From Pseudisothecium myosuroides (Eukaryota; Streptophyta; Bryopsida; Hypnales; Lembophyllaceae): DNA of 64,000 nt. Where the stretch lies: positions 7,254,001-7,318,000 of the forward strand of contig OX637296.1 in the NCBI GenBank assembly GCA_951799445.1, read 5' to 3'. A program made the position numbers and the translations under genes. This document shows, piece after piece, positions 1-64,000 of the stretch. How positions within the stretch are numbered: the stretch's first letter is position 1; each line of letters starts with the position of its first letter. The notes under the pieces are model-generated. The model did not search any database. It was not told the origin of the DNA and was given only the letters and a program-made list of their open reading frames with translations.

Positions 1-549
1 ACGCATTCCCAGCGCCGTGCAAACAGTGGAGACGTATACCGTCGCTTTGCCTTGAAGTATGGACTAGATACCTCCAGAGCTGACTTTTCTACTAGCAGTG
101 AAGCGGATCTCGTTGCAGGAGGCAGAGAAGAAACCTTCGTGGAGCGTCTTACACGTGCATGGTCTGTTCTCTTTCCTGCGAAGTCTAAGCCATCCTCAAA
201 TAGAGAGATCGCCAAGCAGCGCCTGAAAATGATATTAGTGTCTGACAGGTGTTCTGTAAATGATGAAGCTAAAAAGAAGATCGTGACCAATATTGTTGGC
301 GCTCTCTCCGATTTTGTTGAGATCCAGTCCGAGGAGAAGGTCCAGTTCGATGTGACCTCTGACGCAGAACTCAATACAGTTTGCTCCGTGACGGTGCCTG
401 TTCGGAGGGTGAGACCCCAGTACCAAGAGTTCAGCAGGGAGCTTGTGAACGCTGAGCTGGAGTCATTTGATTACGAGGAAGCGGAAGGGTCTTTTCGAAT
501 GGTTGATATCCGGTTTGAGCGTCCAGGAGTTGACGACATTCAGGATTGA
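1..549 (+). CDS. MINE1: Plastid division site factor MinE (5' partial)
   Basis: The frame is open to the window edge, so the start codon and transit peptide lie upstream; 182 residues are visible and end at TGA 547-549. MinE works with MinD on the stromal face of the inner envelope to place the FtsZ ring. Visible are an amphipathic segment (FVERLTRAWSVLFPA) like the MinE membrane-targeting region, then the MinD-contact helix (IAKQRLKMILVSDR), then the beta-rich topological-specificity domain ending SVTVPVRRVRPQYQE, which matches plant MinE closely. A variable acidic tail of about 35 residues follows, as in other plant MinE proteins. The codon at 52 is TTG inside the open frame, not a start. 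The family is recognised from conserved motifs; the symbol follows plant usage. Confidence 0.93.
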   Translation, partial: THSQRRANSGDVYRRFALKYGLDTSRADFSTSSEADLVAGGREETFVERLTRAWSVLFPAKSKPSSNREIAKQRLKMILVSDRCSVNDEAKKKIVTNIVGALSDFVEIQSEEKVQFDVTSDAELNTVCSVTVPVRRVRPQYQEFSRELVNAELESFDYEEAEGSFRMVDIRFERPGVDDIQD

Positions 550-1730
550 TGGGTTGCAAGCTGCTACTGCTCAGTTTGCTTTAGAGTTCTGCGACATGGA
601 GGATCTTGTAACTCTTCAAGCGAGGTTTGCAATCGGTTCCTCAAGACAAGCTGTCCATATATGCATCGATTCCTGCATGTGCCCTCAAATTTCTTGTCAC
701 GAAGAAGCCACGCTGAGTTCTTGAAGGCTTCTGTTCTCCTTCGGAATCAAGGTCTCTCGCTTGAATCAGGATCAACGGCCAAATCTCGGGATTACCGACA
801 ATAACCATCTGAGGTCTTATTGACTACATTGGAAAAGTGCGTCCCCGAGATGATTTAATGAGCAGAGGGTAACATCCAAAGAAGCAGCTTAGAATTGCTT
901 GTTCATAGAACACTGAAGACTGAGTGCAGTCAATTCCTAGAAGATTTAATGACCAGTGCAGTACAATGCATTTCACTTCTAAGCAGTGTTTGCTGTTAGG
1001 TTGGGCACTCTCAACACTAGTAAGTTTACTCTGGTTTGTACCCTTTCTGCTATTCAACTTTTGATCTCGTTGAATAGCTGTAAATATCCTGTCCTTCCCC
1101 AGCTTTTCTTGAAGTTACTTCTTCGGTAGTGGATGGGTTTCTTGTAGCATTGTTCCAGCTAGCAAGAGCAACCTTTAAGGAAATTGAGGTCCGGAATTCA
1201 GGGGCAGTACAACTGTTACAGTAGATTCACTTCATGAGGAAGAGTACAGAGAAATCAAGCAGTGTATCTGCGCATTCATGTTTGCCCTGCAGTATTTCCG
1301 CAAATCCATGGATTTAAAACCTCATATTGACTGTCAATAACATGCTGTGTCACTAACTGGTTTTGCTCTGTTATGTTTTAACTCCTCGATGCCCATATGG
1401 ACCAACGTCTCCATTTCTGTAACGCAATTGCCAAACAAGAAGCACTCTTGAAAGTTCCCTGAAGATGACCTAAAAGTTTTTGGAAAGCGAGGAACCAACT
1501 ATACAAGATTATGAGGAGTCTAATTACTTGAACAAGAATCTCAACTTTTCAATAAGGCAAATGGACTGCACCTGCCGAAGTATGGCGACTTTACTCTACC
1601 TGCTCAGCAGGTCTCTGCACTCTAGGCAAGCTCTGTGCACTCCCGCAGCTAGCTTCACAAGTCTACAAATCCTGGGGTCCACCAGACGTCACTACACGGA
1701 TTCCGAGGATCTCTCACTCCTGCGGCCTGC
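550..1730. other. MinE 3' flank, no gene seen
   Basis: This stretch follows the MinE stop codon. It holds the presumed 3' UTR and intergenic DNA. Short open frames on both strands have no recognisable family and no splice partners. I see no repeat or RNA gene. Confidence 0.5.
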
Positions 1731-1945
1731 GCTACATTCGACGGATCTCTTGCCCTGTGCTCCTGGGTTTGGTATTTGCCGTGCTTGGACGGTGTTCGCC
1801 ATTTGCAAAGTGACCCCGCCCCTCTGCCGTAGTCGGACTCGCGCTAGTTTCTGCGCCATGGCGGGCAAGACGTCCTGCGGAGTCTTCAGCGGAGGCGATT
1901 CTGATCCACGCCATCTTCTGCAGTCACGTCTAAATTTGTGCTGAA
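1731..1945. promoter_or_regulatory. GC-rich island, probable promoter/5' UTR region of kinase copy 1
   Basis: A locally GC- and CpG-rich patch in an otherwise AT-rich window lies about 1 kb upstream of the first coding exon of the kinase-LOTUS gene at 2922. Frames on both strands are open through it, as expected from high GC, but the translations look unlike any family I know. A promoter or 5' UTR role is inferred from position and composition only. Confidence 0.3.
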
Positions 1946-1984
1946 ATCCTCTCAGATTCCGCCCCCCTTTTTGGAGTTGTTCGT

Positions 1985-2565
1985 TGGGATGATAGTCGGT
2001 AAATAATTTCCAACAAATTGTCGGTATTACGGGTGCAAGGTTGTGGGGGATACAGCTTGGGTGAGGAGCTTGGAGGTTAGCATTCGTGTGAGCATGGTGA
2101 GTGGTTTTGAATCGTACGTGACCTCTTTGTGTTTGAAATTGAAGGATTGGTGAAGTATATGTTCTGTCACCACTTTAGCTACCTTTCTGACTGTATTACA
2201 TGGAAATACTTCAGGCTGAGAATTGCGTCGATGGTGTTCTGGATGTGCTAATTACTCTAGCTCCTACCCTGCCAACGTTGGAGTCCCTGATATACGCGCC
2301 ATAGCTAGCCCCGGCAGGATAGGGTTTTGTGCAGGCTGCATCGATTGCTGTTATCACTGCACTGACCATCTGTAATCGTCTTGCTTTGTGTGATAGTCGC
2401 TCACATTTCACCGACAATTTTGGAGGTGACGGTCGGTAAATATTTTCCTAAGGGTGAGCAATCGGACAGTGTCCGTCTTGGTGGCACGATTGTGGATGTT
2501 GCAGCTTGGGGGAAGAACTAGGATGTTTGCTACTCGTATGACCATGGTGTGTTGCTTTTATTTCT
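1985..2565 (+). repeat. Two diverged direct repeats of about 130 bp
   Basis: Segments about 1990-2125 and 2428-2565 share GGTCGGTAAAT-like starts, then GCAGCTTGGG, then a GTATGACCATGGTG-like end. They lie about 440 bp apart upstream of the kinase start and could be a duplicated piece of leader or promoter. Confidence 0.4.
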
Positions 2566-2921
2566 GAGTGATTCTCGATATCTTTTTGTGGTTGCGTTAT
2601 TCTGTGAGGTGAAGTTTTTGTTCGGTTACGGAGTAAGTTATCCGGCTTAGGTTTAGACGGATCAGGTGTGCTTTACCAACGTGCCATCTTGCGTTTTGAA
2701 AACTTCGATGTTCTGTCATCACTTTTGCTCAATTCATATGATATTTTATTGTGCGAGTACATTTTAAAGTGATCCGAAATCATAGGATTAGGATTCAGGG
2801 ACTGAGGGATTATCACGTTGTGTTGCAGGGTGTTAATTCTTATTGTCCTTCAGAACGTTTTATGCGTTCTTGGCTTGGGCTAGGAGCTGTAAAGTACTAG
2901 TTCCTTGTCTTTTTGGGTGCC

Positions 2922-5900
2922 ATGGCTGGAAACAGCTGGATTCAGTATTTTACCGGCGGGTTGTTTAAGGGAAGAGCTCCTGAATTCGGTAATCCTTCTC
3001 TTACTGGAAACATTTGAAGTTCATAGTTTGGTGTTCCTAGTAATAAGTGTCATAAATCTGTAGTTGCCAGATCAGATATACCCGGTTATCAGGGTCGGCA
3101 ACTCAGCAATTTATGCCGAATAATTAAATAAAGTTGCGAAAAATGGTTCAGCGGTCGCTTTTAGAATTAATAAAAAATTCAATTTTTTTGTTTTTCTTAT
3201 TTTTTCAAGAATTCGACGCTTCCATTATAGGAACATTAAGAGGGTGGTAAATTTATTATTCTGAGATTTGCATGTGGCCCATTCTGAAATTTTCTGATAG
3301 TTGGGCATTTGCAGCATTAATTTATTTATTTTCCGACTCTCTCAAAGTAATTTCCAGAAAAATTTAACTTTTGTTTTTTTAATATGATTTTTGCCGACCC
3401 TGATAGCTGGGTACGATACTCTACCATCTGTAAATTGTCCGTAAATTGTTTCAACTAATTTTGACACATATTAACGTTGTCTATTGATTAGCACATGATT
3501 GTTCTTGTGATGTAGCCCAGACGGCCAGGCATTACCTACAACTCACAACAGAATGTATGGAGAGAGTACGAATGAGGACTTTGCAAGACGATTCCACATC
3601 AACAGATGTCAAATTCAACCATGAGCAGTGCAAATACTTGGCCACTAAACTGGAATGGGCAATCCACTGTGCGCTCTTAGAGAGCCACTTCCCCGAAAGT
3701 CTTGCTGAACGTGAGGATGCAGCGAAGTGTCTTGAACTTTACATGATCCTCTTAATGTTGGCCAGGGAAGTGGAGGGCTTCATTGAAAGGTGTTCCAAGG
3801 AGAATTGGATTCAAGCTGCTGTCATTTTGGCAAACATGTCGGATCACGTTTGGTCACTGAGTTTTGACTTGGAGCTGTGTACAATGTTCTTCTCCTTCAA
3901 GAAATCACGATGCTTGACCTCGGAAGAATTTTCTGATATCAGGAGTCTTGAACTCAAACTTGTCAAAGAGAAGGCACTCGTTGATGATGAAACATTGTCT
4001 GCTTGTGTAAAAGCTCTGATTGAGTCAGGCGAAGCAAGTGACGATGACTATAAGTTGGCGACAATTTTACTTGCAAGAATCGATGGATTAAGGCAACAAA
4101 GTCCACATCTTGGTATATCAGAATCATCACAATTGAGTCTTCATGAAAGATCAGACATTTCAAACTTGAAATACGATGTGAAGATTGGAAATGGAGGCTT
4201 TGGTACTGTGTATAAAGCCATTTGGTGCGGAGTTGAAGTAGCTGTGAAGACATTTCATGGACCAGAGAACCCAGAATTCAAGAAGGAAGTGTCAATTTGT
4301 GCGAGGGTGTCTCATCCTAATACTGCGTCTTTGCTATTTTATGGAGTGGAAAATGGAGAATGCTCTATAGTAATGGAGTTGATGGATGAAGATCTCCAAT
4401 CTTTGATGAGAACCAGACTGCGATGCAACCGATCACGTGAATCTCCATTCTGCATTTTCGTAGCGCTTGACCTAATGCTTCAAATAGCCGAGGGAATGTC
4501 TTACCTACACAAATTGAGGATTGTACACAGGGATTTGAAGTCTTATAATATCTTGGTTCGATGTGTGACCTCAACTGAAGTAGATGGACATGAATATGTA
4601 CATGCCAAAGTGGCAGATTTTGGATTGTCAAGTACCAAGGAGAAGAGCATGACATATTCCAACCAGACTCTAAATATGGGTACTACAAGATGGATGGCCC
4701 CAGAATTGTTTGGGCATGGAAGGCCCCAGAAAGAGGCCTATCCTTTCAAGAGCGATGTTTACAGCTTTGCCATGGTTTGTTATGAAATTTTGACGGGAAA
4801 ATTTCCATTTACAACCGTTTTTAGCAATGCTGAAATAAAAAGGAAAGTCTTGGCCGGTGATCGTCCAGAATTACCTGATCAATGTCCCAGCAAGCTAAGG
4901 AGGTTGATTGAAAGATGTTGGAGCCCGGAGGCGAGGGCACGCCCTCGTTTTGCTGAGATATGTTTGGAGTTGGCGTATCTGAAAAGCTTACAAACGTCAT
5001 GTAAGTCTCTTTGATCACAATATTCGGATCTATAGCAAGTGCATTACACTAAAGAAGGAAAGCTTAAGAGTTTCTCTTCTCTAACTTTTCTTTGGATTTT
5101 CTTTCACCTGTAAGTCTTGTTGTTTGTCTTGAGCCGTTTTGGTTATTTTGCCAGTGAACCAAAAAGTGAGGCCCAAGTTATACAATCATTGTCAACGTTC
5201 GAAGAAGGTTGGAATAGCATTTGAGTGAGGTGTACTTGCTTCGTGTGCTGGTAATTGTTGTGATTGACTTCTTTTTGTGCATTATTTTGGACAGGGTCAA
5301 GCGTGGGGACTTATGCAATGTCAAATTCTGTAGCCTGTGTGCATCCTGCTGCTGCAAGGAAGGGTGGTGATGTTGCTGATCAGCCTTTGCCGGTGGTGAA
5401 CAAACAAGTGTGAGTTTATCAACGGGGCTTGAATTTTTTCGCTTCTTTGTGTCTGGTGTGTGGGTTTTTTGAATGAATGGTTTCTGGAGTGTTGGTTTAT
5501 AATGGTGTGCTGAAGGCTTTGTGTACAATGCAGGATCCTTGCTGAAAGCAGTGAAGCAGAATCACTAGCAGAAGTCCTAGCCCCTCTGGAAACTGAAGCA
5601 GACTCACTGGTAATGCCTCAGTCCCTACCGACGTGGATGCAGAGTCACTAGTTGCCGACTCTAAGAAATGGGGAGTTTTCATCAACGAAAACACCATGTC
5701 CGAATCTCTCACTGTCGTTGCAAACCTTGTATTTCTTTTAGATAGATTTCTCTCAAGCGAATATCGAATTTCTCATCAGTCGAAACGAACCAGGTTCTAA
5801 TGTATTCATTTTGGACAAATCTTGCAGGCTCGAATGTTCCGGTTGGCCCAGTTTAAGCGAGAACTTCAGGAGCTTCTAATCAGCTATTCTTACGTCATCC

Positions 5901-6270
5901 CGTTGAGAAGTTTCATGATTGCGTACAGACGACGCTACGACAAGGACCTCGACGTGCGAAACTTTGGAGCAAATAGCTTGAACGCCTTACTCCAGAAGGT
6001 ACTTCTGTCTAGTCATTATTGTATCCCTGAAACATCTTTCACGTGCTTTTTATATGGTCCATGATAGTTTTCGATAGTCTCATTAGAACCTGAACATAAT
6101 GCGTGAATTAGTGTGGTTTACTAGTATTGACTGGTTGACGCTGGTCTCCTAAAAGAGAGATGAACTAAATGGAACTACCTTGTTCTTAAACATGGCAGGT
6201 CACAGATGTTGCTGTACTGAAGACGACGACTGCCAATAATGTTAGAGAAGTGTGTCTGGTTGCTGTGTGA
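2922..6270 (+). CDS. TKL protein kinase with C-terminal LOTUS/OST-HTH-like domain, copy 1 (6 exons, 661 aa)
   Basis: Exons: 2922-2988, 3516-5000, 5295-5409, 5534-5609, 5828-5998, 6199-6270; all introns are GT-AG and the summed length (1986 nt) is in frame. Residues 1-22 (MAGNSWIQYFTGG...) form a small first exon that is also present in the copy at 56.9 kb. Residues 37-230 are a helical region resembling the HeLo/MLKL-type bundle found before some plant TKL kinases. The kinase domain (about 243-510) has GNGGFG (247-252), VAVK Lys267, HRD Asp362, DFG Asp390 and GTTRWMAPE, so it looks active. A Ser/Glu-rich linker (518-581) leads to a LOTUS-like domain (582-661) with KRELQELL, the PLRSF helix, LDVRNFG and SLNALLQKVTDVAVL. 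LOTUS domains bind RNA or Vasa-type helicases in other proteins. The kinase call is firm, the LOTUS call good, and the substrate is unknown. An unspliced form would stop at 5014, just after the kinase. Confidence 0.88.
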
Positions 6271-6745
6271 AGTCGTTGAGATTGTGGAAGGCATGAATCG
6301 ATATCCTAGTCATTGATGTGGATCTGTGTGAATTTTTGGACTATTCTGACTTGATTTTCAGTTGTGGATTGTGGATCAGCTACTGTTTTTTTTCCACACA
6401 ACACAACAACCAGTGTTTATTAGAAAGGAACTTTGCGATTATTTTTCTGTGCTGTGGAGCATTTGAAGAGGAGATCAGAGTATTTCATACACAGAAATCT
6501 TGTACTTTGTATTTGGAGAGTCATCGTTTGAGCATCAAATAGCAGCAGCTCTCCCAAAGTCACCGATCTAGATATTACTTGAATTGCTAGAAGCTTTGTG
6601 TGTTCATTCTCTCTACCCTAAATACTAAGCAATGGTTGAAAAATGTAGAAAGTTTTGTATTAACCCCCAAGTGCTTAGGCCTTTCCAAGTGTGTTTTTCT
6701 ATGAATAAAAAGCACGGGTTTATAGTTATCTCCAATGAAGTAAAT
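3425..6745 (+). repeat. Segmental duplication, source unit (partner 15631-18868)
   Basis: The sequence from about 3425 (inside kinase intron 1) to about 6745 (past the 3' UTR) recurs at about 15631-18868 at high identity, including introns and the 3' flank. Small indels in introns separate the copies. The first exon (2922-2988) is outside the duplicated block. The direction of copying is inferred: this unit has the complete gene. Confidence 0.9.
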
Positions 6746-6940
6746 TTTTTTTGTTTCAAGCGGTGTAATTGTAAATCATCGTTTGAGTTCCATGATCTTG
6801 ATGTAGGAGAGTTTTGCCGTCGTGGCATGGTTTGATATGTTAAGGAGAGGCAGATTAAGACTAATAATGCTCATTGCTAGCCTTGTACAAGTTTCCAACA
6901 GGGTGAGTATGAAGAAGAAATTTCATTGGTGTAGGCAGTG

Positions 6941-7667
6941 GGGTGATTGCATGAAATACTTCTACTATTTTCTGTCACACATTGCATGCTGATTAGTTTT
7001 TTGGCCATAATTTTTGGGTTTTGATTCAAAATGATTCAAAATTCATAGACAAGGTACTTATGACTATTATACACCTTTTTTATTTTTTTGGAATTTAAAA
7101 AAAATATTTTACTATTTAATAATAGCCCCCGATATTATCTCACAAATGCCAATTTGGAGGGGTTTAGTACTATTTAGTACCCATAAAAAAGAATTTGGAG
7201 TTGAAATTGGTAGAGATGGTCTTCTAGTAGACCTGTGGCTATTGTCAAAAGGAATTCTAAAAATATTTAATTTTATGTGGTGTAGAAGTCTATAAAGTGA
7301 GCCCCTTACTGCTTGCATTTTGAAACATGTAAAAAATTATTTTGGCGGGTTTTTTGGTGAATGAACATCTCCATAGAGTTGCCAAATGGATTTTTTTTAA
7401 TTTTTAATTTTTATTTTTTCCTATTTTCTACTAATTAAAACATCAAAGTATGTATTTTCTTGAGATTTGGCACTTTTCTAGTTCTCTTACTTAGAGAATT
7501 TTTAATGAATTTCCTTTGGAAGTTACCTTCATCTTAAAGGTGCATACATTGGCGATACTTTTTATTTTAAAAAAAAACTAATTTTCTAATTTTAAAGTAC
7601 TCTAGAAAAAATCATGAGTATTGTTGCAAAACGCAACAAATTGTATAGGTGTTTTGTGCAATCACCC
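6941..7667. mobile_element. Non-autonomous TIR transposon, GGGTGATTGC family, copy 1
   Basis: The ends are GGGTGATTGCA and its inverse TGCAATCACCC, flanked by AGTG on both sides (6937-6940 and 7668-7671). The interior matches the copy at 57924-58666, for instance the ATTAAAACRTCAAAGTA block and the TTCTAATTTT...AAAGTACTC stretch near the right end. No transposase frame is present. The superfamily is unassigned. Confidence 0.75.
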
Positions 7668-7837
7668 AGTGAGAGAAATTTGAGAGAAATACAGAGTTTC
7701 TACTACCACTAACCTACATTAACGAATCCATCTAACATAATCTAAATGCAAGAGACTTTTGCCATTGTAACATGTTTTGATTGGTTAAGCAATCAAAGAA
7801 GTCAAATGACTCAATTCTCCTACATTGACATTATGTT

Positions 7838-7947
7838 GGTAATTGCAAAGTAGGTCAAGTTATCAAAACCAATCGCCGAGTAGTACCAACCTTGGTAGGT
7901 CCTAACTGTCTATTATTTTTGATAACTTGGTCTGCTTTGCAATTACC
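7838..7947. other. Imperfect hairpin, 31-bp arms, 48-nt loop
   Basis: Arms 7838-7868 and 7917-7947 pair with about three mismatches (GGTAATTGCAAAG... against ...CTTTGCAATTACC). The size is compatible with a miRNA-type or MITE-type foldback. Expression is unknown. Confidence 0.6.
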
Positions 7948-8084
7948 TAGTCCACAACAATTGATTTCACATTCAATCCTTTTTTGGATAGAAACAAGAA
8001 AACTCTTGTTGCTGCGAGCACGTTGTCGCACCATTTGTATTCTTAAGGTCGATTTATCTCACGTAAAATTATGAGCAAGAATCC

Positions 8085-8830
8085 ATACCTTAAGTTTGTT
8101 TGTTTGTTTTGTTTGTTTTGTTTGTCACGTTGGGATCTCCCGGACCGTGCATCCCCCGGCGGCTTGCTTGGTACCATCGGAAAGCCCTCGGCAAGGAAGG
8201 ATGTACAGGCTTGGTTTCGTCGTGTTTGGAGTTACGGTGCAGAAGTTATTGAATTTTGAAGTACTTATGGATCAAAAAATTAGGAAATTACTTTTACTGT
8301 GATTTTGGTCGCGTTCTTGGTACCGTCGGAAAGCCCTCAGCAAGGAGGGGTGCACAAGCTTCGTTTTGTGGCACTTGGACATGGGATGTGAAAGTTATGG
8401 ATTTTTTAATTATTTTTGGTTCTAAAAAATTACTAAATTATACTAAATTATGTATCTTTTGAACCGTCTGTCAATTTGTTACGTTCTTGGTACTGTTCAA
8501 AACCCCTTGGCGAGGAGGGGTGCACGGGCTTTATTTTATGGCGGTTGGACCTAAGTTGTGAAAGTTATGGATTTTCTAGTTTTTTTTTGTTCTTAAAAAT
8601 TACTAAATCATACTAAATTATGTACCTTTTGAACCGTGTGTCAAATTATCAAGTTCTTCATACCGTTGGAAAGCCCTCGGCAAGGAGGGATGCATGGGCT
8701 TTGTTTTGTGGCATTTGGACCTACTGTGGGAAAGTTATGGATTTTAGAGTTATTTTTTGTTTTTTAAATGACTTTTACTTTTGTTTTGGATGTGTCAACG
8801 GCACAGGGCTACACTAGTAAAAATGAAATT
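8085..8830 (+). repeat. Tandem repeat of about 150-171 bp, four diverged units
   Basis: Each unit carries AAAGCCCTCGGCAAGGAGGG, then GGGCTTTGTTTTGTGGC, then GTGAAAGTTATGGATTTT. Units begin at about 8181, 8330, 8499 and 8670 (steps 149, 169, 171). A single-unit relative lies at 62280-62550. Both copies start with a TTTGTTTGTTTTGTT run and end near CACTAGTRAAAA, so this is a dispersed repeat whose core has been amplified here. Confidence 0.8.
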
Positions 8831-9550
8831 AACTCTCATTATCATTAAGAATATCACAAGATTGATGCAAAATGTGGTATGCGAACATTTGCTGGACTCG
8901 ATAGCAGTGAAATACAAGATCTGAACAAGCCGATACACTCCATGACCAGTGCCTCATCGTGATTTTCCATCCTCAAATCATTCAGACACATGCTTCTCAA
9001 GCTGATTTACAGTAATTTAGTAGCCAATGCAAATTCCCGCAAGCAATGATATGAATGGTTCCAGCAACCACTGGCAAACAAGGAAATCCAGAGGGAATAA
9101 ACAAGTCGATCTCAGGTGACCCCGTTTGGAAGTTTGGCCAGTGCTGGTGGACATCAAGACATGGTCCAGAAAACAGTCGAACTTGATTCATGTCTACAAA
9201 TGGCACGAAACAAGCGTGTCGTCCGGCGCCAATGAATCAACACAAGAAGCAGCACTTCCAATTCGCGCCATTGGAGTAACATGGCGCGAAAAGGAACGAT
9301 TCCACGAAGATGAAGAACGAAATTTTTTCAAAAACCTGCATTTGCAATCCACATATTGCAAACTGATCCACGACAGTCACCGATATCGCACACAGCGACG
9401 AGGCAGACAAGTCCAGGCAGGCGGGAGGAGGAGGCAGCGACGAGGGAGACAGCAGTGAGACCAGACCGAGAAAATCGGATCTGGAGTGTCGGCAGCGCAT
9501 TCGGCGGGGCTGGCGCCTGACCTGACCGCGAAGGAGTCTCGTCATTCAAT

Positions 9551-9556
9551 TATAAG
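9551..9556 (+). promoter_or_regulatory. Candidate TATA box of the RopGAP gene
   Basis: TATAAG follows a GC-rich stretch and precedes a CT-rich leader (CTCCTCTCGCAG...TTGCTCTCTTGCTC), about 770 bp before the proposed ATG at 10322. The gap to the ATG would contain leader exon and intron. This is a position-based inference. Confidence 0.35.
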
Positions 9557-10321
9557 CGCGACCCCTGCTCCTCTCGCAGCGTACTCATTTGCTCTCTTGC
9601 TCAACCAGCTCATTCCCGTTTCATTCTCTTCTTGCATGTTCTCCCACGTAGAACAATCAAACCAAATGCGACATGACGGGAAGCAGTAGCCACAAGTAGT
9701 AACAGGGGGATGCATTTGTAGAACGACAGGGGTTTAGTTTGTTTAAGTTAGATCCAGGGGAAGGGATCCATGGGAGTGTCGGAGGTCGGGTGCGCACGGT
9801 GCTGGAAGATGGGTTTAAGGTGGACGCTACTGCGCACAGTGTGGTGACAGCCGTTGATTTGGGAGTTCATATTTGAAAACGCCGGCATGTATTCAAACTT
9901 AGGGCAGGCTGGAGCGCGGAGGAAGGAGAAGACCAGCAGGTTGAGGAGAGAGTATCATGTTTTTTTCAGATCCTGTTTTTCATTTCGACTGGACGATGCG
10001 GACTGTGGCGGGGACTGGGATCCCTATGGTGTGGAGATGGCGATGGTCTGAGGAGAGCGTGTTTTTCGGACATGGTTAGGGAATGAAACCCCAGGCCAAT
10101 TATTTGGCGAGGATGGCGTTTGCTTATGCGCATTGGTGTTGGATAAAGCTGCAGCAGGTGGAGGTGCTGTGGAGGAGAATCAGCAGTGTCTTATAGTGGT
10201 GGCGTAGAGATTATTTAGGAGGGGTGTTGGAGTTGCCAATGATCGAGTTTGTGGGAGTTTTAGGGGAGTGTTTGCTTCATCGCCGCTGTTGTTGTACTAA
10301 GTTTCTCTGGCGGCAGAAGAG

Positions 10322-13300
10322 ATGTCCACTGCAACGAGCCCGACTCCATTTGACCGGCCTGCCAGAACGAGCAATCGCAGCAACAGCTCGGTGAGTGGGA
10401 CGGATCTGGTCTGCATTGGTCTGGGGGCAAGAATTCTGTAGATCTGCTGGCGAGGGAAGGAATTAGGTCACAGAGGGAGTGATGCCCCTGGAATATACGC
10501 CTCGGGTACACCCTATGGAGAGATTTGACCTGAGCAGCAGCGTTCTTCGGTTTTCGGAATGATATTTACTTCAGCCTTCCATGTATATTAATATACTTAG
10601 GTTTTCTCTGGCAAATGGGAGTTCTGATGATTCAGAGAGTTTGGTTGTTGAGGGAGATGGAAAGATTGTAGAAGACATTTGTGTTTTCAGAGGAGTGATG
10701 AACCCCTAAGTGCCTAATCAAAAAACAGAAGAGTAGTGTTTGGAAGGTAATAGTGGATTATAAGGACTTTCATAAAGTTGTTTTCAAAAATCTAGGGTAT
10801 GATTATTTCTTTCTATTGGTGTGTTTTGTGACAAAGCTTTCTAAATGATTTGTGATAATATTTCAATAGAGATGACTATGGGCACGAAGGGGTTAAACAA
10901 ACTTAGGGTTTGATGTCAAATGAGAGTTCTAATCATTCAGAGGTTAGGATTGATTCTTCAGATGAATACATTCGTAGAGGAGCTAGTTTTAGAGGAGTTT
11001 AAGGTGATTATTAGTGCGTTGATTTTTTTGGTAGTACTTCGTGCGTCTTGTCTAGATGTACCGGTATTCATTTGCTGGGATTAAGTTCATTTTAATATTA
11101 AGATCTCTCTGCAGGTTTATAAGAGCGGGCCATTGTACATCTCATCGAAAGGTATGCTGCTGTTCTCTTCTCAGAGCGACTATCCTATTCTTCCAATTTT
11201 TTTGAGATCTATTGTTATCTTGTATGCCGCTGAGAGCGTCAAAGTAATGCGTTTTGAAAGGAAGTTATGTCATTACTCTGCAATCCCCGTTTTTATTCAT
11301 TTTGCTTTTGTGCACCCCCATTGTTTTCCTTAATCAGATAATCTTCGCAATTAGCAGCTATTGAGATCAGTTCGTTATGACTATTCAGTTTTAGGTTGGA
11401 CGTCATGGAAACGACGATGGTTCATGCTGACCCGAAAGGCACTGGTGTTTTTCAAAAATGACCCGGTGAGTTCATCAAAGTTCCATTAGAATTGGAATTC
11501 CAGGCTGAATTGAAATGTTGCATTATATATATGCATCGTTGTTTTAATCCGACGTTGATTCATTATATTTGTGAATTGCTTAGGTCAGTCCAACTGGATG
11601 AACAGCTATCAAAGTCTTCTTTACTTCTGTTAGATGCTGGAGACGTAGTAGGCCTGCGTCAAAGTCGCCTCATGTTCGAATCGAGGTAGCAATCGAATGA
11701 AGTATAGATGACTATTATGAACATGCAGTCAAAGGTCTCATTTGGGTGTTGGAGAATTCTTATTATCAAATACCAGGCGCAACCTTTTCCCTTTGCCAGT
11801 ATATTGACCTATATTATTCTTACCTGTGATGATCTTTGCAACTGTGTGCAGAACACATATCCCTCGAAAGGGGGTGATATGAACCTGACTCTTGGGGGAA
11901 TCGATTTGAACAACTCTGCCAGGTGATCACTGCATTTCTATGTCCTTATTGAATATCTTAGCTCCTAGGATTTGGTCCTCGTTTCTCTCCAGGCTGAGCT
12001 ATTTCCTTTCTCTTGTCGCTATATGACTTCACATCTTTCTCCTTAACCCCAAGAGGACCAAGATTGCTAGTTCTGATTAGGTCATGTAGTGACTTCTTTT
12101 GTTCATTTTGGTTTATTTTTTACTAGCATGTGCAATGTTGTTCACTGATTCTAGCGGTATATAATATGGTCGCATCTGAATTATAGTTTTCACAGTATGA
12201 TAAATTGAATTGGGCATTTTAAAAGCGTGCATTGTTTGTCCTGAGGAGTTAATTGATCTTATTGAGTATTAGACACCATCCTCATCTGTGACGTTATTTT
12301 GAGCGCAAATTAATTCTTAGACGATGACAGTTAGAGATGAGCTGTATGCGTGTTCGGGTAAATGCATGCAATGACAGAGAATGGGCAATATCGGGCAGTT
12401 CAATAACCAATAGTGGGCATGTGAGCAGTGTGCTTGTGCGGGCTGAGAAAAAGCTGCTGACAGTCTTGTTTCCGGATGGACGGGCCTTTACTCTGAAGGT
12501 GATCACCTTTGATGTATTTCTCAGTTCATTTGCTACGCTGTGGTCCAATTAACTGGGACTTGACCTAGCTGCAAATTCTCTAAGTAGTACTCGTGTATTT
12601 TCTCATCTGTGATTTACGCCACGCTACTCCATTAGCAGCTTTCTTTCGATTTCAGGTTTCCTAAATGTAGAACTTGTACATCGTATATTCTTTATAGGCG
12701 GAGACTGTTGAAGACGTGGATGAATGGAAAGATGCATTGGAGCGGGCTCTTCAGGCAGCACCAAATGCATCCACTTTGAGTAACAGTCCTAGCTTCCAAA
12801 CTGAGGGTCTTGAATCTATCGATGGGTCTTCAGAGCCAGATGCGCCATTTGGTTTTGAAACATTGGCCATGTGCATTATGTGTATTGAATTTGTATTATT
12901 GATTTTGGTAGATATTTTGTTTTGTGTTTTTTTTAAAATGTAACTTGAATCCAAATACAATGCGGAAACTCTGATTTTGGAGTATGTTATTGTCTGCAAT
13001 GTGTAGACCTAAACTGGTTTGATGTGCATTGACAGGTCTCACAGGAAGCAACCGGCGACCAGTCAGATCCATGGTCGTTGGTAGGCCAATCCTGTTGGCC
13101 TTGGAAGACATTGATGGAAGTCCGTCCTTTCTGGAGAAGGCCCTTACGTTTATTGAGACATATGGTATGTCATTCATATCTGAATTACGGGTATATCTGA
13201 AACAATCTACCTATGCTCCAGACATCAGTCTTGGTGAAAAAAACTCATTGACTTAATGCAATTAATTGTGAAAACAGGTGTTGGGGTGGAAGGAATATTG

Positions 13301-15638
13301 GGGCAATCTGCAGATGTTGAAGATGTGGAGCGACGTGTGCGTGATTATGAACAAGGTTTATTTTTCTTGTATTTTTCTCTCTTTTAGAATGTACACTTGA
13401 TACACCATATACTGTCGTTTTCGTTTGCAGTGGGTCATAAATTAAATTTTCCCGCTACAATTGTATCCAAAGAGACTACAAGCCACTCTGCAAGGTTGCG
13501 GCTTTCAAGGTGGTCAAGAGAGCCACACTAACTCTGAAAAATATGAATCCCTTTGGTTTCATGATGAGAAGACTTCAAAGCTGAGATGTTATACATTACT
13601 GAGTGCGTATTGAGAACGACTAACTCTATGTTTTTTTGCTCATGTCAAGGGCGAAATCAGTTTTCACCTGATGAAGATGCCCATGTCATTGGCTATTGCA
13701 TAAAGGTTGAATATCTACACATGGTCAAGTTGATGTCGGAATTTCAGGATGTTGTAAGAGATGACTTCGTAAATCTCTTCAGTGCATATTGTACTAACAT
13801 CCTTCACAATGATTAGATGCCTAAATTACAGTTTGTTGCTGGGCGCAGCATGTGCTAAGAGAGTTGCCGTCATCACTGGTCCCAACACCATGCTGCACTG
13901 CGCTTCTCGATGCTCAAAGTAATAACTTCCCTTTGCTCAATGATCCATTCTGTCATTCATGTTCATGTCCTGCTATCCAAGTAGCAGTTTACTGACTTTC
14001 TATTTGTACCTGTGAACAAACTGATCAATCAACAGGATTGGAAGGGAAGGCGTCTCGTGTCTCATCGATGAAGTCAGCTGTCACTGATACATTTCCGGAG
14101 CCTAATCGAAGACTGCTTCAAAGGTAGTTCTAATGTCTATTGTGCCGTGCCCTTCCATCATCGTGATGTCTGTCAGGAGTTCGATGTCTGAAGAACGTAC
14201 ACGCTTACAGTTGTTCTCTACTCGATGAGCTGTCAAGCTGATTATGGTATTCTAATCTAAGGTTTGAGATTTTTGAGATCTAGATTTGTCCGAACTTTGG
14301 ATGTTCTGCATGTGCGTATTGTTCTCTTCATCTAATGAGCCTTTCTTACATAACGGTGCACCTTTCAGAGTTTTGAGAATGATGAGATCAGTATCAGCAC
14401 ACACAGATGACAATCGAATGACTGCATCAGCTGTTGCTGCATGTATGGCTCCACTGTTGCTGCGTCCATTGTTGGCTGGTGAATGTGGACTGGAGGATGA
14501 GTCTGAAGTCAGCCCAGACAATGCTGCTCAGCTCCTGGCAGCTACGGCTGCAGCCAACAATGCGCAGTCCATTGTCACAACGCTCTTGGAAGAGTATGAT
14601 CACATCTTTGAAGTAAGTCTGCAGATTTTGTCACTCTTGTGGGCTCTTGTATTTTCTTTAGATGCAATGCTGCAATTCTGGATGTATCTACAGTATCTAC
14701 TATGATATTATTAGTGCTAAGGCTGCTCTGCTGTTTCAGGATTATGGTTTACAACGTGCCCCACCTTCTCCTCAAATATATGGAACTCTTGAGGCCAGTG
14801 AGACCGAAGCCTCCTCCGATGACGAGGACGATGAAGTATTGCACGCAATGAATGAGGATGAATGGAATTTCCATGATGCTGCAAATGATTTGCACAAAGA
14901 GGGTGATGAGTACATCGAGCGCGCTCTCTCGGGCACTCTTAGTGAAAGTAGTGGCAACCTTGGCAGTGATGTGTTTGACTACAAGGTGGGATATTTGTGG
15001 AGAGTGTATTTTCTCATCTGTGATTTACGCCACGCTACTCCATTAGCAACTTCCTTTTGAATATTTGTTGATTTTAGGTTTCCTAAATGTTGAACTTGCA
15101 CATTGTATATTCTTTACAGGCGGAGACTGTTGGAGACGTGGATGAATGGAAAGTTGCATTGGAGCGGGCAAATGCATCCACTTTGAGTAACAGTCCTAGC
15201 TTCCAAACTGAGGGTCTTGAATCTATCGATGGTTCTTCAAAGCCAGGTGCGCCATTTGGTTAGAAACATTGGCCACGTAAATTGTATGTGTATTGAATGT
15301 GTACTATTGATTCTGGTGGATAGTTCGTTTGTGTGTTTCCTAGAAAATAATTTGAATCCAAATACAACATGTGGAAACTCTGATTTTGGAGTATGTTATT
15401 GTCTGCAATGTGTAGACCTAAACTGGTTTGATGTGCATTGACAGGTCTCACAGGAAGCAACCGACGACCAGTCAGATCAATGGTCGTTGGTAGGCCACTC
15501 CAACTGGCCTTGGAAGACATTGATGGAAGTCTGTCCTTTCTGGAGAAGGCCCTTACGTTTATTGAGAAATATGGTATGTCATTCATATCTGAATTACGGG
15601 TATATCTGAAACACAATTTACCTATGATCCATCTGTAG
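10322..15638 (+). CDS. PH domain-RhoGAP protein of REN1 type (RopGAP), 3' end rearranged
   Basis: The gene inactivates ROP GTPases in the plant family. Exons: 10322-10390, 11115-11151, 11389-11465, 11852-11922, 12429-12498, 12698-12851, 13036-13164, 13278-13355, 13650-13705, 13849-13918, 14036-14123, 14369-14612, 14740-14985 (1389 nt, 463 aa, in frame). The PH domain (about 24-125) reads VYKSGPLYISSK, GWTSWKRRWFMLTRKALVFF, LTLGGIDLNNS, LLTVLFPDGRAFTLK. The RhoGAP domain (about 170-385) reads VVGRPILLALEDIDG, HVLRELPSS, FPEPNRRLLQR, AVAACMAPLLLRPLLAGE. The arginine finger in the EGILRQSADV motif is Gly211 here. Exon 3 could instead start at 11395. The coiled-coil C-terminal half usual for the family is absent. 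Instead come exon 6' (15120-15258) and exon 7' (15445-15573), both in phase. Reading through the exon 7' donor gives TAG at 15636; splicing it leads into the kinase at 15723 (see findings). Confidence 0.9.
12593..13220 (+). repeat. RopGAP exon 6-7 block, source of internal duplication
   Basis: This block runs from late intron 5 through exons 6 and 7 into intron 7. It recurs at 15004-15630 with scattered changes and a 15-nt in-frame deletion in exon 6 (the LQAAP region lost). Confidence 0.9.
15004..15630 (+). repeat. Second copy of the RopGAP exon 6-7 block
   Basis: The copy of 12593-13220 starts at GTGTATTTTCTC, 18 bp into intron 13, and ends at about 15630, where the kinase duplication begins without spacer. 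It keeps the acceptor before exon 6' (TTTACAG), the donor after it, and the exon 7' acceptor (GACAG) and donor (GTATGT). Confidence 0.9.
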
Positions 15639-18600
15639 TTTGTCCGTAAATATTTTTTCAACTGATTTTGATGCATATTGACGTTGTCTATTGATTAGCA
15701 AATGATTGTTCTTGTGATGTAGCCCAAACGGCCAGGCATTACCTACAACTCACAATAGAATGTATGGAGAGAATACGAATGAGGACTTTGCAAGACGATT
15801 CCAAATCAACAGATATCAAATTCAACCATGAGCAGTGCAAATACTTGGCCACTAAACTGGAATGGGCAATCCACTGTGCGCTCTTAAAGAGCCATTTCCC
15901 CGAAAATCTTGCTGAACCTGAGGATGCGGCCAAGTGTCTTGAACTTTACATGATCCTCTTAATGTTGGCCAAGGAAGTGGAGGGCTTCATTGAAAGGTGT
16001 TCCAAAGAGAATTGGATTCAAGCTGCTGTCATTTTGACAAACATGTCGGATCACGTTTGGTCACTGAGTTTTGACTTGGAGCTGTGTACAATGTTCTTCT
16101 CCTTCAAGAAACCACGATGCTTGGCCTCGGAAGAATTTTCTGATATCAGGATTCTTGAACTCAAACTTGTCAAAGAGAAGGCACTCATTGATGATGAAAC
16201 ATTGTCTGCTTGTGTAAAAGCTCTGATTGAGTCAGGCGAAGCAAGTGACGATGACTTTGAGTTGGCAACGATTTTACTTGCAAGAATCGATAGATTAAGG
16301 CAACAAATTCCACACCTTGGTACATCAGAATCATCACAATTGAGTCTTCATGAAAGATCAGACATTTCAAGCTTGAAATACGATGTGAAGATTGGAAATG
16401 GAGGCTTTGGTACTGTGTATAAAGCCATTTGGTGCGGAGTTGAAGTAGCTGTGAAGACATTTCATGGACCAGAGAACCCAGAATTCAAGAAGGAAGTGTC
16501 AATTTGTGCGAGGGTGTCTCATCCTAATATTGCATCTTTGCTATTTTATGGAGTGGAAAATGGAGAATGCTCTATAGTAATGGAGTTGATGGATGAAGAT
16601 CTCCAATCTTTGATGAGAACCAGACTGCGATGCAACCGAACACGTGAATCTCCATTCTGCATTTTCGTAGCGCTTGACCTAATGCTTCAAATAGCAGAGG
16701 GAATGTCTTACCTACACAGATTGAGGATTGTGCATAGGGATTTGAAGTCTTATAATATCTTGGTACGATGTGTGAAGTCCACTGAAGCAAATGGACATGA
16801 ATATGTACATGCCAAAGTGGCAGACTTTGGATTGTCAAGAACCAAGGAGAAGAGCATGACAAATTCCAACCAGACTCCCAATATGGGTACTACTAGATGG
16901 ATGGCCCCAGAAATGTTCGAGCAAGGAAGGCTTGTTAACAAAGAGGCCTATCCTTTCAAGAGCGATGTTTATAGCTTTGCCATGGTTTGTTATGAAATTT
17001 TGACGGGAAAATTTCCATTTACAACCGTTTTTAGCAATGCTGAAGTAAGAAGGAAAGTTTTGGCCGGTGATCGTCCAGAATTACCTGATCAATGTCCCCC
17101 CGAGCTAAGGGGATTGATCGAAAGATGTTGGAGCCCGGAGGCGAGGGCACGCCCTGGTTTTGCTGAGATATGTTTGGAGTTGGCGTACCTGAAAAGCTTA
17201 CAAACGTCATGTAAGTCTCTTTGATCACAATATTCGGATCTATAGCAAGTGCATTACACTAAAGAAGGAAAGCTTAAGAATTTCTGATCTCTAACTTTTC
17301 TTTGGAGTTTCTTTCACCTGTAAGTCTTATTGTTTGTCTTGAGTCGTTTTGGTTATTTTGCCAGTGAACCAAAAAGTGAGGCCCAAGTTAAACAATCATT
17401 GTGAACGAAGAAGGTTGGAATAGCATTTGAGTGAGGTGTGCTTATTTCGTGTGGTGGTAATTGTTGTGATTGACTTCTTTTTGTGCACTATTTTGGACAG
17501 GGTCAAGCGTGAGGTCTTATGTTGTTGATCCGTCTTTGCCGGTGGTGGACAAACAAGTGTGAGTTTATCAACGGGGCTTGAATTTTTTCGCTTCTTTGTG
17601 TCTGGTGTGTTGGTTTTTTGAATGAATGGTTTCTGGAGTGTTGGTTTATAATGGTGTGCTGAAGGCTTTGTGTACAATCCAGGATCCCTGCTGAAAGCAG
17701 TGAAGCAGAATCACTGGCAGAAGTCCTAGCCCCTCTGGAAACTGAAGCAGACTCATTGGTAATGCCTCAGTCCCTACCGACGTAGATGCAGAATCACTAA
17801 TTGCCTTGCACTCTAACAAATGGGGAGTTTTCAATAAGGGAAACACCATGTCCATCTCTGTCGTTGCAAACCTTGTATTTCTTTGACAGAGTTTCTTTCA
17901 AGTAAACATTGAATTTCTCATCAGTCGAAGCTAACCAGGTTCATTTTGGACAAATCTTGCAGGCTCGAATGTTCCGGTTGGTCCAGTTTAAGCGAGAACT
18001 TCAGGAGCTGCTAATCAGCTATTCTTACGTCATCCCGTTGAGAAGTTTCGTGATTGCTTACAGAAGACGCTACGACAAGGACCTCGACGTTCGAGACTTT
18101 GGAGTAAATAGCTTGAATGCTTTACTCCAGAAGGTACTTCTGCCTAGTCCTGAAACATCTTTTACTTGCTTTCTATATGGTCCATGATAGTTTTTGATAG
18201 TCTCATTAGAACCTGAACATAATGCGTGAATTAGTGTGGTTTACTAGTATTGACTGGTTGACGCTGGTCTCCTAAAAGAGAGATGAACTAAATGGAACTA
18301 CCTTGTTCTTAAACATGGCAGGTCACAGATGTTGCTGTACTGAAAACGACAACTGCCAAAAATTTTAGAGGAGTGACCCAGATGTGTCTGGTTGCTGTGT
18401 GAAGTCGTTGAGATTGCGGAAGGCATGAATCGATATCCTAGTCATTGATGTGGATCTGTGTGAATTTTTGGACTATTCTGACTTGCTTTTCAGTTGTGGA
18501 TTAGCTACTGTTTTTTTTCCACACAACACAACAACCAGTGTCTGTTAGAAAGGAAGTTTGCGATTATTTTTCTGTGCTGTGGAGCATTTGAACAGTAGAT

Positions 18601-18868
18601 CCGAGTATTACATCGACACAGAAATCTTACATTTGGAGAGCCATCGTTTGAGCATCATATAGCAGCAGCTCTCCCAAAATCACCGATCTAGATATTACTT
18701 GAATTGCTAGAAGCTTTGTGTGTTCATTATCTCTAACCTAAAGGAGAAATACTAAGCAATGGTTCAAAATTGTAGAAAGTTTTGTATTAAGTGCCTGAGC
18801 CTTTCCAAGTGTGTTTTCCTATGAAGATAGAGCAAGGGCTCATAGTTTTACCTAATGAAGCAAAAAAA
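15631..18868 (+). repeat. Segmental duplication, second unit (partner 3425-6745)
   Basis: The homology starts at the ATCTGTA shared with 3425 and ends in the A-rich stretch near 18860. It carries kinase exons 2-6, all introns and the 3' flank, and abuts the RopGAP exon 6-7 duplicate. Confidence 0.9.
15723..18402 (+). CDS. TKL protein kinase with C-terminal LOTUS-like domain, copy 2 (5 exons)
   Basis: Exons: 15723-17210, 17501-17558, 17683-17758, 17963-18133, 18322-18402. Taken alone, the first usable ATG is 15764, giving a 597-residue product; the small first exon of copy 1 is outside the duplicated block and missing. The acceptor before 15723 (GATGTAG) needs a phase-1 donor, which the RopGAP exon 7' supplies. 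The kinase motifs GNGGFG, VAVK, HRDLKSYN, DFG and GTTRWMAPE are intact, and the LOTUS part (ARMFRLVQFKRELQELL, LDVRDFG, SLNALLQKVTDVAVLK) is complete with its own TGA at 18400-18402. It differs from copy 1 at a few percent of kinase residues, by one extra residue after GTTRWMAPE (GRLVNKEA), by a shorter linker (19 codons fewer) and by three added codons near the end. It is either an N-terminally shortened kinase or the 3' part of a fusion gene. Confidence 0.88.
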
Positions 18869-18869
18869 A

Positions 18870-19558
18870 AATTCAAAATGGAGCTATATAGATGTTTGAA
18901 GAGCTTGCTTACTAGTATGCATACCAATTTTGAGTGTGAAATTGCATAGAAGTTGTGAGATTATGACAAGAGAAATGCAAGTATCCTATTTTTAGTATGT
19001 TGCCCCTCTCCATGATGTTTGAGAAATTTGCATATAAGAGTTTTTTGGGATTGGAGGTGACATGAATTACTAGAAATTGTGTTAGCACATTAATATGTAC
19101 TTCCAAAAACCTTAAGTTCAAAAGAAGAGCTATCAAACTCATTACATAATCCACCTTGTAATTGTTGAAATGCAATTTTCTTTTATAATGAGAAATTGCA
19201 AATAATTCCAAATCAACATTTATATGTCCAAATTTTCAACGATGAAAATAATGAAAACACTTTGTTCTTTCCATTGGGACCACTTTTAAAGCAAATGGAT
19301 AAGTACGATTTTTTTAGATCTCAAATCAAATGAAATTGGCAAACTTTATTCTTCCACTAATGGTACACACATGCCTTTGAGGACCTCTTACAAATCAAAT
19401 ATTTACTTTTTTAGTCAAAAATAAAAACTTCCAATAGCTAACCTTCAATATATACCGCCTGTAAAAAAATTTAGAACAGTCAAGGGAATGTAACTACCCA
19501 CATACAAATGAGCAGAAATTTTAGAGCAACCATATATGGTCGTTTGAGCAGTTAGGAA
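18870..19558. other. AT-rich intergenic DNA
   Basis: This is low-complexity AT-rich sequence after the duplicated kinase block. I see no gene, RNA or intact element. Confidence 0.5.
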
Positions 19559-19559
19559 T

Positions 19560-20832
19560 GAAGCCCCAAAGTTCCATGACTATGTTTTCCACCAAAAACG
19601 CTCCCAAATTGCCATTTCTAGTACAAGTACCAAATTTTAGAAAAAAAACTTTTTTTGACACATATAACTATAGGATCTTGTAGTATGCTGATTTGAGAAC
19701 ATTTGGTAAAAAATTCAGAAATCTCCACCGTGTGGATTGCAAGATATAAGCATTCAAATTCACTGAAATCATCTTTTGGGGCCCTGCAAAAAATAGTGCA
19801 GCTGCACTTCACAAGCTCACTTTTCTAAAAAAATGTCAAAAATGGTGGTGCTTCTTAGAATTCATTTTCGTAGACAAGTTGGCTTTATGCTTGAAAATTT
19901 CACATCATTTGAAATTGTACAACATATAGGAAAAGAAATAGTAAGTAGAAAGAAGTAGAGAATGATTTAAAATACATAGTTGTTAAGAATTCAATTATAG
20001 AATTGAAAAATGCCAATCTAAATTGTTTTAATGTTGTAATTGACTATCTACATAATATGATTACATTTTTTTTCCAAAATATTGAAAATTGAGTTAAATA
20101 AAAGACTTCAAAGTTTATTTTAGAGTAGAAAATACATAATTGTCCGCAAACTAAAACTCCTCATAACTTTCATCTCATCAATCAAAATGCATTAGAAGGG
20201 AAAGGGAGGTGCAAAAGGGCCGTGAATTTTTTCACGTTCCCGGGGGTTCTTGTTCCGTTCTCATGAAAGATATTCCATACATGCAATCATCTGACGTGGT
20301 TGGGAACCTTGGATGTTGAAGGTGCTATCTTTTAGAAATTGCCACCTGCAAAGAAGTGTAGACACGTCACTTGTGCCCACGACCCCCCCAAGTCGTAGTC
20401 TTCAAACCCATCCTCAACTCGTCCTACATGTATCCCACCAAAGAGTCAGAGCATCAAGTAACAGGTGCCATATGTGAAGCCCTGGTGTTGACTGGATTTG
20501 AGAACATGGTAACCAAAGGCTTGGGAACAAACATTAGATGGCCCTTTGCAGGCTCCATTTTTTTCCTAATGGAATGATTCAAAGCTTTCAGCGTATTTGT
20601 GAATCTAGAAAACCAATTTTAAATTTTTGTTTCGGAAAAAAGGATTTTTTAAATTTGCCCAAATTGCCCATTTACAAAAAGAATAATATATTAGGCCATA
20701 ACTTTTGAAAGATATTCTTCATCTACACCTTTGATTATATTTTCAACCTAAAGTTTATAAATCGTCATTCACACCAGTCTGCCTAAAATCCCTATGTAAC
20801 CAAAAAATGTGGTTTGGTCCTTTAGGGGTTAA
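19560..20832 (+). mobile_element. Diverged TTAA-family element, left end eroded
   Basis: The right end GGTCCTTTAGGGGTTAA (TTAA at 20829-20832) and internal stretches (GCCATTTCTAGTACAAG, ATAGGATCTTGTAGTATG) parallel the intact element at 28741-29674. About 400 bp in the middle (20211-20580) is richer in GC and unlike the other copies. No clear left terminus is found. Confidence 0.55.
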
Positions 20833-21155
20833 ATGCAATGGAGTTGTAATGTATTTCAAATACTATAGAAATACTATAATGCACTAGCCGGGACTTTTTT
20901 TGGCTTTTTTATCCAATTTTTCTTGTGGGAGTTGCAGAGTTGCTTAATTGAATTCGTAGGGAATGGAATTGAATATTTTATAATTTTGATATAATTTATT
21001 TTTTCTATATAAGAAGATGTTCAATTGATGGATAACCATGTAGTGTATATAGAGCAATGATAGTGGTTTTAGGTAGGTTGCAATTTTGGGTGTACCCACC
21101 TTACAATTAACAAAGCTACACAACATTACACACAAGATTGGATAAAAATTGTTTG

Positions 21156-22041
21156 TTAACCCCTAAAAGACTAAGGAACTCACTCTGGGGCTTTTGACAA
21201 TTCGGACAGTTTTGGTTGACTTTACAATTTGGATTTTTGCATGATTTTTTGGGGATGGATGTCAATCATCCAAATCTATATGTGAAGCTTTTCTTCACAT
21301 CATTTTGATAAATATTGCAAAAGTTGGAAGGATTTTTTCACTTTGAATTTCAAATTGGGGAGCTAAAAATATGTTCTAAAAAATTATTGATTGGTTTTGT
21401 TGGATTGTGATAGATTGACACCTATTCAAAAACATACGAACATTTAATTTCAAATAATGAGGTGAAGTTATGAGGAGTTTTTATTTTGCAAGCAATGAAG
21501 GTAGAAAAAATTGATAAAGTCATTTTTTAACTGAATTTTCATATAGAGCATAACATTTATTTATTAGAACATTTTCACCATAGTCATTAAGAATTCTCAA
21601 TTTCTTATAAAAGTTCTTAGCAATTTAGTTTATTCTTTTGTTTAGTATCACCTTATATTCTATAATTTTTTCAAAAATGAATATGAAAGTTTTTTTGGCT
21701 CAATTTTTATCATATATTCTCAACCTATTTTCCAACATATTGACTGGAATACACAAGTTATGGAACATACCTTTTTTCTTAAAATGTTGAAAGACAGAAC
21801 TTCACCTCTTAGAAAGGCTAGAAAAGCCTACATTTTGAAGTTTAGACACATTGAACTTGCAATTGGTGATGATATTCACTCTAAATTTTTGGAAAGATAT
21901 ACTTGAACAAGTTAAATAGGGGAACTTATGGTTGGATTTGTTAAAAAATAAATTGATAGATGAAGATTTTAGCCTTGCTTTGGGGACTTGTATTTTGAAG
22001 CAATTTTGGGCCTCTAAACATGAAAGAATTTTGGGGGTTAA
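21156..22041 (+). mobile_element. Probable TTAA-family element, diverged
   Basis: TTAACCCCTAAAAGAC opens at 21156 and GGGGGTTAA closes at 22033-22041, so TTAA flanks both ends. The interior is unlike the 28.7-kb copy but recurs inverted at about 52510-52990. The right terminus is imperfect. Confidence 0.45.
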
Positions 22042-24289
22042 GGAACAGATTCACCAATCATAATCCATTTTTGTCTTTTCCAACTTGACTAGGTAATCTA
22101 CCCTCCTAAAAACCTTTCAACTATAGAAAGGTTAATGTCTCTAGTGGGAGGCTTGAGGTCTTGAGGTCAAAAATACACACCTATAAACAATGCTAATTCT
22201 AAAAGCTAGGCCACAATTACACCAAAACAACATTTCAGAATAGGGAGCTTGTAAGAAAAAAATGGTGTTTTTTTAGCCCATTCAATACAATAAACACAAT
22301 TTTTATGTATAGAAATATATAACATTCTGTTATGTTTTGACAAAGCATTTCCTTATACTGTGTATTAGTCAACAATAGTCATTCTAGACATCAAGTTGTG
22401 TTTGTTTTTAGTACTATTTCATGACACCCTTGATCCAAATTCTAAAATTCATTTTTTCGGTTCTAAAGCTTTGCCGACATTGCTTCTTGCAAGACTTCTA
22501 CAATATAGATCTCTTTATTTATGGAAAAAAATACACAATCAATCCAATACTATTTGATAAATGATAAATTGTTGATGTAATCAATCTTTGCTTCATCTAT
22601 TAATTGTATCAATGAGTTGTCATTCAATAGAGGCTTTGTAACTCTAGCATTGGCTTGCTTTTTGAATGTGGTAGTTGATCACACTTCTCTCAAGGTAGCT
22701 TCAATTGATGCAAAGTCTCCTCCTCTTCGGTCTAGAGGCAACAAATCATGACTATACAAGTCCACACGTCAAATCAAGAGCTTAGTTTTGCAACTATGAT
22801 AGTCACAAATGAGTCACTTTTAGAACATGCAATCATTGTACTTGTGGTTGAAATGGATATTGTTTTATGATGGTGATATCTTAGTATCTATATGCATGTT
22901 ACCCAAACTATATCTAAAACATTATTCCCTCTGTTCCACTAAAAAACTCCCAAAAGCTTTCCCACGAGGGATTAACTATATTTTTAATCTTTGTGCCAAT
23001 GGTACATGCATTCAAAAACCAGCAACCCATTCTTTAGATCTATGCAAAATCTCCGACTTAGGTGCCATTGTTTAGGCACCCAAAATCCATGCAAAAAGTC
23101 TCGAAGGATTTACTCCCTCTTACATTTGGTAACCACGTGCGATAATGGGATATTTAATAGGGGGGTATTTATGTTCTTGGAAGTATTTTTTCCTCTCTAT
23201 TTTTAACAAAAAGCTACCGAGGGATATTTTTTAACACCCTATTTTTCTTAAACTTTGTAAAAATAGATGATACAAAGGACAATACTGTTGCATTGTAAAA
23301 TTAAGTGCATTACTAGCAAACATTGGATAGCATTGAAATTGCCACAACAAACCACAAAAGATAAATTGTATTCCTTTGAAGGAGCCATTCTCAACACAAC
23401 CCACGTATAAAGAAAAACATTGAGAAAATATGCCAAAACAAAAAACCTCTATGAATTCAGTACATTTAACCACATTGTACCACAAGTACAGAACCAAAAT
23501 GGGAACAACAACATGCATTACTAAACCAACTATGGGAACACATAATCAAAAAAGTTGCAGTGGTATTGCATACACACTTGCATTCATTCAATTTCCAAAG
23601 CCACAACAAATTCATTCAATTTGAAAATAGGGATGTGTATTCAGACACTTGCATTTGAGCACTGTAGAAAATCCAAGTTCATTCCTTGTACCAAGAAGAA
23701 ACCATATTCAAAAACATGCATCATCTCACGAAGACGATACCATATTCAAACACCTGGAATGATTCTTTTTTCAATGGCAGAAGTAGATGGAAGGACCAGT
23801 CCTCATTGAATTTCCAAAGACCAAACCTGTTCCAAAGAATTGCAGCACTTGCATCTCCAAATAGAAAATGACTTTGGAGTAACACCGCTATGCACAGAGT
23901 GACATTCACATAAAAAGAAAATTGTAAAACACATAATCAAGCACAATGGATGTGAAAACCAAATGACTGAATTTCAACCAGTAAAAGCACGCTCACCAAC
24001 AATATAGCTGCAAATACCAAAATTTTATATCATACTCATGTTCAGAAACACGTGCATCACTAGCTAGTAGCAGTTGGATGTTGTAACCAAAATTCAAAAG
24101 TTGAAGTCCACGCTAGCTGAGAGGGATCTTGTAGCATATCTTGCGATCTACTTATACGTGGAACTCATTGCAAGCAAAGAAAGAGCAACACAACTATCAA
24201 CTTCAAGTTTCATAGAACTACTACCTCAAACACAATAGACATAGAAGCTGCGGCAAGTGACAATGGAAACAACAAGAGATCACAAGTGC
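22042..24289. other. AT-rich intergenic DNA with one Stowaway-like terminus
   Basis: No gene is seen. At 22923 the run TATTCCCTCTGTTCCACTAA resembles the start of plant Stowaway MITEs, but no matching second end was found. Open frames at 23231-23909 overlap on both strands and match no family. Confidence 0.35.
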
Positions 24290-26089
24290 ACACACTACAA
24301 GAAAATGAATGTTTTATGATTGCAAAAACATGACTGGGGATGACTGGCGACTGCATGCAGTCATATTCTTGGAGGCCAAGACCTTGGGGAAAAAAATGAC
24401 TGCAAATATGATTTCCAGTCATATTTTGCCCTTGTACTTCACGAGCGTATAGTGTACGCTAATTGGGAACACCAAAGTACTTCATAGAGAACGGCAGGGA
24501 ACATGTTTGGAGAACGGCGAGTCATATTTGCCAGTCATATTTTTGATTGAGTCATATTTTGCAGTCATATCTCTATGGTAGTGACATTTTTTTGAAGGGG
24601 GAAGCCAAAGGGAAATTTGGGCGGGCAGTCGTATTTTTGCCTCAGTCATATTTTGTAGTCATATTTTATTGTTAGTTGTATTTTGTAGTCACATATTTTT
24701 GGTAGTAATTTTTTTTTCTTTTTAGGCGGTATAAGCAAAAGGTGAGCAATCTAAGAAGGCCCTCTTGTATTCCTTTGGATGTAAGTGTGAGTTGATTAAA
24801 TACGTGTTCAATTTATTTTTATTTTTTTTGGATGTTGTATCCATTATACAATTGGCGTCAAATATCTTTGGGTGGCACATGTTTTTTCTATAATTAATTA
24901 ATCAATTTTTTGTAAGATTTACAAGGGAAGTAGAGAAAAATGAAGTAGATAACCATAGGAGACAATTGATGGGTCATTCTCAGCCGTCATATTGGAAGGG
25001 ACGGGGGGAAAGGTCTTAAAATGCATACATGTTAAAAATGTTTTGGTTTTTTATTTTTTATTTTTTTTGAGGTTGACATATACATTTGGTGAAAGAGGCT
25101 TTCTTCAAATGTAGTGGTTTAAATATACAAATTCTTGAATTTTTTAATTTACATAGAGGGTTCACTATTTAACAAACACAGGACATGATCTCTTGTTGAA
25201 TTTGTGCATAAGGAGATTTAATGGTTGGTGTGTCGTGCAAGTACGATATTGAATAGAATTTGTCATTATTGAATAGAATATTGAATAGAATATGATATGA
25301 TATTGAATAGAATTTTTCATTGTTGGCAACTTTGAATAATTTTTACATCTAATTTTGATGAAATTGCTGAAGTCTTTGAGTAGAACATTCCATTAACATT
25401 TCAAAAAGGACTCCAAAATGAACCTTTTCATTGTCACCATCGACTCTTATGAGTTCATTTATACCCTTGTAGGCTAGAAGAAAATGTTGGATGAAATCTT
25501 GAAGAATAAATTAGAGACTGAACTTCATCCATCTATATTTTTTGCTAAAAATATTCCATTATAAAGATTTTTACTATTTTAGAATAGGTTGCATGCAATG
25601 CAATGCTCTACAACTTAAGCTAACAATTTTTTTGAATTTCTCAACTTGAATTTGGAAGTTTAGAGTTTTGGCCTCAATTAACAAAAAACCCAGGGAGATC
25701 ACTTTTTGTAATTTAAGGTATACACCTTAGTTAAGAGGGTATTTGATGTGGGGCTATTTACCTTAATTATTGCATTTAAGATGATCATATATTTATATAA
25801 AAAGTTCTGAGGGGCATATTTTCAATACCCTATGGTTTTTGTAAATTCATTCCTATGGTTTTTTAAGTGGGGCTATCTTACAAATAAAATTTAAGTGCCC
25901 AATTTTTTCCCGCCTCCATCCTTCTTCACAAATTTTTCCTTCCCTCTATTACATATGTGTATAGTGTATACACCATGAAATTAACAACAATCAATTGAAT
26001 TCAAGTACTATTGACCAAGAAGCATTTTTTAACCTCTAAAGGCCAATTGTCCATTGAACAAACAATTGAAAATTTGGATAGAATCCTAT

Positions 26090-26450
26090 CTCCTAAAAAG
26101 AGACAGGCAACTCTGCCTTGGACCTCCCCCCCAAGTGAAAAATCTGCAACCGTGCAATTAGTTTTAAAAAAAAGAAAACCATCCTTTGCTACCGTGCAAT
26201 GCAAATAAAAAAAACTATCTATGAAGTAAAAAGAAGGAAGACCACCCTTCGCCCTAGAAATCCTCCCTTTGATAAATCAACAACCGTGAGATTTGAAAAG
26301 AAAACAATAACCCTCCTTCCTTTGAAAAATCAATGGCCGTACGATTTAAAAAGAAAACAAATAACCCCCTTTTTTTGCAAAATCAACAACCGTGCAATTC
26401 AAAAAGAAAACAATGCCCTTGGTGTCGTGCAATTGGACATGAGGAAAAAA
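26090..26450 (+). repeat. Degenerate tandem repeat inside the CACTA element
   Basis: About six loose copies of a 50-70-bp unit share AAATCAACAACCGTGCAATT followed by an AAAAAGAAAACAA run and a CCCTCCTTT run. Confidence 0.5.
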
Positions 26451-28736
26451 CCATCAGTATAAATGGAATAACAGACACACACACATGTATATTCTTGCGC
26501 CTCATAGTGAATTGATGCAATTGCTTGAGTGTCTTGGAGAATTCAGAGAGATTCCATATGAATAGATAGGATGATGTGTATAGACAAGAAATTTTTGCGC
26601 TTGTGATTTGAAGAGATCGTGCAATAAGGTTGTTGAGGAGATTTTTTGAATTTCATAAGTCTTAATAAAGTTTAGAGGCAACCAAAACAAATAAATTTTT
26701 AAGAAACTTATGAATGGGGTCTCCAGTGATATAATCTTGCAATCTTGCAGCCTAATCAGTGTATTCAATTCCATCATGTTGCTTTCTACTGCTCCAAAAT
26801 TTGACAATGATGGGCAGGAGAGGATGGTGACATTGATTGTGGCATTGTCATTGAAGATCAAAGGCATTGCGGATGGATACATCCAGGAGCACAAGCAAGT
26901 GCTTCCCATGAACGAGATTCATTGGCTTAATTTTCCTATCAAAGTTTCATCTTTCTTCTTCAATCTCTTTCAATTTGGATTTTTATCAATTCTAAGTAGC
27001 TACGACGAGGCTAGAACTTCTTTTTATTATAAATAGTTTATTAAAAAATTATACAACAATTGAATAAAAAATAGATTGGCTTGAAGCATGAGTGACTTAG
27101 AGACATGGATGCATTATTTTTTTTCGATTCTTTATCTTTCAAGAGAATTTTTTAGCTATTGGTGCTTGTGATAAAAAAATTAGACACAACTGGCTAGGTT
27201 TGATTGTGGCTTTGTGGAATTTCGGTTTCTAAATGTTGGGCCGACGAAGTCCACTGAACTAAATTGTGGCAAATGTGCTCTCCTTGTTGCAATGAACTTG
27301 AACAAAGCAATGAAATTCAATTTCAAAATATTCAAGTTTTGTTTAAGGATTTGCCTCAACGACCAATAGACACATATGGATATTAACTATGATCTATTTT
27401 TTTTGTCAATTCTGATTTTGTTGCTTTATTCAGAGCTTTCCTTTTGTTTGAAGATGGGATTTGGCTTTCAGTTTGCAGAGAGGTTCTATGAGTGACAATT
27501 TTGCGGACTTTTCCACAACCGGACTCAAGAAGACTTGAGAAGATTAAAGAGCACTAAATGCAATGAAGATTTGAGCACTAAATTTGAGTTGAGGTTCTTT
27601 CATTTGCAAGGAGCTGTTGTTCTCGTTTAGGCTGCAAGTTGCAGTAGATTGCTCAATAGTCTTTTAATGTAATTATGACCATTGAAACACTTCTCGTGTT
27701 TTGTGTTATATGTATGATGCAATATAAAGAAATGAAAATCATTTTCAACCAATTATGGTGTGCCACATGTACAAAAATTATTCTTTGACTACCCTACTAT
27801 TGCATTTGTGCATGGTTTTACACTATCACTATCACCTCGAAAGCAGTAGTAACTGCCTGTACACACATTATCCTATGAAGTTAATTTTGGTCAGATGTTC
27901 ACAGAATTTTGACATAAGATATGAAATTGTACCCCTATAGTGGGAATCTAATTTTTTTTTGTCCTAAACTTTTTTGTCATCTTGGTGAATTTGGACATCT
28001 TTGGAGCATCTTTTGTAAAAACTCTCATCAACTATTAAAATTTGGCATTTATGTAACTAATAAAATATGACATACAATTTTTAAAAGATAAATTTAGTTC
28101 TCACATTACATTCTAGGAAGAGTCAAATTTTATTAGCTATGTCGGGGTGGTTTTGAGAAAAAACATTTTCTTCTATTCTCAAGCCCTATTATCTTGCAAT
28201 ATGTACAGTCAAAGTTTTTGAAATTTTTCCCATATATTCCAAATGTTTTATCTCTAATTTTTTACCATTTGTATTTTAAATTAAAAATTTCCTCATTGCA
28301 CAAGAAATCCTCAAAAAAATGAATTGTATATTGCCAATGTACTTAACCTCCTTGCATTGCAGGTTGATTTAGAGTAAGCTAGGCTCCATATTTGCTTTTG
28401 GATTTTTTTTTGAGTAAACCTTACATTATATACTTATGAATAGTCAAAATCTTCATTTTTGTGTAGACCAAAAATTTGACTCTAAGAAGGCTCCAAGTCC
28501 CCTGACCCTAGTTTGTAGGAATGAAAAAAAAATTCTTATTTCAAACTTTATGATCTTACAATCCACATGGTCGAATGGAATGAATTTTTTCAATTCATTG
28601 CTTTAACTATTTAATACAATATTTTATGGTTGTAATTAAAAACAAAAATTTATTTTTTATTTTGGACAATGCATAAAAAATTGGCAGTTTTGGATTTTTT
28701 CCTCTTCTAAAATACTCTTTAGCCTTCAGGGGGTAA

Positions 28737-29678
28737 TTAACCCCTAAAGGACCAAGGCCTTTTTTCTGCCAAAAAACCATCAAAACTGCCATTTCTATAG
28801 CAAGGAGTAAAAAAAAATGAAAAATGTTTTTTTTTGCACATCTAACCGTAGGATCTTACACCCAACTAGTATGAAAATGTGTGGAAAAAATTTCAGAATT
28901 TTTGACCGCTCAGATTGCAAGAAATCTGCGTTTAAAATGGAAAAAACAAGTATTTCAGCACATTGCGGGACTAGATTTTTTGACTTTAAACATTTTTCAC
29001 TTAAAATTTTTGCACTACAGAGTTTTGTGCTTTAAGTCTTTATAGTGGAGAATTGAGTTGAGAGTCTAGGGAAAAAAAAATATTCAAAAAAAATTAATTA
29101 TCATTCCTAAAAAATTTATTAAATAGAAGTAGGTACAAGATAGAAGGAAAATCTAAAACATTAATATATTTTAGAGGGAATTAAAATATACTAATTCCAA
29201 TGGTGAGATTGTTCTAGCAAGTAAACTAAACCATGAGAATTTTTATTTTTTTTTAAATTGCAGAAATAGCATTCGGAAATGAATCCTACAAGTTATTTTT
29301 TTCAAGAAGATGCTCTAACTGCCCGAAAAACAAGAATGTCCATAACTTTTTCATAACAAATCCAAATGAAATGAATCAAAGCTTTCCAGATAGACAAAAA
29401 TATAATCTACAAGAAAAAAAATACTAAAAAAACAAAAACAAATTTTTGCCAAATTTTTCTTGCTGCCCGGACTGCCCAATTACAAAAAAAAGTAACATAT
29501 TTGGCTATAAATTTTGACTCCTATTTCCAAATGTGCTGAAATTTAGTGCATATGAAAGATATTCCTCGCGCCCACCTTCTATTAAAATTTCAGTTTAAAA
29601 TATGAAAATCTCTAGTGACATGGACCTGCCCAAAATTTCTATACGGCCAAAAATGCATGCCCGTCCTTTAGGGGTTAA
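28737..29678. mobile_element. TTAA-family TIR element, intact copy A, nested in the CACTA element
   Basis: The 934-bp body (28741-29674) has terminal inverted repeats CCCCTAAAGGAC and GTCCTTTAGGGG and is flanked by TTAA on both sides. Copies B (53980-54911) and C (63087 onward, inverted) match along the full visible length. There is no transposase; short open frames at the left end are by-products. A TTAA target and CCC-starting ends are seen in piggyBac and Sola3 groups, but assignment needs a related autonomous copy. Confidence 0.8.
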
Positions 29679-30984
29679 TAACATTGACCACTTTAGAATC
29701 CCTAGTACTGAAATTACCTTATGAATATTTCATTCAATATGAGTGTGATTAACACATATGACTTCAAATTTTAGAGTTAAATTGACTATAAATTTTATCC
29801 TTGTGTTGTATAATTTTCAGTTTGTTGAACCCACTAAGGTAAACCTCCCTATTTATGCAATGTGACAAGTTTTGCCACTTTTGATTAATGTCTTACATTT
29901 ACACTTAATTTTTTTCATATATCAGTATACACTACTAGTACTATGGTACAATTTCAGTCAAACCCCTTCATTGTTGATTTTCTTGACTATATCCATTTCA
30001 TCATCCACCTGAAATTATTTGTCTACGCCTATACTCATCGTAATGTGAAAAATTTGCATGGCCTCTATTTGCTAAGGCTAATTTGTTAATAAATATTCCT
30101 ACTACATGATGTTTTTACATAGCTTAATTTATATATAATAGCATATGTAGCATTTCATAGACCATGTAGTAGCCCTACATATTATATAAAAATTTTCCGC
30201 TTTGAATTAAATGAACCCTATTTTTCAACTCACGTAGTTTTCCAAAAATCAATAGTGATCTCCCTGGGGCCGAAACCATCCAAAACCTCTAACTTTAGCA
30301 ATTTGTATCAATTTTAATTAAGATGTGAACCATTTATATTTTATTATTAGAAAGTACTTGTTCATTGCTTAGAATGCCAATTGAACAATACTTAAATATT
30401 CAACTTAAGATTTGGAGCCCAACAACAAAGAGCATGGATATGCATGTTTTATCTCAAGGATATAGAAAAAACGCTCACATATGTCATGTATTGAAGTTTG
30501 TTCTTTTCTTAGAAAGGTTCTCAGCAATGTCATACAAGCCACATTAATGGAGGGTCTCTATAGGCCTTACAGAAGTCATAAAATTGTTCATATGAAGATT
30601 GAAGCTTACCGTGAGCATGAGCGCTCGTAATGCAATCAAAAGGTGAACAAATGGTTGTTTGGATGTTCTTACAAATATATAGATAATAAAAGCATTAAAC
30701 TTGTATTTGCTTCAAAGATGCTTTTAAATAGTGCCTCTATCAAATATTTTTGCTCTTGCACACTCTTTGTACATGGACGTAGATATTTTGATAAACGCAT
30801 GGCATCTACTTATATGTCTTTTTTTTGCCATAATTGTAGGGTGCTTAAGACTTTGCAGCTCCCCTTCATGCATTTTGTAGAGTTATAGTATCAATATATC
30901 CACTTTAGATCAAATTTGATTGTTAAAATAGCTTACTTGCTTAATATAATCATATTTGCTCAGAACTTGCATGATTGAAGCAAG

Positions 30985-31200
30985 TCCCATAACTAGGGCC
31001 AATCATGTACATGACTATAACAAGCCACATAACTAGAGCAAGTCATGTGCATGACTGGGACAAGTCACATGACTAGAGCTAGTCATGTGCATGACTAAGG
31101 CAAGTCACATGACTAGGGTTTCAAAATCCTAGCCACCACCGATTTAGGGTTTCAAAACCCTAGTCGTCACTAATTTAGGGTTTTGAAACCCTAGCCGCCA
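30985..31200. repeat. Short tandem palindromic repeats
   Basis: Units around GTCATGTGCATGACT recur about every 40 bp to 31105. They are followed by three copies of an AGGGTTTCAAAACCCTAG palindrome (31118-31197). All lie inside the CACTA element. Confidence 0.6.
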
Positions 31201-31229
31201 TTTGGCTATTTTTGCTTCTTTTAGCTCTT

Positions 31230-31830
31230 GTTTCTAATTGCTTCTTACTTCTTGTTTGTTGTTGCCTCAATGCCTCTTAGTTTTTGTTTATTGTTGCCTT
31301 TTAGTTCTTGTTAGTTGTTGCCTCTTAGTTCTTGTGTGTTGTTGCCTCTTAGTTCTTGTTTCTTCTTGCCTCTTAGGTTTTGCTTCTTGTTACTTTTTAG
31401 CTCTTGATTCTTGTTGCTTCTTAGATTTTGCTTCTTATTAATACTTATTAGATCTTGTTTTTTTTTGCTTTTTAATTCTTGCATCTTGTTGCTTATTAGC
31501 TTTTGCCCCTTATTGCCTCTTAGTTCTTGCTCTTTGCTTTTAGTGTCCTCTTGTTACCTCTTTGTTTTTGTTTCTTGTTTCTTGTTTTCTCTTGTTGCTT
31601 CTTTGTTTTTTGCTTTTAATTTCTTGTTGTTGCATATTAATTCATGCTTCCTAATGCTTCTCATTGCATCTTAGTTCTTGCTTCTTCTTGTTGTTTGTTG
31701 CAATTTCTTGCATCTTGTGCTTCTTGTTGCTTCTTGTTGCACTTTGTTGCATCTTACCTCTTGCTTGTTGTTACCTCTTAGCACTTGCCACCTATTGTTT
31801 CTTGTTCTCTTTATAACCATTGTTATTCTT
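31230..31830. repeat. Pyrimidine-rich microsatellite-like tract
   Basis: Degenerate repeats of TTGTTGCCTCTTAGTTCTTG keep several frames open and yield Leu/Cys/Ser-rich translations. This is low complexity, not a gene. Confidence 0.75.
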
Positions 31831-32589
31831 TCTTCCTATTTACTTGCAATTTCTAGAGATATAGTGTTTATGGCTTTTTCTTATCTTAAACTTGTGCTAC
31901 ATATTTTGTGTTTCCTTAAATCTTTGAGGTTGAACTATATTGTTCATTCAACTACAAATTAACCTCCTTGATTGTACATGTAGGCACCAAGTTGGAATGA
32001 AGTTATTTAAGGCTACTTGCAACACCAAAGAGGCAACATCTTCACATTTTTGTAAGAAATATAGGTCCTATAAACATGTGCAAATATAAATTTATAGAGT
32101 GTCATTGTGATATGTTTTGTGTTAGTGACAAATAAATGTTATTGAGAAAAGTCACATTATTTCTTGTAGTTTATTTCTCTAATATGACTGTCTCTTGTGC
32201 ATCTCAAGAATCATAAGTATTCATTTTTAATTGGATGGAGTCTCTTATTTAGCTACTAAATCATATTGATGCATGATTGCAATGCATCATATTCATTTAA
32301 TTAGAATGTATGAGAAATGTGATTATAATTTATAATTGAAACTATTATAAACCTCATGTATCCCAATTACAAACCACGCACACAAATCTAAGAAATGTGA
32401 CTCTCTTTTATTTGAAATATATCATTTGCTTGAGTCATATTTCACAAAAAATCTTGGCCAAAATATGACTAGCTATAGTCACATAATGCTCAAAGTCATG
32501 CCAAAAAGTAACTCTATACTTTTAAAAATATGACTACATTTAATCATAATATTACTAATAACATTCTATGTGAACTGCTACAGTAGCCA

Positions 32590-32900
32590 AAAGAGTCATA
32601 AATTAAATAAACAAAAAATATGAGTAGTAAATATGACTCATGAGAGTCATTTTCAACATCAACAAAAAATATGACTCACAAGAGTCATTTCCCACATCAA
32701 CAAAAAAATGACTCACAAGAGTCACTTCTTATATCAACAAAAAATATGACTCACAAAAGTCATATTCCGCATCAACAAAAAATATGACTCACCGTAGTCA
32801 TATGCCACATTAGCCAAAATATGACTCACTACAGTCATATTCCACATTAGCCAAAAATATGACTGAACAGAGTCATATTCCACATAGGCTTTTTTTTATT
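32590..32900. repeat. CACTA right subterminal tandem repeats, about 38 bp
   Basis: About seven or eight units of CAACAAAAAATATGACTCA plus an AGAGTCATTTCC-like part. Each contains an inverted ATGACTC/GAGTCAT pair. Confidence 0.75.
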
Positions 32901-33171
32901 TATCCGGGCAGGTCATGAGAAAGTCAAGCGTCCAAGGATAGTCAACATATACGCCATGTTGGCAAAATATGGCTAAAAATGGCTAATTATACCCCCAAAC
33001 CCACATGATTGAAAATATGACTGGTACAAAATATGACTTGTCGGTAATGACTGGGCACAGTCATATTGCGAGTCTTCTACAGTGATTTTTGGCAGAGTCA
33101 TATTTTCAGATTTTATGACTCAGTACAGTCATATTTTGCAGTCATAAAATACTCATTTTCTTGTAGTGACA

Positions 33172-34500
33172 AGAAACAAAGCTGGAAGCTACCTTCACTG
33201 ACCAGCATTGCAATGGTCAAGCAAAATCCATAGACATGGGGTCGGTTGGAGGCCTCCATTGCTTGCCCAAGGAACGCACTCCTGACCAAGCTCTAACACC
33301 GCGCTTAGTCCAAGCAAGTCCTCTGCGCTTAGGTCGCCTAAGGGTGAAGTGCGCCAGCTATTGTCTTCCAGGGGTCGGGGAAGCCACTAGTTGTGGCTGA
33401 AAACGCTGCGGTGCTCTTGGAAGCTGAAGACCACAAAATCGTCCTCTTCAAGGTGTATACTTTGATTTCATCATCTTCAAGTTGCTTCAATACCACAAAC
33501 GCAGACCCTGGAAAACAAAGAAGATGCAATTGCACAAAGTCATATTCCTGGCATTCCCAAATCACCAGCTTGGGAACCCTAAATCCCTAAATTTCAGCCT
33601 TGCAATACCCTAAAACGCAACCGCAGTTCCTCTACAGGTGCACCATTAGCCACAAGAAGTCCACGACAAGTACAATAAGATGATGGTTTCAGATTTTGGA
33701 CCCAATTACTTGAGCGGGGGTAGATGTTGTTTTTGGAAAACATGATTCAGCCTAAGTTACACCATTCTACACTTGTTTTGCCAACTTCGTCGATAGCATG
33801 GAAATCCTAAAGCTGCAACGCAAAGTACTCCCAGTTCACGTCGATGGCGTTACACACAACCCGAAAGTAGAAACTTTGCATGTCGGATCACAGCGTGCAT
33901 GCCTGCCCTTGAAGTCGCCAGCTCAGTCTGTTGAAGTCGCTAGCTCACCCACAGGCCACCTACCGAAAGAAAACAAGGAAGATCCTTCCAACGTTTGAAA
34001 ATGAATGGAAAAGTCTACAGGTGTTTATGGAATTTGTCATACTTTTATTATAGAATTGAACCTACTAAACATGTTTAGAGGAATCCCAAGTCCAGCATCC
34101 TATTTTTTTTCTACTAGAACCTAAAGTAGAAGAGTTACTTGTATCTTATTTTATTTATAATTGCCTAAACTCCTTATTCCCAATGCTATGGTAGATCTAC
34201 GAAATGTATAAATTTTTTGTTCAATGAATTAAATTGACCGTATTTTTTATCTCACGTAGTTTTCTAAAAAATCGGGAGTAATCTTCCAAGCAAAAAGTAT
34301 CATATTGAATATAGTTTGTGAATGCTGCCAGCTTTGTCATTTTTGATGATTTAAAGGTTGATGACAACAATGGGATTCTAAAACCATCTGATCCAACTTA
34401 AATACTCGTAAGAAAAAAACCTGGCCCACTTCAAGAACAAATCTTTATAGCATCAAAGTGATCATCAAACCTATGGTCAACACTATTGTCTGAGGAAGCA
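33172..34500. other. Unassigned flank of the CACTA insertion
   Basis: GC content is higher up to about 34000. Frames at 33338-33565 (minus) and 33798-33998 (plus) are open but match no family I know. It could be a decayed gene or promoter into which the CACTA element jumped; nothing firmer can be said. Confidence 0.3.
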
Positions 34501-35479
34501 TAGCAAGTACAGGGTGCCTCATATAGGCAAGTGCGAGTGTTTTTAACTTCACCCTTGAATCAGAAAGTTATACACGGGCTCTAGCGACAGTTTCGAAGAA
34601 AATTTATTCCTAGTTAGATGTTTCCTAATTAAGTGTTTGCCTTCCAAGCAATGGACACTTTTTGTGACTAATAATCCTGTAAATTTCCACTAATTCTAAG
34701 AAAAACTAATTGTTAATTAGTTAAAACGTTATGGTTAAGTCAATTGAGAAAAAGAAAACAAAATCTAATCTAACTAAAATTATATCTAATCAAACTAATA
34801 GAATGGTAAAGAAAGTTAGATTCCGAGATTCCTAGCAAAAGTTACCACAGGTCGAATTTCAGCCCTTTACTTGTGCTAAAACTTCATATACTAATCTAAA
34901 ATAGCAAATCAGTTCAAAATAATTCTAAATTCTAGGGTTAAGTTATTAGTCCTTCTAAGTTTTGGATTCTTAAGATTAAATGGACTTTTGACCTATTTGG
35001 ATGTTTTTCATCCAAGATTAGTTTCAACCTTCATCCAAAATTTTATTCTTCAAAAATAAAGTATTTTTAAAAGTAAAAATGGATTTTGGAATCTTTATAG
35101 ATTTTTTGGTTGATTCTTACCTTAAAAAATTTCTTAAAGATTCTTTTGGATAAAAATCTTAAATTCTTATCCAACTTTATGGTTAAATTCAATTGTTAGT
35201 AACTTCTTTGTTGTTTGGTTAATTTTTAAGTGTGATTTGGTTTTGGAAACTTCTAAATTTTACCTATTAGGTTATAAATTCTAATTTAAATTCTAACACT
35301 CTAATCTAAAAACTAACTTCTAAAAGCAACGATTCTAACTTCAATTTAAAGGAAAAAACAAAGCAAAAGAAAAGAGAAAGATTAACATACCTTTGTGTCC
35401 ATCGTAGCCATGGTCCCGTCATCGCAAATTACCAGCATGATGGATTCGTAGCATCCGTCGTCCTCCATCATGAGTGTGT

Positions 35480-38400
35480 GAGCACTTTTTTATCCATCTT
35501 TAATAAATCAGCGTGCACAACTAGGTTCTAGTAATCACGGTGAATTCCTATGGGTGCCTAAAGTCGGTCCATTGTGCCTTCCAAGAAACAAATCTTTTTT
35601 AATTCCTAAATCGACTTCAAGTATACAAAACCCCAATCAAAACAAGACTTTCACTATTGTTTGCCAAGTGATTGCAAATTCTAATGAGCCGCTGTGGTAG
35701 TTTTGCAAAAGGTGTTTCAGACACAAACTAAGTATGCCATCTTGTAGATGATTAATTCCCCTTTTCAAAAGTATAAAATTCACCCTAATCGGACACTCCT
35801 AGCAAAAGATATGAGCAGATGAAGTTTGATTGTTAAACGGTTTGTCAAACTTCATCCACGGTTTGGTGCTAGTTCCCTAATTCAAAAGACTTTGAGATTT
35901 TGAAGATATACTTAAAATATTTTTTGCTGTCTAACTTTGAAGTTTGGTCTTAAGTTGACAATTCTACTGAAGTTTCATCCAATCCTAGCCTAGAACTTCA
36001 TCCTTTAATATCTTGTTGGTTTTTTAGTCTTTTCTTGAGTTTGAAGGTCCTATGGGTTCTAACTATCCTCCTCTACGAACTTGTGGTTCTAAGTTATTAT
36101 TCTAATTTAACTTCTAAGTTCTAGATTAGCCTTCCTTGTTATTTTGGCCTCGGTCTAACTTCTGTCAATTTACTATTTTTGAAAAGTTTGCATTTTTCTC
36201 TTGTAGTTCCTAATTCTAGAATTCTAGATTGGGTTCATACTTGCTAATTGGATTGTTCTACTAAAAGTTATTGGTGGATGAAGTTTGACTGCTAATCGGT
36301 TCTTCAAACTTCATCCATTAATATCTCCTAATCTACAATTTGAAATTGAGTTTTTCTATTGGTTTGGGGTGCTAAATAATAACCTTCCTTTGACTTTCTC
36401 AACTTGTTCCAAAGTTTTTGGTTTTATCTAACTTTCATCCAATTTTCACTCTAAACTTCATCCACTCCTATCTTTTTCAAATTAACTCCAATTCTAAAGT
36501 GTGATATGATTTTGGAAACCCTTAAATAAGACCTATAGCTTTGTCTACTTGATCCTTGTAAAAGACCTACCCTAGGCACTCTGACTTAGCCTTGTTATTC
36601 GGGTCTACTTGAAAATGTTTATTTTTTATAATTGAAAAGTATAAGTAGAAACTAGTAACTCACCTCGGAATTGGTATCATTGTGTAGGTAGTCGTATACC
36701 CCTTCAAACTCCCCGTCATTCGTCATGTTCCAAAATGGTTTGATAATTTTGCCCATGGCTTAAAGCAGGTCTGAAAATTACAAATCTCTCTTTACTAACC
36801 ACTCATTTTCTTTTCAACTCCTTTCCTTCTTTTCCTATCTTCTATTCTATTCAATTATTTCTTCTTCTTCCCTTTCCTTCACGTATTTCACGTATTTCAA
36901 AAAGAATACATAAATTGACACAATACACTTGATCAGTCTTCTTCTAACTTCTTTTACCTCAATTCTAATTGGTTGTTCTAAATACTTGAGATTTTTTGTT
37001 CTTCTTCAACTTCAACTATAATAATCTAAAAATTTGATTTTCAATTCACAACTATCATTCCTATTGAGTTTTTGAACTCAAACTTAGTTTAAGCTAGAAA
37101 AATTGAAAGAGTGGTGAGATAGGAATTTTGTTTTGCACTTCTTCTTGCTAATCACACCTCCCTAATCTATCCTTCTTCCCTTCTAATCTATTTTCTAATT
37201 TTTCTATTAAAATGCCTTAGCTCTCAGTCTGACTTTTGACAATTTATTATTTTTAGATTTCTAATATGTTTTCCTTGTAGAGGCTAAAACCAACTTTCTA
37301 AGTTGATGCGGAACTTGCAAATCAGACTTTCCTAATAGAAATTATGCATGGATGAAGTTTTGAGTACTAATTAGTGTTTGAAACTTCATCTGCTTATAAC
37401 TCTTTCAATTCAACTCGGTTTTCTTTGAACTTTATATTGTTGAAAAGCTCTAAACCTCTATTATTAGATTCTGAACTCAAATCTATACTATAACCCCCTT
37501 CTAATGGTCTGACTTTGTTTTTAGTCTCGGCTCCAAAAACACTCTAACTCTCGGACTGACTTTTGATAATTTATTATTTTTAGATTTCTAATATGTTTTC
37601 CTTGTAGAGGCTAAACCAGCTTTCTAAGTTGATGCGGAACTTGCAAATCGGACTTTCCTAGTAGAAGTTATGCATGGATAAAGTTTTGAATACTAATTAG
37701 TGTTTGAAACTTCATCCGCTTACATCTTACTCATTTTAGTTCTGATTTCTTTTTATTTTATATTTTTGGAAAGCTCGTGACTTCTACTATGAGATGTTGA
37801 ACTTTAATTTGTATTGACCCTTCTTCTTAGCGGTCTGATTACACCTTTGGTCTCGGCCCTAAAGAAAGACTAATATTAAAAATAACAACTTGACCAAATT
37901 AAGGCCAAAAAGCCTAACTACATAGAAATGATTAAAGGAAGGGGGAGGTTCAAAGCTTCACTGTCAAAATGAAAATAACTAAAAGTCCAAATCCCACGAA
38001 GTCAAAGCTTCGCCGTATTTCTTAAATACTTTAAAATTCTAACAATTCTAAATCTTTCCAAAGTCAAAGCTTCGCCATATCTTTGCAAATATTCTAAATT
38101 TCTCTCACGTCTAAATACTCAAAGTCAAAGTTTCGCCGCCTTGTCTAGTACTACTATCACTCCATCCACTTCTATACCAAGTTTACTTCCACCAACACTC
38201 CGTACCAATACATTAGAATAGGAAAATTAGTACAAACACCAAACTATAACATTTGTTAGTGTAAAAGTTAATACAAGTTAGATGAACAATCAATTGCAAG
38301 AACAAGTATGGTAGTACAAAGAACTCAAAAATCAAACATTAGAGGCCCTTTTAGCGGCATCGCCAAGGTACGGAGGGGGGTATACTCTACAATTAATACA

Positions 38401-39930
38401 AATATCAACAACCAACAACAAAAACATACAATATTGACAACAAAATAAGTAGGAGCAACCTTAAAGGGACCTCAATGTCCTTCAAAGAAAGCTTCAAAAA
38501 TACCAACAATGGAGCTAAAATGGTCAAAAAACACACAATTTCGGCAATGTGAACTAAAACGGCCAAAATCCAACTAAGTGAACCCCAAATGTGTAAAACA
38601 AGCCAAAATATGGCCTCAAGGGGTGTTTGTGAGAGGGAAATGAGCCCCCTTATATACATTTTTAAGGATACTCACCCCCTCTCTTTTTCCTAGTAGTAAT
38701 CTTATCATCTAAGATTTTCATCCTAAATAATCAATTTTGATTTTCTATACTGGTTCGAACTTTTAACTTTTGAAGATTAACTCCAAACTAAAAATCAATT
38801 GCGCCATTGGCTTCAAAAGGTCATTTTTAATCTTTGGAAATCCTCCGCCCCTTAACCAAACTCCAAAAAACGCAATATAACCTATCGCTAACTGAATACC
38901 AAAACGGGATAAAAATTCAAATCTTGAAGGTTGACTTTTCTGAGAAAAGTAACTAGCCTGGGTTCTTTAGTAGGTATGGGGGAGTAAGAAAAGACCTAGC
39001 TTTGACCTCATTCCGATTTTGTATGCTCCCGGTATGCAAGTATATTATACCGTAAACTTCAAATTTGTCAATTATTGGGGAATCTCGCCGGTTCGAGCAC
39101 TTCTGGCTATCGGAATGTCTTGAAACTTAGTGGGGCATCTTATTAGCATAAAAAAGATAATATAATTTTTAATGAGATTAAACCGCAACTTGAGTAATTT
39201 CTAAGAATTTTTCATCGTAGGTTTTGGCGATTGACCGTCTAGAAGGGCATCTTCTACAAGTCAGAAAATTCCGAAACTTTTTATGGAACCTCTCATGAAA
39301 TTCTACAAAGGATGTGCAAGCTCATATTTTTACTTTGCACAAAGGTCAAAGGAGAATCAAATTCTATCGTCTCCTTTTAATTTCAGCAACTAGAGAATCT
39401 TTCATATACAAGGGAATCTTGGCAAGCCGATTTCGCCTTTGAGTCCCAAATGTGATTTCCACCCTAGGAAACCGTATTACATCTGTAGATTCCTCTTATG
39501 GGTCCATCTTGAGTTTTGTAACTCCTGCAGGACAACAATTGGAGTTTCCGCTATTTCTTCGATGCTATGGGAAAAATAAAACCTATCTCTGGAAATGGAC
39601 TTAGGACCTCAACGGTGTTTCCTCGGACCAATTTTAGCCATAAGATGTCACATGTACCGTAGGTTTGGACTGTTTGGGTTGAATTAGCTTGAATTCTACT
39701 ATTTATCTATATTTCCACGTTTTAACCTATGTACAAGTGGAAATGGGATTTATTTGGGAAAAAATAACCTATAAGAAACCAAATGCTATATTGATACGTG
39801 ACATACCTATTTTGATTATACACTCTTTTGAGGGGCTTTTTGTATATAAAACTATGCTTAAATTTGTAAAAATCGAAAAAAAGAAAACTGTAAGTCTCCA
39901 GTGACGAATTGGGGGCTTGCAGAGTGCTCC
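35480..39930 (+). repeat. LTR-like repeat, copy 1
   Basis: Blocks at 35495-35600, 38345-38400, 38645-38960 and 39050-39925 match blocks of the copy at 43260-45830 in the same order and orientation. Shared landmarks are CATCGCCAAGGTACGG, a TATA-like TTATATA (38650), TTGCGCCATTGGCTTC, GGAGTAAGAAAAGACC, TTTTTAATGAGATTAAACCG, and an end near GTGACGAATTGGGGGC. The TATA-like element in a long repeated unit suggests an LTR, but TG/CA ends, a primer-binding site and gag-pol are not recognised. About 2.5 kb (35640-38340) is extra and largely tandem repeats. Confidence 0.5.
35815..37725 (+). repeat. Tandem units carrying a GGATGAAGTTT hairpin
   Basis: A palindrome GATGAAGTTT ... AAACTTCATC with about a 20-nt loop recurs near 35819, 36276, 37350 and 37676. 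The last two sit in a clear 327-bp direct repeat (37228 and 37556), each preceded by TTGATGCGGAACTTGCAAAT. Confidence 0.7.
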
Positions 39931-40948
39931 GTCTATTTGATGAAAATTCGTGTGTCAGAATGTTTTGAAAATATTTTTTTTACATTCCTCCCGACTAACT
40001 TCCCACAAAATATTGTTAGTTTAAACTATTTAACTTAATTATGTTGAGTTTAGAAATTTACGTTAAATCTCTAGTGATTTTAGTTGGTTTTTAAAACAAT
40101 CTTTTAAGTAAAATAAACTTCAAGGCCCTATTTTCGACTACCTTGAAGATTTATTTTATTCAAGAATTAATTAAAAATATTAATATAATCCAATTTCAAT
40201 AATTATTCCAATGAATAGTTAAATTTTCTTGTTATTCATTACTTTATTAGTTTTGTTGGATTAATCTAATATTTTTGTTGACTTTTTGTCTTTTTTTATT
40301 TGGCTTATCAGGCCTAATAAAACAAAACCTAAATCAAACTTCAACCAACTAATTTCTTTCAAAATCCTAATTGATGGAAAAGACCAAATTCTTCAATAGT
40401 AAAAGGAATAAAATCAAAAAATTATTCCAAATGAATAGGAATTGAATAGGAAATAAAGAATAAAAAACAAAGAATTGTCCCAAAATGAATAGTGAATGAA
40501 TAGGAAAGGGATAAAAAATCAAAACTATCCAAAATGAATAGGAAAAGCACAAAAAACAACAACTAAGGTTCACGTGAATAGTTAGATAAATAAGAGAAAC
40601 GAATAAAAACCAAGAACAATTCTTTCTTCAATAGTAAGATGCTTGAGAAATATTATTTTTTTTAATCCTAATTCCTTCCCAAAGCTGCTACTTTCTTCTT
40701 CTTTCTTTTTAATTGTGTTCAATTCAGTTCTTGATTGTCATTTGGAATTGTGGCTATAGAGTGTGAGTGTTGTGAACGTATGTATTTGGAGTGAGTTTGA
40801 GTTTTAACTTTTAAGTGTGACAAACCAAGATTTTAGAACAAAAATAAAAAATGGGTTGGTGTGGCGAGCAACGGTCTAACCGAGGGTCTAACCTTTTAGT
40901 GTTTGATTTTCGTATCAACGATTTTCCAAAGTTTGATCTATCAATTAG

Positions 40949-41110
40949 TTGGACTCTGGACTTCCACAGAGAGACCTAGTGACCTTCCGAGAGAGCCCAG
41001 CGACCTTTCTAAAGAGATCCAGCGACCTCCCAGAGAGTCCCAACGACCTCCTAAAAAGACCCAATGACCTCTCCAAAGCCCCGGCTAACTCCCTAGAGCC
41101 CCCAACACCT
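40949..41110 (+). repeat. 21-bp minisatellite
   Basis: Five to six units of CGACCTCCCAGAGAGTCCCA type. The period is a multiple of three, so one frame stays open with a seven-residue repeat, but no gene context supports coding. Confidence 0.7.
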
Positions 41111-41329
41111 GACAGGTGGCCTTCCCTTAACTCCCTCCGCCTTGGTCTGCCCACCGGCTTGTGCTTGTTGCTGGTCTTGTTTATTTTCCCAGCTTATATT
41201 GGACTGCTGGTGTTGTTTATTTCTAACTGCTGGATGACTGGTTTCTTCTCTCTAATCTCTGGTCCTTAAGCAAATTTAGAAAAAAATGGATTAACTAAAA
41301 GAGAACTAACTAAACAAAGTCAACTAAAC

Positions 41330-41525
41330 TAAATGGTTTCTGGGTTTTGGGGGATAAACTAAGCAAAACAAACTAAACTAAAATGTTTTTTGGATTTTGG
41401 GGATAAACTAAGCAAAACAAACTAAACTAACATGGTTTTTGGATTTTTGGGATGAACCAAGCAAAGCAACTTAAACTAAAATGGTTTTTGGATTTTTGGG
41501 ATAAACTAAGCAAAGCAACTTCTAA
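41330..41525 (+). repeat. Tandem repeat, about 60 bp x 3-4
   Basis: Units read ATGGTTTTTGGATTTTGGG, then ATAAACTAAGCAAA, then CAAACTAAACTAA. Confidence 0.75.
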
Positions 41526-41529
41526 AACA

Positions 41530-43020
41530 ACAACTAAACTACCAAACTAAAAAGCCCATAACTTTGGCAATGGGCTAAAACAAATTGAGCAAATTCCGGC
41601 GGAAAGAAAGGGAACCACTTGGTGTGGTTTCTTGGCTTCAATAGCCAACAAGCCAAGGATTTCTTCCCAATTACTCCTTCTCCTTCAAGGTGTTTAAAGG
41701 TAAGTTTATTTTGAAGTTAAAGCTTCGCTGTGAGGGAGCAACCCCAGGCTAAACTTGCGTAATATGGTTCCAAGACCTAAGTGCTTCTAGAAATGTTCTA
41801 ACCCTTAGCTGAGGTGTATATGACAATGCTTAAACCAAAAATTAAGGATTAAAAGAGTTTCCAAAGTATCAACTAGTTTAAACCCTAAATGAGGTACACA
41901 TGACAGTATTTAAACCAAAATTTAGAAGTTAAGTCAAACCAAACTCTATTATACAACAAGATTTGGCAGAGTTTGAGTGTTAAAACCTTTTGGTGAAGAT
42001 TAGCTTCACCGCCTTAAGAATTCTGACTCAAATGCTGCTTCAAAACGTAAAATTAGTACGTGAGCAAAAAGTATCCAAGTTTTGGGGGACTAAATCTTCC
42101 AAAAGTGTGTTTTTAGTATGGCTTAATGGTTTAAAGGAAATCCCTTGTCCTTTAACCAATTCTTCTACTAAAAAAAATAAATTTAAGTAAAAGATGGTCA
42201 GATTTGGCCTACATAAATGCTTCCGACAAAGCCGGTAAACAAATTGAACAACAAAGAGTCTCTCCGCTCCTACAGAATGTCGGCAAAAAATGGGGTATAA
42301 GAAACTTCGGAAGTAGGCTTTATATACTCGCTAGAAGGTCCCACCACCTTAGTTTACCATGAAATATTAGTTCTTTTACTCAAAAACTATCCTAAACTAA
42401 ATCCTAATCTACCCTAAGATATTTGCAAAACAATCTTTGTTTAATCTTTAGAATTTTCTAGAACATGCCTTAATTAGCAAGGAAATCTTGTCCAAATAAA
42501 ATCTAAGATTTTTCCCAAAGATATTTAGGAAATTAACTTATTTGACCTTGAGATAATTTGTAAATAACCCTAGGATATTTCCAAATATTCTTAGTTTAAT
42601 CTAAATTGATGTTTAAAAGAAAGATTTGAAATCTTAACTAAATTCAATCTTCAACTTTCACCGAGATATTTTGCAAATTAATCTCGAATTATCACTAATT
42701 ACTCTAAAAAAGTCAAACTTATAGTTGGACTCTTTCTATCTTCTTGAGAACAACTTCAAATTGAAAATTGATTTCGCCTTCGCGTTCAAAAGACCTAAAT
42801 TACTCGTCGGGAACCCCTTCTCCATCTTCCAGGCTGTAAATACTCATAAAAATCACTAATGGTAATTCCAAAGAAAAGTCAAAATTCCAACTAATGGAAT
42901 TTACAATTTTCGAGGAAATTAACTGGCTAGGGTTGCCTGGAAGCTTTGTGAGAGTAAGAAAACATTCCTTGTTTGCGACATTCGGACACTGCTAGCTTCT
43001 AGTTCGCCGGTCAACTCGTC
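41530..43020 (+). repeat. LTR-like repeat, diverged copy 2
   Basis: It keeps the TATA-like TTTATATACTCGC (42320), the block around 42720-42990 that parallels 44650-44930 (GATTTCGCC..., TGGCTAGGGTTGCCTGG, GAGAGTAAGAAAACAT), and a GCTTCGCTGTGAGG motif at 41705. Confidence 0.4.
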
Positions 43021-43259
43021 GTTGTCGGGTAGAGAGGAGCGCGCTTAGGGAACACACAGGGTGTCTAGCTGCAAGTTGGTGAGCATAGATGAAAGAATCT
43101 CAAAACTCGAATCTTCAATCGGTCTTCAAAGTTTTCAAACTCGAATCTTCACCCCTCTTCGAATTCAAATCTTCACCCAATCTCCAACCATCCTATTCTG
43201 TGGTGGCTCTATAGGGCCAAAGATAAAGGTGTGTAAATAAAAAACAAGGCTTCGGACGG

Positions 43260-45830
43260 ATAAAACGGGACGGCCAAATGTGAGCGCTTGTTTATCCACC
43301 CTTGGTAAATAAGCGAGCACAACTAGACTCTCGATAAATAACCGTACTGACTCGATCTATGGGTGTCTAGTGCCAATTCATTGTGCCTTCCAAGCAATGG
43401 ATCTTTTCTATGCTCCTAAGATTTATTAATTTTGATAATGAAAGCAAAATCCTAATCGGAATTGCTATAGCTACTAAGTTTGAATCAAAGCCCAAGAGGG
43501 CTTGGTGGTCTAAGAGAGGGGGTAATCTTAGTCTAGAACTTTCTATCCTAAGTGGAAGAGTACCTCATACCATTTCTAAAAGTGTAAAGTTGATTCGATT
43601 TGGACACACAATCTAGGACTCTTAGGATGTTGGAGGTTTCAAAGCTTTGCCGTAGGAGAGAGACCCATTAATACCAAACACACTTCTAGAAGAAGGTTAG
43701 TTGACAATATACAACCTAGAACTCTTATAGGGTTGGGGGGTTCAAAGCTCCACCGTAAAGGAGAGACCCATTAATACCAAGCACACCATAGATCAAGGGT
43801 TAGTTAGCAACGTACTTGCAAGGACCTTGACTACTATCAAAGGTTAGTACAAAGGTAAGGAATAGTTAGTACAACTCCCCTAGTTAGTGTCACTCAAACT
43901 TGCACTAAAAATACTCCAACTTTGTACTAAAGGCCCTCCAAAGCGGTATCGCCAAGGTACGGTGGAGGGTGACTTTAGGATTAGTACAAGGCAATCAAGA
44001 ACACAACACGTACAACCAAAAGCTTAAGAAAAGAAACCACAACCAACGATCACCAACAAGAATGCACAAAACTTTTGGGGGACTCACAAGAACTCTTAAG
44101 AGCGTAAAATAACATGTCAACAAAGCCAAAAGTGCCCTCAAAAAAACCACAAAGATTTTTGGCTAAAGTGCCGACATATCCACTACCACGTAGACTCGAG
44201 ACTCGTGTATCCCAAGGGGATTTAAAGCTTTGCCGTCCCGACGAGACCAATAATTGCAGGGACTTGAGAGCCTTGGTTCCAACCCAAGGCCTCTCCAAAA
44301 GACACAACCATGACTAGACTTTGAGAGCCTTGGATCCAACTCAAGGCCTCTCCAAAAACACAACCATGACTAGACTTTGAGAGCCTTGGATCCAACCCAA
44401 GGCCTCTCCAAAAGACACGCAAGACAACATCAAAAAGAACATAAGTCTGGTCCAAAAGGGCCAGAGCTTAAACTAGTATAGCATCACCACGTGAGAAGAG
44501 AGTGTGTCAGAGAGTTCGTGGAAGTGAGAGGAGGAGAGGCCCTTTTATAGTCTTCCAAGGCCCCCACCTCCCCTCTTCTAACCTAAATAACCCTATCTTT
44601 CCGGATTTTCATCCTTATCTTTTAGGATTTTTACCTATTTTGGAATTTACGCTGGTCCAAAACTCTAACTATTGAAGATCAACTCCAAATCAAAAACCGA
44701 TTGCGCCATTGGCTTCAGAAGGCCATTTTTAGTCTTGAAATCTCCCTATCTCCTATTCCAACACCAAAATCCCATCGTAAACTATCGCCAACTGGAGTCA
44801 ATAAAAGAGGTAAAAATCTACTTTTTGGAAGTTACCTTTTCTGACAAAGGTGACTAGCCAAGGTGGTCTAGGAGGTCTCAAGGAGTAAGAAAAGACCCTT
44901 CGTTGACTTTGTTCCGACTTTGTGTGCTCCCGGGACGTCGGTCAACTCCACGTAAATCCCGCCACGTGGATAATTCGAAGGAATGTCGGTGATGCAGCCA
45001 TCTCCCGCTATCGAAACACCATGAAACTTGTCGGGGCGCGTTATTAACATAAAAGAAGCTAATTTAATTTTTAGTGAGATTTTACTGCCACTTGGGTAAT
45101 TATCGTGAATTTTCCATCGTGATTTTAGGCGGTTGACCATCCGGAAGGGGTATTTCTTCAATCCAAAAAATTCCGAAACTTCTTGGGGAACCTCTCATGG
45201 AGCTTTCCAAGAGATGTGCAAGTTCACATCTTGATCTTGCATGTCTTGATACGAAAGGTAAAAAGACACCTCCGTTGGTTTACCGGCAGTTAGGGAATCT
45301 TCCGCATACGGAGAAATCTTGGCGAATGGATTTCGCTATTGACTTCCCGGTATGGTTCCGACCCAAGATCACAATCTGTTGACCGTAGATTCCTCCACTG
45401 GTCTGTCTTGAGAAAGTGACACCTATATGCTAACAATTGAGATTTCTACTATTCGTCGATGGAATGGGAAAACTGAAACCTCTCTCCGGGAATCTATCTA
45501 AGAATCTCCCTAGACTTTCCTCAGACCAATTTAGCTCAGCATGATCACATGTACAGTGGTTTTAGGCTATTTGGGGTAAGAACCCTCAAACCTTCTAGTT
45601 CCCACTACTTTTGTGGTTCTAACTTATTTACAAGTGGATTTTAGGGCTATTCCAAGGAGAAAAGGCTATTTAGGACCAAAGGGCATATTAGTATGTAACA
45701 TGTCCATTCTGATTTTACACTCTTTTTAGGGCTTTTTGTATATAATTATGACTTAAATTGCACGACTTAGGAAAAAAGAAGACTATGAGTCCCAAGTGAC
45801 GAATTGAGAGCTCACACCAAACCACGAGCT
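43260..45830 (+). repeat. LTR-like repeat, copy 3
   Basis: This is the shorter partner of 35480-39930, with the same landmarks: TTTATCCACCC...TAAATAAGCG, GTATCGCCAAGGTACGG (43953), TATA-like CTTTTATAG (44539), TTGCGCCATTGGCTTC (44702), TTTTTAGTGAGATTTTAC (45069), and an end near GTGACGAATTGAGAGCTCAC. It includes a duplicated 104-bp module (43640 and 43744). Confidence 0.5.
44266..44420 (+). repeat. 57-bp tandem repeat, three units
   Basis: Units start GAGAGCCTTGGATCCAACCC at 44266, 44323 and 44379. Confidence 0.85.
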
Positions 45831-46269
45831 AACCGTCCGAAAGATTGGCTCTTAAACTTCAAACTCACGGTGACCAGAAAGCACTTTTCACCAGTGTGAA
45901 CAATATAGAAAATCGACCATGTAGGTGATCAATCCCACTTCGTCACCACAAACATAAAATGCGGCTATTATTGGATATCCACGTAGTCCGCAACAATATT
46001 TACAATGCAAAAAAAATGAGAACAACAAGCCTCTAAAACCGGCTAGGAATAACAAGCCACAAGCCACAACACACAAATCTTCAATCTTTTTGTCTTCAAG
46101 TCTTGATTTCTTCAAATCTCTTCCAACTTCAATTCTTTTTCCTTGACCGAACTTTGGTGTGATGCCATGGCTACTCTACAAACTCAAATGAGATGTATAA
46201 TAACTTTTTGGAAAACTTACACAAATTTCTACTTTTCTTCTGAAACTCAATTCAAACTAACACTCTGTC

Positions 46270-46810
46270 CATCTTTCATGACCACTCAAAGTTTCGGCCT
46301 CAAAGTTTGAGGGCAGCAGACCCTCCTTCACTTCCACACTCATAAATCACTCATACATGCTTCAAATATAACGAATGATAGTTTTATTAAAAGCTAACAA
46401 AAATCTCCACATTTTCTCCAAATTTCAACTCAAACTAATACTTTATCCATCTGATATGGTCACTCAAAGTTTCAACCTCAAAGTTTGATGGCAGCAAATC
46501 CTCCTTCACTTCTACACTCATAAATCACTCATATATGCATCAAATACAACAAATGATAGCTTTATAGAAAGCTAACAAAAATTTCCACATTTTCTTCAAA
46601 TTTCAAGTCAAAATAACACTCTGTCCATCTGTTATGGTCACTCAAAGTTTCGATCTCAAAGTTTCGGTTTCAAAGTTTGAGGGCAGCAGACCTTTTTTCA
46701 CTTCTACATTCATAAATCACTCATACATGCTTCAAATACAATAAATAATAGCTTTATGAAAAGCTAACAAAAATCTCCATATCCTCTCCAAATTTCATTG
46801 CAAACTAGAA
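46270..46810 (+). repeat. Tandem repeat of about 178-192 bp, three units plus part
   Basis: CATAAATCACTCATA marks units at 46341, 46519 and 46711. The third unit has a 14-bp internal duplication (CAAAGTTTCGG). A part-unit continues to about 46860. Confidence 0.85.
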
Positions 46811-47379
46811 ACATGCCCGTCTTTTATAGTTAGTCAAAGTCTACCCCTTCAAATGGGAGGCAACAAACCTTCCTCCACTCAAACTAGTACAAATCTCTAC
46901 TCACAACTTCAATTCAAGCAAGAGAGGATTTTTTTAAAAGACAATAGCATGATATCAAAATCCACCAATTTTTATTTCAAAATTCATAAAACTCCACACA
47001 CAATAGTCCTCCAAACATTCGAGTCTTGCCAACTACAACGAGAGAGAAGATGAATAGTGTCCACCTTTTTTCCCACTTTATTAATAACTCCATACCTTCT
47101 AAGTAAGTGGCAATCAGCCCTTTACTTGCTCCTAAGGCTAATTTTCAACTATTGACCTTCCTATTTGGTCCCACAACTATATCTTTATCTTTAACTTAAA
47201 AGGAAAATCACTTCAAAGTTCACCTAGAAGGCAAATATTTCCATCATTTCTTTCTACAACTATAACCATACAAAATCATTTCTATAAAATACTTCAAACA
47301 TGGATATAAGCACTAACATCAAATTAATGCCTATTAGAGGTAAAAAAACTAGAATTTCAAGACAAACTTCACTCTATCT

Positions 47380-48470
47380 GCAGAATGTGCTTGATAGTCG
47401 CAGCGACATATTTAGCACGATCTGTCTTCATTAAGGGATTGGCCGGCCCCTCTAACCATCGTTGGTGGCCACAACTTCCTTTGATTGACCTAACCATACA
47501 ATAGTATTGGTCGTCGTTTAGACCTCAAAACTCTCTTCAAATGTCACTTCACGGCTACACTGTGTACAAATCTACAACAGGACATCGCCATGTTGTAAAT
47601 TCTTGTTAAATTTGATGTCGTCGTCGATTTAGTACTTCTGACTATCAAAGAGTCTTCAAACTTAACAGGTTGCTTATTTGGCACAAAAAACTCTAATCTA
47701 ATTTTTAGTGAGATTTTACCGTACTCTCGATAATTTTTATAAAATTACCATCAATTTCAAAGGTAGTTGATTTCCCATGGAGTCATCGTGGAGTTTGTAA
47801 AATCCTGAAATTTATGGGCAATCTTTTAGGAAGTGTCCAAAAGCTAAAGGTAAAATCAAACCAATAAGGATGCTAAATTTAACAATTTTTAAATAATTTC
47901 TGCCTAAGGAAAAAATTAGTCTGGTACTGGGGTTTGTCGTGGATGATTTGCTCCGTTGTTGACCTCTTGGCATGCTTTTACCCTAAAAACACCTTTCTGT
48001 AAACTCTAATCACCTAGCCTTCTTCTACTTTACATTCTGGTTTGTATTCTTAAACACCTGTAGGTCTTCACATAACTAGTCCAAATTCTGTATGAATTGG
48101 ATTTAGACACTTCTAAATCTGAACATAGACTCTTATAATTTAGCCAAGCTATCACATGCACTTTACGTCTTGAGTTTTACATGGACAAGACACTAGAACT
48201 AGCTAACTTCTACATCCTCACTTCTCTTGGAAACATTAATTTAGACTTTAAGACTCTAAACTAAGACCTAAACATACAAAAACAGAGTATTTTGTGCTTT
48301 CCATGATTTTAGGAAGACTTCTCACTAATCTGGTAGGGACTTCTACCAAACTCCTCTCAACTACTAATTCATGCTATTTTGCATGAATTGACACTAAAAA
48401 CTAACAATAAATCGCGAAAAATAAACCTAGAGCTTCAAGTGCTAGCTTGAGGGCTCACAGCAAGGCCAAA
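47380..48470 (+). repeat. LTR-like repeat, 3' part of a fourth copy
   Basis: The block at 47610-47830 (TCTAATTTTTAGTGAGATTTTACCG and around it) aligns with 45010-45200 and 39120-39300. The stretch closes with GCTTGAGGGCTCACAGC, like the other copies' ends. Confidence 0.4.
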
Positions 48471-48589
48471 CTTTCTAGGAAAAGAGTGCTCCATAATCTC
48501 TTGACTTGCCTCCACGAGGTCGTTCAACACAGCCAACGCTTACGCAACGATCAAAATTATAAAATGGAGCTTTTTAGTGGGACAAGAAT

Positions 48590-48629
48590 AGTACTTGATT
48601 TGGACGTTTTTAGTGGAACAGAGGGAGTA
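48590..48629 (-). mobile_element. Stowaway-like MITE terminus
   Basis: TTTTAGTGGAACAGAGGGAG followed by TA matches the outward end of plant Stowaway elements. A matching second end was not found nearby, so this is a fragment. Confidence 0.4.
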
Positions 48630-48780
48630 CAACACTAGTTTACTTTTCAAATAAGCATCTTCTCTAACTTCTTGACATTCAAGGTGCCATTATCAAATCC
48701 TCCTTTTCTGTTAGAACCACCAAAATATGAATATCTTATTAAAGTAAGCTACAAGAACCTCAGTCCATAACATTCTTGAA

Positions 48781-48915
48781 CACTAGTAGAATTGGTAGAC
48801 ACGTATACTGTCCACAAAGTTGTTACTTGTTTGACTAATAAGTAGTCAAATTTGTCATATAGGATCTACTTGTGGGTCTTTTTCCTAGTCTATGCGGCCA
48901 CCAATTCTATTAGTG
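48781..48915. mobile_element. 135-bp CACTA-type MITE
   Basis: The ends CACTAGTAGAATTGG and CCAATTCTATTAGTG are inverse with one mismatch. GAA flanks both sides (48778-48780 and 48916-48918), the 3-bp target duplication expected for CACTA elements. It is too short for any gene. Confidence 0.75.
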
Positions 48916-49769
48916 GAACATCAAGGAGCAAAACCCTTTCCCTTCCGCCCTTGCTAGCGTTGTTGCTACAATGGAACCTATCTTAGTGCATACTATCTTA
49001 GTGCATAATATGCAGTAAGAGAGGTCGTACTTTGAAGCATTTATTTGTGAACAGTAGTTGGAGGCCCCATGGTGAGTTTGGATGGGTCACTTAGTGTGTT
49101 TGCAAATCAACTTGTGGCTTAATATAGATAGGATTTTATTCTTCCTACATAAATTTTATAAACAAATTACAAATAATGTAGGAACCATTGAAAGTCACAA
49201 ATTCATTATAAGTAATTTAGGTAGCCTAGAAATGTGGACCATTAATTTTTTCTTATATGTAATGAAGGGATTTTAGATTTGGATCCTATGTAGTTTAATT
49301 AGTATAACATGTTAGAACAGTTGGTTGCACAACTAGGCCAGACCTATATTAATTGAAATATGGGCCACAAAGTACTGCGTCCCTTATGATGGTAGTAACC
49401 CAAAAAATTCCAAGATTTGGGTTATCCCAACTTTATGATCATGAGGGCAACTTTGGTAAGATGAGTTGTGCATGTTGGATTGTGGGCAGCTTTGTTTTGA
49501 TGTTGTAGTTTTTAAAATTTTGATGGAGATATGATTTTATAGGCGCATCTCTTGGTGATATCCATTGAATATATTACATACATTGCCATTGTCTTATATG
49601 CATTTATTTTGAGACATACATTGTGTTTTTTTAACACGTTAATGATAGTTTCATGGCATTTAAGTATTAATTCTTTGCCTTTTTAGCTGCGTTGTTCATA
49701 GATCGTACTAAATTCTTTTGTTGTTTTGCTCTATTGTTTCATGTTTGTTCAGATTTGAGGTACATACAG

Positions 49770-50340
49770 CTGATCATAAATTTGAATTCACAGCTAAATT
49801 TGGAGAAGTCAACCTTCTTGAATTTTTTTCACTTCATTTTTTTAAAAAGCCAAAGGGGATTGTCATCTAATCCAACTTGTTTCACTTATTTTGGAGCTTT
49901 GTGGAACTAATTATGAATTGTTGAATTGAAGTTTATGGCATTGTTTAGTAAGTGTATGCTTGAATTTTGGTTAGGCTCCCCACTGTTTTTTCTTTTATAC
50001 AGCTGAATTTTAAAAGGTCAACCTTCTTGAAAGATTTTTCAATTCATTTCCTTGAAAAGTTTTAGAGCTTTTTGGAATCAATTATGAATTGTTCAAGTTG
50101 AAATGACATTATTATATACTTGTATGTTTGAATTTTGGTTATGTTCCCCATTTTTTACACACTACTAAGTTGAACTTAGTTTGTATGTTTGAATTTTGAT
50201 TATGCTCTCCATTTTTATTCCTTTACACACAACTATGGTGAACTTTGTATGTTTGAGTTTGGGTTATACTCCCTATTTTTTTTTCATTACTCATGACTAT
50301 AGTGAAATTTGTATATTTGAATTCCAAGGATGCATTCTTT
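49770..50340 (+). repeat. Degenerate tandem repeat
   Basis: Loose units read TTGTATGTTTGAATTTTGGT, then TATGCTCCCCATTTTT, then a CTTTACACACAACTA run. The first two also share GGTCAACCTTCTTGAA and AATTATGAATTGTT blocks. Confidence 0.6.
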
Positions 50341-52505
50341 GCACTTTTTTGCTTTACCCTTTTGCTTTTACCTTGCTTTTCCATTATCTTTTTTCTTGAT
50401 ATAGCCTAGCAAAAAATACATTGACATGGATACTATAAGTATAGATAGGGTGCCATAATATAGGCCAATTTGCCAAATTAAATAATTATAAGGATCCTTT
50501 TATTTTTGCCTAGGAGATAAATAGCCCCCTAAAAAATAGTTACCCCATCGCCGCACGTGGGGTCCAAAATATACATAGAGTGACCCACCCAAGATAGTGA
50601 GAGGCCACGTTAGCCAAAGGGTGGAAGTACACTAGACCCTTGTACTTTTGAGGTCACAACACAAAATTGGTATTAAACATGATTTTGTACTTTGTAATAC
50701 ACGAACTTAAAAGTCTTTTTTTAGACATCTATGTTGTTTTTCTATAGACTACATATGTTAATTACCTAGAAGCATTATTAAATTTGTTGAAAAGTTTATT
50801 TCATGGAGTTAAAAGGTACTTTTGTGGACGACTACTAAAATGTCACAGTACTACAAATCATTGAAAAGTATAAAATTTAGTACCTTGGAGAACTCTTTTT
50901 CTAGTGCCTTTTTCACTGGATACAACGAAGTGTCCTCTATTGGGATCTGCATTCAAATTCCTAACTACATCAAATATTTGGCAAAGATCTAAAAAAATAG
51001 GACTAATTTTGTGGCAAGGAATAACTTGATGAAAAAGTACGTTTTCACATAATCAATTTTTTATTTTAGATGCCTTCACCTAGTTTTAGAATGGCTACAA
51101 GTCAAAATTTTCAAAATATTGTTTTTCCACAAAAAAAATTCTGCCTCTTCTTAGGGTTTTTTAGTACAAAAGTATTCTTAATGTACTTCACATACTTTAG
51201 AAAGATTCATTTGTTATTGCCAGGAACGTGGCACCCAGGATACACGACCTTTAATTCAAAACAACTAGCCAAAATAAGGGAGTACCTCTCGACACTCGAC
51301 ACTTGTCCTTGAATTTTATGATATTGTAAGCAACAGTCCAACAAAGAAGCCAGGAATCGTGGCGGCCCAAATGGGTGCCTTCCAAATCTCATATGAACCA
51401 AATTATCCCATGCCACATGATCCACTACTTTGGTAGTTGACTTGAAAACCATTGGTTGATCCAAATCTACAATCTCTAGTTTTACAATTGGATTCGGAAG
51501 ACCTAAATTGCATACCTCTCATCTGTAGAGTACAATTTATACATTTTTTGTACTTTTTACACATTTTGTACATTTGAATTTTGCCGAAAGTGGGTGGGGT
51601 TTAGTGTACTTCCACCCCATAGTTCAGTACAAAACCTCTCCAATTGCATAAACCTTTCTTAGTGCATAGACCCGGCACTATGTACTAAGAGAGATTCTTC
51701 TGTCAACTTTGGTTTAAATTAAGTTCACCGGACCTACTCAATAGAAGAAATATCAGCCCTCCGGAGGATTGCTTCGGAGTGACAAGCCAAGCTATTTCAA
51801 AGCTTAGCATGTCACTCCAGAACAGTCCCGCAGTGAGCAGATTGCTCGCCGAAACGGTTAGAAATTGCAAATTTTTTTTTTTTTTTTTAATTTTAAATTT
51901 TTTAATAATTATTTTAAGATTTATTTATTTATTTATTTTACTCGTAAATTTCGGTTCCTGCGCCATTGTCGCTACAGTTTCAGTTGCGCGGAAATAGGGG
52001 AAAAACGATTTTTTTTGCAAAAAAAAAGTAAATTTCAGAGTACCTCGGAAGGCTATGGAGCAGCCCTCCGAAGGCCCTAGATTTTCTCTAATGTTTGTTT
52101 CTTGTCCCAACCCTACTATGTCCACAGCTTACATGGTGTCACAAGAGCCATCTAGTCTAACTCACTCAATCTATTCACCATCTCTAAATTCTTGAATGTA
52201 AATTTTCCTGCAATTCATGCAACCATAATACAAATGTATTCTTGTGATAGGGCTGCTATAGAAGGAGTACCCCACTCATCCTCTTCAAGAATGTTATGCC
52301 TCTATTTAGCGAAATAGCTTCCGTCAAGGTTTCAAAATTGAGTGGTGAAAGCCCAATACAGACTCAGAAAATCATCAATTTTCAGAAATTGGTTCACGAC
52401 TTGCACTCGGTTGTGGACTTTGCACAACAACTACTTTGTCTTTTCCTTGAGAGTCCTTTCTTGGAGTACAGCAACATCTGTGACCTGCATCAAGCAACAT
52501 CATAA
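50341..52505. other. Intergenic DNA without recognised genes
   Basis: AT-rich, with a long T run at 51872-51887 followed by TTTA repeats. The block at 51741-51800 (AGAAGAAATATCAGCCCTCC...) has a relative at 62886-62944. No coding family or RNA is recognised. Confidence 0.4.
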
Positions 52506-52509
52506 ATAA

Positions 52510-52990
52510 TTCCTTTTGAGGTCCAAAATTGCTTCAAAATATTTGTACTCAAAGCAAGGCTAAAATCTTCATCTATTCAAAAGTAGATATTTCTAATCCT
52601 TTCCAAAGGTGAAGTTTTGTCTTTCAACAATTTTAGAAAAAAACATATATGTCCCATAACTCATGTTTTCAGTCAATATGTTGAAAAATGGATAGAGAAT
52701 ACATGGAAAAAAAAACTTTCATTTTCATCTTTAAGAAAATCATAAATTGGAAGGTGGTACTTGATTAGAAATAACCCGACAGGCCGACATTGCTAATAGC
52801 TTTGACAAGAAATTGAGGATTGTAAATCCCAATGGTGAGAATTTTCTTATAAGCAACATAAATCATATAGTTTGGTTTTATCTGGAAATGTTCAAAATTG
52901 AGTTGAAGAAACAACTTCTTTTGTTTTTTCTACCTTCATTGCTAGCAAAATAAAACTCCTCATGAATTTCACCTCATTATTTGGAACTCA
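52510..52990 (-). repeat. Inverted relative of the 21.4-22.0 kb element interior
   Basis: On the minus strand it follows 21440-22010 closely, sharing for example TAGATGAAGATTTTAGCC, ACAGAACTTCACC and TTATGAGGAG. It is a fragment of the same diverged family. Confidence 0.6.
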
Positions 52991-53961
52991 ATGGTTCAAC
53001 CAAGGGAGAGTAATGGTTATCAGAAATAAATGGCAATTTTGCGCTGAGCTGCCTGGCCCAGTGACTTTCCAAAATTTAACTTTATAATCTTGAAGATTGC
53101 ATTATGCCAAATACATATGACATTCAAATTTCAAACTATTGTTTGTATGAATGATTAAGGATCGTAGTCACCAAAAAAAATTTCCTCAGCATCTATCATT
53201 ATACTTCAGTCTTAAGGATAAGTTTGTGCACTTGAATGTCACTGATTATATATCTTCTAACTTATGTTCTTAAGTAGGTTGTAAGTGAAATTAAGAAGGG
53301 CTAGCAATTTGTGTTCTTAACCTGTACCCAACTACCCGCTCAACCATTTCAACTCTCATAGGACTTTCAAAATTTTGCATTGCATTGATTATGAATTGGT
53401 AATAAAACTAGATAGATGTACCTTTTGGAGTAAAGCATCCAAACTAGTTGCTCCAAAGTATTGTAAATCGAGATCCTTTTGGAAGTGTAGTTTGTAAACC
53501 TTGAAGAATTTCTCCAACGCAATGTTGTAATAATATATGACTAACAGCTCTTGAAGTTTTTGCTTAAAAGATATCAATAGACACTCATAAGCAATGTCAT
53601 CAGGTTGAAAAAAAAGGCTGCCAACCACGCCTGTAGTTAAAGGTGGAGGCTCACGGGCTACAGGAGTCAACACTCTAGAAGTACATGTCCAAATAGTAGA
53701 CATATACACAATTATCAACAATCTACTTTTGCTTTCCAATGAGCACAGCTGGTATACTATTTTCAACTCAAAGAAATAGAAAGTTGCGTCTAAAAATAAA
53801 TAATTGATCTCTTAGAACAAACAACGAATGTCAATGCTGTGGCTCTCGAGATTTACTTGACATTTGTAAGCTTTTCACATATCTCAAAAATTTGCATATG
53901 TCAGTAAAACAAGGGCGTGCACTAGCCTCTTGGCTCCAACACTTCTCTATCAACATCCTTA

Positions 53962-55282
53962 GAGCATCCCCACAATTAACCCCTAAAGGCCCAAGGCCTT
54001 TTTTCTACCAAAAACCCATCAAAACTGCCATTTCTATAGCAAGGAGTAAAAAAAAATGAAAAATGTTTTTTTTTCACATGTAGCAAGGATCTTAAACCTA
54101 ACTAGTATGAAAATGTGTGGAAAAAATTTCAGAATTTTTGACCGCTCAAATTGCAAGAAATGTGCGTTTAAAGTGGAAAAAACAAGTATTTCAGCACATT
54201 GCGGGACTGGATTTTTTGACTTTAAACATTTTTCACTTAAAATTTTTGCACTACAGAGTTTTGTGCTTCAAATCTTTATAGTGGAGAATTGAGTTAAGAG
54301 TCTAGGAAAAAAAATAATATTAAAAAAAACTTAATTATCATTCCTAAAAAAATTATTAAGTAGAAGTAGGTACGAGATAGAAGGAAAATCTAAAACATTA
54401 ATATATTTTAGATGGAATTAAAATACACTAATCCCAATGGTGAGATTTTTCTAGCAAGTAAACTAAACCATGAGAATTTTTATTTTTTTTTAAATTGCAA
54501 AAATAGCATTTAGAAATGAATTTTACAAGTTATTTTTTTCAAGAAGATGCTCTAACTACCCGAAAAACAAGAATGTCCATAACTTTCTCATAACAAATCC
54601 AAATGAAATGAATCAAAGCTTTCCAGATAGACAAAAATATAATCTACAAGAAAAAAAATATTAAAAAAAGAAATCAAATTTTTGCCAAATTTTTCTTGCT
54701 GCCCGGACTGCCCAGTTACAAAAAAAAGTAACATATTTGGCCATAACTTTTGACTCCTATTTCCAAATGTGCTGAAATTTAGTGCATATGAAAGATATTC
54801 CTCGCGCCCACCTTCTATTAAAATTTCAGCTTAAAATATGGAAATCTCTAGTCACACGGACCTGCCCAAAATTTCTATACGGCCAAAAAACGCAATCCGG
54901 TCCTTTAGGAGTTAACATGCGGAACTGGGGCGCCAAACAAGGAATTGTTGTTGGTTGGCGTGCCGTCATTTTGATTGAAGAGTCATGGCCCACGGGAAGA
55001 CTCATCAAGTGGTCAAAAGTTGCACCAACCTTATTATTTTATTATTTTAAAAAGAATCTCTTCAACTTTTGAAGACAAACTTTCAAAAGGTGGGATTCCA
55101 AAGATTGTTAAATAGCTTGGCAAGCCGCGTTCAAGAGTCTCCATTTGCCCGTGCCTTCTTCATTTTTAGATGTGGTCAGGCATATTTTTAACCTTGGCGT
55201 GCGTGCCGTGGGGCAATTTCTAAGCCACGGCCCACCCATTGCTTGTGTTGAGTGCCTCTGGCGAGTAGCCGTGGCAATGCTC
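53962..55282. mobile_element. PIF/Harbinger-like MITE inserted in the kinase pseudogene exon
   Basis: The ends GAGCATCCCCAC and GTGGCAATGCTC are roughly inverse, with TTA on both sides (53959-53961, 55283-55285). The intact paralogues read AAGCTAAGGAGGTTG at this spot, with one TAA, so they show the empty site. Without the nested TTAA element the unit is about 385 bp. The superfamily rests on the 3-bp TTA duplication only. Confidence 0.8.
53976..54915. mobile_element. TTAA-family element, copy B, nested in the MITE
   Basis: The body 53980-54911 matches copy A (28741-29674) nearly throughout in the same orientation, with TTAA at both borders. The ends CCCCTAAAGG and CCTTTAGGAG carry one or two changes. 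It sits 14 bp inside the left end of the outer MITE. Confidence 0.85.
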
Positions 55283-57390
55283 TTAGCTCCATCGGACTTT
55301 GACGAGGCAAACGAGGACGTTCACCAGATATAACCTTGTTCTTCACTTCAATATAGCTATAAATGTCTTGATAAGGAAAATTTCATGTCAAGATCTCATA
55401 ACAAACCATGGCAAAGCTATAAACATCGCTCTTGAAAGGATATCTTTTTTCCTCAACAATGCTCTCATGCCTGAACATCTCAGGGGCCATCCATCACAGC
55501 GTACCCATGTTTGGAGTTTGGTTGGAGTATGTCATACTGTTTTCTTTGGTTCTTGATAACCCAAAGTTTGCCACTTTGGCTTGTATATATTCATGTCCCT
55601 CCAGTTTGGTTGACTTTTTACGTCGCACTAAGATATTGTGTGATTTCAAATCTCCATGCACAATTCTCATTTTGTGCAAGTAAGACACTCCTTCTCCTAT
55701 TTGCAGCATTAGGTCAAGTGCTACAAAAATACAGAACGGAGATTCACGTCTTCCGTTGCATCGGAGTCTAGTTCTATTCAGAGAATGGAGATCCTCATCC
55801 ATCAATTCCATAACAATCGAGTATTCTCCATAATCCACTCCACAAAAAGGAAAGATGCCATATTAGGATGAGACAACCTTGTACAGATGGACACTTCCTT
55901 CTTGAAGTCTGGATTCTCTAGTCCATGAAACGTCTTCACAGCTACTTCAACTCCCCTCCAAATTGCTTTGTGTACTGTACAGTACCAACGGCGCCGGTTC
56001 CAATTTTCACCATTTGTTTCAATTTGGTCATGTCAGATCTTTCGTTCAAGTCCAAAGGCGCCAATGACTCGAATTTGCCAAGCGGCGAACTCTGTGGTTT
56101 TGAGTTGTTAAGCCTTTGGAACAGAAAAGTTGCCAGCTCATATTCATCAGTACTTGCTTCACCTGACTCAATTAAAGCTTTCACTTTAGTCAACAACGTT
56201 GCATGATCAAGGCATGCTGCCTTCGCTTTGGCAACCCAAGCTTCAGCAGTTTTCAAATCAGAAACTTCGAGAAATTTCAGGCACTCTGATCTGGTGAAGA
56301 GATGGAAATCGCACACAACTCCAAATCAAAACCTAGGGACAAAACATGATCAGACATGTTTGACAATATGACAGCGGCTTGAATCCAGGGCTCTTTGGAA
56401 CATCCTTGAATGAAGCACACCACCTCCTTGGCCAACAGAAAGAGGATCCTTGAAAGCTCAAGACACCTGGCCTCGTGTTCAGGTCTCACAAACATGATTC
56501 GGAGGAATTTGAAATTAAAGAACCAGTTTGCAAAGAACACGGCCCTGCAAAGTTTATGGGCCAAGTATTTACATTGTTCATTGTTGAAACTACTTCTTGT
56601 TGAAGCTATCTGTGCTGCTTTCATATGTTGTGTTGTCAACTGTAGGTACTGCTCAGGCGTTTTAACTACATCAAAAGCACAATCAACAGGAAAATCAGCT
56701 TACAATTACTTAGTTGCATCATCATCAATTTACAACAAGATCGATTGAGAATCCGGAGACAGATCTGTTAATGGACAACGTAGATGAACGGACACTGCAC
56801 ATCTCATTGATTTCAATAACTGCAATTTGGCAAGCACTATGGTAGATACACAAAATTGGAATTCAAATGAAGCTGTATAAAATGTAATTTTCGTCTGAAA
56901 TCTTCCAAGTAAGAGAAGATTTACCCAATCCATGCCAGCAGCTTTTGTCCTAAATGACCAGCCAGACCAGTACTGCATCCAGCTACTTTCAGCCATGGAA
57001 TCCAAAAGGGCCAAGAACTACCCTACGACGTACGTGAGGGTCAGAACTGGCATAAATTAAGTCATTTTTGTCAAAGCAAGGTTGTCCTGCCGGACACCGC
57101 AACATTTTGTCTGACACAATGTCTTAGACGTTGAGATGAGCTTGCATCTATCTAACAAGCAAATTCTTAGAATATAACTAGAGTATTCGTGAATATTCAA
57201 ACATGTACTAGGAATATGCAAGAATATTCAAGCATGTCATACAAGAATGTCTAATATGTTAAACAAATTTTAATAAGACACCATTCGAAGGACGTCCTGT
57301 ACGACTAACCAGCATGGTATAAAACTCGTCCAACAAGACAACCCTGGTCAAAATGAAGTGACCTTCGCCACATTCCGCATGAAAGAGACA

Positions 57391-57480
57391 TGGTGAGAGC
57401 GTCGTGACATGAGAGAATCATGGTGAGAGCGTCGTGACATGAGAGAATCATGGTGAGAGCAAGGTGATAGGTAGAACAAC
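57391..57480 (+). repeat. 30-bp tandem repeat
   Basis: TGGTGAGAGCGTCGTGACAT plus GAGAGAATCA is repeated at 57391 and 57421, with a part unit at 57451. It lies about 400 bp upstream of the copy 3 first exon. Confidence 0.9.
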
Positions 57481-57923
57481 ATTAGGGTTCTACCTGCAAA
57501 TTCCACCAAGAGGCCGGCTTGCAATGCGGGCTGCTGAAATGAAGTCGAGGGGCGCTATCTCATCCGTCCCGTGTTGCTGGCCATAGTTAGAAGTTGGCAA
57601 GACTTTGAACAAAGCCTTGTACTCTCCTCTCCCACTATATCACCAAATCCTATAAAACTTTTGCCATGTTCCTTCTTCGTGCTCCTTTGTTGCAACGCTA
57701 CTCCACTCTGTTTTTAAGCTCCTCTGTTGGCCAGCTTTGTTGCCAGTTTACTACACCACGCTCTATTGCTTGACTTGCCTGTGTCAAGTTTGTGGTTCTC
57801 TCCTCGGAAGTTGGATCTTAGGATTTGACAAGTTCCGCTTTCAGTTTCAAATCTACTTTGGAATGTCTCGCAAGTGAATTAAGAAAAAATTAGAAGAGTT
57901 GCCATACCTTTTACACAAGAGCT

Positions 57924-58666
57924 GGGTGATTGCAAGAAAGACCGGTACTATTTTGTGTCACACTTGATGTGTTCAAGTTGTCTTCGGCCATAACTTTTGC
58001 ACATTAAAGTCAATGTACTTGAATTTTTTTTTGAAGATCAGAAACTAGACATTTATTAGAAATTTTATTTTTCAAAAATTTTCAAAAATCATTTTATATT
58101 TAAATTTCATTTTAGCTAATTTGTCACACTTTGTGATTTAGGGGTTTTTAGTACTGGGGACCCTCCAAAATTAATGATCCGGAGCTGAAATTTTTGTGGT
58201 CTATACCTACACTAGAGAGGCATGTTCCTACCAAACAAAATTTTAAAAAACATTATTTTATGTCCTCTACATTCAGGCAAACAGGGCTCTCTTGCGCGCG
58301 CAGTTCTGAACATTCAAAATGGTTTTAAGATGATTTTTTTGGTAAAATATCTTTTAAATGAAGTCTTCCCAAATGGCCAATTTTTAGTTTCTTTGAAAAC
58401 TGTTTTTCCTATTTTCCACAAATTAAAACGTCAAAGTACCTATTTTCATGAGATTTTGCCCTAAATCCTAAACCCTACTTAAAAAATTTTCCTATAATTT
58501 TCCTTCCTAGGGCACCTTCTCCTTAAAGGTGTGAATACAAAACATATTTTTTAAAATTTAAAATTTTTTTTTTTCTAATTTTTAAGTACTCCCGAAAAAA
58601 ATTTGAGTACTGTGTAGTACTGCGGCCGACGCTACGCTTTTCATTCGGTCTTTCTTGCAATCACCC
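57924..58666. mobile_element. Non-autonomous TIR transposon, GGGTGATTGC family, copy 2
   Basis: It has perfect 21-bp inverted termini (57924-57944 and 58646-58666), starting GGGTGATTGCAAG, and AGCT on both sides (57920-57923 and 58667-58670). The interior aligns with 6941-7667. No transposase is seen. The perfect ends suggest it is the younger copy. Confidence 0.85.
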
Positions 58667-58670
58667 AGCT

Positions 58671-59630
58671 TCACAATGTTCACCCACAAAAGAAGCTGGA
58701 GTGCCACTTTTGTTTCCACAAATCATCCATCATGTTTGCCTTTTCTTGTGTATGAGAAATTGGATCACATTACTAGGTTGCCAGCCATGGCAAATGAGTA
58801 AGGTGTTAGCCATGGCTGGCCTCTAAAGTATGTGCCCCTGTAGTCCCTGGTTGCCAGCTATTGTTTTGAAAAAATGACAACCTAAATTTCGACGGCCCCT
58901 GCAGCTTACACTCTCAGAAAATAAATTTGAGAGACCTTGTTTCCACTCTACTGCATTGTTTATGAAATGTGAGCCGCTGTCTATACAATGTAAGACAAGA
59001 TGATCAGTGAGATAGAAAAATGGCGTCCATCCTGCGCAGCATTGGCTAGCCAATCCCTATTAAGGTAAGTGCACCTATAATTTACAATAATAGCAGCTGA
59101 TTCCACTTATTATTATTATTAAACATCCATAATTTTCTTCAAATCTTATTGGTAAATGAAAGAAGATTTCAACGCCCTTATGCACAATTGGGACACCATA
59201 TGCATAATTTATGAAATTTCAAACTATAATCCCTAGGTGGGCCAAAAATCAACCCCCAGGCTCTCCTAGATTCATGATCTAATTGTATACATCTCCTCTC
59301 GTGAATATCTTAGTGAGGATCGTTTTTTGGTCCAAATGTAAGTGTCGCATTTTAGGGCAATTATGATTATAGCCAGGTGCACATACCTTAGAGGCTTTAC
59401 TCTGGCACTTACACCATAAAAACGCACTCCTACGCAGAGAAGTTTTGGAATACTTAACACACTGCAAGATCAAAAGTTTGCTACAAAAGTGATGATCAAG
59501 AAAACATGTTATCCTCTTGATCGACTCACCTTACGTACATCCAATGAACTACAAACACACACAAGGAGATTTTTCTGGTTTCCTACATTATCAATGTAGT
59601 AAAATCAAGGAAAACACCACTTTCAAGAGT
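58671..59630. other. Intergenic DNA without recognised genes
   Basis: A short palindrome of CCAGCCATGGC and GCCATGGCTGG lies at 58781-58823. Nothing else is supported. Confidence 0.4.
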
Positions 59631-59639
59631 GTGAGCATG

Positions 59640-60000
59640 TAGAGATTTGGAATTGCTATGTAGAATTTTAGTCATTTTAGTACATAACATAGTAAACAAC
59701 CCAATTTACTACTTTCTAGCATACATTCTTATTATGCATGATTGTAGTAAAATACATAACATAGGAAACAACCCAGTTTTACTACTTTCTTGCTCACATG
59801 ACTATTATGCATGATCATAGTGAAATATAGAATATAGCAAACACCTCATTTTTACTACTTTCGATCACATACAACTTAATTCTCCATGATAGGGAAATAC
59901 ATGACATGGTAGAGAAGTAAACAATACATTTTGATCACTTCCTCACATATACATTATAAGTATGCATGGTAGAGAAGTGTTTTCTTTATTATTAGCAACA
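59640..60000 (+). repeat. Tandem repeat of about 80 bp, four units
   Basis: Units run TATTATGCATGATNRTAGTA, then AAATACATAACATAG, then AAACAACCCAGTTTTACTAC. TATGCATGA-like marks fall near 59734, 59816, 59883 and 59961. Confidence 0.75.
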
Positions 60001-60584
60001 CATAATTATGGAAATCATTCTAATTTAGAATGTTATGAGAAGGTGCTGTTTGCAAGATGTTTGGATAGTTAGATAGTCATTACCCTTTTGAAATGAAAGT
60101 GATTGGAAAACCATATATTACAAATGAAAAATTGACTTTAATTGAAAAAATGAATATGTAATTTTTCATTGGATTTAATATTTGTAAAATAAGTATTTGC
60201 AAGGATGTAGTGATTATTTTTTAAAGATTGAAGCATCTCAGGTGTAACTTTTGAAGCTCTAACCCTTCAATTAAGATGACACAATGTGTCTTTTCAAAAA
60301 AAAATTATGGCAATTTCTCGAGAGGGTGCAACAAATCTCAATATTTGGTGAATTAAGATTCTCTAGAAATACAAGTTGATATACTTTTTTCCTTGTTGAT
60401 TTGGATACTGCAACTCTAAATCAACAAAAAAATCAACACTTTTGTGTTAATTTTGACTTTCATGAATCTCAAGTAATTTTTTTGATTTGAAAAATGTTTA
60501 AATCACCATGGTTAGTATTCTTTAAATAATATGATTTAAAAAGAAAAAATTAAATCATTCACAATTTGGCATTTTTCAAGTCAG

Positions 60585-61155
60585 CAGACTTTAGAGGCCA
60601 TTTAGTAATAGAAAAACAACTTTTTTTTAAAAACTTTGAACTATGGAAAGTTGTTAAATCAAGGTGTCTTTCATCTCCAAAAGTCCGTTTTCAATTTCAG
60701 GTCTTTAATGAAAAGTTATGAATAAATTTCAAAGTGGGTTGGAATTGAACTTTTTTTTAAACTAAATCTTTTACAATTCCATATTTTTCAAAGTCAGCAG
60801 ACTTCAGAGGCCATTTAGTAATAGAAAAACAACTTTTGAAAAAAATCTTTGAACTAAGAAAAGTTGCTAAATAAAATTATCGTTCATCTCCAAAAATCTA
60901 TTTGCAATTTTAATTCTCTAGTCAAAAGTTATGAATAAATTTTAGAGCGGGGTTGAATTGAACTTTTTTTTTGACATCATGAAAGACCCTCTCTGAAATT
61001 TATTCATAACTTTTGATTGGAGACTTAAAATTGCAAACGGGTTTTTGGAGATGAAAGATATTTTGATTTAGAAACTTTTCTTAGTTCAAAGATTTAAAAA
61101 AAAAGTTGTTCTTCTATTACTAAATGGCCTTTGAAGTCTGCTGACTTTGAAAAAT
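60585..61155. repeat. Direct plus inverted repeat array forming a 160-bp-arm foldback
   Basis: Unit 1 (60585-60755) and unit 2 (60788-60943) are direct copies starting AGTCAGCAGACTT. Unit 3 (60993-61153) is the inverse of unit 2, separated by about 50 bp. Units 2 and 3 could fold into a long hairpin. Confidence 0.85.
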
Positions 61156-61222
61156 ACCGAAAACCCCCCACATAAACTAGATAAATAAATAAGTATTCCA
61201 CACATGCACATGTAGGTGAATG

Positions 61223-61461
61223 TGTGGTGCAATGGTTTGAACCTTGCACCCTAAGTAAGAGGTGCAAGGTTCAAATCTTGCTAGCGCCCCATTTGCCATG
61301 TGCACGCCTAGGTGGCTTGCCCATAAGGAGGGGTTGTCTAGGTGGCTTGCCATGTGGTGGGTACCTGATGTGGCATGCTGATTTGGCAATGTGCCACGTG
61401 GCATTATTTTAGAAAAAATTAAAAAAAAATTGATCCAATTAACAAAAAAAAAAAAAAAAAA
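61223..61461 (+). other. SINE-like unit with Pol III-type boxes and a perfect 15-bp hairpin
   Basis: TGTGGTGCAATGG (61223 on) resembles box A and GGTTCAAATC (61268-61277) box B, and the segment ends in an A18-type run (61444-61461). A perfect inverted repeat TTTGAACCTTGCACC / GGTGCAAGGTTCAAA (61236-61250, 61261-61275) has a 10-nt loop. It does not fold as a normal tRNA because no acceptor stem forms. Confidence 0.45.
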
Positions 61462-61859
61462 TCAGCACTTTTGTGTTGATTTTTGTTAATTTGGTCATTG
61501 TTTTTTTCTACTAGTGTTGCTACATTCTCAATTCACTACATTTCCCATTTACTGCATTCTTTGTTTACTACATTCTCAATTCACTACATTTTTCATTTCC
61601 TATGCTCCCAATTTACTACATTTTCCATTCACTACATTTGTCATTTTACTACTTTCGAAATGTAGAGATGGTAGTGCATTCACTACATTCTGTCTTTTAC
61701 TACTTTAGTCTTAAGTACATAGGAAAATAGGTAGTAAAATGCCCTGTTTTCCTAGGTAGTAAAATGAAATAATCTCCCTGTGACATGCAAGTCAAGAAAA
61801 TCAAAGTGCGTTGCAATGCTACGACGAAACCAAACCTGCTCTTGATACCAAGCTGAGAC

Positions 61860-62240
61860 ACAGACACCCCATCTCAACACCATCAAAGTTAAGGGTTCTC
61901 AATTAAGTCCTTGGAGAATCTTTACCGACTGTCACCAGTAAATTCATCTGGCGATGGCAACTAACGAGTAAGAGGCTGTCGGTCAATCGGCTGAGCGAAT
62001 TGCTGAAGATGATGCAAACTCCGACCTGAGGGAATTGTGTCGCCGCTGCAGTAGACGGAATTGATGCTAGTGGGATCGGATGCAAGTGAAACAGACTCCG
62101 CAAGTGGCGAGAAACTCTTCAAGACCGATCGAGAAGGAACAGCTTTCCGACGACTGTAGCGGCGATGTCGGAGAGCTTCAGTTTCAGTTGCCTCAGTCCC
62201 GCCGCGGCCGTGCTGTTCCAAAGTTCATCCCCAGTTCATC
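61860..62240 (-). other. GC-rich island with an unassigned open frame
   Basis: A minus-strand frame from 62221 to 61961 (86 codons, Ser/Arg-rich N terminus) could be a first exon of an unrecognised gene. No splice partner or family is evident, and other frames are open too because of the GC content. Confidence 0.25.
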
Positions 62241-62279
62241 CCGGGGTTGTTCTCGGTTCATCCATTGGCAGCATTTTAT

Positions 62280-62550
62280 GCCCTACAAATCCATACCTTA
62301 CTGTAAAATTTGTTCGTTTGTTTTGTTACGTTAAGATCTACGGACCATGCATCATGTGGTGGCATGCTTGACACCGCCTCAAAGCCCTCGGCAAGGAGGG
62401 GTGCATGGGCTTTGTTTCGTGGCGTTTCGACCTATAGTGTGAAAGTTATGGATTTTTGAGTCATTCTCACTTTTAAATTTAAAAAAAAATACTTTTACTT
62501 TGATTTTGATTGTGACAATGGTACAAGGCACACTAGTGAAAACTTGAAAT
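62280..62550 (+). repeat. Single-unit relative of the 8.1-8.8 kb repeat
   Basis: It shares the TTCGTTTGTTTTGTTACGTT lead, ATCTACGGACCATGCAT, AAAGCCCTCGGCAAGGAGGG, GTGAAAGTTATGGATTTT, and an end at ACACTAGTGAAAA. One core unit only. Confidence 0.8.
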
Positions 62551-63082
62551 TATAGTAGAAGCAATCATTTGGAGGACTGTCTTCTCTATTCCAAACTCTT
62601 TAAAGGGCTAAAAAGGGCTAATATTAAATTAATTAATTTAAATAAATATTTATTTATTTAATTTATTTTTGAACACATAAAAAGAATTTAAGTGAACAAG
62701 CATTGAAATTTCAAAGTCAAATTCAAAAATTCAAAGAAATCCAAAAATACTATAAATATAAATATAGAATACTTGCAATAGTAAAACATGAGTAAAGATC
62801 TGTATTAAATTTTGTGAAAATGATTTCAATTATTATAAATGAAATCTTCTAAATTTGGTGTGCATACTAAACACCAACAAAGCCATTAGAAGAAATCTCA
62901 GGCCTTTGGAGGGCCGCTTCAGAGTGACAAATAAAGCTATTAAACAGTGGATAAAGGGCCTATCAAAAGTGTCCGAAGTGCACTTTAATTGTTTTTTGTA
63001 AAAATAGTTAAACCATGACTATTTTTGCAACTATAAAATGTAACTAATGTATTTAACAGTACAACTGGTGTTTAATTGTCAA

Positions 63083-64000
63083 TTAACCCCTAAAGGACCG
63101 GCATGCACTTTTTGGCCGTATAGAAATTTTGGGTAGGTCCGTGTGATTAGAGATTTCCATATTTTAAGCTGAAATTTTAATAGAAGGTGGGCGCGAGGAA
63201 TATCTTTCATATGCACTAAATTTCAGGACATTTGAAAATAGGAGTCAAAAGTTATGGCCTAATATGTTACTTTTTTTCATAACTGGGCAGTCCAGGCAGC
63301 AAGAAAAATTTGGTAAAAATTTGATTTTCTTTTTTTAATATTTTTTTTTTGTAGATTATATTTTTGTCTATTTGGAAAGCTTTGATTCATTTCATTTGGA
63401 TTTGTTACAAAAAAGTTATGGACATTCTTGTTTTTCGGGCAGTTAGAGCATCTTCTTGAAAAAAATAACTTGTAGGATTCATTTCTAAATGCTATTTTTG
63501 CAATTTAAAAAAAAATAAAATTCTCATGGTTTATTTTATTTGCTAGAACAATCTCGCTATTGGGATTAGTGTATTTTTAATTCCATCTAAAATATATTAA
63601 TGTTTTAGATTTTCCTTCTATCTTGTACCTACTTCTATTCAATAAATTTTTTAGGAATGATAATTAAGTTTTTTTGAATATTTTTTTTTCCCTAGACTCT
63701 CAACTCAATTCTCCACTATAAAGATTTGAAACACAAAACTCTATAGTGCAAAAATTTTAAGTGCAAAATGTTTAAAGTCAAAAAATCTAGTCCCGCAATG
63801 TGCTGAAATACTTGTTTTTTCCACTTTAAACGCAGATATCTTGCAATCTGAGCAGTTAAAAATTCTGAAATTTTTTCCACACATTCTCATACTAGTTAGG
63901 TGTAAGATCCTACGGTTAGATGTGAAAAAAAAACATTTTCCATTTTTTTTTACTCCTTGCTATAGAAATGGCAGTTTTGATGGGTTTTTAGCAGAAAAAA
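63083..64000. mobile_element. TTAA-family element, copy C, inverted, cut by the window end
   Basis: TTAACCCCTAAAGGACCGG opens the element. The following 915 bp are the reverse complement of copies A and B up to the window edge, which falls about 20 bp before the expected other end. Confidence 0.85.

What the first reader, a model, noticed from the sequence alone, without database searches (positions are those of the whole stretch)
10322..18402. Candidate in-frame fusion gene: PH-RhoGAP joined to TKL kinase and LOTUS domain
RopGAP exons 1-13 total 1389 nt. Exon 6' (139 nt, phase 0 in) and exon 7' (129 nt) follow in frame and end in a phase-1 donor at 15574 (GTATGT). The next acceptor (GATGTAG, exon at 15723) is kinase exon 2, which needs phase 1. 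The joined frame is 3531 nt, 1176 aa, with no stop until 18400. Both breakpoints lie in introns and both keep phase, and the new intron (15574-15722, 149 bp) has normal size. The kinase copy here lacks its own first exon. Seen: frames, splice sites and duplication borders. Inferred: that one transcript is made. A ROP-binding module fused to a kinase and an RNA-associated domain is not an architecture I know.
Basis: partly seen in the sequence, partly recalled or inferred. Interest (0 to 1): 0.95.

Follow-up and report, generated by a model that had tools for sequence, protein, structure and literature searches.

The report
Young moss RopGAP-MLKL kinase fusion gene
In a moss genome, a damaged copy of a cell-polarity regulator has been stitched in frame to a copied kinase of the MLKL (cell-death) type, giving what looks like a newborn hybrid gene, although damaged splice signals leave it open which protein, if any, it makes.

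Summary
The DNA is as described: exons 1-13 of a REN-type PH-RhoGAP, a second copy of its exons 6-7, and a kinase copy lacking its first exon share one open frame (3531 nt, 1176 aa). An apparently complete REN lies 3.4 Mb away; the window holds a copy of its 5' half. The joints show 6- and 3-bp microhomology in introns of equal phase.

New points. (1) The arginine finger is lost: residue 204 is Gly, Arg in 115 of 115 REN homologs. In Physcomitrium REN, R204L severely reduces GAP activity without affecting ROP binding. (2) Exon 6 lost its donor (GT to AT); the in-frame substitute is very weak, so the 1176-aa product is doubtful. (3) The kinase is of the plant MLKL kind; moss relatives carry diverse added domains. 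(4) The kinase frame is preserved although its upstream region and start exon were not copied.

Verdict: a real, young chimeric locus; a fused transcript is plausible but unproven, since no RNA data were available.

The parts
9568..10321 (+). copied 5' flank of REN (presumed promoter/5' UTR piece)
   Evidence: homologous to the 5' flank of the complete REN, 40 of 728 aligned bases differ; promoter function inferred
10322..14985 (+). REN-2: exons 1-13 of a PH-RhoGAP (PH + RhoGAP domain), a copy of the 5' half of the REN at C10:3894352-3902264; coiled-coil tail absent
   Evidence: (PF00169 43.7 bits, PF00620 98.1 bits)
12840..12841 (+). lost donor of exon 6 (GT in parent and in exon 6', AT here)
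13301..13303 (+). codon 204, arginine finger changed to Gly (parent CGG, window GGG)
13647..13649 (+). weakened acceptor of intron 8 (CAG in parent, AAG here)
15004..15009 (+). junction 1: 6-bp microhomology GTGTAT between REN intron 13 and intron 5
15004..15631 (+). second copy of REN intron 5 to intron 7 (exons 6' and 7')
15574..15722 (+). hybrid intron: REN intron 7 donor joined to kinase intron 1 acceptor (junction 2 at about 15629, 3-bp CCA)
15723..17210 (+). kinase B exon 2, symmetric 1-1 exon (1488 nt): MLKL-like N-terminal bundle (15725-16309) plus kinase domain
17501..17558 (+). kinase B exon 3
17683..17758 (+). kinase B exon 4
17963..18402 (+). kinase B exons 5 (17963-18133) and 6 (18322-18402): LOTUS/OST-HTH domain and stop
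   Evidence: PF12872 32.0 bits, cutoff 23.8
2922..6270 (+). kinase A, source of kinase B: own first exon 2922-2988, then 3516-5000, 5295-5409, 5534-5609, 5828-5998, 6199-6270

Best explanation
This is a young chimeric gene. A copy of the 5' half of REN (5' flank to intron 13) was joined by microhomology to a second piece of REN (introns 5-7) and then to a copy of the neighbouring MLKL-like kinase gene from its intron 1 on. Kinase B lacks the upstream region and start exon of kinase A, so the most likely source of its message is transcription from the copied REN start, spliced through exon 7' into kinase exon 2. The product would carry a REN-derived PH part (with or without the GAP domain) in front of an MLKL-like helical bundle, a kinase with intact catalytic motifs, and a LOTUS domain. 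The GAP part is not expected to work as a GAP. If retained, it would be a membrane/ROP-binding module that brings the kinase to ROP domains. Shown: DNA structure, frames, source genes, lost arginine finger, lost donor, MLKL resemblance, frame conservation. Inferred: transcription, splice form, ROP binding, function. Because the exon 6 donor is lost, a short form that skips from exon 5 to exon 6' (814 aa, PH-MLKL-LOTUS) is at least as plausible as the 1176-aa form.
Against: No RNA evidence of any kind. The exon 6 donor is lost and the intron 8 acceptor weakened; exon 6 skipping or the stronger cryptic donors shift the frame and stop at residue 179-262. All 15 polarisable amino-acid changes between REN-2 and its parent are in REN-2, several at positions invariant in 115 homologs, as expected of decay. 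Exons 6'/7' have too few changes to show selection (7 nonsynonymous and 5 synonymous codons against the parent; dN/dS 0.41-0.47 against the window copy). PpREN binds active ROP only weakly, the tail deletion tested there removes more than is missing here, and in PpRopGAP1 the corresponding arginine mutation did abolish binding by the isolated GAP half. Whether the copied 754-bp flank holds a promoter is unknown. Kinase B could start at its own ATG at 15764. Against the MLKL label: Pfam finds no MLKL or DUF1221 domain in the window protein, a single-sequence search matches AtMLKL2 and 3 in the kinase part only, and Foldseek gave no significant match for the bundle.
Confidence: 0.48

Rival explanations
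1. Two separate fates: REN-2 is a truncated, decaying pseudogene, and kinase B is expressed on its own from a cryptic promoter in the REN-derived DNA, starting at the in-frame ATG 15764 (13 residues into the bundle). The open joint frame is a by-product of intron-phase matching.
For: Lost donor, weakened acceptor, R204G and 15 of 15 polarisable changes in REN-2. The kinase frame is conserved regardless of the fusion. An in-frame ATG exists.
Against: REN-2 has no frame-breaking indel in 1368 bp although 27 lie in 3997 bp of its noncoding DNA, and exons 6'/7' kept their frame with a 15-nt in-frame deletion. Nothing upstream of kinase A exon 1 was copied with kinase B.
Confidence: 0.36
2. The reader's full 1176-aa protein is made and acts as a ROP-binding pseudo-GAP kinase: PH plus GAP-dead RhoGAP plus MLKL-like kinase plus LOTUS. 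(A sub-form of the best explanation.)
For: Open frame. In PpREN, GAP-dead R204L keeps ROP binding and a tail deletion increases it. Moss class III formins carry a RhoGAP-like domain without the arginine finger in front of an effector domain (PMC2386819, passages).
Against: Needs the exon 6 donor at 12851, 0.29 bits against 4.1-10.0 for 18 compared donors.
Confidence: 0.1
3. Alternative fusion that skips the dead GAP: exon 5 splices to exon 6', giving an 814-aa PH-MLKL-LOTUS protein. (A sub-form of the best explanation.)
For: Phase 0 on both sides; exon 6' is a copy of exon 5's natural partner and has an intact donor; frame open. The loss of the exon 6 donor would favour it.
Against: It must skip eight exons over 2.6 kb, seven of them with a GT donor in place. 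No RNA data.
Confidence: 0.15
4. Assembly artefact at 15004 or 15630.
For: The breaks lie at copies of other stretches of the same contig.
Against: No N in the window; pieces differ from their source copies by about 5-12%; microhomology at the joints; the whole 501-base junction query matches once in the genome.
Confidence: 0.04

Closest known systems
REN-type RopGAP (PpREN, AtREN1)
   Same: PH and RhoGAP domains, exon structure of the parent gene, 86-89% identity to the Ceratodon and Physcomitrium proteins over the aligned part
   Different: arginine finger replaced by Gly, coiled-coil tail missing, exon 6 donor lost
Plant MLKL (AtMLKL2/3)
   Same: N-terminal helical bundle plus kinase domain; first two matches by profile and by the structural second look
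   Different: kinase catalytic motifs intact (VAVK, HRD, DFG), LOTUS domain at the C-terminus; AtMLKL kinases are described as pseudokinases (PMC10951266, passages)
Pm13 and other kinase fusion proteins of cereals
   Same: MLKL-type N-terminal domain with a catalytically complete kinase; Pm13 is called a kinase fusion protein by its authors (PMC10951266, passages)
   Different: no PH, RhoGAP or LOTUS part is described there; its kinase was placed in the LRR_8B subfamily
Moss class III formins
   Same: RhoGAP-like domain without the arginine finger fused to an effector domain (PMC2386819, passages)
   Different: formin FH2 instead of kinase; [quoted passage not shown]
Dictyostelium ROCO kinases with RhoGAP domain; oomycete MAP4K with RhoGAP
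   Same: RhoGAP and kinase on one protein (PMC1420674 and PMC3019232, passages)
   Different: other kinase families and lineages; no MLKL bundle or REN-type GAP mentioned in the passages seen

Membership tests
REN-type RopGAP | PH domain | tested here: met
   PF00169 43.7 bits, cutoff 25.1; but changed at G36, S53 and G84, conserved in 114, 115 and 115 of 115 homologs
REN-type RopGAP | RhoGAP domain with arginine finger | tested here: not met
   domain present (98.1 bits) but residue 204 is Gly; Arg in 115 of 115 homologs
REN-type RopGAP | coiled-coil tail (PF14389) | tested here: not met
   the C-terminal half of moss RENs has no convincing match in the window (best E 3.4); present in the parent
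REN-type RopGAP | binds active ROP | not testable with these tools
   inferred from PpREN R204L data only
plant MLKL | N-terminal helical (HeLo-like) bundle followed by kinase | tested here: met
plant MLKL | pseudokinase domain, as in AtMLKL | tested here: not met
   Lys, HRD and DFG motifs present, as reported for Pm13
plant MLKL | cell-death or immune activity | not testable with these tools
   no expression data
LOTUS/OST-HTH | LOTUS domain by profile | tested here: met
   PF12872 32.0 bits in the fusion and 34.4 in kinase A, cutoff 23.8; relative P0018 22.0, below it; no significant PDB sequence match
kinase fusion protein / integrated-domain protein | extra domain in the same transcript as the kinase | tested here: inconclusive
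   open frame but lost exon 6 donor and no RNA

The most novel reading that the evidence does not exclude
Mosses have a family of MLKL-like kinases that pick up extra domains (lectin, WRKY, TIR, NB-ARC, AP2, SH3, EF-hand, ARM, LOTUS) much as NLR receptors carry integrated domains, helped by one large symmetric phase-1 exon that holds the whole MLKL-like module. This locus shows the birth of one such receptor-like protein: a GAP-dead, tail-less REN that still holds ROP-GTP and membrane lipids, and so places an MLKL-like executor where ROPs, or pathogen proteins that attack ROP signalling, act.
Probability: 0.13. Interest if true: 0.86.

Novelty: new variant of a known kind. Interest (0 to 1): 0.58.

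Why it matters
If transcribed, it is a case of a new signalling protein made by copying and joining introns of equal phase, with both source genes still present in the same genome. It would carry changes much like two that experimenters made in REN (GAP-dead, tail-less), which predicts a ROP reader instead of a ROP inactivator. It also points to a moss MLKL-like kinase family with many added domains, which bears on how plant immune receptors gain sensors.

Tried and rejected
RopGAP tail downstream: tblastn of four moss RENs against the window found no convincing match to the C-terminal half (best E 3.4), so the kinase is not sitting inside an otherwise complete REN gene. Simple tandem duplication of a unit 3424-13220: explains the intron 7/intron 1 junction but not exons 8-13 lying before it, so at least one further step is needed. 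Order of events: in the 15004-15631 stretch the second copy has 38 private changes, the window copy 4 and the parent 13, so this block may be older than the REN duplication, or the window copy was gene-converted by the parent; unresolved. A source of kinase B other than kinase A: the next best genome match is the minus-strand copy at 74% (only the best candidates are scored). Search for fusion homologs: none in the rows listed, but only the best 120 of 2122, 3660 and 323 hits were shown and about 8000 candidates per search were scored. LOTUS plus kinase in moss literature: nothing relevant by title and abstract start among the 5 papers found for 'LOTUS domain', 'kinase', 'moss' (listing only). 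Plant MLKL with added domains in bryophytes: searches were read as listings, plus passages of PMC11218826, PMC10951266 and PMC9950082; I do not claim that it is not in print. Foldseek on the N-terminal bundle gave no E<=0.001 match. A link to the Ceratodon phytochrome-kinase gene (recalled) was looked for in two papers and dropped as untested. The dN/dS estimates vary with method (0.43-0.62 kinase A/B; 0.61-1.83 REN-2/parent; one method failed for exons 6/7) and were not used as a main argument.
Full report
What was checked. The nearest named REN proteins are those of mosses (Ceratodon 89%, Physcomitrium 86%), so I take it for a moss. Pfam finds PH (43.7 bits), RhoGAP (98.1), protein kinase (182.8) and OST-HTH/LOTUS (32.0), all above their curated cut-offs.

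Where the pieces come from. A genome search shows a second REN gene at C10:3894352-3902264 whose exons cover the whole protein, coiled-coil tail included. I call it the parent; I translated its exons 1-13 without a stop but did not assemble its tail. The window copy, here called REN-2, matches it from 9568 to 15009, i.e. from 754 bp upstream of the start codon to 24 bp inside intron 13. It differs by 4.7% overall and 5.6% in introns. The tail is not found in the window. At 15004-15009 both sources share GTGTAT, and the sequence switches to REN intron 5, runs through exons 6 and 7, and at about 15629 switches (shared CCA) to intron 1 of kinase A. Kinase A lies at 2922-6270 and has a first exon of 67 nt ending in phase 1. 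A third, decayed copy on the minus strand has a recognisable version of that exon (47% identity, E 0.006), so the exon is probably ancestral and kinase B lacks it. Kinase A/B introns differ at 45 of 892 bases and REN-2/parent introns at 184 of 3269, so both duplications could be of the same age. The middle block is the exception: 38 private changes against 4 in the window copy and 13 in the parent, which I cannot place in time.

Is the frame more than luck? Between kinase A and B the only indels in 1862 bp of exon are 3, 57 and 9 nt, all in frame; 12 frame-breaking indels lie in 1228 bp of noncoding DNA, one of them at the alignment edge (Fisher p = 1.6e-5). Between REN-2 and its parent there are none in 1368 bp of exon and 27 in 3997 bp of noncoding DNA (p = 5e-4). 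These are pair counts, so part of the deficit belongs to the other copy. Rough neutral simulations that charge half the divergence to each copy left an open frame in 8 of 4000 runs for REN-2, 0 of 4000 for kinase B, and 1.7-6.7% of runs for exons 6'/7' with 5, 4 or 3 assumed noncoding indels; five, plus one at the edge, were counted. Polarised by the nearest homolog (P0121, 89%), kinase A has 19 and kinase B 17 amino-acid changes, with 17 of 53 sites not assignable. Kinase B is therefore as well kept as kinase A although nothing upstream of 3424 was copied with it. This is the best indirect argument that it is read from something upstream.

Of 17 amino-acid differences from the parent, 15 can be polarised by three moss RENs and all 15 are changes in REN-2. 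One is the arginine finger: residue 204 is Gly, against Arg in all 115 REN-type proteins that could be aligned among the 120 listed; the other five rows are kinases. D237 and P250, also changed, are invariant in those 115. In Physcomitrium REN the residue numbered R204 was changed to Leu; P0005, an isoform with five extra residues, has it at 209, so it is the same residue. GAP activity fell severely, the interaction with active ROP4 was not affected, deletion of residues 375-921 increased it and deletion of the PH part slightly decreased it. The paper also says that REN binds ROP weakly, that tail-less and GAP-dead versions do not rescue the mutant, and that the corresponding arginine mutation in RopGAP1 abolished binding by its isolated GAP half (PMC10625565, sections 13 and 14 read). 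So REN-2 is not expected to do REN's job, but a ROP-binding role is conceivable.

The splice problem. In REN-2 the donor there is AT instead of GT. The intron 8 acceptor is CAG in the parent and AAG here. The 1176-aa protein is therefore doubtful. By contrast exon 6' keeps a strong donor (9.9 bits), and exon 5 to exon 6' is a phase-0 junction between natural partners: exons 1-5, 6', 7' and the kinase form an open 814-aa PH-MLKL-LOTUS frame, at the price of skipping eight exons.

Comparison with what is known. RhoGAP and kinase domains are known on one protein in Dictyostelium ROCO kinases (PMC1420674, passages) and in an oomycete MAP4K (PMC3019232, passages). Moss class III formins have a RhoGAP-like domain without arginine finger (PMC2386819, passages). 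In none of the 120 rows shown by each of three protein searches do the listed domains include RhoGAP plus kinase. A REN-MLKL-LOTUS combination is thus new as far as these searches go, but it is a new variant of known kinds: kinase fusion proteins and pseudo-GAP fusions.

Verdict. That kinase B is read from the REN-2 start is my preferred but unproven reading (0.48). RNA would settle it.

Noticed in passing
window 53389-56996, minus strand: Third, diverged copy of the kinase gene (74-77% to A/B in DNA), with stops, frameshifts, HGD and NFG in place of HRD and DFG, and a repeat of about 0.94 kb (53974-54915) lying in its kinase part; it keeps a recognisable exon 1 and LOTUS exon.
   Followed up: partly
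window 3103-3422: Dispersed repeat (terminal inverted repeats seen by eye) in intron 1 of kinase A, with matches of mostly 70-77% in about 30 other places; it ends just before the 3424 duplication border.
   Followed up: partly
window 6941-7668 and 18788-20189: Abundant dispersed repeats lie on both sides of the REN-2/kinase B block (mostly 80-91% alike; only the 40 best candidates of each search were scored).
   Followed up: no
window 28735-29678, 53974-54915, 63082-64000: A repeat of about 0.94 kb in three copies, about 94% alike, one of them inverted.
   Followed up: no
window 38764-39911 and 44666-45806: Two stretches about 71-73% alike in direct orientation, possibly a diverged duplicated gene.
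   Followed up: no
moss proteins P0128, P0167, P0169, P0171, P0187, P0223, P0242, P0244, P0246: The MLKL-like kinase module occurs beside HSP70, EF-hand, TIR, WRKY, NB-ARC, AP2, SH3, lectin and ARM domains, at either end: a possible moss family with integrated domains.
   Followed up: partly
window 15004-15631: This copied REN block is much more diverged than the window/parent pair in the same stretch (38 against 4 and 13 private changes), at odds with a single simultaneous event.
   Followed up: partly
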